Below, in pieces: positions 1 through 34,297 of a DNA stretch of 34,297 bases. Position 1 is the first letter of the stretch. The number at the start of each line of letters is the position of its first letter. The DNA is taken from positions 1 through 34,297 of the IMG/VR virus record IMGVR_UViG_3300025853_000316; one strand, 5' to 3'. The translations under genes were made by a program, and so were the position numbers. Origin of the DNA: a virus. Below the pieces are notes generated by a model that saw nothing but the letters and a program-made list of their open reading frames with translations, did no database searches and was not told where the DNA came from.

Positions 1-31
1 CAAAGTTTGTCTTTTCGGTTAAGTTAGTCAT
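1..31 (-). CDS. 5' end of NinX-like gene, partial copy at contig start
   Basis: These bases are the first ten codons of the DUF2591 gene whose full copy lies at 33792-34151, and they appear here because the contig ends overlap. In this copy the start codon is ATG (positions 31-29), while the right-end copy has GTG. The ribosome binding site (AAGGGG, seven bases before the start) lies between this start and the DnaB stop. Confidence 0.8.
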   Translation of the reverse strand, partial: MTNLTEKTNF

Positions 32-177
32 CTTCTATCCCCTTCTACAAATTAAATCCGCGACGCTGCGGCTTTGGTTTTTCAATTACTGGCAATGGCC
101 CGTCAAATACTGCAAACCGGTTTTCTGCACCGATAAAGTTTAGAAAATCCGTACCCTTTTCGCCGTCTCGAAACTTG
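1..177. repeat. Terminal overlap, left copy
   Basis: Bases 1-177 match 34121-34297 in direct orientation, except T versus C at 31/34151 and C versus A at 150/34270. The overlap covers the start of the DUF2591 gene and the 3' end of dnaB. The reading frames continue across the join, so the genome is circular or circularly permuted rather than ending here. Confidence 0.95.
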
Positions 178-1409
178 GCTGTGATCAGTTCAGCAATACC
201 CCGGAAAGGCGTGTCTTCGTTGTACACCTCATCCCTGTAGATAAACTGGATTACATCGGCGTCCTGCTCAATCTGCCCAGACTCACGAAGGTCTGACAGG
301 ATAGGCCGCTTGTCTGCCCGCTCTTCAACCTTTCGGCTTAGCTGAGACAATGCGATTACTGTGCAGTCCAATTCCTTAGCCAGCGCCTTAAGCTTTCGGC
401 TAATACTGGACACCTCATCGAATCGGTTTTTGCACTGGCGATCCGTCAGCAGCTGAAGGTAATCAACCAGAACCAAATCTAATCCGCTTTGACGCTTCTC
501 ACGACGGCAGCGGGTGCGCAATTCGTTCACATCCAAACTGGCCTGATCATCAATTTTAATGCTGGCCTTCGTTAGCTTATGAACAACATGAGTTAATTTA
601 TGCGCCTGCTCGTCGTCAGATAGCACCTCAGCGCTTTTTAGGAGTGACAGCGGTATCTTGCCTATGTATGCAAATAAACGCTGCGTGAGCTGTCTGGCTG
701 GCATTTCTAGGCTTGAGATATAAACCTTGCCGCCAGCTAATCCGATATTTGCCGCCCAATTCATAGACAAAGTGGTCTTACCCATGGCAGGACGAGCAGC
801 AACAACATAGAATTCACCGCCTTTCAGGCCCTGCAACCGCTCATCAACGTTAGTCAGTCCGGTTTCCAGTCCGTGAATGCCCGGGTTTTCATGACGGTAT
901 TCAAGAAAATCGAGATAATCCTTAACCGCTTCGACAGTGCCTATCGCCTTATCGCTGCTTGGGCCTTCATTGCCAGCGGCGGTTATGATTGCTTCCGCCT
1001 CCTGCAAGCGCTCATCGGTGTTCATGCCGTCAGTCATTAGAACCTTTTGAGCCTCAACCAGTCCGTTGAACAGATCACGCTCCTTTGCAAACCGGATGAT
1101 GATGTTAGCCCATCCCTTAATGTTTGCAGCGCTTGGCGTGTTCTGCATCAGGTCGATCACGTAATCCATGCCGCCTATATCTGCGAACAGCTCGGAATCC
1201 TTTTCTTCCAAGAATTCAGACAGGGTGATCATGTCAACAGGATGGTTCATTTCCTGCATTGCGCAGATACCGTCAAACAGTGTCCGGCTAGCCAGGTCGT
1301 AAAACATGCTTTCAGTTAACAGGCCATCAATCTCATCGTATGACTTTGGCTGAAAGATCAATCCGCCTACTACGCCTTGCTCTGCTTCGATAGAAAATAG
1401 CTCTCTCAT
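45..1409 (-). CDS. dnaB: DnaB-like replicative DNA helicase
   Basis: This 454-residue protein has the two-part DnaB layout: an N-terminal helical domain (about 1-110), a linker, and a RecA-like helicase domain (about 175-440). The Walker A motif ARPAMGKT lies at residues 205-212, the catalytic glutamate in SSLEM at 235, Walker B LVLVDYLQL at 312-320, and the LSQLSR motif at 354-359. By family knowledge it is the hexameric 5'-3' helicase at the fork. The start codon overlaps the stop of the initiator-like gene upstream by four bases (ATGA), as expected of a coupled initiator-helicase pair. The DUF2591 gene follows 13 bases later across the contig junction. A second partial copy at the right end differs by one silent change (Thr codon ACG versus ACT). 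Confidence 0.96.
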   Translation of the reverse strand: MRELFSIEAEQGVVGGLIFQPKSYDEIDGLLTESMFYDLASRTLFDGICAMQEMNHPVDMITLSEFLEEKDSELFADIGGMDYVIDLMQNTPSAANIKGWANIIIRFAKERDLFNGLVEAQKVLMTDGMNTDERLQEAEAIITAAGNEGPSSDKAIGTVEAVKDYLDFLEYRHENPGIHGLETGLTNVDERLQGLKGGEFYVVAARPAMGKTTLSMNWAANIGLAGGKVYISSLEMPARQLTQRLFAYIGKIPLSLLKSAEVLSDDEQAHKLTHVVHKLTKASIKIDDQASLDVNELRTRCRREKRQSGLDLVLVDYLQLLTDRQCKNRFDEVSSISRKLKALAKELDCTVIALSQLSRKVEERADKRPILSDLRESGQIEQDADVIQFIYRDEVYNEDTPFRGIAELITAKFRDGEKGTDFLNFIGAENRFAVFDGPLPVIEKPKPQRRGFNL

Positions 1410-2365
1410 AAACTCCCCTCTACTACCTGCTGGACCGTTTTCTTTGAAATTATGTAGTCGTAACTAACGACTATCCCAGCGTTGTTGTTTCCCTTGTGCC
1501 AATCAGTGGCAGATCCAAAGAAGTATTTAAAATACTCTCGTACCTTATCGTTGCTTTTCCCCATCAGATAAAAGAATGCCTTAGTGTTGGTCACACGGTT
1601 ATCATCTACAACAATCTCAACAGGCCTGAATGGTTCAACCACTTCTTCGTTATAAATACTAACCACATCAATTACATCTTGATCGGTGTCCGTGGACCAG
1701 TCTTGACTAAAGTGTTGGTCAGGCCCAAAGAACGTCGCAGCCATCTTCACAAAGTTAGTTCCAATGCTTCCTTCCTTTTCACAGAAGGCTAGATATTTTT
1801 CTGTTCCGACTTTCATATCGACCCAAGTGCTACCTTCTTTAATTCTTGCAAGGCAGGCTGAATAAGTTTTTTTCTTATTGCTACCGCCTTTTCGTTTTGG
1901 ATAGATGGCCCAAATGTTTTCGAACTCATCACAATATTTATTACCTTCTTTTCCCTTATTACATTCTTGTTTGTGTACCGCCTGTTGTCCGCCTGTTGTA
2001 CCGCCTGTTGTACCGCCTGTTGTACCGTCTGTTGTACCGTCCCCCTGAAAAGCCTCGTAATTACATATACTTATGACGCTAGTTAGGTGTCCCGTTTCCT
2101 GAGCAATCATACCGTCTTTTTCAAGCTGCTCTAAAAACCTTCTAACCTTTCCTCTTGACCATTTCCACGTCTTCGAAAGGGTTATTTCTGAACGTGCCTG
2201 CTGACCTCTTTTAAGCTCAACAACCGTACTCTTAATAGATATTTTACGGTCCGTATGGCCTGCATTAAGAATGAGGTCCACCCATGCTTGCCCTTTCGAA
2301 AAAGGCTCAGAAGACCATAACCAGTGGTCAGCAATGCCGCGATGTAGTTTGATCCATCCAGCCAT
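1406..2365 (-). CDS. Replication initiator-like protein (lambda O / DnaD-like architecture)
   Basis: Residues are counted from the preferred ATG at 2365 (319 aa). An earlier GTG at 2392 gives nine more residues but has no convincing ribosome site, whereas GAGGT lies nine bases before 2365. The N-terminal part (about 1-120) looks like a winged-helix replisome organiser (KTWKWSRGKVRRFLEQLEKDGM resembles its recognition region). A Gly/Thr linker made by tandem 12-bp repeats follows, then a C-terminal domain starting with FENIWAIYPKRKGG, a motif common in phage replication proteins. It lies directly upstream of dnaB with an ATGA overlap. By analogy with lambda O it would bind the repeats inside its own gene and recruit DnaB; that role is inferred. 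The exact family was not identified. Confidence 0.75.
   Translation of the reverse strand: MAGWIKLHRGIADHWLWSSEPFSKGQAWVDLILNAGHTDRKISIKSTVVELKRGQQARSEITLSKTWKWSRGKVRRFLEQLEKDGMIAQETGHLTSVISICNYEAFQGDGTTDGTTGGTTGGTTGGQQAVHKQECNKGKEGNKYCDEFENIWAIYPKRKGGSNKKKTYSACLARIKEGSTWVDMKVGTEKYLAFCEKEGSIGTNFVKMAATFFGPDQHFSQDWSTDTDQDVIDVVSIYNEEVVEPFRPVEIVVDDNRVTNTKAFFYLMGKSNDKVREYFKYFFGSATDWHKGNNNAGIVVSYDYIISKKTVQQVVEGSL
1975..2040. repeat. 12-bp iteron array, candidate replication origin
   Basis: On the plus strand the unit GTACCGCCTGTT occurs at 1975-1986, 1998-2009 and 2010-2021. A variant with one substitution lies at 2022-2033 and an 11-bp variant lacking one base at 1987-1997. A truncated unit begins at 2034. 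The repeats encode the Gly/Thr linker of the initiator-like protein. The flank at about 1905-1974 is AT-rich. Iterons inside the initiator gene next to an AT-rich stretch match the lambda origin plan; the origin function is inferred. Confidence 0.6.
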
Positions 2366-2397
2366 GCTATAATTACCTCGTTTTTGACTCACTCTTA

Positions 2398-2417
2398 GCC
2401 CGTCCTAGCCGACGGGT
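2398..2417. other. Post-stop hairpin between HTH gene and initiator gene
   Basis: The arms CCCGTC (2399-2404) and GACGGG (2411-2416) pair perfectly around a six-base loop, with a G-T pair added outside. The hairpin falls directly after the stop codon of the upstream leftward gene. The T-run lies on its plus-strand 3' side, so it does not look like a terminator of the leftward transcript. Confidence 0.55.
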
Positions 2418-2621
2418 TTATTTTTTCCGGTATTTAACCAGCTTTACTTTTTCGTATCCAAGCTCATCAAGGATAGGCTGAGTAATTCCGGTCAGACCCT
2501 TAATCATGTTGTTTACTTGCTGCGGAGAAATACCCCAAACCTTTGACGCCGCAACCTGACTGCCATAATTTTTCTTAACATGGCCAAGAAGCTTCAACCG
2601 CATTGCTGTATCATCAAGCAT
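2418..2621 (-). CDS. Small helix-turn-helix protein (Cro/XRE-like)
   Basis: This 67-residue basic protein has a probable HTH at about residues 20-42 (SQVAASKVWGISPQQVNNMI), where VAASKVWGIS would be the first helix and turn. A lysine-rich tail follows. Its size and its position between the Rha-type regulator and the replication gene suit a Cro- or CII-like phage regulator, but the specific family is not recognised. AAGGA precedes the ATG by a slightly long spacer. Two similar 15-16 bp direct repeats lie just upstream (2639-2673) and are candidate binding sites. Confidence 0.75.
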   Translation of the reverse strand: MLDDTAMRLKLLGHVKKNYGSQVAASKVWGISPQQVNNMIKGLTGITQPILDELGYEKVKLVKYRKK

Positions 2622-2638
2622 AAACTGTTTTCCTTTTA

Positions 2639-2673
2639 TTTACTAATGTGTTTTTACTTTACGCTAAGTGTTT
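2639..2673. promoter_or_regulatory. Direct-repeat operator candidate upstream of HTH gene
   Basis: TTTAC-TAATG-TGTTT (2639-2653) and TTTAC-GCTAAG-TGTTT (2658-2673) are near-identical repeats with starts 19 bases apart, about two helical turns. They sit in the AT-rich 53-bp gap between Rha and the small HTH gene. An operator role is inferred from spacing and context only. Confidence 0.35.
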
Positions 2674-2674
2674 A

Positions 2675-3325
2675 TTAAATAACACCCTCACTAATCAGCT
2701 TCTCGTTAATCCATACTTCACCGGCTGGCGTAAACAGTGCCTGAGAATGCCCCTGCTCTGTCTGCTTCATTTCACCGTAGCCGCTATCTAAGAATGCCTG
2801 AATAAATACCCGGCCACGCTTTACGCTCTTGCTGTACACTCCGCCCAGTTCATCAAGAAAGCGGTTAAGCTTAACGGCTGACATTTTGTGCTTCTGGCCG
2901 ATCTGGGTAGCGGTCATTAGTGTTGAGCGTTCAACCAAGTTATCGACAAACTTAACCTTAGGGGCGGCCAGTTCTAATTGCTTGGCCTGATCTGCTGCCA
3001 GCTGTAATGCTTCTGCAAATGTGCCGGGCAACTGTGGAGCGCTCTTTGTTTCCAGCTCCTCAAGTCGGTCAATAATCTTGGCCCGCAATCCAATACTGTA
3101 GCCAGACACCAGAAGCAAAGTTTCGCGCTTAGGAAGGTTATATTCGTCATATGTGCGGCTATTGCTCACATACTGACCAAGGTACAGATCTGTACCCTCG
3201 TTTAATTGCTCAAGCATAATACGAACGTCGCGCATTACCGTTTTATGCTCTTTGCCAGTTAGCTCTGCAATCTCGCGACTGCTCATTGTTAACTTATCTG
3301 TTTGTGCTAGTATTACGTCTTGCAT
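2675..3325 (-). CDS. Rha-type phage regulator with KilAC antirepressor domain
   Basis: The 216-residue protein joins an N-terminal pRha-like domain (about 1-80; it includes SSREIAELTGKEHKTVMRDV, the usual Rha opening) to a KilAC/ANT-type C-terminal domain (about 120-215, with KMSAVKLNRFLDELGGVYSK). Rha proteins are phage regulators that can impair phage growth when the host lacks IHF, and KilAC domains are typical of antirepressors. The ATG at 3325 is chosen over the GTG at 3334 because AGGTGA lies five bases before it. The gene follows the small RHH gene in the leftward early operon, separated by a GC-rich hairpin. No CI-type repressor for it to antagonise is seen in the window. Confidence 0.85.
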   Translation of the reverse strand: MQDVILAQTDKLTMSSREIAELTGKEHKTVMRDVRIMLEQLNEGTDLYLGQYVSNSRTYDEYNLPKRETLLLVSGYSIGLRAKIIDRLEELETKSAPQLPGTFAEALQLAADQAKQLELAAPKVKFVDNLVERSTLMTATQIGQKHKMSAVKLNRFLDELGGVYSKSVKRGRVFIQAFLDSGYGEMKQTEQGHSQALFTPAGEVWINEKLISEGVI

Positions 3326-3342
3326 ATGATTCACCTGTCTTT

Positions 3343-3370
3343 AAGGCTGCCCACCCGGCGGCCTTTTTTT
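3343..3370 (+). terminator. Post-stop hairpin with T-run (terminator-like on plus strand)
   Basis: Arms AAGGCTGC (3343-3350) and GCGGCCTT (3358-3365) pair with one G-T, around a seven-base loop, and five more T follow on the plus strand. It reads as an intrinsic terminator for rightward RNA, yet both flanking genes are leftward. In the leftward message it is simply a hairpin between the RHH stop and the Rha ribosome site. It may block antisense RNA or act as inter-gene punctuation. Confidence 0.5.
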
Positions 3371-3509
3371 ATGCGTGCTTAATTTTCAGCTCTTTCCGCA
3401 GCATCTGCTCAATCATTACCGAAAGATTCATGCCGCGTTTCCGGGCCTCTTCCTGAGCTGCCGCCTTTACTGCTTCAGTCAGCGTTATATTTGTCGGTTT
3501 CTTTTTCAT
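3369..3509 (-). CDS. Arc-like ribbon-helix-helix regulator (46 aa)
   Basis: The translation begins MKKKPTNITLTEAVKAAAQE and ends MIEQMLRKELKIKHA. The pattern is a basic N-terminus, a short beta strand (TNITL), a helix (EAVKAAAQEEARKR), a G-N turn with S30, and a second helix (VMIEQMLRKEL), which is the standard ribbon-helix-helix layout of Arc/CopG repressors. These proteins dimerise and insert the strand into the DNA major groove. The start has a clear AGGAG five bases upstream. It is the first leftward gene after the divergent control region, as expected of an autoregulating early repressor. Its stop codon runs into the hairpin before Rha. Confidence 0.85.
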   Translation of the reverse strand: MKKKPTNITLTEAVKAAAQEEARKRGMNLSVMIEQMLRKELKIKHA

Positions 3510-3541
3510 GCTTACTCCTGTTTCCGTGTTTGTATGCAGCA

Positions 3542-3570
3542 ATAATGCGCTTTAATTATGCGCATGTCAA
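3542..3570 (-). promoter_or_regulatory. Leftward early promoter (PL-like)
   Basis: On the minus strand a perfect -35 TTGACA (plus bases 3565-3570) is followed after 17 bases by CATTAT (3542-3547; four of six match TATAAT). It is the nearest promoter to the RHH gene start at 3509. Two direct copies of AATWATGCGC (3541-3550 and 3554-3563) lie between the boxes and could be operator half-sites. The second merges into the palindrome ATGCGCAT. Confidence 0.6.
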
Positions 3571-3584
3571 ATGCAAAATTTATC

Positions 3585-3614
3585 TTGACGTTGCGTATAA
3601 GTCTGGCTTATAGT
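3585..3614 (+). promoter_or_regulatory. Rightward early promoter (PR-like) with overlapping palindromic operator
   Basis: TTGACG (3585-3590) and TATAGT (3609-3614) are 18 bases apart, five of six matches each. The perfect 17-base inverted repeat TATAAGTCTGGCTTATA (3596-3612; 6-bp arms, 5-bp centre) fills the spacer and overlaps the -10 box, where a bound repressor would block polymerase. The first rightward gene starts at 3652. Confidence 0.65.
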
Positions 3615-3651
3615 TCACCCCATCAACAACGAAACACGCAGGGGATATAGG

Positions 3652-4056
3652 ATGGTCGAGTTAAAAGAAATCTTTCTAAACCAAAATAACGTGAATGAGT
3701 GGCAGGAAGAGGATGTTCATTCTTTTCGTGGCCGCGAATGCCTTGATAAGCACATGGAGTTACACAGCGCTCTTGATGATGCTCTAGGTGGCCGCACAGA
3801 TTGGGGCGGACGATATGCGTCTTGGCTAAGCAATATCGGCGTATCACATGAATCGGACGCTGGCTGGTGGAATAAAACAGCAGTCTGTCGTGAAAATCTT
3901 CTCTGCTTTGTTCAGTATTATTCAGAAGAGGAAGAAAGCGAAATGGCAAAGGCTTACGATAAGCGCAAAGAAGCTATCGAAAATCTGCCAAAGCGCTGCT
4001 CAGTAAACAGTATTGATTGCTATGTAAATATCCGCGATCTACTTGAAGACTACTAA
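3652..4056 (+). CDS. Hypothetical early protein (134 aa)
   Basis: This is the first gene of the rightward arm, about 30 bases downstream of the probable transcription start, with GGGG and AGG elements before the ATG. The protein is acidic and soluble with no signal or membrane segment. Tryptophans cluster in its centre (TDWGGRYASWLSN, AGWWNK) and four cysteines are scattered through it. No family is recognised. First early genes of phages often act on host functions, but nothing in the sequence identifies a target. A small GC hairpin follows the stop. Confidence 0.75.
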   Translation: MVELKEIFLNQNNVNEWQEEDVHSFRGRECLDKHMELHSALDDALGGRTDWGGRYASWLSNIGVSHESDAGWWNKTAVCRENLLCFVQYYSEEEESEMAKAYDKRKEAIENLPKRCSVNSIDCYVNIRDLLEDY

Positions 4057-4058
4057 CC

Positions 4059-4069
4059 GCCCACCGGGC
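4059..4069. other. Post-stop mini-hairpin
   Basis: GCCC-ACC-GGGC is a perfect 4-bp GC stem with a triloop, two bases after the stop of the preceding gene. It is one of a series of such elements between early genes on both arms. Confidence 0.45.
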
Positions 4070-4096
4070 ACAACAATCTCAGATAAGGGGATGATT

Positions 4097-4612
4097 ATGA
4101 GCAAACGATTTGGACGACAGCAGAAGAAGAAGCTTAAGGCGCAGGTTGAAGCCCTGCAGATATGTAACGATCATGAGAAGTCTAAGATCAAACATATGAA
4201 TAGCGAACTGAAGTTTGTCGATGATGTGCTTGGTAATATTTCAGGGCTTACTCAGCGTGAAGTTATCCAGATCAACAACCCGCGCGACTTTAGGTCGTGG
4301 CAAATGTATTCGCCAAATCAACTGATGACTGATCCTTATGTTGGCGAGCTGATGGCAGATTCACCCGAGCCGTACCCCACGCACTTTCATGCGCACATTG
4401 AAAGCATCGAGCCGGTCAAGCTTGAACAGGTTCGCGATGATATCCGCAACGCTAGACATTTTTACTTTACTGCCGGCAATGGTCAGTGGGCCTATGCTGC
4501 ATCACCGGAAATGTTAAGACTTTCCGGGCAGAAAGCGATGGTGCGCCGCATTTCAGATGAGCTGGCCGGCATGATTGAAGAGTATATGCGAACCGGTCAA
4601 ACGTTTGCATAA
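4097..4612 (+). CDS. Hypothetical early protein (171 aa)
   Basis: The start at 4097 (MSKRFGRQQKKK) has AAGGGG six bases before it; upstream in-frame codons overlap the previous gene and lack a site. The first 15 residues are strongly basic, and a probable coiled coil follows (about 10-45). The centre is rich in proline and histidine (PEPYPTHFHAHIES). The C-terminal third contains HFYFTAGNGQWAYAA and a helical end. No family is recognised. A basic N-terminus plus coiled coil could mean nucleic-acid binding, which is a guess. A 6-bp hairpin follows its stop. Confidence 0.75.
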   Translation: MSKRFGRQQKKKLKAQVEALQICNDHEKSKIKHMNSELKFVDDVLGNISGLTQREVIQINNPRDFRSWQMYSPNQLMTDPYVGELMADSPEPYPTHFHAHIESIEPVKLEQVRDDIRNARHFYFTAGNGQWAYAASPEMLRLSGQKAMVRRISDELAGMIEEYMRTGQTFA

Positions 4613-4617
4613 CCCCC

Positions 4618-4638
4618 GGGCTGGCACCCAGTCAGCCC
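4618..4638. other. Post-stop hairpin
   Basis: GGGCTG (4618-4623) pairs perfectly with CAGCCC (4633-4638) around nine bases, directly after the preceding stop and before the AGGAGAGG ribosome site of the next gene. There is no U-tract, so it is not a classical terminator. Confidence 0.5.
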
Positions 4639-4661
4639 ATTAGTATTTAGAGGAGAGGATT

Positions 4662-4874
4662 ATGAAAACGCACCTTAAAATTGCGGGCGTTGATTCCCGA
4701 AGCAGCGGACAAACTGAATATGAATACACCCATCAAACAGCCTGCGGTTACGTAAGGAAGCAGGTTACTGAAAATATGGATTCAGTTGATTGCTTTTACT
4801 GCCTTAGGTCTAAAGAAATGGAGCACTACCATAAAATAAACTCACTAATTACTGATTCATCTGGATGCTACTAA
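4662..4874 (+). CDS. Small cysteine-rich protein, probable zinc binder (70 aa)
   Basis: The protein carries TACGYVRKQVT around C28 and a CFYC pair at C44 and C47, with histidines near both (H24, H54, H56). This CG-Y-V plus DC-x2-CL arrangement is typical of small phage zinc-knuckle proteins of unknown function. The ribosome site (AGAGGAGAGG) is strong. It is part of the rightward early operon, between two hypothetical genes, with a hairpin on each side. Partner and target are unknown. Confidence 0.75.
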   Translation: MKTHLKIAGVDSRSSGQTEYEYTHQTACGYVRKQVTENMDSVDCFYCLRSKEMEHYHKINSLITDSSGCY

Positions 4875-4876
4875 CA

Positions 4877-4888
4877 CCCGGCCCCGGG
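4877..4888. other. Post-stop mini-hairpin
   Basis: CCCG-GCCC-CGGG can form a 4-bp GC stem just after the preceding stop; GGCC-CCG-GGCC (4880-4890) is an alternative fold. It precedes the GAGG ribosome site of the next gene. Confidence 0.4.
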
Positions 4889-4907
4889 CCTTACTGAGGT
4901 AATGAAT

Positions 4908-5090
4908 ATGAAACTAACACTCGAACAATTCGAAGCGCTGGCGGCATGGGTAGATGCCACAGCAGAAGATGCAGTAAACCGTATGACGTATGCTGGTGCC
5001 AGGGCTGGCGAAGAACAGGCCCCAGACGCTAAACGCCGGGCTTATGAGTCACTAGTAGGGGATGAGCCATGCGGCGAGCAAGGGAAATAG
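4908..5090 (+). CDS. Small hypothetical protein (60 aa)
   Basis: The ATG at 4908 is preferred because GAGG lies eight bases upstream; the ATG at 4902 is only two bases from it. The product (MKLTLEQFEALAAWVD...) is acidic and helical and belongs to no family I can name. It resembles other small helical proteins in phage early regions. The last 22 bases overlap the next small gene in another frame. Confidence 0.65.
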   Translation: MKLTLEQFEALAAWVDATAEDAVNRMTYAGARAGEEQAPDAKRRAYESLVGDEPCGEQGK

Positions 5091-5176
5091 GCGTAGCTAT
5101 TGGGATGGTTGCAGCTGGCGGTGTATCAATCATCGCCTTCCTGGTGTTGATTGAAATTGCAAATCGCACGGGATAG
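5069..5176 (+). CDS. Single-pass membrane peptide (35 aa)
   Basis: The translation begins MRRAREIGVAIGMVAAGGVS and continues as one hydrophobic helix (about residues 7-30) ending NRTG. The three N-terminal arginines predict the N-terminus stays in the cytoplasm. AGGGG lies seven bases before the ATG and the gene overlaps its neighbour by 22 bases, both signs of real coding. The role is unknown; small early membrane peptides of phages often modify the host envelope or exclude other phages, which is inference only. Confidence 0.6.
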   Translation: MRRAREIGVAIGMVAAGGVSIIAFLVLIEIANRTG

Positions 5177-5179
5177 TTG

Positions 5180-5208
5180 TTGCATTATACATACGCATGA
5201 CTCATAAT
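5180..5208 (+). promoter_or_regulatory. Candidate promoter of the recombination operon
   Basis: TTGCAT (5180-5185) and CATAAT (5203-5208; five of six matches) are 17 bases apart, in the only non-coding gap of this arm and 27 bases before the next gene. The 13-base word TGCATTATACATA (5181-5193), also found before the XRE gene at 32412-32424, lies inside it, so a shared regulator is possible. Confidence 0.45.
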
Positions 5209-5234
5209 TAGTTCAAATTAACAGGAGATGAGAT

Positions 5235-5564
5235 ATGAGCACTCAAGACTTAAAAGATGAAAAAATCCAGATTTTAGTTAGCCGCATCATTGCAGGCGAA
5301 CCCGTCTATTATCAGACCGGAATTCCCGGCATAACCAAGCTTGGGAAAAAGCGCATATGGATGACAGATGCTCTCCATAAAATCTTAGATGATGCCTGCG
5401 ACGACCCAAGCGGTGAAGAGTACGAAAAAATGTCTGAGATGGTATGCGATGCTGCAAACGGCAACCGTACTGTATTGTTCGACAAAATTAATGATGTGCT
5501 TGGCGGAATTGTAGAGGATCGCTTTGACGATATTGTTGAGTACGAGCGGGAGAAAGCGCGATGA
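5235..5564 (+). CDS. Hypothetical protein, first gene of recombination operon (109 aa)
   Basis: The gene has an excellent ribosome site (AGGAG, eight bases before the ATG) and follows the 5180 promoter. The protein is acidic, especially near the C-terminus (VEDRFDDIVEYEREKAR), and probably helical. Its stop overlaps the start of the annealing protein gene by four bases (ATGA), so the two are translationally coupled. I do not recognise a family. A helper of the recombinase is plausible from position alone. Confidence 0.75.
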   Translation: MSTQDLKDEKIQILVSRIIAGEPVYYQTGIPGITKLGKKRIWMTDALHKILDDACDDPSGEEYEKMSEMVCDAANGNRTVLFDKINDVLGGIVEDRFDDIVEYEREKAR

Positions 5565-6247
5565 GCAACATGGCTATCTGGGATCAGGTTTGTACTACCG
5601 ATCCAAATCAAACAAAAACAGTTAATCAGCGCGGCGGATACACCGCAATTGTTCCACAGTATCAGATTCAACAGGCTACCGAGGTGTTTGGCCCGTATGG
5701 CAAGGGCTGGGGTTTTGCTTCATGCGATCTTGATATGTCGCAGATTGAGCCGCTTGGGCTTGTAATTGTAAAGGCTATTTTCTTTTATGTTACTGGTGGT
5801 GACCGTAGCGAATTTCCAATCAATAACGCATGGCCTGTTAAGCAAGGATCTCGCATTGATCCAGACTTTGCCAAGAAAGCAGAAACAAACACCATGAGCA
5901 AAGCGCTATCAAAGCTTGGGTTTGGGGCTGATGTATTTATGGGTCAGTTTGATGATAACGAGTATCTTCAAGAAGCAGCTAAGACAGCCAGCGTAAAGAG
6001 CGCTGAATCAGCTCTTGATAAAAAGGAACGTGAGGAGCAGGAGTACAACGATTGGATGCAGGAAATGTACGAGTCGTTTGCTAACGCATCAACAATGCAA
6101 GAGCTTCAGGCAGCACACAAATCGCGAATCAGAAAGGCCAAGGCTCGAGGGTACGATACTGCAATCCTTCACATTGAGCGCGCCAAGGATAAGCACAAGG
6201 AGCGTTTAGAGTCACAGGAGGTGAGTACCAATGACTCAACTGTATAA
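5561..6247 (+). CDS. ERF/Rad52-like single-strand annealing protein
   Basis: The 228-residue protein has the signature of the phage ERF/Sak group: a conserved core at about 15-130 ending in AETNTMSKALSKLGFGADVFMG and FDDNEY, followed by a charged helical tail. By family knowledge such proteins form rings that anneal complementary single strands during phage recombination and genome circularisation. The neighbours support this, since a Gp157-like protein and an SSB follow directly. The start overlaps the previous gene's stop (ATGA) and the end overlaps the next gene by 17 bases. The subfamily (ERF versus other Rad52-like) is uncertain, and no partner 5'-3' exonuclease was recognised. Confidence 0.75.
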   Translation: MSNMAIWDQVCTTDPNQTKTVNQRGGYTAIVPQYQIQQATEVFGPYGKGWGFASCDLDMSQIEPLGLVIVKAIFFYVTGGDRSEFPINNAWPVKQGSRIDPDFAKKAETNTMSKALSKLGFGADVFMGQFDDNEYLQEAAKTASVKSAESALDKKEREEQEYNDWMQEMYESFANASTMQELQAAHKSRIRKAKARGYDTAILHIERAKDKHKERLESQEVSTNDSTV

Positions 6248-6725
6248 AGTGTCAGAGCAGCACAGGGAGCTTCAGGAGTTGGTGTCCGATGGCGAAATGA
6301 CCGATGAAGACCTTAAAGATACTTTCGAAGGATTGGAGGGCCAGTTTAACGAAAAGGCCGTTTCTCTCATTCAGGTTGTAAATAACATGGAATCTGACAC
6401 TTCAGAGATTGATGCAGAGATCGACCGGCTTCAGGCAAGAAAGAAAGCAATCAACAACAAAAAAGATTCATTGCGCGAATACCTGCGCACCAATATGGAA
6501 GCCACAGGAATAACTAGCATTAAGTGTCCGTTGTTCTCAATCACATTAGCAAATGGCAGGGATATTGCTGTTGTAGATAGTGAAGCGGATGTTCCAGATG
6601 AGATGATTGAGGTGTCTGTTGTTCAGAAGCCAAACAAAGCTGAGATTCTGAAGAAGCTCAAGGCTGGCGAACACGTGCCTGGCTGTCGGATGGAAAAAAC
6701 AAAAACATCGTTACGTATCAAATAA
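6231..6725 (+). CDS. Gp157-like phage protein
   Basis: The 164-residue product fits the siphovirus Gp157 family: an acidic N-terminal helix, a coiled coil (about 50-90, with EIDAEIDRLQARKKAINNKK), and a C-terminal part with the usual VPDEMIEV...KAEILKKLKAGEHVPG pattern. Gp157 genes typically lie beside phage annealing proteins and SSBs, as here. One family member has been linked to phage resistance in Streptococcus thermophilus, but the biochemical role is not established. A GGAGG site lies before the ATG, inside the preceding gene. Confidence 0.85.
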   Translation: MTQLYKVSEQHRELQELVSDGEMTDEDLKDTFEGLEGQFNEKAVSLIQVVNNMESDTSEIDAEIDRLQARKKAINNKKDSLREYLRTNMEATGITSIKCPLFSITLANGRDIAVVDSEADVPDEMIEVSVVQKPNKAEILKKLKAGEHVPGCRMEKTKTSLRIK

Positions 6726-6743
6726 CACACAGGGGATAGATAG

Positions 6744-7181
6744 ATGACACACACAGTAACATCCAAGCTAAACAAAGATGCGCGTCAGCATCCTAATCAA
6801 TCCGGCGTTACTTTCTTTGTATCGCTGGGAGAGAAGAACTACAACTTCCGGACTAAACAGTCTGAATACACAAACTACGAAGCGGCTCTGTTTGCTAAGG
6901 AAAATCAGGTTCAGTTCTATTCAGCTAAGCTGGTGGCTGGGGCGGTTGTTAGTGTCACCGGCACAGGACTGATTATTGAGCCTCAGACCGATTCTAATTA
7001 TCAGCCTCGCCTTCAGATCCAAGATGCAAAGCTAACGTTTGTCCACAGCTCTGATCAGCCGCAACAGGCTCCGCAGCAACAAGCACCGCAACAGCAGTAT
7101 CAGCAACCGCCTCAACAGCAGGCACCGGCACCGCAGTCTGCACCGGGTATGGATGATTTCGACGACGGTATCCCGTTTTGA
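6744..7181 (+). CDS. ssb: Phage single-stranded DNA-binding protein
   Basis: The 145-residue protein has an OB-fold-like N-terminal part (about 1-105, mixed beta strands such as GVTFFVSL and FYSAKLVAGAVVSV). A glutamine/proline linker made of CAG/CAA codons follows (about 110-133), then the acidic tip MDDFDDGIPF. The DDF-x-DDGIPF end is the classic SSB C-terminus that recruits repair and replication partners. The fold itself is divergent from bacterial SSB. It follows the annealing protein and Gp157-like gene, consistent with a recombination/replication cassette. Confidence 0.9.
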   Translation: MTHTVTSKLNKDARQHPNQSGVTFFVSLGEKNYNFRTKQSEYTNYEAALFAKENQVQFYSAKLVAGAVVSVTGTGLIIEPQTDSNYQPRLQIQDAKLTFVHSSDQPQQAPQQQAPQQQYQQPPQQQAPAPQSAPGMDDFDDGIPF

Positions 7182-7202
7182 TCAGCAAAGGAGATAAATA
7201 TT

Positions 7203-7526
7203 ATGGAATTAAGCGCAACAATAGATAAAGGTGATTTAGAGCTGATCCGAGAGCTATACGTGTTTAACGGATTTAGTGTGGCGGCACTGGCAAAAAAGTG
7301 GGAAGTCACCTACAAAACAATGCACAACTTTATCAGCCGGAATAAGATTCGTACGCCAGCAGTGGAAGGATTCACCACTATCAAAGCCGGAGATATGGGC
7401 GTGGTTCCAATGGATGGAGCCAAGTACCTGATGAAAAAACGAAACGAGCAGCTTTACGTATCTGTGCCGGCTCAAGAGTTTTTCGAAATGCAGAAGCAGC
7501 TGCAGGAGCTTAAGAATAGCGGCTAG
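7203..7526 (+). CDS. HTH-containing hypothetical protein (107 aa)
   Basis: This is the last gene of the rightward arm, preceded by AAGGAG. Residues 23-48 (GFSVAALAKKWEVTYKTMHNF) look like a helix-turn-helix of the kind that reads DNA, then a beta-rich centre (FTTIKAGDMGVVP) and a C-terminal coiled coil (FEMQKQLQELKN). This suggests a small DNA-binding regulator, possibly a late-gene activator given its terminal position; no family was recognised. A strong terminator follows 65 bases downstream. Confidence 0.7.
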   Translation: MELSATIDKGDLELIRELYVFNGFSVAALAKKWEVTYKTMHNFISRNKIRTPAVEGFTTIKAGDMGVVPMDGAKYLMKKRNEQLYVSVPAQEFFEMQKQLQELKNSG

Positions 7527-7590
7527 ACGAAACCAGCAATAAGGGATAGTATTAGATCCACAAAGTGACTCAAATCTATCGCCATAGACC

Positions 7591-7621
7591 AAAAACCCGG
7601 AACAATCCCCACCGGGTTTTT
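7591..7621. terminator. Bidirectional intrinsic terminator between the convergent arms
   Basis: AAAAACCCGG (7591-7600) pairs perfectly with CCGGGTTTTT (7612-7621) around an 11-base loop. T-rich sequence follows on the plus strand and on the minus strand too. It ends the rightward early operon (stop at 7526) and the leftward late operon (stop at 7631). Confidence 0.9.
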
Positions 7622-7630
7622 TATTGCTTG

Positions 7631-8032
7631 CTATTTCTTGGGCTTAACGCTTTCTATAAATCCGCCTCCGAAGTAGAACGAGATGATCGCCATCATTATC
7701 CAGCCTACATTAAATTCGGCCATAAGCTCTTTGATTCCTTCTACCTGCTTCTCGTCCAGATATCCAGCGAATATAGATCCAAGGATAGCCAGAAAGCACA
7801 GAAGGTAAACCCCAGTGAATGAAAATGCTATGACCCGCTGAGCTAGTTTAAACGGCGCGTAAGCCGTAATTAAATCAGCCTTGGCGCGAGTCTTCGTTTC
7901 AATCAAACTCTTCTTAGCGGCTGCGTCAGCCTCGATTAGCTCCACATCTGATGTGTGGAACTCATCTATAAGGTCAATTCCTTTGCTAACTACATCTCCG
8001 GAGCCAAAGATCTTGCCAAGTATCTGCCACAT
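7631..8032 (-). CDS. 3-TM holin (gene-transfer-agent holin type)
   Basis: The 133-residue protein matches the GTA_holin_3TM pattern: an amphipathic N-terminus (MWQILGKIFGSGDVVSKGID), a charged helix with SLIETKTRAKADLI, and hydrophobic segments at about 61-84 (AQRVIAFSFTGVYLLCFLAILGS) and 105-127 (WIMMAIISFYFGGGF). It ends in a basic tail, ESVKPKK. Such holins form the membrane lesion that releases the endolysin. It is the last gene of the late operon and lies two bases after the endolysin gene, a normal lysis cassette. Confidence 0.85.
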   Translation of the reverse strand: MWQILGKIFGSGDVVSKGIDLIDEFHTSDVELIEADAAAKKSLIETKTRAKADLITAYAPFKLAQRVIAFSFTGVYLLCFLAILGSIFAGYLDEKQVEGIKELMAEFNVGWIMMAIISFYFGGGFIESVKPKK

Positions 8033-8033
8033 A

Positions 8034-8402
8034 TCACACCTCTATCTGAAAGTGAGGGCCGTCCTTAAAAGTCTCCCAGTCGCCGCCCCAGGTAATGGTA
8101 ACGCCCAGCTCTTCAGCAGCCTGCTTCATTGCACGGGCAAGCTCATAGTATGGCGGCCAGTCCCAGCTAATACGACCGTCTATATAGGGAGCTATATCAA
8201 CCGCCTCCCCAATAAGGTGAAGGCTTTTCATGGTCTGCGACGCGCCCTTAGCCACAAGCTCCCGCTGACGCTCCTCGCTACGCATACCCTCAAGCACGGT
8301 GAAATCTATTTCAGTGATTTGAATAGCACGCTTAACTACTCGAGCCAAGTCGCCATTTATGCCCTCTAGTCTGTCAAGGCTTCGCTTACCTAGCTTGTAC
8401 AT
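8034..8402 (-). CDS. M15-family peptidase endolysin (L-Ala-D-Glu type)
   Basis: The 122-residue enzyme has the M15 zinc site: H62 in SLHLIGEAVDI, D69 in the same block, and H117 in DGPHFQIEV. D114 is the likely catalytic residue and the GGDW motif lies at 106-109. This matches the T5 endolysin layout, so it probably cleaves the L-Ala-D-Glu bond of peptidoglycan stem peptides. There is no signal peptide, so release would depend on the adjacent holin. Its ATG shares a base with the preceding stop (TAATG). Confidence 0.9.
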   Translation of the reverse strand: MYKLGKRSLDRLEGINGDLARVVKRAIQITEIDFTVLEGMRSEERQRELVAKGASQTMKSLHLIGEAVDIAPYIDGRISWDWPPYYELARAMKQAAEELGVTITWGGDWETFKDGPHFQIEV

Positions 8403-8980
8403 TACGCCCCCTTAATGCTCGCCTTAACCGCCTGTAGTTCTGCGGTAAGCGCGTTAATCACGCCTGTGTTGTCTTCGTCATCCACCAGCAAGCCCTTAGC
8501 GTGACTGCATCGCTGCTCAATCTTGCTGAGATAGAACTCAAAAGTAAGCTTGTTGTTCATAATGCTGTCAGCCTTGGCTTGCACCTTGGCCCAACCAGCA
8601 GCATCTATGGTGGCGACCTCTGCGGATATCTGGGCCAGTGTTAGCGGGGAGCTACCGTTAACTACCTCAACGATCTTGGCTAAAAGATATTTTTGCTCAT
8701 CGTCTGCATTGCCTGCGATATAGGCTTTTGCCGCTTCACCCTTTACCGGGAACGTGTTTATTTCTTCCTGGCTGTATCCGTTTTGCAGAGTATGCATAGC
8801 GTCTTTGTACAGAAATGCTATTTTTTCCTCGCATAACGATAGTGGTAGAACCCACGCACCGTTGATGTAAATCTGCTTCGCGTCATCAGGCGGGTTATCT
8901 ACCTCAATATACCCAGCCGGGGCGGCGGAATCGTCATACGCCCCTAAATACACGCCATTTCCATCAATTAAGTATTTCAA
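8402..8980 (-). CDS. Tail fibre-associated / fibre assembly-like protein (192 aa)
   Basis: A TTG start at 8980 is preferred: it overlaps the fibre stop (TTGA) and has GGAGG seven bases upstream, while the ATG at 9007 has no site. The N-terminus (KYLIDGNGVYLGAYDDSAAP...YINGAWVLP) resembles the variable front of fibre assembly proteins. The rest is helical, ending in a coil. The position directly after the fibre gene supports a chaperone or fibre-tip role; this is inferred. Confidence 0.6.
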   Translation of the reverse strand: MKYLIDGNGVYLGAYDDSAAPAGYIEVDNPPDDAKQIYINGAWVLPLSLCEEKIAFLYKDAMHTLQNGYSQEEINTFPVKGEAAKAYIAGNADDEQKYLLAKIVEVVNGSSPLTLAQISAEVATIDAAGWAKVQAKADSIMNNKLTFEFYLSKIEQRCSHAKGLLVDDEDNTGVINALTAELQAVKASIKGA

Positions 8981-10191
8981 AGCGATGCCTCCACAATAAG
9001 TCTCCATCTTGTATTAACAATAGATGCTTGCAATCCGTCATTAGCTCTTAATATATTCAATGCCTCAGAATCTGAACCGTATCTAATAATTATCTGAGTT
9101 CCTGTTTTTCGCACGGACAAACCCCGGTTATCTTGGTCTGTTGCTGCGGTTTGCCCCAGAGGCATAATAAGAACATCGCCAACAGAATAATTTTGGTCTG
9201 CTGTTTTACAAATAATGCTAACCATAACCTGAGCAGGTTCACCACTTAAGCCATGATTTAGCGTTAAAAGACCACCCGATGTAATGGTCTGCTCAGAAGA
9301 TTTAAAAGACTCTTTGACCTGTACAGGGTTTAATAGCTCTACTCGGTCATTAATCGTATTTCGTCGGAATACTGCCTCAATTGGCATGTTCCCCGCCTGC
9401 AATGGCAGGCCGCCGTTTTTTGTTATTGTCTTGGCGGACGCTCCATCTATCTGAATCGTAGGGGAGGTAGCTGTATTAGGCCCAAGAGTTCTCACCCTAA
9501 ACTGTCGCCCATCAATTGTTGTATCAAGGTCTGGTGTATAGTCAACAATTAAAGCATCAACCGATCCCGTGGCGATAGAAAAAGGATCTGTGGCTGATAG
9601 GATTTCCTCAGTAGAATTCACATCTAAAAGCGTTCTAGCTTCCGAGGCGTCAGTAGTAACTACCAGATCTCTACCAAAATCAGTGATAGCTATGCTGCCC
9701 TGGCCTGCAATATCGGTGTTCTTTAGGTTGCCATCAGCGTCCCATTGTAAAAACTTTCCTTCATCCGGGGACGGCACTGTCAACCCTGAAGATACTTCAG
9801 ACTCCTGCAGCTTAAGTGACCGATCTATGTCGTCCTGCTGCTGCTGGACAATCATTGTCAGCTTATCAAGGGCACGCTCATGAGATTCGGCCGGAAACGG
9901 GTCGTTCTCAACATAATCAGTTTCCTGAGTTATCGACACGTTCCGCAGAATAGAAATCTTTTCGCCGGTCGATGGTGCAACAATCATTGCCACAGTGCCG
10001 CCGGCATCCAGTCCGGCCCCGGTTACAGTGTAGTCAGTGTTCAAAACCTTCTCTGATTCAGCTCCGGTGGCCGTTACCGTCACGATTACTTTTAAATCCT
10101 GATTCTGCAGGAATCTAAATTCGGTAGCGAAATCAGTTGTCGCCCCATCTCCGAGATAATCAGCCCGGCGTGTTTCTGATGATACTGTCAT
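8977..10191 (-). CDS. Tail fibre protein with T7-like N-terminal anchor
   Basis: The first 130 or so residues (MTVSSETRRADYLGDGATTDFA...YVENDPFPAESHERALDKLT) match the T7 gp17 N-terminal family that attaches fibres to the podovirus tail. A short coil (QQQDDIDRSLKLQES) and beta-rich repeats follow, then a C-terminal beta domain (about 290-404) that should contact the receptor. At 404 residues it is shorter than T7 gp17. It is downstream of the internal virion proteins and upstream of the fibre-associated gene, overlapping both neighbours by four bases. Confidence 0.85.
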   Translation of the reverse strand: MTVSSETRRADYLGDGATTDFATEFRFLQNQDLKVIVTVTATGAESEKVLNTDYTVTGAGLDAGGTVAMIVAPSTGEKISILRNVSITQETDYVENDPFPAESHERALDKLTMIVQQQQDDIDRSLKLQESEVSSGLTVPSPDEGKFLQWDADGNLKNTDIAGQGSIAITDFGRDLVVTTDASEARTLLDVNSTEEILSATDPFSIATGSVDALIVDYTPDLDTTIDGRQFRVRTLGPNTATSPTIQIDGASAKTITKNGGLPLQAGNMPIEAVFRRNTINDRVELLNPVQVKESFKSSEQTITSGGLLTLNHGLSGEPAQVMVSIICKTADQNYSVGDVLIMPLGQTAATDQDNRGLSVRKTGTQIIIRYGSDSEALNILRANDGLQASIVNTRWRLIVEASL

Positions 10192-12704
10192 TTAATCAAA
10201 ACCTCTTGGTCGTTTTCTTTCTTTAATCGCCGTTCCATTCTTCGCTTATATCCTGGGCTAAGAGACTCCATTACATTGTAATATATTAAGTGGTCTAACG
10301 TAGCTTTTACATAGACAGCATTTATTACTGAGGCGGGAGGGTATGCAACCGAGGCAGCGGCTGGCGCAGTCTGATATGCAAGCCTAAACAAATCAATACC
10401 AGCGTCTTCGCCGTCTCGCGCCTTTCCGTAGATAGTGGCAATCCTATCCAGAGTACCCGCTGTAGGACCGGCTAAAGTAGAAACCAACCCGCCCCCAAAT
10501 CTGTTTTTAACATCGCCGAACAGGAAGTCCCCGTATATCCCTGCCGCGCCCCCTTGGAGAAATGCCGCCACTGCTGTCTTAGGGTCTGCCGGGTCTCTAG
10601 GCTCTCTATTCTTAGCAATGTCTTTCGCGCTCATGGCCAAGTAGCCAAAAATCATAGAGGCCGTCATAAACTCAGCCATTCCCGCAACGGATGAGCCTCG
10701 ACCCTCACGCCCCCTTATTTCACGACCCCATACCTTTTGAACAATAGCAAAGGGAAACGCCTTAAACTGCGTCAAATGTCTAAGCAACTCGCCCGCAACA
10801 GTCCCCGGCTGGGAGTCTCGAAGCATAATAGAACGTGTCTTCGCGTCAGGCTCAATTACAGCAAATTGTGAGCGATCGACATAATATCCCCTAAGGGAAT
10901 CTTTCAAATCTGTTTTAAGTTTTTTAATCTGGAATTCTGTAGGCTTTACGCTGATAGATTCAAGATGATTCGATAGTAAACCATCATCAATCCCATCAAG
11001 CATCTCAGGCGTTAAATATTTGCCATCCACACCGTCAAACTCTTTAGCTCCTACCGATCGTATTAAATCCCACTCAGCGCGACCAATACCAAACAAGGTA
11101 AGAGTATCTTGCAAGCCCTTAGGTATCCTACCAAACGACATGGCCGACAAATCGCCAACATGCTGCGCCATACCTATCATTGAACCGGCGCGCATTGAAT
11201 CCGTCCATAAGGTTAATCCGTTAAGCCTAAAAAACGTCCTCATAGCGTTAGATACTCGCCCTGGGATTGCTTCCCCTTGCGGGTCAAACCTTGATGTAAA
11301 TAGTCCTGTCGTAGCATCAAGGCTAACACCAAGCTCAGCAAGTACGCGGCGAGACTGTTTATTTCTAACCGTAAGCCTTCTGTTAGCTATTGATTTGCCC
11401 ATATCGCCGATAGCACCCGCACCATTTTTTAGCGCTGAGCCATACGCATCAAGAAAACCTTTGCCTTGATACCTCATTTCTGATGCACCTACAGGGACAT
11501 CAGCAATAGATGATATGACAGCTCCACCAAGCTTAGTTAGCGACTCATACGCCCTAACTACTTGACCAATCTGAGCGCCCATTGCGCTGCCTGGGATATT
11601 GCTTGCGCCGGTCACTTGTTTAACAAAGTTATCCAGCCTTCCTTTCTGAGCATTGGCAAGACTGACTGCACCAGATGGGTCGGTCTTTCTTAAATCCTTA
11701 AGGATGGATTCAACAGCAAGATCATAATTTCCTTCAGCGTTAGGACCTAAAACCTTAAGTAGGCCGGTATTCTGGCCTGACATTCTCATTCCCTGCATAA
11801 CAGTATCAACAAGACCGCCCCTGCCAAATCTTTCATTGTATTGAAACCACCCATCAGCCTGCCTGAAATGAAGCACCCTCTCTTGACTTGCTGCCTTGGC
11901 TATATTCTTCGTTCCCTTTAATCCAGGCACAGAACCAGCCCCAAAATGAATGCCAGTTGATAGACCCTGAAATGCGCTATCCAGAAACGCCTCCCTGTCT
12001 TCAACTCCTTCAAATGTTCGCTCATCCAAAAGCGGCTCTATTGTTCTCCGCCATTCAGCAAATCCTGCATTCCTGATTTTATCCATATCATGAGATTGGC
12101 GGGTAATGTAACCAGGAAGCTTTTTAATATATGCGCCAGCTTCATTTGCATCAATACGGGCCTTCTCTTGCCACTTGTGCAAAACCTTCGCGACACCGAC
12201 TGCATCTGCAGTAATACCGCTAAAGTCATCGCCATTGTCTATCTTCCAGAGTGCGCGAGCTATATCTAAATCAAGATCACCAGATGTAAACGCATCAAAC
12301 GCGGTGCGGCCTATATCCTCTATATCAGCGACCATTCCAGCCATATAAGATTCTTGCAAAGAGGCTTGCATATTAGCAACAGATCTTCGCGACCCCATCT
12401 TTACATCGTTAATCCCCACAAGAAGAGCCTCAAACCCTAAAGCTGGGTCACCCTCAAAGCCGCTAACAAACTGATCTATCTGCCGTCGGGCGACAGAATT
12501 TAAAGCCGTGTTTCTTGCCTCTATTTTTTTTGCAATAGTTTGATCGAGAATGCTTTGCTCTAGCTTGGCAAATATCTGATCTTCAGAAAGCCCGACAGAA
12601 TCCTTTACAATTCGATCAGCCTCCTCAGCCATGCGTACTTGGTCAGCAAGTGGCGCACCCTGCATTGCATCTTCTATTCTTTTTATACAGTTAGCGGCTG
12701 GCAT
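10188..12704 (-). CDS. Internal virion / DNA ejection protein (838 aa)
   Basis: This is the largest protein in the window. It is mostly helical, with many charged residues, an Ala/Gly-rich centre (ITKLGGAVISSIADVPVG is typical of phage ejection proteins) and a hydrophobic stretch near 690-715 (MAEFMTASMIFGYLAMSA). Position and size match the gp15/gp16 internal core proteins of T7-like phages, which form the conduit for DNA across the envelope. No lytic transglycosylase motif was found. It follows the 440-residue protein with adjoining stop and start (TAA then ATG). Confidence 0.75.
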   Translation of the reverse strand: MPAANCIKRIEDAMQGAPLADQVRMAEEADRIVKDSVGLSEDQIFAKLEQSILDQTIAKKIEARNTALNSVARRQIDQFVSGFEGDPALGFEALLVGINDVKMGSRRSVANMQASLQESYMAGMVADIEDIGRTAFDAFTSGDLDLDIARALWKIDNGDDFSGITADAVGVAKVLHKWQEKARIDANEAGAYIKKLPGYITRQSHDMDKIRNAGFAEWRRTIEPLLDERTFEGVEDREAFLDSAFQGLSTGIHFGAGSVPGLKGTKNIAKAASQERVLHFRQADGWFQYNERFGRGGLVDTVMQGMRMSGQNTGLLKVLGPNAEGNYDLAVESILKDLRKTDPSGAVSLANAQKGRLDNFVKQVTGASNIPGSAMGAQIGQVVRAYESLTKLGGAVISSIADVPVGASEMRYQGKGFLDAYGSALKNGAGAIGDMGKSIANRRLTVRNKQSRRVLAELGVSLDATTGLFTSRFDPQGEAIPGRVSNAMRTFFRLNGLTLWTDSMRAGSMIGMAQHVGDLSAMSFGRIPKGLQDTLTLFGIGRAEWDLIRSVGAKEFDGVDGKYLTPEMLDGIDDGLLSNHLESISVKPTEFQIKKLKTDLKDSLRGYYVDRSQFAVIEPDAKTRSIMLRDSQPGTVAGELLRHLTQFKAFPFAIVQKVWGREIRGREGRGSSVAGMAEFMTASMIFGYLAMSAKDIAKNREPRDPADPKTAVAAFLQGGAAGIYGDFLFGDVKNRFGGGLVSTLAGPTAGTLDRIATIYGKARDGEDAGIDLFRLAYQTAPAAASVAYPPASVINAVYVKATLDHLIYYNVMESLSPGYKRRMERRLKKENDQEVLIK

Positions 12705-14027
12705 TTATTTCCCCAACATACATGCAACAGCTTCCCTTAGGCCATTAGCCTCTATTTCAGCTGATTGGTTAATTTCATCTATCTCTGACCGGATGCTAGC
12801 GGTATCCACATCCTGCTCGTCAAGTGATAAAAGTATATCATCTGTTAGCTTATCTATAGACTCTGGTGATGGCTCTATAGACTCATCCAGCGTCTTATTT
12901 GCTTCTAATGATGAAGATATAGAGGCTTCTGGTGATTTAGGGTTAAGTATTGGGGCTGGTGCTTCAAAATCCTCTATCCTTGATTTAACGACTTTCGCAA
13001 CGTCATCAATAAAAACATCTGGAACGCGCCCCGCCTCAAGATCCTGAACCGCCCTAAAGGAAACGCCATCAGGTAGCCCATTAGCCTTAGCTATCAACTC
13101 CGGTCTAAGCTCATCCATTACCCGGTTAAATTCTCCTGCTACCCTGGCGTCAACCTCAGAACCCTCAATAGCTCTTGCTACTTGATTTGACCGCCATTCT
13201 TGACGGAAACTTTTATCTAGTTTGGCAACATAACCAACATCAATAGGATTATTATCCATTACCTGACCAATTGAAGAGCGGAGTAAATCCTCTTTAGTTG
13301 CTGCTGATGACTTGCCAATTGCGTCACCTATGCCGCCTAAGCCAGCATGCAAGCCCCCACCCAGAACAGCACCAAAAGCCAAGTTTAAGAACGAATCATA
13401 GAGCCCGTAGTCAGCCTGCTCAGCCTCAGCTGCATACAAAACTATAGGTTCAATTAGCGCAGCACCAACAGCACCTTCAGCAACCCCAACGCCAGCACGA
13501 ACCCCGGCGCGGCCTGTTGCAGTTGAAACACCCGCGACCAACTTTGCATACCTGGCCTGCCCAACAATAGGAACAAATGCAGATGCGACGCCAATAGGGT
13601 CAGCAAGCGACACAGCCAAACCTGTGCCTATTTGAGCGGCACCAGACCAAAACCCCTCTGGCGCTGCTTGAATTAATGCATCACGCTTAATTTCTTCTCG
13701 TTTCCTATCAATCATCAAAGACAAAGCGCCATCAGGAATCCCGCCTTCGCCTATATCTAAACTTACACCGGCGTCCTTCGCTTTTTTGTCAGCGTCCTTT
13801 TTACTAAGGACGTCAGTTTGCGGCCCCTTAAACTGAGCGCCTTTTGTCCCGGGAACAAAGCCGCCAAATAGCTCCTCTTCTAATTTTGATTGCCTGAATG
13901 CTGAACTGGACGGATTTTCAACCCATATTTGTTGCGCGAGCGCTGATAGTGATGTATCTAGGCCCGTCGTTAAATCTTCCAGCTCCTGGGTTCTGCTAAC
14001 CTTGTAAGCGTCCATCTGTATTGTCAT
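12705..14027 (-). CDS. Internal virion protein (440 aa)
   Basis: The protein has an acidic N-terminal half, then a Gly/Ala-rich hydrophobic centre (about 125-230: GTGLAVSLADPIGVASAFVP, AGVGVAEGAVGAALIEPIV, AFGAVLGGGLHAGLGG) that could insert into or cross a membrane, and an acidic C-terminal coil. This resembles the membrane-active part of podovirus ejection proteins. Together with the 687- and 838-residue neighbours it likely forms the internal core. The ATG overlaps the preceding stop (ATGA). Confidence 0.7.
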   Translation of the reverse strand: MTIQMDAYKVSRTQELEDLTTGLDTSLSALAQQIWVENPSSSAFRQSKLEEELFGGFVPGTKGAQFKGPQTDVLSKKDADKKAKDAGVSLDIGEGGIPDGALSLMIDRKREEIKRDALIQAAPEGFWSGAAQIGTGLAVSLADPIGVASAFVPIVGQARYAKLVAGVSTATGRAGVRAGVGVAEGAVGAALIEPIVLYAAEAEQADYGLYDSFLNLAFGAVLGGGLHAGLGGIGDAIGKSSAATKEDLLRSSIGQVMDNNPIDVGYVAKLDKSFRQEWRSNQVARAIEGSEVDARVAGEFNRVMDELRPELIAKANGLPDGVSFRAVQDLEAGRVPDVFIDDVAKVVKSRIEDFEAPAPILNPKSPEASISSSLEANKTLDESIEPSPESIDKLTDDILLSLDEQDVDTASIRSEIDEINQSAEIEANGLREAVACMLGK

Positions 14028-16087
14028 TGTTCGACGCTCCCGGACTGGAATATATCGAACCCGCTAGGCTGATCGACAGCAAGCTCAGCCCAAGGAATGA
14101 TGAAAGGGTTGTTATTTGTATCGAAAATAGCATTACCATTTTGGTCAACAAACAAAATACCATCCCCGTCAGGGCTTGTTATAGGCGTAGGCCTCAACGC
14201 AGATAGATAAACCTCCTCTCTGTCTTCAGGGTTTACAACTTGGCTAGACTCCGGGACTCTTAAATTAAACTCCCCCGCCTTGATTCGATCTAAGGCATTA
14301 TCTATCCCTAACTCAACATTATCAGCATTTACCTTAGCCGGTACTCTATAAGTATCTTTAAACGTAAATCGAGAATCTAAAACATCAGCCTTTGCTTGAT
14401 TTATGGCGTCGCCAGTATCATCAAATACACCATCAGCCATGTATTTCATTGATAGAGTTTCTATGGCTGTTTTATGCTGGATAAAAGCCGCCTCAGCTCC
14501 TGGTTGCCCTCTCAGAGTGCTCTGAAAGTCTTCAAGCTCCTCTATTGTATCGGCCTTTATATCCTTAAAATTATCATCCCCTATAACCTCTTTATAGGTT
14601 TTCTGCGGTAATGATAACGCCTCACTTAGCCTTACAGCCTCAGGCCCAAAATCCATGCCAGCCAGTACGCGAAGCCCGGCACCCATTTTAATATTACTTT
14701 GTAACTGCCTCTGAACCGCTGTCCACTCTGAGCCGAAAGCTGTTTTCATGGAATCGATTTGTAACACCACATTTTTGCCGCCTTGGCTGAAGTCATTCAA
14801 CACTGAAGCAAAGTTGTTCTCTAACTCCTTTGGAAGTAATTGCACACCAGCGGGTTTTACACCCAAGTCCTCTTGAGATGTTCTCTGTATAGCCGAGAAT
14901 TCTTGTGCAGCCTGATTTATTGCTGCTTGATCACCGGACTGAAGCGCATTAGTTAGACTTTTAAATGAATCTTTTGCTAGGTCGCTGTTATTAATTACAT
15001 ACTTCGAAGGATCTTCAGCAATAGCCTTATTTCTAACTTTGATAGCCCCATCGAGAATAGCTAACTGCCTGGACTCGCGACGAAACTCCTCTTGGCCTTC
15101 AGGCGTCTCTCGCTCCACTATGGCCGCCAGCTCTTTAGTGCTGGCTGTTTTGATCTCATTTAAAGTATTGCCGAAGTCGCGAGCATCCTTTATTTGCTCA
15201 TTTATTGCGCCGCCCTGCTCACCAAACACAGCAGAAACATTGGTCGGACTAAACTTCTCTGATAAATCTTCGCTATCCTTGCCTGATGATAGAAACGCCA
15301 CATAATCATCAAGCGCTGAAGCAAATTGTTTCTTTTGAGCTGCGCCTCTCTGTTTTATATCAAGCTCGGCTGCTGACATAATCCGGCCCAACGTATTAGC
15401 GTCTGTAAGCTGATCCCACTTCCCATCCTTAATCTCAGAGATTACAGAAACGGAATCACCAGATTTAATGCGCCCACCTAATGAGCTGGATACGATTTGA
15501 TTAAAGGTAGACGTCCTTAGCTTGTCGATATCAACAACACCCCCGGCAGTCTCTTCAAGGCCAACAATAGCAGCCTCAGCCCTTGCCACCGCTTCAGGCA
15601 CACTGGTTCGTCCGGCTAATACTTCGGATTGAATATCATCTAAACCGCTTTGCGCAGAGTTAACCCGTCGCTGTACGTTTAAGTTTGACTGGTGGCGTGT
15701 ATACCCGGGAAAGAACTTGCGACTAAAAGCGTTATCAGCCTGCGATAAAAACTCTTGCCGCGCCTCATCGCTTGGGGCAAGCTCCGCAATCTCATCAACC
15801 CGAGACTGATAATCAGCCTGCAAATTCTCAAGATCAACATCAGCACCGCGAGTTTCAATATCTGCCAGCCGTTCTGACTCTTCGCGCAGCAATCTATTAG
15901 TGGACTCGGTTAAAAATGCCGCGTCGTCTGCGTCTTTCTGTTGCTTGATAAATTGATTAGCAGCCTGCCCCACTTGCCCAGCAACCTGACCAACAGCACG
16001 ACTAACAGCAGTAGCAGCCGCCAAACTTGGAGCCGTACCCCTGGCACGATCCTGAAATGAACGAGTTAACGTTGGGATTTGCGGCAT
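14024..16087 (-). CDS. Internal virion core protein (687 aa)
   Basis: The opening MPQIPTLTRSFQDRARGT is typical of T7 gp15-like and other podovirus internal proteins, followed by long helical stretches rich in Ala, Gln, Glu and Asp. The C-terminal part holds an Asp/Asn-rich loop (SPDGDGILFVDQNGNAIFD), which could bind calcium. No catalytic motif was recognised. It lies between the gp14-like protein and the 440-residue protein in an unbroken late operon. Its start abuts the preceding stop by one shared base. Confidence 0.7.
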   Translation of the reverse strand: MPQIPTLTRSFQDRARGTAPSLAAATAVSRAVGQVAGQVGQAANQFIKQQKDADDAAFLTESTNRLLREESERLADIETRGADVDLENLQADYQSRVDEIAELAPSDEARQEFLSQADNAFSRKFFPGYTRHQSNLNVQRRVNSAQSGLDDIQSEVLAGRTSVPEAVARAEAAIVGLEETAGGVVDIDKLRTSTFNQIVSSSLGGRIKSGDSVSVISEIKDGKWDQLTDANTLGRIMSAAELDIKQRGAAQKKQFASALDDYVAFLSSGKDSEDLSEKFSPTNVSAVFGEQGGAINEQIKDARDFGNTLNEIKTASTKELAAIVERETPEGQEEFRRESRQLAILDGAIKVRNKAIAEDPSKYVINNSDLAKDSFKSLTNALQSGDQAAINQAAQEFSAIQRTSQEDLGVKPAGVQLLPKELENNFASVLNDFSQGGKNVVLQIDSMKTAFGSEWTAVQRQLQSNIKMGAGLRVLAGMDFGPEAVRLSEALSLPQKTYKEVIGDDNFKDIKADTIEELEDFQSTLRGQPGAEAAFIQHKTAIETLSMKYMADGVFDDTGDAINQAKADVLDSRFTFKDTYRVPAKVNADNVELGIDNALDRIKAGEFNLRVPESSQVVNPEDREEVYLSALRPTPITSPDGDGILFVDQNGNAIFDTNNNPFIIPWAELAVDQPSGFDIFQSGSVEQ

Positions 16088-16536
16088 TATCGACCCCCAA
16101 AACCAGTAAGCAGAGTCCCGACAGCGCCAACTCGGCCGGCCTTTTGCGCTTGTTTGCCTTCAAATAGACGGGCTTGACTTCCGGCAGCAGCGCCAAACTG
16201 GATGTTTAGCGCCTCCTCTTCGGCCTCTTGTGCGGTCTGTTTCATGACCTCAAGCACCGAGCCAGTACGCCGGACGCCCGACTTAGCAAAGCCTGTTTTC
16301 TGCCTCGCCAATGTGCGCTGTTTTTCTCTATCCAGCGCCTGAAGATCTAAGTCTTTCTGACGCTGGATTAAATCAGACTCTTGCTTGGCAACATCTAAAG
16401 CCGCATCGCCAGCTTGAAGTTGAGCGCCTGCTTGAATGATAGGCGCAGCTACGGAAGCAACATTAGCAACTGTAGAGCCAATGCTTGATGCGCTAGAAAA
16501 TATATCTGCAATTGCCTTACCACACATATCAGTCAT
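16087..16536 (-). CDS. Internal virion protein, T7 gp14-like (149 aa)
   Basis: This small protein has a cysteine near the start (MTDMCGKA), a Ser/Ala-rich hydrophobic N-terminal segment (about 10-40), a basic coiled coil (about 55-85) and the motif SGVRRTGSVLEV, which is characteristic of the gp14-like internal virion family in podoviruses. In T7, gp14 forms the outer-membrane part of the ejection channel. The gene lies right after the tail nozzle gene and overlaps it by eight bases, as in related genomes. Confidence 0.75.
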   Translation of the reverse strand: MTDMCGKAIADIFSSASSIGSTVANVASVAAPIIQAGAQLQAGDAALDVAKQESDLIQRQKDLDLQALDREKQRTLARQKTGFAKSGVRRTGSVLEVMKQTAQEAEEEALNIQFGAAAGSQARLFEGKQAQKAGRVGAVGTLLTGFGGR

Positions 16537-18571
16537 TCGTCCTTAGCTTCGGCATTATCGCCAGAACCGTCATAGGTAGCGGCTGATCCTGCCTAATAAA
16601 TATTCTGCCTTCTGTTTCATATCCTGAATTAAAGGCAATCTTTTTGTCACCAGTGAACCGGGGCGGTGCTTGGTTCATTTCATCCGCAGAGGTTCTGAAA
16701 GGTATTATATCAAGCTTATCGGCATTCGGCCCAACCTGCGCCCCCAATGTGTCAAAGAAGCGGATGGATATATCGCTGATGCGCTTTATCTTCCCCTGCG
16801 CCGTTCCGTTAGCCGACCCCGCCTCTATCCTCATCGTCTCCAAATCAGACACATAACCAAGACCGACGCTTATTTTTGACGCCGGAGTAGTTAGTGTTAC
16901 AGACCCATTATTAACAACCTGATCCGGCAGCACAGCCCCGTCCGCAAGTATTTGAACAGTCTCGCCTTCAAGGTGAGCCAGCCCACTAACAAAAGTTTCT
17001 GCAGGGCCAGAATAAAAAACGCCAGAGTCCACAAAGTAGTCATCGCCGTCAACAGGGTTTATATTGTCGCGGCCCTTCTCGATTATCTCTATCTGCCTCT
17101 GCACACCGCCATCAACGAAGCGTTTAACAGATAGCCACACCTCATCTCTGTCGCTGCCAGGAATTACACCGACGCTTTCTACCTGCGCCGTTGCGCCCTG
17201 TGCATCACTTACACCACCAAGCGTATGTCGATGCCAGCCAATAACCTCCTGATCTCGCTCAAAGGTGACGCCAATCAATGCGCCGTCCTCGCGAACCATC
17301 CACACAATGGAGTCAGGCTCTCTCTGATAATCCATCTCAACAATACCTTTCCCGGTAATATGCTCAGATAGCAGGGTTAAATCAGGGGCTATATACGTGT
17401 CAGATTCGAACTGGTAGATAAACTGTCTTAGCTTTCGGCCAGTACGTTGAAGGAATAGCACGACACCATTGGATCTAACAGGCTGCACATATGCGCCACC
17501 GTACTCAGACTGGCGCACAATCTTAACGTTTGTCGGCGTAATAGCCTCATCCCGGGTTGATGCAGACATTAAGAACTCTCCGCCAACAGTCCCGATAGTT
17601 AATGACTTACCAGGCGACAGCCAGCGAATAGCGTTTACCTGATCCGAAGCAATCGTGTAAATAAACGAATCTGACGCCTCTACACCTATACTGAAGTCGT
17701 TATATATCCCTGACTGAGACCCCCATATTGTTTGCGGGTCTAATGGAGTTCCGGCGTAACAAATCCGGTCTTCATAGAATGCCGCCGTTGCTGGGTATCC
17801 AGTGGTCTCGCTAAACGCACCTAGCCGCCAAGTTTTCTCGGCACCCACAGACACAAAATCATCCTTTACAAGCGCGGTCACTGAAGTGGCTGATCCGAAA
17901 ACGGTTATTTCCGCATATCCAAAGTCTGCGCCCTCGTCAATACGAACTAGTCGGCCCACGTCAGTAGAAACAAATACGTCAGCCGATGCGGTGATGGTTA
18001 TTGTGCCCGTCGTCCCGCTAGGGTTTAAAGTCGTATCTGTGGTGTTCTCATCAAGCCAGGGGCCGTTTACAAACTCCTCATCATCCAAGCTGAACGAATC
18101 AACAGCAGTGCGGGATAGCTTTGCTGGCGGATGATTAGGGTGCACGATGTAAAGAATGTCGGCGGATTGTATGAACTGAATTTCGAATAATTCAGATTCA
18201 AGATATGTAGTTGCCAGCTCAACGGCATTAGCTACCTGAGAAAAGCCATTAGAAAACCCATTGGAGAAGCCGCCACCACCAATCAGCGCCCGGTCACGAT
18301 AAAACCGAATATAGTTCTCGCCAAACTCAAGCATATACGCCTGCTCAACAGAGAACTGAAAAGGGATTAAGCGAATCTTTTTATCATTCGTCTTGGCGTT
18401 TGATATATGCAGAGTACCGCCGCGCCGGGTTGCGCCACCGTGGGTATGAATAATCATATCCTTTAACGTGCGAACACCGTTGTAATACTTCGATATATCC
18501 ACTCGCCCCTCTAATCGAGGAGACAACTCACCGGCCGTAAAGTTTGTTTGTATTGCTGCAGCTCTTGGCAT
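16529..18571 (-). CDS. Tail tubular protein B (nozzle, gp12-like)
   Basis: The N-terminus (MPRAAAIQTNFTAGELSPRLEGRVDISKYYNG, followed by GGATRRGGT) is the hallmark of podovirus gp12-like nozzle proteins, and its length of 680 residues is close to the usual size. The protein is beta-rich. It should form the distal tail tube and fibre-binding platform. It follows the gp11-like adaptor by two bases, with GAGG before the ATG. Confidence 0.92.
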   Translation of the reverse strand: MPRAAAIQTNFTAGELSPRLEGRVDISKYYNGVRTLKDMIIHTHGGATRRGGTLHISNAKTNDKKIRLIPFQFSVEQAYMLEFGENYIRFYRDRALIGGGGFSNGFSNGFSQVANAVELATTYLESELFEIQFIQSADILYIVHPNHPPAKLSRTAVDSFSLDDEEFVNGPWLDENTTDTTLNPSGTTGTITITASADVFVSTDVGRLVRIDEGADFGYAEITVFGSATSVTALVKDDFVSVGAEKTWRLGAFSETTGYPATAAFYEDRICYAGTPLDPQTIWGSQSGIYNDFSIGVEASDSFIYTIASDQVNAIRWLSPGKSLTIGTVGGEFLMSASTRDEAITPTNVKIVRQSEYGGAYVQPVRSNGVVLFLQRTGRKLRQFIYQFESDTYIAPDLTLLSEHITGKGIVEMDYQREPDSIVWMVREDGALIGVTFERDQEVIGWHRHTLGGVSDAQGATAQVESVGVIPGSDRDEVWLSVKRFVDGGVQRQIEIIEKGRDNINPVDGDDYFVDSGVFYSGPAETFVSGLAHLEGETVQILADGAVLPDQVVNNGSVTLTTPASKISVGLGYVSDLETMRIEAGSANGTAQGKIKRISDISIRFFDTLGAQVGPNADKLDIIPFRTSADEMNQAPPRFTGDKKIAFNSGYETEGRIFIRQDQPLPMTVLAIMPKLRTND

Positions 18572-18573
18572 AC

Positions 18574-19131
18574 TTATAGCCTCGTATTAAGCCACTGGTC
18601 AGCTTCAACGCTGCGCGGCACACCTTCCTGCCCATCCATTGAGCGTGCCTGCCTGATACGGCTCAAGGCCTTCTGCTCCATGATCTGGACTAGCTGAGTG
18701 TTATCGGCAAGATTGTAAGCTAAATACGCACCAATGCGATCCGAAAGCGCCTCGACAAACAGAGAATCAAACATGGTTGTATCTTCAACGCGGGAAATAT
18801 ACTCAATCTTCACTGAGTCGGAGTTAACCAGCAGGGATTTACCCTCGATGCGATACGGCGAAAGGTCGTCATCAGTGCGCAAAACCTTCAAGCAGTCAGA
18901 AGGAAGCTGAAACTGCGCATCAAATTCAAAGATTGGATCAGTGGTTAACCGGGCAAGCTGAGCGCGCTTTATCGCAAAATTCCACGGATGCTCTCTAAGC
19001 ATCGTATCGCGCAAGTCAGCATAGATTTGATTGCATAACCTGGCGGCTTTTGAGTTCTCAGTGAGATCGATAATCGTGTCTTCACCAATCTTGATCAGCG
19101 CCTTGTTACATATGTCTACTGTAGAGGCCAT
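18574..19131 (-). CDS. Tail tubular protein A (adaptor, gp11-like)
   Basis: The 185-residue protein matches gp11-like adaptors: MASTVDICNKALIKIGEDTI at the start, the LREHPWNFAIKRAQL block (about 45-59) and the C-terminal helix VEALSDRIGAYLAYNLADN. These form a dodecameric ring under the portal. It is the first gene after the UUCG-loop terminator at 19144-19163, so part of its transcription is probably read-through. A GGGTGA ribosome site precedes the ATG. Confidence 0.92.
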   Translation of the reverse strand: MASTVDICNKALIKIGEDTIIDLTENSKAARLCNQIYADLRDTMLREHPWNFAIKRAQLARLTTDPIFEFDAQFQLPSDCLKVLRTDDDLSPYRIEGKSLLVNSDSVKIEYISRVEDTTMFDSLFVEALSDRIGAYLAYNLADNTQLVQIMEQKALSRIRQARSMDGQEGVPRSVEADQWLNTRL

Positions 19132-19143
19132 TTATCACCCATT

Positions 19144-19163
19144 AAAAAAGGGGCCGAAGCCCC
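19144..19163 (-). terminator. UUCG-loop intrinsic terminator after the capsid block
   Basis: In the leftward RNA the sequence is GGGGC-UUCG-GCCCC followed by six U (plus-strand A-run 19144-19149). The stem is perfect and capped by the extra-stable UUCG tetraloop. It sits between the head accessory gene and the tail adaptor gene, so it would lower tail gene expression relative to capsid. Confidence 0.93.
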
Positions 19164-19207
19164 TCCCGCCCGAAGGCTAACCAGCGGTAAGGGGCCGCAG
19201 GGTTCTG

Positions 19208-19711
19208 TTAATCGAGAGTGTAAAACAGCTCGATTGTCATCGTTCCGCCAACGTTAACATCAGCATCCGCCAGCGTAATCTTGATATCAAGATCCGCTTT
19301 AGGGTCTTCTGTCTGGCCGTTGACATGCTCCCATAGACGCTTGCCGTAGTTGGCAATATCCTTGATTACAGCAGTGTCAGTCACTGTTGCAGCGTCAATG
19401 CCATCATTCAGCGCGTCCGGGTCGTCAGTGATATTTGTCTTGCCGGTGCGGTTGAACACACCGATATCCAGAGTTGGAGCGCCAGCCGATGCCAGATCAT
19501 CTGTATAAAGCTTAGACGCACCTAAGATACGCGCATTAGATGGCAAACGAGCCATCAGGTATGTGGAGGTTGCAGAGTCAGCCGCACCGACCTCCACTGT
19601 TTCCACCCATGAGCGTACAGCGCCGTCACCGATGCCAGGGCCGCCTAGCTCAACGGGATCTGCCGCAAGGCCGGTCATAATCAGTGAGCCGTTCAAGTTT
19701 ACAATAGCCAT
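19208..19711 (-). CDS. Head-associated structural protein (167 aa)
   Basis: The protein is acidic and beta-rich (SWVETVEVGAADSATSTYLMARLPSNARILGASKLYTDD), with a terminal strand TMTIELFYTLD. It has the usual look and place of a head decoration or accessory protein encoded just after the major capsid protein in podoviruses. A full AGGAGG ribosome site suggests abundant translation. The exact family was not identified. It lies upstream of the UUCG terminator, so it shares the capsid gene's high transcription. Confidence 0.65.
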   Translation of the reverse strand: MAIVNLNGSLIMTGLAADPVELGGPGIGDGAVRSWVETVEVGAADSATSTYLMARLPSNARILGASKLYTDDLASAGAPTLDIGVFNRTGKTNITDDPDALNDGIDAATVTDTAVIKDIANYGKRLWEHVNGQTEDPKADLDIKITLADADVNVGGTMTIELFYTLD

Positions 19712-19726
19712 CTTTATGACCTCCTA

Positions 19727-20590
19727 TTAAGCTTCAGAACAAGCGATTTCAACAACTTTGTCTTCTTCCATGCGGGTTGCGCCGAAGTCTTCGGAACGGA
19801 ATACCTGCACAGAGTAAGACTTATCAGGCCGCTCAGTAACTCGTGTAATATTGTTAGTGCCCTGAGCCAGCAACAGGCCGTCTTCAGCCCATGCAATAAC
19901 CTGACGGTCACCGCTACCGTCGGTAGTCAGTCGCTCAGTACGAACAAACATGAAGCCCATGTATTCGTTAATCTTGCCTTCAACCAGTGCTTTCACGGTG
20001 TTGAAATCTGAACTGGTGATTTCGGTAGATTCCAGCAAGTCTGTCAGCTGCTTAGACGTGATTGCCATATAGCGACGGATATCAGGGTCTACATCATTGC
20101 CGTTCAGGATCTCAGCCGCAGAACGCAGCTTATCAATGGTCAGGCCGGTACCGCCAACAGGAACCTTTTGACTAGAAGGCAGAACAACGTTAGTTGTACC
20201 TTTCTTGCCGGTACGCGCAGTACCCAGAGCCGCTTCAATGATAATATCATCACGGCTACGGTTCATTGCCATCATGGCAGACCTGGCATAGGTAGAGGTT
20301 GGGTCGATCAGCATCCGCACCTTATCCGCCTGGTCAATCAGGTCAGCCCACTCAAAGGTGGACATAGTGACTGCACGGCGAGCGTGTGGAGTGTCAACGC
20401 GTGGAGTATCGGAGTGGCGAGAGGTACGCTCGATTGCTGCAGTAGCACCAACCTGCTCATAAAAACCAGTCTCACCGGTTTGTGATTCCATCCGCAATTT
20501 ATTCATGAAGCGGCAATCTTTCTGCTGTGACAGCAGGTCGATGTTTGCACCGAATTGGTTTACAAACGCCGTGGTAATTTCAAAGCTCAT
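19727..20590 (-). CDS. Major capsid protein
   Basis: The start at 20590 (MSFEITTAFVNQFGANIDLLSQQ) has AAGGGG six bases upstream; the longer frame from 20611 runs through that site. The 287-residue product is the major capsid protein by its position between scaffold and tail adaptor. It also fits the P22-coat-like podovirus pattern of an N-terminal helix, a mixed alpha/beta body (TRTSRHSDTPRVDTPHARRA loop, DLIDQADKVRMLIDPTS) and a C-terminal SYSVQVFRSEDFGATRMEE strand set. It should adopt the HK97 fold. The 188-bp leader contains a stable RNA hairpin. Confidence 0.85.
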   Translation of the reverse strand: MSFEITTAFVNQFGANIDLLSQQKDCRFMNKLRMESQTGETGFYEQVGATAAIERTSRHSDTPRVDTPHARRAVTMSTFEWADLIDQADKVRMLIDPTSTYARSAMMAMNRSRDDIIIEAALGTARTGKKGTTNVVLPSSQKVPVGGTGLTIDKLRSAAEILNGNDVDPDIRRYMAITSKQLTDLLESTEITSSDFNTVKALVEGKINEYMGFMFVRTERLTTDGSGDRQVIAWAEDGLLLAQGTNNITRVTERPDKSYSVQVFRSEDFGATRMEEDKVVEIACSEA

Positions 20591-20710
20591 AACAAGCCCC
20601 TTATTAAACAAAAGTTAAGTTTTGTCTAGCTTGCGGGGTTGTCGTTTCCGGTCCCTTATCACTAGATGTATCAGCAAAAGGTTCCGGCCCTGAAAGGGTT
20701 GTCGGAGGGT

Positions 20711-20747
20711 AGTGGCTAAGGGCGACAGCATGAAGCCCCCAACCACT
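20711..20747 (-). other. Stable RNA hairpin in the capsid gene leader
   Basis: In the leftward RNA AGUGGUUGGGGGC pairs with GCCCUUAGCCACU over 13 continuous pairs (three of them G-U), around an 11-base loop. On the plus strand three of the same positions are mismatches, which indicates selection on the leftward RNA. No U-tract follows. It may be an RNA processing or stability element between the scaffold and capsid messages. Confidence 0.6.
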
Positions 20748-20778
20748 GATTGACAGTATAGCGCTATCTCAGAAAGGT

Positions 20779-21609
20779 TCAACCGTACTGCAGCTTAAAT
20801 GAGTCCTGCACACGGCGCATAATTTGCTGGTGCTCGGGGTGGCGTTTATCCATATACGCAGGATGAGCCATTAAGCTATTGCGCTCGTCTTCAATCTCTT
20901 GCGGCGTCTTAGCTTGCTCAGAGCCTACACCCTCAAGCTTACCGCTTTCCATCATAGACTTGCCGATATTACCAAACATGCGAGCCAATACAGGATGGTC
21001 TGCCAGCTTAACGCCATTGACTGTATTCTCTTGCAGGAACTTAACATCTGCCTCGCTGGCAAACTCAGTTACAGCCCGGTTAGCGATCTGCACATTCTGC
21101 TCAAACGCATTGCCCCACTCAGCTTTAAGCGCTGCAATCTGCTCGTTAGTGGCCGCCTCAGTTGCTCCGGCCTGAGCCTCACCCCGTGCTTGCTGATCAG
21201 AGAAGTACCAGTCGGTTAACTTCGACATTTGCTGCTGATTAAGGCCGACGCTATGCGCAATATCCTTAAACGCACCCTGGGCTTGCTCATCAATTTCGAA
21301 GCCTTCCGGAGCTGAAATCTCATAGGCTGCCGCTTCTTCAGGACGGCCAAGGCGAGCATATGTGTTTGACCAATCATCATCAGTCTGCGGCATTGGAATC
21401 TTGTCAGCACCGATTAAACGCTGGGCGTTCTGCCAGGACTTAGCCATAGTTTCGACAGAATCAAACTTGGTAATATTCTGGTCTTCGCGCATCTCTTGCG
21501 GCAGAGAGTCATACCAGTTGCCACCCTCGGCTGGAGCCTCTGCAACTGGCGCGCCGCCGCCCGCTTCGCCTGGTTCATCGTTCATCAATACAAATTTAAA
21601 TCGGTTCAT
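20779..21609 (-). CDS. Capsid assembly scaffolding protein
   Basis: The 276-residue protein is acidic and Ala/Glu/Gln-rich, with an unstructured N-terminus (GEAGGGAPVAEAPAEGG). A central block (WYDSLPQEMREDQNITKFDS...LIGADKIPMPQTDDDW) follows, seen in many podovirus scaffolds, and then a helical C-terminus with basic residues (RRVQDSFKLQYG) that may touch the coat protein. It lies directly upstream of the capsid gene. An alternative start at M9 is possible. Confidence 0.85.
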   Translation of the reverse strand: MNRFKFVLMNDEPGEAGGGAPVAEAPAEGGNWYDSLPQEMREDQNITKFDSVETMAKSWQNAQRLIGADKIPMPQTDDDWSNTYARLGRPEEAAAYEISAPEGFEIDEQAQGAFKDIAHSVGLNQQQMSKLTDWYFSDQQARGEAQAGATEAATNEQIAALKAEWGNAFEQNVQIANRAVTEFASEADVKFLQENTVNGVKLADHPVLARMFGNIGKSMMESGKLEGVGSEQAKTPQEIEDERNSLMAHPAYMDKRHPEHQQIMRRVQDSFKLQYG

Positions 21610-21854
21610 TGCTTAGCCCCTTCTGCTGTTTCAATGAAGTTTTTTTCATTCCAGTTTAATTTCTGGAGGATGGTCATGCCGGCGTCGCGCCGACCCTCAC
21701 GGATCAGCACGGCGTTAGTCTCAATAGAGCCGGTCAGCGGCTCAAGCACATGACAGTAAGCAAGAATATCCTCTAGCACTCGCTGACCCTGCTCAGTGCC
21801 AAACACTTGTTTATAGTCGATATGCAGCTGCTGCTCTGCTGTTTTATTTGGCAT
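21606..21854 (-). CDS. Bbp19-like small phage protein (82 aa)
   Basis: The start at 21854 (MPNKTAEQQLHIDYKQVFG) overlaps the preceding stop by 11 bases, with AAGG upstream. The FGTEQGQRVLEDILAYCHV and EGRRDAGMTILQKL blocks are typical of Bbp19-type proteins, which occur between portal and scaffold genes in many podoviruses. The function is not established; a structural or assembly role is likely from position. The ATGA-type overlap with the scaffold gene indicates coupled translation. Confidence 0.75.
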   Translation of the reverse strand: MPNKTAEQQLHIDYKQVFGTEQGQRVLEDILAYCHVLEPLTGSIETNAVLIREGRRDAGMTILQKLNWNEKNFIETAEGAKQ

Positions 21855-22038
21855 TTCGAGCCGCCTTCTTTGGCTTTTCTTCAACCGGCTTAGCCAGCTC
21901 GATAGTCGGCGCTAAATACTCTACATGACGTTCTGAGCATTTTAGCTGATTACAGCGAACCATAGTGTTTTCTTTGTGATACTGCATAAGGCTGCCGCAT
22001 TCGCCGCAATGAATCTGAGCTTGAATAATTGCTTTCAT
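21844..22038 (-). CDS. Small zinc-ribbon-like protein (64 aa)
   Basis: Cysteines are arranged as C11-x2-C14 and C29-x4-C34 (HCGECGSLM and VRCNQLKCSE), compatible with one zinc site, followed by a lysine-rich tail (EEKPKKAARNAK). It lies between the portal and the Bbp19-like gene, two bases after the portal stop. Its function is unknown. A short zinc ribbon with a basic tail would suit nucleic-acid or head protein contact; this is inference. Confidence 0.7.
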   Translation of the reverse strand: MKAIIQAQIHCGECGSLMQYHKENTMVRCNQLKCSERHVEYLAPTIELAKPVEEKPKKAARNAK

Positions 22039-22040
22039 GA

Positions 22041-23630
22041 TTAACCACCCCCTTCAGTGGCTTGGTTGATTGCTTGCCCCGCTTCACCGGCCTGCTGAGC
22101 CGCCGCTAAGGCTGTTTGTAACTGCTGAATCTGCTGCCTTTGCTGGCGCTGCACATCTCTGCCTTTCTCTTCAGACAACTTATCCATGCCTACACCAAAC
22201 ATTTGTAAGGTATCACGAACAAGCACGTCGCCATTAACGTTGTCAGTTAGCAGTTCAGGCTGTAATTGTAGCATAGGTGAGACAGATTCAACCGCCCTTA
22301 AAAACCCTGCCGCTTCCTGCTGCTGCTGGGCCTGTGCAACTGAGCCTGTAAATTCAAACTCAAACTTTTCAGGGATGGATTCTGGCGGCTGGCCGAAGCG
22401 ACCTTGACGCAGCAAGATACCAAATACCCTGTCTAGCACAGGCCCCAAGTATTCAGACTGCACACGACCAAGCACCGGACCCATTAGGCGCAGCTTTTCC
22501 TCTGTGCGCTGCAATACTTCAGTGGCAGTCATTTGCGGACCACCAGCCAACTGAAGCTGATCAACAAAGAAGATGGATCGAATCTTGTCCTCAAGGAACT
22601 GCACAAAGTCTAAACCAATACCAGGGTTAGCAGATGGCAATTGGCCGACAGCTCCAGCAGCGTCACTTCCATCAAACACGTTAACACCGCCGGGGACTGT
22701 TCGCAGCGGATTCATAAAGCCGTCGTTAGTCACAACTAGAGGCGGATCTACAGACTTTTGAGCCGCCTTGATGGTGGTTTTCATCACCTCATTAAGCATC
22801 TTAATATCAGGAAGCGCCGTCATAGCCGGTGACCGACCATATGTTTCCATTGGAGATTTATAGAATCGACCTACAGGTAATGGCATTTCCTGAAATCCGC
22901 CTTCCTCAAGCACGGCCTTATCCTGCTGAAGAACGTAAACAGACTCTATCGGCATCCCTTCAAAATTGCGCTTGCCTTCCTTCACATCCTTTCGAGGCTG
23001 GATGCAGTGAATAATAAACAGCTTCTCATTAAACTTGTCAGCCTTAATTAAATCAGCAACAGTCTTACTATTGTGATCCGGCCACCGCTGCTCTATCTGC
23101 TTAGCCGTCCATTCAAAGCGGCGGTAAACAGTATCAACCTGCCCGTCCGGGTTTTCAGCTATAACAATTTCAGATAACGAGCGGGATTGAAAAGACAGCC
23201 CGGCCTTGCTTTCATTCTCATCAATGAATACCCCAGCTGTACCAAATGCGCCGAACTCTAAGAAGTACTCATATGACGAAGTGTAGAAGTTGCTGGCAGG
23301 CGCGTTAATCTCTTCAAGCATGATATCAGAGGCATTATCAAGCCAGCGCTTAGCCTCTTCATCCATGCCCTCTGTGTTAGCCTTAAACCAAGTAGTGGCC
23401 GGGTTGACGTTTAGCGAAACAAGACCAGAGGCTAGCAGCTCATTAGCCTGGATCGGTGTCGAATTAAACACCTTGGTCATGCGCTTTTCACCAGGAGAGC
23501 GCTTGGTATCAAAGTCATCGCGGCGAGGGTAAACAAGCTCGGCAACTTCGCGCCAATGGCTATCCCACGTCCCTCGGTCAGACTTCAGCTTTTCATATCG
23601 CTTTACTATCTGTTCAGCATCAACAGCCAT
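22041..23630 (-). CDS. Portal protein (podovirus head-tail connector)
   Basis: The 529-residue protein belongs to the head-tail connector family of T7-like and related podoviruses: YEKLKSDRGTWDSHWREVAE and LVYPRRDDF near the start, TKVFNSTPIQANELLASGL (about 50-70), the stem-region GLDFVQFLEDKIRSIFFVDQ, and MTATEVLQRTEEKLRLMGP. A Gln/Ala-rich tail follows (QRQQRQQIQQLQTALAAAQQ). It forms the dodecameric vertex for DNA entry. It is flanked by the Gly/Ala-rich head protein gene and the zinc-ribbon gene. Confidence 0.96.
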   Translation of the reverse strand: MAVDAEQIVKRYEKLKSDRGTWDSHWREVAELVYPRRDDFDTKRSPGEKRMTKVFNSTPIQANELLASGLVSLNVNPATTWFKANTEGMDEEAKRWLDNASDIMLEEINAPASNFYTSSYEYFLEFGAFGTAGVFIDENESKAGLSFQSRSLSEIVIAENPDGQVDTVYRRFEWTAKQIEQRWPDHNSKTVADLIKADKFNEKLFIIHCIQPRKDVKEGKRNFEGMPIESVYVLQQDKAVLEEGGFQEMPLPVGRFYKSPMETYGRSPAMTALPDIKMLNEVMKTTIKAAQKSVDPPLVVTNDGFMNPLRTVPGGVNVFDGSDAAGAVGQLPSANPGIGLDFVQFLEDKIRSIFFVDQLQLAGGPQMTATEVLQRTEEKLRLMGPVLGRVQSEYLGPVLDRVFGILLRQGRFGQPPESIPEKFEFEFTGSVAQAQQQQEAAGFLRAVESVSPMLQLQPELLTDNVNGDVLVRDTLQMFGVGMDKLSEEKGRDVQRQQRQQIQQLQTALAAAQQAGEAGQAINQATEGGG

Positions 23631-23631
23631 A

Positions 23632-24102
23632 TCACTGCCCTAATAATGTTTTTCGTTGCTCTTTGGCAATAGATCTGCCCGCCAGTATAGTGCTGCGCCG
23701 CCCACTAGAAGCCGCGCGCCTTGTATCTTCTGCTGCTGCTGTAGCAGGATCTACCGCAGCAGTAGTGGCAGCTGAAGTAGTGGCCGTATCACCAGCACTC
23801 AAGATACCCTTGGCCCGAATGACTCCGCGACCGCCCCTAGATGGGTCGTCAAGGCCCACGCCAGGGCCGCCCGGATTGGTATCCAAGTCAGCAAGAGCAC
23901 CAGCGAGAGCACCAAACACCCCCCCTAAAGGGCCGGTAACCTTACCTAAAGTTTTTGCGGCCGTCTTCCCTGCTTCACGGGTCTCGCCAAACTCACCCGT
24001 TGGATCGCCTGGGCCGGCTTTAGCAGCCTTGTCCTGCGCCTCTAGCCTGCCTACAGCAGCGGAGCGCCCGCCAGCTGAACCACCTCTATCTCCACCGCAC
24101 AT
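23632..24102 (-). CDS. Gly/Ala-rich structural protein upstream of the portal (156 aa)
   Basis: The protein begins MCGGDRGGSAGGRSAAVG, has a Gly/Pro-rich centre with a short hydrophobic helix (GGVFGALAGALADL), and ends in RRSTILAGRSIAKEQRKTLLGQ. A Cys-Gly-Gly start and a KTLLG end are typical of small proteins encoded beside portals in podovirus genomes, where they are annotated as head or tail proteins of unknown role. The stop lies one base before the portal ATG. Confidence 0.7.
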   Translation of the reverse strand: MCGGDRGGSAGGRSAAVGRLEAQDKAAKAGPGDPTGEFGETREAGKTAAKTLGKVTGPLGGVFGALAGALADLDTNPGGPGVGLDDPSRGGRGVIRAKGILSAGDTATTSAATTAAVDPATAAAEDTRRAASSGRRSTILAGRSIAKEQRKTLLGQ

Positions 24103-24106
24103 AATA

Positions 24107-24556
24107 TTACCCTTTGTTTAGTATTACGCCTGACTCAACAAAGCCCATGCGCTTGTATAGTTCTACAGCGCTATCACCGGAATCGCCAGTGGTAACGCCA
24201 ACGGAAATCTGATCCTCTCGCACACCGCAGCAGATAGACCAGTCAATAAATGTCTTAACCAGCTTAAATGCATGGCTTCCGCCTCGATTCTCGGGACGGA
24301 CATACAAAAGCAAGTCAAAGGACTTAAGTGTTGGCCCAAAGTAATGTTCCTGAATCATACCAAAGAACATACCTACAACCTTGCCATTCACCTCAGACAC
24401 CCAAGCCTGCATGTGCGGCTGTTGAATTAGGTTAACACACAGCTGCGCAACCTTTGCCGGGCACCACTCAGTCACCGCGTAGCTAGAATTGCTGTACATA
24501 TCATACCCCATTTCAAGAATCGCCGGGATATCGTTACCATTAAGCTCTCTAATCAT
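24107..24556 (-). CDS. GNAT-family N-acetyltransferase
   Basis: The 149-residue enzyme has the GNAT fold: GNDIPAILEMG at the N-terminus, the beta4 strand KSFDLLLYVRPENRGG leading into the acetyl-CoA-binding loop (R-x2-G-type RPENRGGSHAFKLV), and the C-terminal YKRMGFVESG motif. The substrate is unknown. GNAT genes near the terminase and portal recur in podoviruses, suggesting a conserved role in modifying a virion or host protein; this is inferred from context. Confidence 0.88.
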   Translation of the reverse strand: MIRELNGNDIPAILEMGYDMYSNSSYAVTEWCPAKVAQLCVNLIQQPHMQAWVSEVNGKVVGMFFGMIQEHYFGPTLKSFDLLLYVRPENRGGSHAFKLVKTFIDWSICCGVREDQISVGVTTGDSGDSAVELYKRMGFVESGVILNKG

Positions 24557-24565
24557 ACCAGCCCC

Positions 24566-24664
24566 TTACCAGTTGAATAATAGCCACATTCCAAACGCGC
24601 CGAACGCATAGGCTGCAAAGTAAAGCGCGCACATTCCAATTTTTTTAAAGGCTGAACGGGTCAT
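24566..24664 (-). CDS. 32-residue single-pass membrane peptide
   Basis: The translation begins MTRSAFKKIGMCALYFAAYA and ends FGAFGMWLLFNW: three basic residues, then one strongly hydrophobic helix rich in aromatics. Its ATG lies inside the last codons of the terminase gene and is preceded by GGAGGAG with a four-base spacer, a very strong site. The hydrophobic run would have the N-terminus in the cytoplasm. The role is unknown; membrane peptides like this could aid lysis or timing. Confidence 0.65.
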   Translation of the reverse strand: MTRSAFKKIGMCALYFAAYAFGAFGMWLLFNW

Positions 24665-26123
24665 ATTGCTCCTCCGAGTGCTGAACAAATCGTCTCTCTT
24701 GCGTCCGCTGTTTAACCTTAGGCTTCCACATGGTCATCATTACAGAGTCGCCCATGTTAGGCGATGATATCTGTAGCTTAGCCATATCCTGCTTGCTCAT
24801 AATTTGAATCAAGCCGCCCGGATTCGGCTTAGTGGGTATACGGCACAACTCAGACCGTAGCGCCGCCATGTTCTCTATGCCCTCAGAGCTAAAGCTAATC
24901 ATCTCATCAACGTCGCAATACTCGCCCTTAACGACCACCCGATAAGTGTTATAGCAGCGATCCGCTAAGTCAGTATAGTACTGTGACCGGTTATTCTTAA
25001 ACGTCTCTGCATATGTTAGCTGATCTTCGCCTGGAACATTCCTTTCTTTCAGGTAAATATCGTCCGCATTATCCTGCCCGCTACCAGAGTGCGACCCCTT
25101 GAACATATGCCACTTAACCCGCGTTCCTTCAAAGGCGTCAGCTATCTGCCGCTTTAAGCCGGTACCCATGCCGTCACCGTCCCACAAGAACCAATCAACG
25201 CGCTGCTTATGAGACAAGTCACATGCCCAGTCGCATTTATCATCTATCTCGCCTTCATCCTTTTCCTTCACGCATTCAATAATTGATCCGTGTCGAATAG
25301 CAAAGCCGGCTGAGTCATTACCGGAGTCGGATGGATCATGCGCAGCTACTACTGCCCCCCTTGGCTTAAATAGCGCCTTCAGGTTTGGCTTAAGGTGAGC
25401 ATCAATGCAGGCATCAAACCATTCAGCCTTGATGATTGACCCGTCAACCTCGTCGTTGTACTTGCCTTCCCAGATCCAGTCATACTTAGCCCGCGGCAAG
25501 TTCTCTTTGTCCCATACACGAAGCTTTTCAGATTCTTCGCTATGCCAGGGGTTGTCTCGCCAGTTAATAACTATGATCAGATGAAGATCATCCTCATAGA
25601 TTCCGTCTCGGTCTAAGTATTTCTGATACGGAACAATAAAACGCTGGGAAAACGGGTCCGCTGATGACTGGGGGTTAGCACCAAACCAGCACTCAGCCCC
25701 AGGGTTACGCAGGATAGTAGGCAGCAGCTTATCAATACTTGCCTGACTCATCGTGTGGGCTTCTTCGAACCAGCTGTACTTGTAGCCCTGAGCAGACTGG
25801 ATAGAGTCCGGGTTGCGTGCGGCCCCTTTATACTTGGTTACAGCCCCGTTAGGAGCCTGTACCCGGTCATTAGTGACTGACCAACCCTCTAGCTTAAGTC
25901 GCTCCTGTATCGAGCCTATAAACACCCGGTGCACAGAGTCAGCAATAGAGTCCTGAAACTCTCGCAAGCAATATATATCAGCGGCCTCTGTGGCCATCTT
26001 CATAGTGAGCATGTCACCAAAGCCAATAGACTTGCCTGAAGATCGACCACCGATAGCGACTTTGATCTGTTTGCGAGTCGTTAAGAACTTCTCTAGCTTA
26101 CGATTTACTTTCAGGTGTGGCAT
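24645..26123 (-). CDS. terL: Terminase large subunit (PBSX-like)
   Basis: The 492-residue protein has the packaging ATPase motif GGRSSGKS (25-32) with Walker B YSWFEEAH (116-123). The coupling motif is likely in WFGANPQSS (146-154). A nuclease domain follows, with acidic residues at D263 (AAHDPSDSGNDSAG), D315/D317 (WDGDGMG) and a C-terminal MGDS. The domain order and the AIGGRSSGKS form match PBSX-type terminases. These usually go with headful packaging, which agrees with the circularly closing contig. It overlaps the small subunit gene by 26 bases. Confidence 0.96.
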   Translation of the reverse strand: MPHLKVNRKLEKFLTTRKQIKVAIGGRSSGKSIGFGDMLTMKMATEAADIYCLREFQDSIADSVHRVFIGSIQERLKLEGWSVTNDRVQAPNGAVTKYKGAARNPDSIQSAQGYKYSWFEEAHTMSQASIDKLLPTILRNPGAECWFGANPQSSADPFSQRFIVPYQKYLDRDGIYEDDLHLIIVINWRDNPWHSEESEKLRVWDKENLPRAKYDWIWEGKYNDEVDGSIIKAEWFDACIDAHLKPNLKALFKPRGAVVAAHDPSDSGNDSAGFAIRHGSIIECVKEKDEGEIDDKCDWACDLSHKQRVDWFLWDGDGMGTGLKRQIADAFEGTRVKWHMFKGSHSGSGQDNADDIYLKERNVPGEDQLTYAETFKNNRSQYYTDLADRCYNTYRVVVKGEYCDVDEMISFSSEGIENMAALRSELCRIPTKPNPGGLIQIMSKQDMAKLQISSPNMGDSVMMTMWKPKVKQRTQERRFVQHSEEQYDPFSL

Positions 26124-26487
26124 TTACAAACTCTACCTTCCAGTTGCTGTCTATATCGTCAGGCTTATCACTATGGTCAATCGTCTCCTGCTTATCAGAC
26201 CACCCATGCCGGTTCTTCATGTTCATATACCAGCCGGTGTAACTAAAGTCCTTGTTCTCGAGATTCTTCCTGCCTTTTCTTTCCCACCAAGCCCTTGACA
26301 AAGCCTCTCCGCGCTTTATGGCTTCGGAAAACTCTGGATTAACTTCAGGCTTTTGCCACTCACAAAGAGTATCAATATGGATATCAAGCTCTGCGGCTAC
26401 CTCGTATTTAGAAGCACCATCTTTCATTAGCTCTAATACTACATCGCACATTTCTGGCTCGTATTTTGTAGGTCTTCCGCCCGGCAT
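26098..26487 (-). CDS. terS: Terminase small subunit
   Basis: The start at 26487 (MPGGRPTKYEPEMCDVVLEL) is used because AAGGAG lies seven bases before it; the frame is open further upstream through the stop of the preceding gene. The N-terminal domain (GASKYEVAAELDIHIDTLCEW) is the usual HTH that recognises the packaging site, and EFSEAIKRGEALSRAWWERKG is a familiar small-terminase block. At 129 residues it is of ordinary length. It lies directly upstream of the large subunit. Confidence 0.92.
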   Translation of the reverse strand: MPGGRPTKYEPEMCDVVLELMKDGASKYEVAAELDIHIDTLCEWQKPEVNPEFSEAIKRGEALSRAWWERKGRKNLENKDFSYTGWYMNMKNRHGWSDKQETIDHSDKPDDIDSNWKVEFVNATPESKS

Positions 26488-26488
26488 A

Positions 26489-26770
26489 CTAAGACTCCTT
26501 AATATCAAGCACTACTGGCGCGGCCTTAGAATGCTTGTTGTCGTATATGTCGGTATTTACTTCCTTGCATTGGACAGCCTTAATCGCCTCTATGAAAACC
26601 AGAAATTCCTCAAAACTCCGTTCGCTTTGATCTTCGCTCTCTAAGAATCTCCGGTGCTCCTTTTCTACGTTAAAAATTTTTGCGGCGACATAAGCGCCTT
26701 TTATTTCATAGTCAGAATAATCACCGCCAGTAAAAACTAGCAATTGACCTTTTGTGATGCTCTCAGCCAT
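26489..26770 (-). CDS. Hypothetical protein upstream of terminase (93 aa)
   Basis: The product begins MAESITKGQLLVFTGGDYSD and is acidic, with mixed alpha/beta character and no motif I recognise. GGGGG precedes the ATG. It is spaced one base from the terminase small subunit start, so the genes are co-translated. The TKGQLLVFTGGDYSDYEI opening looks like a small beta-barrel or SH3-like fold, which is only a visual impression. Confidence 0.7.
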   Translation of the reverse strand: MAESITKGQLLVFTGGDYSDYEIKGAYVAAKIFNVEKEHRRFLESEDQSERSFEEFLVFIEAIKAVQCKEVNTDIYDNKHSKAAPVVLDIKES

Positions 26771-26779
26771 ATGACCCCC

Positions 26780-27034
26780 TTAGTCATTACTTTCCCCGCC
26801 TTGCCTGGCTGTCGCCTTCGCCAACCCAGCTTTAGCGCGATCAAAGGCAGCAATGCTGCATTTATTGAATTGAGCCATGCTTAAATCGTCGGCCAATACG
26901 TCCGACCACTGATAGAGCTTGCCATCAATGAGCGCGGTATTTATAACAGCCACGCTCCCGTCTTCGCGAAGTTCCTTATATAAAACAAAGCTCTCCGCGC
27001 ATCCGTTATATTCTTTTAACCTTTGATTATGCAT
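26780..27034 (-). CDS. Hypothetical protein (84 aa)
   Basis: The start at 27034 (MHNQRLKEYNGCAESFVLYK) is chosen because GGGG lies four bases upstream and the frame before it runs into the preceding gene. The protein has a beta-rich centre (SVAVINTALIDGKLYQW) and a C-terminal helix. It has no recognised family. Position suggests a late, possibly structural or packaging-related role. Confidence 0.65.
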   Translation of the reverse strand: MHNQRLKEYNGCAESFVLYKELREDGSVAVINTALIDGKLYQWSDVLADDLSMAQFNKCSIAAFDRAKAGLAKATARQGGESND

Positions 27035-27047
27035 ACTTCCCCGCTCT

Positions 27048-27722
27048 CTAGTTGCGCAAGAAGTGCTGCAACGCCCAGCCTCTAACAATACAGGTTGCAT
27101 TGCCGTCCGAGCTTACCTGAAACTTCCCACCATTATTTAAGGTATTCGCGTCACCCATATAAACCATTGAGAAACGGTTTATCTCATGAACACCCGCGTT
27201 TTTAAATACATTCTCAGAATACGGCAGGGTATATGGCGAGCCGCCAACCGCCAACTGAAGCTGGACAGTGACAAGCTGATTGGGCGACGTTGTTGTTACC
27301 TCAATATCTAGCCGGATGTTAACCTGATCTCCTAGCGACAATTCCGACCAATCAAATAGATTTGTTCCGGTGTCCCATAAGTCTGTAACCCCGGAGGCAG
27401 CATAGGTTTTATTAGTAAACGCCCCTAGTCCATCGTTTGTCATATCGACAAATGCGCCGGTATTAGGAATGACAATCGGAGTTGTTGCCGTTGCTAGGTC
27501 GTTATAATCAAGCAAGCCCATGCGGCATTGGTCAGCATTTATAGTGGCATTGTTAATCTTGCTTGCCACGTTCTGGTTAGTTGTTTCAACCAGGTTTAGA
27601 TTGGAGTCCTTTGCAGTCTCATGGATCGTGCGCACATCCTGCGGGCTGATATCCCCGGTTGCGTTATTAGCCAGGAGAGAATCAATCTCTGTCTGTATAT
27701 CCGCTCTATTCTTGGCCGCCAT
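27048..27722 (-). CDS. Virion-associated beta-sandwich protein (224 aa)
   Basis: The first 40 residues (NRADIQTEIDSLLANNATGD then ISPQDVRTIHETAKDSN) match a helical motif at the N-terminus of several phage head-fibre and tail-fibre proteins. The rest (about 70-224) is beta-rich with a jelly-roll feel (IRLDIEVTTTSPNQLVTVQLQ), like carbohydrate- or receptor-binding virion domains. It is encoded before the terminase rather than beside the fibre gene, so it could be a second receptor-binding or decoration protein. A GGAGAGG site precedes its ATG, inside the preceding gene. Confidence 0.6.
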   Translation of the reverse strand: MAAKNRADIQTEIDSLLANNATGDISPQDVRTIHETAKDSNLNLVETTNQNVASKINNATINADQCRMGLLDYNDLATATTPIVIPNTGAFVDMTNDGLGAFTNKTYAASGVTDLWDTGTNLFDWSELSLGDQVNIRLDIEVTTTSPNQLVTVQLQLAVGGSPYTLPYSENVFKNAGVHEINRFSMVYMGDANTLNNGGKFQVSSDGNATCIVRGWALQHFLRN

Positions 27723-28002
27723 TTACCTCTCCTGACTGCTTAGCTTCTTTCAGCTTTATTTTGTTTAATTCTCGGGTCTGCTCAAGTATTGCCATTTCAA
27801 GCTTTGTCTTTTTTACGCTGGCCCGATAAAGCAGCCAGGGTATTAGTATGCCAGATACCGCAGCTATAATGTTTGCATTGTCTTTAATCCATAGCGCGGC
27901 GTTTCCCATAGCGCTTAGAAACCCAACAATCTTCACACCCGCGGGGCTTAATATCGCATCCACTGCAGATTGATGCAGCCATGTCTTTAAGTCTTCGGTC
28001 AT
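27706..28002 (-). CDS. Putative holin-like membrane protein (98 aa)
   Basis: The protein has a hydrophobic segment at about 22-42 (GVKIVGFLSAMGNAALWI) and another at 45-62 (NIIAAVSGILIPWLLYR), followed by a charged helical tail rich in Lys and Glu (KKTKLEMAILEQTRELNKIK). This two-segment plus basic coil layout is common in class II holins and related lysis membrane proteins. If correct, the genome encodes two holin-type proteins, one at each end of the late operon. It overlaps its upstream neighbour by four bases (ATGA). Confidence 0.6.
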   Translation of the reverse strand: MTEDLKTWLHQSAVDAILSPAGVKIVGFLSAMGNAALWIKDNANIIAAVSGILIPWLLYRASVKKTKLEMAILEQTRELNKIKLKEAKQSGEVNGGQE

Positions 28003-28078
28003 GGCCCCACGCCTTCACGATGAAAAACGCCTTCACTGTAAGGCTGAAGGCTACCAGTAACGCCAGAAGCTCCGTCAT
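27884..28078 (-). CDS. Nested membrane / Cys-knuckle ORF (64 aa, tentative)
   Basis: This frame bridges the junction of two other late genes in a third frame. It starts with AAGG seven bases upstream. The N-terminus (MTELLALLVAFSLTVKAFFI) is one hydrophobic helix, and the tail carries C-x2-C-x6-C-x2-C (CSGCDIKPRGCEDC) plus a basic end. A hydrophobic start, a good ribosome site and a zinc-type motif are unlikely together by chance, but the overlapping genes themselves look real. Treat as possible. Confidence 0.3.
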   Translation of the reverse strand: MTELLALLVAFSLTVKAFFIVKAWGHDRRLKDMAASICSGCDIKPRGCEDCWVSKRYGKRRAMD

Positions 28079-28469
28079 TGTCGCGCCTTGTCATAATCAG
28101 CAACCTTATAATCAGTGCGCAATTCAATAGGAACATAGCGCCTGCGTAAAAATACCCTTTATCACCGGCATAATATAAACCTCCGCCAATGATATTAAGC
28201 ACACACATTGCAACTAACAGCCAGCCGACATGCTTTATATACAGGGGCTGAAAATCCCTGAACATGAAGCCAAGCAATACAATCAATAATATGTCGGCAA
28301 TTATAGCGAAAAAGTAATAAAAGCACTCGTCAAGGTACAGCCATGCAGAAAGCTCGGCATGGATACCGAACATCATTAATATTAAACAAACAGCCTTACC
28401 CCTTCTATGCCGATTCAATAGCATAACAAGGATCAAGACCGCCGGCATAAGGTCGTTAGGATTAAGCAC
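27999..28469 (-). CDS. Multi-pass membrane protein (156 aa)
   Basis: About four to five hydrophobic helices can be seen (approximately 7-20, 26-45, 48-68, 80-96, 105-122), followed by a polar tail. A GTG start at 28469 with AAAGG upstream overlaps the previous small gene; an in-frame ATG lies at 28448. The family is not recognised. As part of the late operon before the holin-like gene it may belong to a lysis or envelope function. Confidence 0.65.
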   Translation of the reverse strand: MLNPNDLMPAVLILVMLLNRHRRGKAVCLILMMFGIHAELSAWLYLDECFYYFFAIIADILLIVLLGFMFRDFQPLYIKHVGWLLVAMCVLNIIGGGLYYAGDKGYFYAGAMFLLNCALIIRLLIMTRRDNDGASGVTGSLQPYSEGVFHREGVGP

Positions 28470-28578
28470 GACGCGCCTTTGTTTTTTTCTTTGACCGAAC
28501 CTGTCCGCCAGATGACAGTTTAGTGTTTTTCTTTGCCGGTCTTGCGTTGTTGGTCCGCGTGCCTTTTTGTGCCTTCAT
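28462..28578 (-). CDS. Highly basic 38-residue peptide
   Basis: The product starts MKAQKGTRTNNARPAKKNTK and has about 14 Lys or Arg among 38 residues, with no acidic residue. AGGA lies seven bases before the ATG and the stop overlaps the next gene's start. The composition suggests a nucleic-acid-binding or condensing peptide, perhaps packaged with DNA or bound to RNA, but no family is recognised. Confidence 0.65.
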   Translation of the reverse strand: MKAQKGTRTNNARPAKKNTKLSSGGQVRSKKKTKARRA

Positions 28579-28598
28579 TGCTTATTCCTGGTTACTAA

Positions 28599-28769
28599 TT
28601 AGTGATTATCCAATATTAACACTTTTTGATCAGCTAGCGAATCTCTCTCGTCTAAGGAAAATTTAGAAAACTGTATGCATGCAGCAACAAAGATATCCCA
28701 TTCATCGTCACTGTCTACGTTATTGATGGTTAGGTACTCCATGTTGAGAAAGTTCGGTACGTATCCCAC
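28599..28769 (-). CDS. Small acidic hypothetical protein (56 aa)
   Basis: The preferred start is a GTG at 28769 with AGGA seven bases before it; TTG at 28793 is the other option. The acidic product (MGYVPNFLNMEYLTINNVDS...DLADQKVLILDNH) is not recognised. A perfect TATAAT box lies just upstream, so it may head its own transcript. Confidence 0.5.
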   Translation of the reverse strand: MGYVPNFLNMEYLTINNVDSDDEWDIFVAACIQFSKFSLDERDSLADQKVLILDNH

Positions 28770-28801
28770 AGCTAAATCCTGGCCTAAGTGCAAAGGTCAG
28801 G

Positions 28802-28831
28802 ATTATAGTTAATTCCACAATAGATTCCGAA
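28802..28831 (-). promoter_or_regulatory. Candidate internal late promoter
   Basis: On the minus strand a perfect TATAAT (plus bases 28802-28807) stands between the PAPS-reductase-like stop and the next small gene. The best -35 is TTCGGA 18 bases upstream (three matches to consensus), so it would need an activator or be weak. Confidence 0.35.
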
Positions 28832-28832
28832 C

Positions 28833-29666
28833 TTAGGATACAAGGTCGCTTTGAGCCAATTCGCAGAAGATGCCACAACTGATGTCCGACTCGGCCTCAT
28901 AGCTGCCTGCGTCTTTAGGCAGCTCTCGCAATGTTGGACGCCAATACTGCTTTTCTAAGGGCTCGTCAGTTGCTATCAGGTGTCGGACTTTATCAGGATA
29001 GCGCTTTAGTGCCTGGGGCATTCCAATCTTGCACACCGTTCGACCGAGATGCTCTTCCATCATAGCCATTCTTTCGTAGGCTTCTGGGAAATCGACACGT
29101 ATCTTGTTCCAGTATCCTGCCTCACCCTTAACGCATCCGATACAGTTGTTGTTCTTATACCCGAGCTTATACATGGCAGGTAGCTCGATGCCCTCTTTTG
29201 CCAAGAGAGCCAGGCAGTCCTGCTTAGCCAGGCCTTTGTCAATCAAGGGAGCCCAGATATCAACATCGTTGTTGGCATCGATAAACTGATCAACACGACG
29301 CTGCTCTTCGACGGTATAGCCGAAAACCTGCCGATCACCTGGCTGTTCAAACTGCTTGCGCATACCTTTCTTCAGAAGCCTTGTGCAAGCAGCACCAGAT
29401 GGGCCTTTTAGAAATCGCTCCTTGCGGAACACTTCGTAAATAGACGCCTCGTATTTATGATTTCCGATTATCTGAATCTCTTGTCCAAACCACTTCTCGC
29501 ACTCAGATAGGAACCTGGAATTGTCGGGATGCTCTTCACATACTTCTGTGTATGCAATTACCAGCGGCAGCTTTTCATTCTTGTTGTTATGAGCAATGGC
29601 AAGCTTTGTAGCTACAGCAGATGCAGCCCCGCACGAAAACCAGCAGACAATTCTCTCATTACTCAT
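28833..29666 (-). CDS. PAPS reductase / DndC-like nucleotide hydrolase-fold protein
   Basis: The 277-residue protein has the PP-loop fold signature near the start (SCGAASAVATKLA, residues 11-23), followed by acidic YTEVCEEHPDN (about 39-49) and QVFGYTVEEQRRV (113-125). Cysteines C94, C175 and C178 (NNNCIGCVKG) and C264/C268 could hold an Fe-S cluster, as in PAPS reductases and the DndC protein of phosphorothioate DNA modification. Phages often carry such genes, and roles in sulfur metabolism or DNA modification are both possible. No Dnd partner genes are visible here. The start overlaps the previous stop (ATGA). Confidence 0.85.
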   Translation of the reverse strand: MSNERIVCWFSCGAASAVATKLAIAHNNKNEKLPLVIAYTEVCEEHPDNSRFLSECEKWFGQEIQIIGNHKYEASIYEVFRKERFLKGPSGAACTRLLKKGMRKQFEQPGDRQVFGYTVEEQRRVDQFIDANNDVDIWAPLIDKGLAKQDCLALLAKEGIELPAMYKLGYKNNNCIGCVKGEAGYWNKIRVDFPEAYERMAMMEEHLGRTVCKIGMPQALKRYPDKVRHLIATDEPLEKQYWRPTLRELPKDAGSYEAESDISCGIFCELAQSDLVS

Positions 29667-29926
29667 AACTCACCCCGAGCCTTGGCTAGAACGTTGTCAA
29701 GACACTCTATCGAGTCCTTAAATACTTCAGCATCGTGAGCTTCGAAAATATCACGGATAGCTTTCAGCTCATCATACATCTCAGGCGCTGCGGCTATTAG
29801 GTGGGCGTTGGCTTTGCCTTCATTGAAAACCGTAACCTTGGCCAAGCTAATACAGCAAACCGTAGACTTAACTTCGTAGCTGTCCGCGTACCATTCTCCC
29901 CCGGTAAACTTCGCTTCTTTACTCAT
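29663..29926 (-). CDS. Small phage protein of the ANAHLIAAAPEM type (87 aa)
   Basis: The motif KANAHLIAAAPEMYDELKAI (39-58) is shared by a very large set of small phage proteins of unknown function. It is preceded by a short beta region and followed by a helix with acidic residues. AAGGAGA lies before the ATG. It is the first recognisable gene after the structured intergenic region, coupled (ATGA) to the PAPS-reductase-like gene. Confidence 0.8.
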   Translation of the reverse strand: MSKEAKFTGGEWYADSYEVKSTVCCISLAKVTVFNEGKANAHLIAAAPEMYDELKAIRDIFEAHDAEVFKDSIECLDNVLAKARGEL

Positions 29927-29936
29927 CCCTATCTCC

Positions 29937-30062
29937 TTATTGGTTAACTGGCCACACTACAGTCATAGATACCCTTACCGGACATCTGCGCTTTAATATG
30001 GCCTTGATCATAATCAGTAATCTTTTATCACAAACCCAATACAGTCCTAGTAGCTGGGTCAT
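29937..30062 (-). CDS. Small basic-hydrophobic protein (41 aa, tentative)
   Basis: The product begins MTQLLGLYWVCDKRLLIMIK and continues with a basic stretch (ILKRRCPVRV) and a short hydrophobic end (SMTVVWPVNQ). The stop lies just before the strong ribosome site of the next gene. Its own site (AGAG, short spacer) is weak, and the region has many inverted repeats, so the frame may be non-coding. The two cysteines and positive charge hint at a membrane- or nucleic-acid-associated peptide. Confidence 0.4.
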   Translation of the reverse strand: MTQLLGLYWVCDKRLLIMIKAILKRRCPVRVSMTVVWPVNQ

Positions 30063-30155
30063 ACTCTCTGCTGTGTCCGGTATAAGGTGTGTTTATCCCC
30101 TTCTACGGCTGTCAGGGGCGGTCGGTATCAAACCCGGATCACTGATTATGTTTTG

Positions 30156-30183
30156 CTTATAAAGTTTTGTTGTCCGCGGTAAA
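30156..30183 (-). promoter_or_regulatory. Candidate late promoter
   Basis: On the minus strand TTTACC (plus 30178-30183) and TATAAG (30156-30161) are 16 bases apart, just downstream of the U-tract terminator at 30237-30243. It would start RNA for the late leftward genes. The -35 box overlaps the CCGCGG inverted repeats, a plausible control site. Confidence 0.35.
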
Positions 30184-30203
30184 CTTTGACCGTAAAACCG
30201 CGG
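30161..30203. repeat. Two overlapping inverted repeats
   Basis: CCGCGGT (30174-30180) pairs with ACCGCGG (30197-30203) and, in competition, AAAGTTT (30161-30167) pairs with AAACTTT (30181-30187). Each is perfect over seven bases, but they interleave, so only one can form in RNA at a time. They lie upstream of and across the -35 of the candidate late promoter. Confidence 0.6.
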
Positions 30204-30236
30204 GAGTGTGGAGAGATCTTAGAAAGGTTCGGACAT

Positions 30237-30332
30237 AAAAAAAGGCTGCTTAGAGTAACCCCAGAACTTGGAAGGGGCTGTTTCAGAACTGGCGTCTTAA
30301 TCACCCGGACTGAAGTTACTCTAAATAGCCTT
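30237..30332 (-). ncRNA. Junction-type structured RNA ending in a U-tract terminator
   Basis: In the leftward RNA the ends AAGGCU and UAGAGUAAC (plus 30327-30332 and 30315-30323) pair with GUUACUCUA and AGCCUU (30251-30259 and 30242-30247). Together they form an 18-bp closing stem with about one mismatch and one wobble. Inside lie a UUCAG/CUGAA arm with a nested GGUG/CGCC hairpin (about 30282-30314) and a CCCC/GGGG hairpin (about 30258-30276), giving a three-way junction. Seven U follow the stem (A-run 30237-30243). It could be a small RNA, an attenuator or a riboswitch-like terminator; the family was not recognised. Confidence 0.6.
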
Positions 30333-30397
30333 AACCAGTTCTATCAAACAATTTTCTAAAGACGCTTCCACACGCCTACTACACAACTAATTTTAAA

Positions 30398-30583
30398 CTA
30401 ATCCTCCTGCTTATCAAGCCCTTTGGCAAACCCGTTCAAGTCGTCTACCGCATTTCTAAGACGCTCAATCTCTTCATCAATACCCTTAACCCTCTCTTTA
30501 TGAAATTCACGCTGCATAAATAAAGCCAAGGCTAATACAGCAGATAAAAACGCCCAAAACTGCCAGTAACTAAACAATTCCAT
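30398..30583 (-). CDS. Small membrane-anchored coiled-coil protein (61 aa)
   Basis: The ATG at 30583 follows the preceding stop by four bases with AGGTGGTGAG upstream; earlier GTG codons overlap that gene. The N-terminus has one hydrophobic helix (FWAFLSAVLALALFM, about 8-22) and the rest is a charged coil (EEIERLRNAVDDLNGFAKGL). The layout resembles spanin- or lysis-associated proteins, but it lies in the early arm; the function is unknown. It is the last gene before the structured intergenic region. Confidence 0.65.
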   Translation of the reverse strand: MELFSYWQFWAFLSAVLALALFMQREFHKERVKGIDEEIERLRNAVDDLNGFAKGLDKQED

Positions 30584-30587
30584 ATTA

Positions 30588-30995
30588 CTACTCACCACCT
30601 TTTAGCTTATCTGTGTTGCTGGGTAGCAGTACTGTAGGGAGTTCTACTTTTGTAAATTTCGCATACTCTTCAGGGAACGCCTTCTGTAAATTCTCAACAA
30701 GGCTTTTCGCCTGATCTTCAGTAGCTCTATCAATCGCAAAATCCATGACCTTAATATAATCGTCTCTCGGCACCAGCACATAGCCCTCTGGTGGGGTGTC
30801 GTGGTTATTCTGCGCCGCTGCCAGATCGTCTTTCAGCCTGGCTATCTCTGCGTCCTTCAGCATCAGGCTTTGCTGATCCACCGTGCTATGTGTTTCGATA
30901 GCCTCACGGACCAAGTTAATAACACCCTGGGCGTTTAGCTGGCTATCTGGTAGCGATGCCTCAAGGTCGTTTAGGTAGTCTTCTAATGCGCTCAT
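30588..30995 (-). CDS. Hypothetical phage protein with PEGYVLVPRD motif (135 aa)
   Basis: Residues 41-62 form a probable coiled coil (LMLKDAEIARLKDDLAAAQN), followed by TPPEGYVLVPRDDYIKV, a motif frequent in ead/Ea22-like accessory proteins of lambdoid phages. The rest is helical. The start overlaps the preceding 41-residue frame (ATGA). The function is unknown. Confidence 0.7.
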   Translation of the reverse strand: MSALEDYLNDLEASLPDSQLNAQGVINLVREAIETHSTVDQQSLMLKDAEIARLKDDLAAAQNNHDTPPEGYVLVPRDDYIKVMDFAIDRATEDQAKSLVENLQKAFPEEYAKFTKVELPTVLLPSNTDKLKGGE

Positions 30996-31117
30996 TTCCT
31001 AATCCCCATATCCATAATTAGCAGCAAACCACTTGCCGCAAAACATACAAATCCAATATTTAATCTACGCCCACTTACCGGATATATTCCCCAGCCTATC
31101 AAGGGCGCCCCTATCAT
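30992..31117 (-). CDS. 41-residue two-segment membrane peptide (tentative)
   Basis: The product starts MIGAPLIGWGIYPVSGRRLN and ends GFVCFAASGLLLIMDMGIRK: two hydrophobic segments around a short RR loop. Its stop overlaps the next start (ATGA) and it begins eight bases after the previous gene. The ribosome site is poor, so it would depend on coupling. The tight packing supports a real gene. Confidence 0.5.
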   Translation of the reverse strand: MIGAPLIGWGIYPVSGRRLNIGFVCFAASGLLLIMDMGIRK

Positions 31118-31125
31118 CCCCAATA

Positions 31126-31398
31126 CTACACTCGCATATAATACCACGCATAATCATTATTAGCAGGCTTGTGATACCAGATACGACGACAATCAGACAA
31201 AACGATTCCAGTATTATCTGCAACCTTGACCGTGCCGAAATTAATACCTTCGTTTCGCGACCGGACAATCACATGCTTGCCAGCATACTGATCATAAAAA
31301 GACGATTGCGATTTGCTTTTCACTTCTTCAGGCGCATCACTGACAACCAGCATCCCAATTAGCTTTAGAACCAAATCTTCTTTATTCACTTTATTCAC
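31126..31398 (-). CDS. DUF6948-like phage protein (90 aa)
   Basis: The central block YAGKHVIVRSRNEGINFGTV, with its following strands (VADNTGIVLSDCRRIWYHKP), resembles the DUF6948 family of small beta-rich phage proteins. It ends at YYMRV, earlier than I would expect for the family, so it may be a shortened member. GTG codons at 31398 and 31389 are both possible starts; neither has a strong site. The function is unknown. Confidence 0.6.
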   Translation of the reverse strand: MNKVNKEDLVLKLIGMLVVSDAPEEVKSKSQSSFYDQYAGKHVIVRSRNEGINFGTVKVADNTGIVLSDCRRIWYHKPANNDYAWYYMRV

Positions 31399-31411
31399 CA
31401 GTCAGTTTAAT

Positions 31412-32059
31412 TTAGTTAGGTGCCCCGGACCCATCTACCAGAACCGCATCGCGCAGGTTGGCATCGCGCAGGTTGGCATCGCACAGGACGGCACCGCGCA
31501 GGTTGGCACCCCACAGGTCGGCATCGCGCAGGTCGGCATCGCACAGGTTGGCACGGCACAGGTCGGCACCCCGCAGGTCGGCACCCCGCAGGTTGACACC
31601 GCGCAGGTCGGCACCGCGCAGGTCGGCACCGCGCAGGGTGGCACGGCACAGGTCGGCACCCCGCAGGTTGGCACCGCGCAGGTTGGCATCGCACAGGTTG
31701 GCATCGCACAGGTTGGCATCGCACAGGTCGGCATAGCGCAGGTTGGCACCGCGCAGGTTGGCATCGCACAGGTTGGCATCGCACAGGTCGGCATCGCGCA
31801 GGTTGGCATAGCGCAGGTTGGCATAGCGCAGGTTGGCACCGCGCAGGTTGGCACCGCGCAGGTCGGCATCGCGCAGGTTGGCACCCCGCAGGACGGCACC
31901 GCGCAGGTCGGCACCGCGCAGGTCGGCACCCCGCAGGTTGACACCGCGCAGGTTGACACCGCGCAGGTCGGCACCGCGCAGGTCGGCACGGCAGCCGCCG
32001 TCTTCACCGTTAAGCCACTTATTATGCAGCTCTAATACTTCTTTAATATCAATATTCAT
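31412..32059 (-). CDS. Pentapeptide-repeat protein (37 tandem repeats)
   Basis: After a 24-residue helical lead ([20 protein letters not shown]), 37 uninterrupted pentapeptides of the form A-[DN]-L-[RC]-[GD] run to residue 209, with a six-residue tail. Every repeat has Leu at the central position. Such proteins fold as a right-handed quadrilateral beta-helix, here about nine coils. The Qnr and MfpA members mimic DNA and protect gyrase, but those are strongly acidic, while this one has Arg at most i+1 positions, so its partner may differ. Cysteine replaces Arg in nine repeats, clustered on two faces. GGTGAG precedes the ATG. The GC content is far above that of neighbours. Confidence 0.9.
31435..31992. 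repeat. 15-bp tandem repeat array in the pentapeptide gene
   Basis: On the plus strand the unit is close to GCGCAGGTCGGCACC, repeated about 37 times with changes at a few positions (GCGCA or GCACA; TCGG or TTGG). The unit is a multiple of three bases and contains no stops in several frames, so false reading frames run through it on both strands. Confidence 0.9.
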
Positions 32060-32089
32060 AATCTCACCAAAGATTTAGTTTAGCTGGTT

Positions 32090-32160
32090 GCCCCGACTGC
32101 TTTGCTGGGGCGGTATTGCGATGGCCGGTCAGCTCTTCGACGGCGGCTCTCCAACCACCG
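32090..32160. other. Two post-stop hairpins between XRE and pentapeptide genes
   Basis: CGGTGG and CCGCCG (minus strand; plus 32155-32160 and 32141-32146) form a 6-bp stem with one G-U. GCCCC/GGGGC (32090-32094 with 32107-32111) form a perfect 5-bp stem. Both lie in the 104-bp gap that contains no gene. They belong to the same class as the hairpins after other early genes. Confidence 0.45.
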
Positions 32161-32163
32161 GTA

Positions 32164-32373
32164 TTAAATCTTGTTGCGCTCCAAAAACTCATCAAGCAAT
32201 CCGTGATCAAACAGCATCAGCGCCATTTCAATCAGATTCTCACCGTATTGTGGAACGCCTGGCGAAGACTTCCAGCGAGTAACCGTACTTGCATCTACAC
32301 CAATCAACCGGCAAAACCGGGCATGGGTTAATCCTAGCTTGGCCCTTGCCGCCTTAAGCTGTTCGAACGTCAT
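32164..32373 (-). CDS. XRE-type HTH regulator (69 aa)
   Basis: The product is almost entirely an HTH domain: LKAARAKLGLTHARFCRLIGVDASTVTRWKSS (about 6-37) has the xenobiotic-response-element pattern with V-D-A-S-T-V-T-R-W as the recognition helix. It probably represses its own promoter and perhaps the one at 5180. A good AGGAG precedes the ATG. It lies between RusA and the pentapeptide gene. It has no C-terminal peptidase domain, so it is not a CI-type repressor. Confidence 0.85.
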   Translation of the reverse strand: MTFEQLKAARAKLGLTHARFCRLIGVDASTVTRWKSSPGVPQYGENLIEMALMLFDHGLLDEFLERNKI

Positions 32374-32405
32374 TTGCTCTCCTGTATGCGTTGTTGATGT
32401 GTCTA

Positions 32406-32424
32406 ATGTAGTGCATTATACATA
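32406..32424 (-). promoter_or_regulatory. Promoter/operator upstream of XRE gene
   Basis: On the minus strand a perfect TATAAT (plus 32415-32420) lies 42 bases before the XRE start. The inverted repeat ATGTA (32406-32410) and TACAT (32419-32423) surrounds it. The 13-base TGCATTATACATA (32412-32424) is also present at 5181-5193. The best -35 (TTGCAA) has a long 20-base spacer, so the promoter would be weak or regulated. Confidence 0.4.
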
Positions 32425-32446
32425 TGAGCGCAACACATATTTGCAA

Positions 32447-32836
32447 TTAATTTAAAGTTTTTTGCAGATCGTTTGCGAGCTTGTTGTAGTGGGCCTCGAC
32501 CTTCTCAGCTTTGGTAAAGCTTGCTATGGAGAATTCAATGAACTCCTCACCTTTCTTCACATCCACTTTTTCCAGCGTCATACGGTAAATATCTTTGTCG
32601 TCAAACCCGTATTTCTTTTGCAGGCAGTCAACAAAGCACTTAACCGGGTTGTCTATGTCCGCTCTTTTGTTGCTTAGGCCGAATCTCAGGCTCACTGAAA
32701 GCTTTTCTTCTGGGATTGATATGCTGGGAAGGATCATAATTACATCGCGCTCATAGCGGCTGTAAGAAGCTGTTTTGAATCTGCGCCCTTTCCAGGCTTC
32801 GTTAACAGATAGAGGCTTAATCGGTATGCGGTTCAT
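32447..32836 (-). CDS. rusA: RusA-like Holliday-junction resolvase
   Basis: The 129-residue enzyme has the RusA active site pattern: KRADIDNPVKCFVDCL with D60, D62 and K66, and a second acidic cluster at D79/D80/D82 (YGFDDKDIY). The length is near that of RusA (120). It should cleave four-way junctions during recombination and packaging, as the nin-region resolvases of lambdoid phages do. The start overlaps the preceding gene by four bases (ATGA). Confidence 0.93.
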   Translation of the reverse strand: MNRIPIKPLSVNEAWKGRRFKTASYSRYERDVIMILPSISIPEEKLSVSLRFGLSNKRADIDNPVKCFVDCLQKKYGFDDKDIYRMTLEKVDVKKGEEFIEFSIASFTKAEKVEAHYNKLANDLQKTLN

Positions 32837-33150
32837 TTCATCCCCTCGATTTTAATTACACCCATCTCAACCAGCTTGCGCCAGGTTCTCACCATAGCCC
32901 GCCGCATGTAGTTTTCTTTGTCTGCTGGTTCCAGATAATGCTTTACCCGGCCATCGATTACAGAGTGGCAGTTATCACAGGCAAAGCAGGCGCTGATATC
33001 GTCAGACTTACGCCCCATTCCGTGGCTTTCATCCGGTAGGTGGGCCAGCACTACTGTGCTTGTGTCGTAGCTGCATACGCCTACGATCTGGAGGGTGCAT
33101 TGCTGGCCTCTGGCCGCGTCTCTGACTTTCTTCGATACGATCTTAAGCAT
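32833..33150 (-). CDS. YbcO-like DUF1364 putative nuclease
   Basis: The 105-residue protein matches the YbcO/DUF1364 family: ARGQQCTLQIVGVCSYDTST, LAHLPDESHGMGRKSDD (about 36-52) and CFACDNCHSVIDGRV (55-69). The cysteines (C55, C58, C61) and histidines (H37, H62) form an HNH-like zinc site. A structural-genomics model suggests a nuclease-like fold, but activity is not established. It is encoded between DUF1367 and RusA, the usual lambdoid nin neighbourhood, with eight- and four-base overlaps. Confidence 0.85.
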   Translation of the reverse strand: MLKIVSKKVRDAARGQQCTLQIVGVCSYDTSTVVLAHLPDESHGMGRKSDDISACFACDNCHSVIDGRVKHYLEPADKENYMRRAMVRTWRKLVEMGVIKIEGMK

Positions 33151-33616
33151 ATTCCATCATCCCATTTACTACCCTTTCCATTTCGCTCTCTGTCCAGCCC
33201 TGAACATGGCGCATTACCATCTTCCAGAGAACGCTAAATGCTGCCCGGTATAGCTCCTCAAACTGTGCATCATCCATGTTCCCAAAACTGATTGACTTGG
33301 GTACCAGCTGCACATCGCCCTTGAGGTTCGACACCACATCATAAAACCCGGCCATTACCGTCACGTCGCTACGGAACTTTTCGAAATTCTTTTCTGTAGT
33401 ACGGCCCTTGTACTCACCCTTTGGCGGCTCCCAGTACTCATAAGCCATATTCAAAAGTGAGAAGAATTTGCGGTGAAACTTGATGTTTCTAGCCTTCACC
33501 AGATCCGCCCGTATCTCCTGACCTGTTCGCAGAGACTGAATATACTCCAACCCCTGCTGATCTACAGGCACAAGGGTGTTGTGATTACCCTTGCGCAGTA
33601 TTACCTGTTTACTCAC
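33143..33616 (-). CDS. DUF1367 phage protein (157 aa)
   Basis: The start is the GTG at 33616, which overlaps the preceding stop (GTGA) and has GGAGGT six bases upstream; the longer frame from 33691 runs through the previous gene. The conserved blocks ADLVKARNIKFHRKFFSLLN (about 37-56), YEYWEPPKGEYKG and VPKSISFGNMDDAQFEELYR match DUF1367, a lambdoid nin-region family of unknown function. It is coupled to the YbcO-like nuclease gene, which hints at a shared process. Confidence 0.85.
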   Translation of the reverse strand: MSKQVILRKGNHNTLVPVDQQGLEYIQSLRTGQEIRADLVKARNIKFHRKFFSLLNMAYEYWEPPKGEYKGRTTEKNFEKFRSDVTVMAGFYDVVSNLKGDVQLVPKSISFGNMDDAQFEELYRAAFSVLWKMVMRHVQGWTESEMERVVNGMMEYA

Positions 33617-33792
33617 TGCCACACCTCCGCCAGTTCCTTTTCCATTCTCCGCGCTTCCTGGTGATCCTCTACCGTTCTGCGCCGATAGCATTCACGCTTC
33701 TTTTCCGGCGATATCTCTTTAGGGATTACTACACGCTCTGGGTTAGTGATTACGAATTTGTGCTTGTATTCCGGGGCTGATGTAATGCTCAT
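33613..33792 (-). CDS. Small hypothetical protein (59 aa)
   Basis: The ATG at 33792 overlaps the previous stop (TAATG) and has AAGGGGG upstream. The product is basic (MSITSAPEYKHKFVITNPER...KKRECYRRRTVEDHQEARRM), ending in a charged helix. The function is unknown. Its two overlaps place it firmly in the early operon. Confidence 0.7.
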   Translation of the reverse strand: MSITSAPEYKHKFVITNPERVVIPKEISPEKKRECYRRRTVEDHQEARRMEKELAEVWQ

Positions 33793-34151
33793 TACTCTGC
33801 CCCCTTCATCATCAGGTAGCAGATGGCTGCGCACCGCAGTAATTCATCATGCCGGGCGGAACATTTAGCGGATTCATTAAAGTAACTGCTTACATGTACT
33901 TGGCATGTATCAAAGCTGTATTGGATGCAGTTTTTAATCATAATCGGACCCATCTGCTCCCATTCTCCGGTGTAGTCGTAACACTCTTGGCGCCACCAAT
34001 CATCCGTAAACTCTGGCGCCCACTCGAACAAGGCACTTCCACCATCGCACTCTTTAATCATATCATCAGGGTGTTTTGCCAGCTCCGGATGCTCAAGCAT
34101 AGCCACCAGCACGTTTAGCTCAAAGTTTGTCTTTTCGGTTAAGTTAGTCAC
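33792..34151 (-). CDS. NinX-like protein (DUF2591)
   Basis: The 119-residue protein resembles DUF2591/NinX of lambdoid phages: FELNVLVAML near the start, YTGEWEQMGPIMIKNCIQYSF in the centre and the C-terminal LRCAAICYLMMKG helix. In this copy the start is GTG, with AAGGGG seven bases upstream; the left-end copy reads ATG. The role of the family is unknown. It is the first gene after dnaB. Confidence 0.7.
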   Translation of the reverse strand: MTNLTEKTNFELNVLVAMLEHPELAKHPDDMIKECDGGSALFEWAPEFTDDWWRQECYDYTGEWEQMGPIMIKNCIQYSFDTCQVHVSSYFNESAKCSARHDELLRCAAICYLMMKGAE

Positions 34152-34297
34152 CTTCTATCCCCTTCTACAAATTAAATCCGCGACGCTGCGGCTTTGGTTT
34201 TTCAATTACTGGCAATGGCCCGTCAAATACTGCAAACCGGTTTTCTGCACCGATAAAGTTTAGAAAATCAGTACCCTTTTCGCCGTCTCGAAACTTG
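34121..34297. repeat. Terminal overlap, right copy
   Basis: This stretch repeats bases 1-177 with C at 34151 (T at 31) and A at 34270 (C at 150). The frames of the DUF2591 gene and dnaB continue across the join. Removing one copy leaves about 34,120 bases. Confidence 0.95.
34165..34297 (-). CDS. dnaB: 3' end of dnaB, partial copy at contig end
   Basis: The stop at 34165-34167 corresponds to 45-47 at the left end. The segment encodes the last 43 residues of the helicase (ending PQRRGFNL). The single substitution in this part is silent. It is not a second gene but the overlap of a circular map. Confidence 0.9.
   Translation of the reverse strand, partial: KFRDGEKGTDFLNFIGAENRFAVFDGPLPVIEKPKPQRRGFNL

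Follow-up and report, generated by a model that had tools for sequence, protein, structure and literature searches.

The window analysed here is the virus contig IMGVR_UViG_3300025853_000316, from an uncultured marine phage, over its full length of 34,297 nt. The ends of the record overlap (positions 1-177 against 34121-34297, 98.9% match), and contig L166 bridges them, the left part being continuous with the right part, which confirms the order DnaB-NinX. Therefore, the phage genome is circularly permuted or circular, and it is complete or nearly so. Its layout is lambda-like. The leftward early genes encode an antirepressor, a DnaD/O-like protein, DnaB and, across the record ends, NinX, NinB, YbcO, RusA, an HTH protein and small genes, while a rightward early block holds exonuclease, Gam and SSB. 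The leftward order continues past the element described below with the ANAH gene, PAPS reductase, small genes, terminase, portal and tail genes, such that the element sits between the DnaB-nin-RusA early block and the ANAH-PAPS reductase-...-terminase-portal operon. The closest portal is that of Pelagibacter phage HTVC010P, at 44%, and the genome is a mosaic in which an HTVC010P-like portal and structural module (8402-26508) is joined to lambda-like early and nin modules (45-3334 and 32447-34151). Neither an integrase nor a CI-type repressor was recognised in the window, and it contains no tRNA or tmRNA. A pentapeptide-repeat gene lies at 31412-32059; owing to its short DNA repeats, several of the other frames are open over long distances too.

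At the early/late boundary, the minus strand specifies a stable hairpin followed directly by a U-rich tract, the anatomy of an intrinsic terminator (Table 1). The closing stem, P1, has 22 pairs (8 G-C, 3 G-U) around one A-C mismatch, and the hairpin is the sole one of its kind in the 34-kb window; no other comes close. A reading made from the letters of the window, called here the sequence-only reading, had described an 18-bp closing stem ending in seven U. The hairpin and the U tract are real, but the stem is longer than was thought. The two inner arms of the proposed three-way junction were not clearly predicted: in the minimum free energy (MFE) fold and the near-optimal folds, there is a single weak inner arm, bulged by 7 nt on its 3' side. 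The MFE of the hairpin is -35.1 kcal/mol, compared to -21.6 +/- 3.0 for dinucleotide shuffles (z -4.5, 0/300), with P1 alone at -27.2 kcal/mol and the inner arm contributing about -7.8. When arbitrary flanks are added (30225-30375), z drops to -1.3, and the folding signal is thus that of the hairpin itself. A DNA palindrome or mobile element was set aside as first choice: the minus strand folds better than the plus strand, it alone carries the U tract, and inspection by eye showed no target-site duplication. The element is thus a predicted terminator at the early/late boundary, well supported as anatomy.

Table 1. Features of the element and its flanks, in window coordinates
Feature	Positions	Strand	Pairing, basis or remark
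Promoter-like site TTGATA-16-TAAAAT	30390-30417	-	10/12 consensus matches; predicted start near 30383
Outer arm, 5' side	30367-30376	-	pairs with 30203-30212; inverted repeat I4, 9/10
Upstream word A, GCGUCUU	30359-30365	-	perfectly complementary to 30292-30298; could be chance (P 0.08)
Upstream word S1, AGAACUGG	30335-30342	-	2 nt before the closing stem; perfectly complementary to 30285-30292
P1 closing stem, 5' arm	30310-30332	-	pairs with 30242-30264
Apical part, 45 nt, one weak inner arm	30265-30309	-	RNAfold MFE and suboptimal folds
Apical word A', AAGACGC	30292-30298	-	partner of 30359-30365
Apical word S1', CCAGUUCU	30285-30292	-	partner of 30335-30342
Third related word AGUUCU	30263-30268	-	6 bp with 30337-30342; likely chance
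P1 closing stem, 3' arm	30242-30264	-	pairs with 30310-30332
U7 tract, predicted 3' end of terminated RNA	30237-30243	-	sequence
Outer arm, 3' side	30203-30212	-	downstream of the U tract; only in read-through RNA

The natural flanks can prolong the helix outward, with z -4.6 for 30203-30376 and P about 0.01-0.02 for the flank pairing. This extension has modest support, and the outer helix would form solely in read-through RNA. Promoters were called by eye or by consensus scan, and the evidence for the promoter-like site is weak because, taken together, promoter-like matches in this region are no commoner than chance predicts. Two interleaved inverted repeats lie between the terminator and the ANAH gene, at 30009-30022/30137-30150 and 29978-29984/30074-30080 (CATAATCAGTAATC and CCGGACA), and the minus strand of 30005-30152, which holds them, folds with z -3.8.

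The 8-bp complementarity of S1 to S1' and the 7-bp complementarity of word A to A' are both exactly as the sequence-only reading had claimed, and the third related word is present too. The chance of such complementarity is P = 0.02 for the 8-mer and P = 0.08 for the 7-mer; for both in the observed arrangement it is P = 0.0007, a post hoc figure. The element has complementarity to its apical part of 8 upstream and 4 downstream. A 14-nt apical word has three matches in the window at up to three mismatches, one of them itself, versus 2.6 expected. The duplex energies are -10.5 kcal/mol for S1 and -8.8 kcal/mol for word A, comparable to that of the inner arm, and alternative folds can therefore compete. 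Given that the partner of each upstream word lies in the apical part of the terminator, either pairing would make a pseudoknot and need not open the closing stem. The claim of competing folds is supported indirectly, in that other long-stem terminators of phages share complementarity between upstream and apical words, and these words covary where several members exist.

No diverged homologue of the element was found by DNA among phages, plasmids and viral contigs, and the sole relative of the intergenic region is identical DNA in IMGVR_3300006810_009323. Approaching through the neighbouring genes gave no diverged relative of the element at 80 loci each for PAPS reductase, terminase and RusA; the 135-aa protein returned itself alone, and ANAH returned itself and one weak match. 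The closest terminase relatives, L087 and L088, have different early modules without such an element. Strict and relaxed Rfam searches returned nothing relevant in the window element or in the related loci tested, a HOTTIP match at E = 2 being set aside as chance.

Elements of the same build were sought with a descriptor that joins a P1 ended by a U tract to an S1 upstream of it that can pair with the apical part over at least 7 nt. The window element, with a P1 of 22 pairs, an S1 of 8 and a gap of 2 nt, falls within it. The descriptor was written after the first examples had been seen, and a second set of loci and a permutation test serve as the independent checks. The first set consisted of 241 to 245 loci that had been fetched for their proteins and was scanned for long hairpins ended by a U tract; an energy-based listing of terminators over all loci was too noisy to use. 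The few stems of at least 18 pairs carried, on reading, an upstream word complementary to an apical word, for example GTCGAAA/TTTCGAC in L110, CTAGAAC/GTTCTAG in L144 and GGCAGACAAA/TTTGTCTGCC in L040. A P1 of at least 18 with an S1 of at least 7 gave 8 matches in 2.26 Mb not selected for RNA, window included, versus 0 in four shuffled sets, and lowering P1 to at least 16 gave 11 versus 0.75 in shuffles. As a control, 10 distinct hairpins with a P1 of at least 18 were picked regardless of S1, and an S1 of at least 7 was found upstream in 8 of the 10 and downstream (60 nt) in 3 of the 10. Because the downstream control is not empty, what can be concluded for the single window element stays modest.

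The second, independent set was made up of 80 loci fetched with a DnaT/O-like replication protein. A P1 of at least 13 with an S1 of at least 8 gave 53 matches versus 2.75 in shuffled sequence, with homologues counted separately. In most of these loci, an RNA of this build lies some hundreds of bases ahead of the replication gene, with a sigma70-like promoter sequence (TTGACA/TATAAT-like) just upstream, judged by eye. The elements of the class mostly precede replication operons, not late operons. The window element precedes ANAH, PAPS reductase and the late genes rather than a replication operon; an element in L008 also precedes PAPS reductase, followed by replication genes, and the elements of L175, L213, L183, L229 and L230 lie downstream of RusA and before replication-type genes. 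The short elements at L175:4098-4151, L213:2083-2134, L229:1849-1904 and L230:8012-8061 are similar to one another, belong to another phage group and have a TAnnTTTG-like promoter sequence; L229 and L230 share an open frame that starts MKK(L/F)INSKR and runs through the element.

Covariation of S1 with S1' was seen in six other sequence types, several of them unrelated, namely I, II, III, L037/L040, L213/L175 and L229/L230. The RNA of type I (L246-L325, for example L006:2902-3058 and L251:3577-3733) is about 155 nt long; a replication gene lies downstream of it, and in many cases a Cro-like gene precedes it. A conserved stretch, AATGCGGTACGTCGCTGGCTT..., occurs in L006 and L007 just downstream of the type I terminator. 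The 30 aligned type I RNAs have 25 distinct S1 words, and their S1 columns are 47-55% identical, compared to 87-92% for the hairpin arms. The match of each S1 to its own S1' averages 9.67 nt (minimum 6), more than in any of 10,000 permutations, and with foreign partners the average is 4.62; loci within one type are not independent of each other. At the sensitivity of the search, no type I RNA turned up in the collections of annotated phages and plasmids. In type II, the word pairs are GTAGGAA/TTCCTAC and GTGAGAA/TTCTCAC. The type III RNA is nearly constant, and in it GCTGACCC/GGGTCAGC, GCCGACAC/GTGTCGGC and GATTGCCCC/GGGGCAATC replace one another; its members are L287, L290, L291, L295, L302, L305, L306 and L324 (about 3420-3560 or equivalent), with S1 in the loop of a 5' hairpin. 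Given that S1 is extremely variable in a constant frame, the word pair is suggested to be a specificity tag, perhaps read between RNA copies. Regulation through S1 and S1' is supported for the class by this covariation and would by extension apply to the window element.

The window element could be no more than a strong terminator of the usual kind for the early (nin) transcript, with complementarities due to chance and an apical part that is filler. The hairpin and the U tract suffice for termination, the probabilities of the two words taken singly are as given above, and no homologue shows conservation. However, a 22-bp stem and a 45-nt apical part are not needed for termination, and the other hairpins of the same build nearly all carry an S1. 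This explanation is judged somewhat unlikely.

It is unlikely that the element is a trans-acting RNA for immunity or self-recognition, in which the terminated RNA of one phage copy would offer S1' (or S1) to the transcript growing on another copy and force its termination. By analogy, the closest precedent for ending transcription ahead of replication genes by means of complementary words on one strand is the CI RNA immunity of P4, in which words upstream of and inside a structured RNA (seqA, seqB and seqC) bring about early termination (PMC4825925). That S1 of the related elements is far more variable than the rest and still complementary is as expected of a specificity word, and most of these elements stand directly before replication operons, much as P4 blocks its replication genes through RNA-induced termination (PMC4825925). 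In contrast, P4 has targets on both sides, and the window element has an upstream target only; the downstream seqC has no counterpart in the window, no third or further S1 copy was found in type I loci, and the window element is not before replication genes. The CI RNA is also made by processing, and the P4 region has no P1 ended by a U tract with an S1 at the threshold used for listing. The c4 antisense RNA of P1 and P7 likewise uses short complementary words, which are placed in loops (PMC12197685), and the window phage, like P1 and P7, has an ant gene (2675-3334). But c4 acts on the ant mRNA, whereas the partner word of the window element lies in the same leader. No match to c4 (RF01695) was found in Rfam at the gathering score in the window and 15 related loci, and the window element had none even when E was allowed to rise to 5.

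The element might also be a late leader of the lambda or P22 type, in which a promoter near 30400 (pR') is followed by a terminator (tR') that is ignored by means of a Q-like protein bound at the promoter, and the fold is passive. The pR'-tR' region, which gives a 6S-type leader RNA, is like the window in that a short leader with an intrinsic terminator lies after the nin genes and before the late genes. The P22 interval from gene 23 to the holin gene holds P late, qut and t late, and the order of promoter, terminator and first late gene in the window is as in P22. The promoter-like site matches 10 of 12 consensus positions, but as a sigma70 promoter just upstream of the terminator, TTGATA-16-TAAAAT is not beyond chance. 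The genes tested gave no match to Q, N or other antiterminator families in Pfam, PHROGs or NCBIfam, no other trans factor was identified, and no Q-type gene was found just upstream of the element, although the window phage may possibly encode an unrecognised Q. The stem in the window is also much longer than that of lambda and P22, its apical part is structured, and a search of lambda and P22 regions with the same thresholds gave no S1-S1' complementarity. A late leader of this type is quite improbable. The sequence-only reading had placed the element where late transcription must be controlled and likened it to an antitermination site; the early/late position stands, but the late antitermination site has no positive evidence, with no Q or N family found and with related elements that mostly precede replication operons. 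The put RNA of HK022 acts in cis on termination from a place close to the beginning of an early transcript; it consists of two adjacent hairpins, without a terminator of its own, that act on RNA polymerase with no need of a phage protein. An effect on termination is the known feature of put, and for the window element it is predicted. The regions searched in P4, lambda, P22, N15 and HK022 gave no descriptor match at the threshold used for listing.

A processing site in double-stranded RNA, at which RNase III would cut the 22-bp stem to leave a stable small RNA or to control decay of the early mRNA, is very improbable, for while the length of the stem suits RNase III and the wider 174-nt fold is strong, the U tract and the S1 words would be left unexplained.

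Since it has no further S1 copy, as opposed to P4, no Rfam match, as opposed to c4, and no Q that could be found, as opposed to lambda, the window element is filed as a probable singleton of the S1/P1 class, a placement made from its build, with the covariation counted in other types. The best explanation, which stands at about an even chance, is that the window element is an intrinsic terminator in which a long-range pairing of S1 with S1' tunes termination before the late operon. S1 would pair with S1' of the terminator hairpin, resulting in a pseudoknotted or kissing RNA. On the emerging RNA, this pairing may be the earliest to form and may hold the 5' arm of P1; it could be made or broken by a ribosome, by a protein, or by a second RNA copy that supplies S1'. 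Making or breaking the pairing would tune how often the polymerase stops at U7, such that the late genes would be expressed only when the switch allows.

The recurrence of this layout in many unrelated phages, outside Rfam, suggests an unrecognised kind of phage RNA switch, as compared to the literature in the open part of PubMed Central. A broader proposal, tentative and held at rather less than an even chance, is that numerous uncultured phages possess promoter-driven RNAs of an unrecognised class, whose hypervariable upstream word and apical complement would act as a phage-specific lock on termination before replication genes, or here before late genes. This would amount to RNA-based self-recognition or immunity of another kind than P4 CI and c4. 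Phage-type specificity could naturally reside in the hypervariable word pair of the related elements. Should the S1-S1' pairing work, it would allow for purely RNA-based timing of replication and late genes in phages without a recognisable Q, N or CI.
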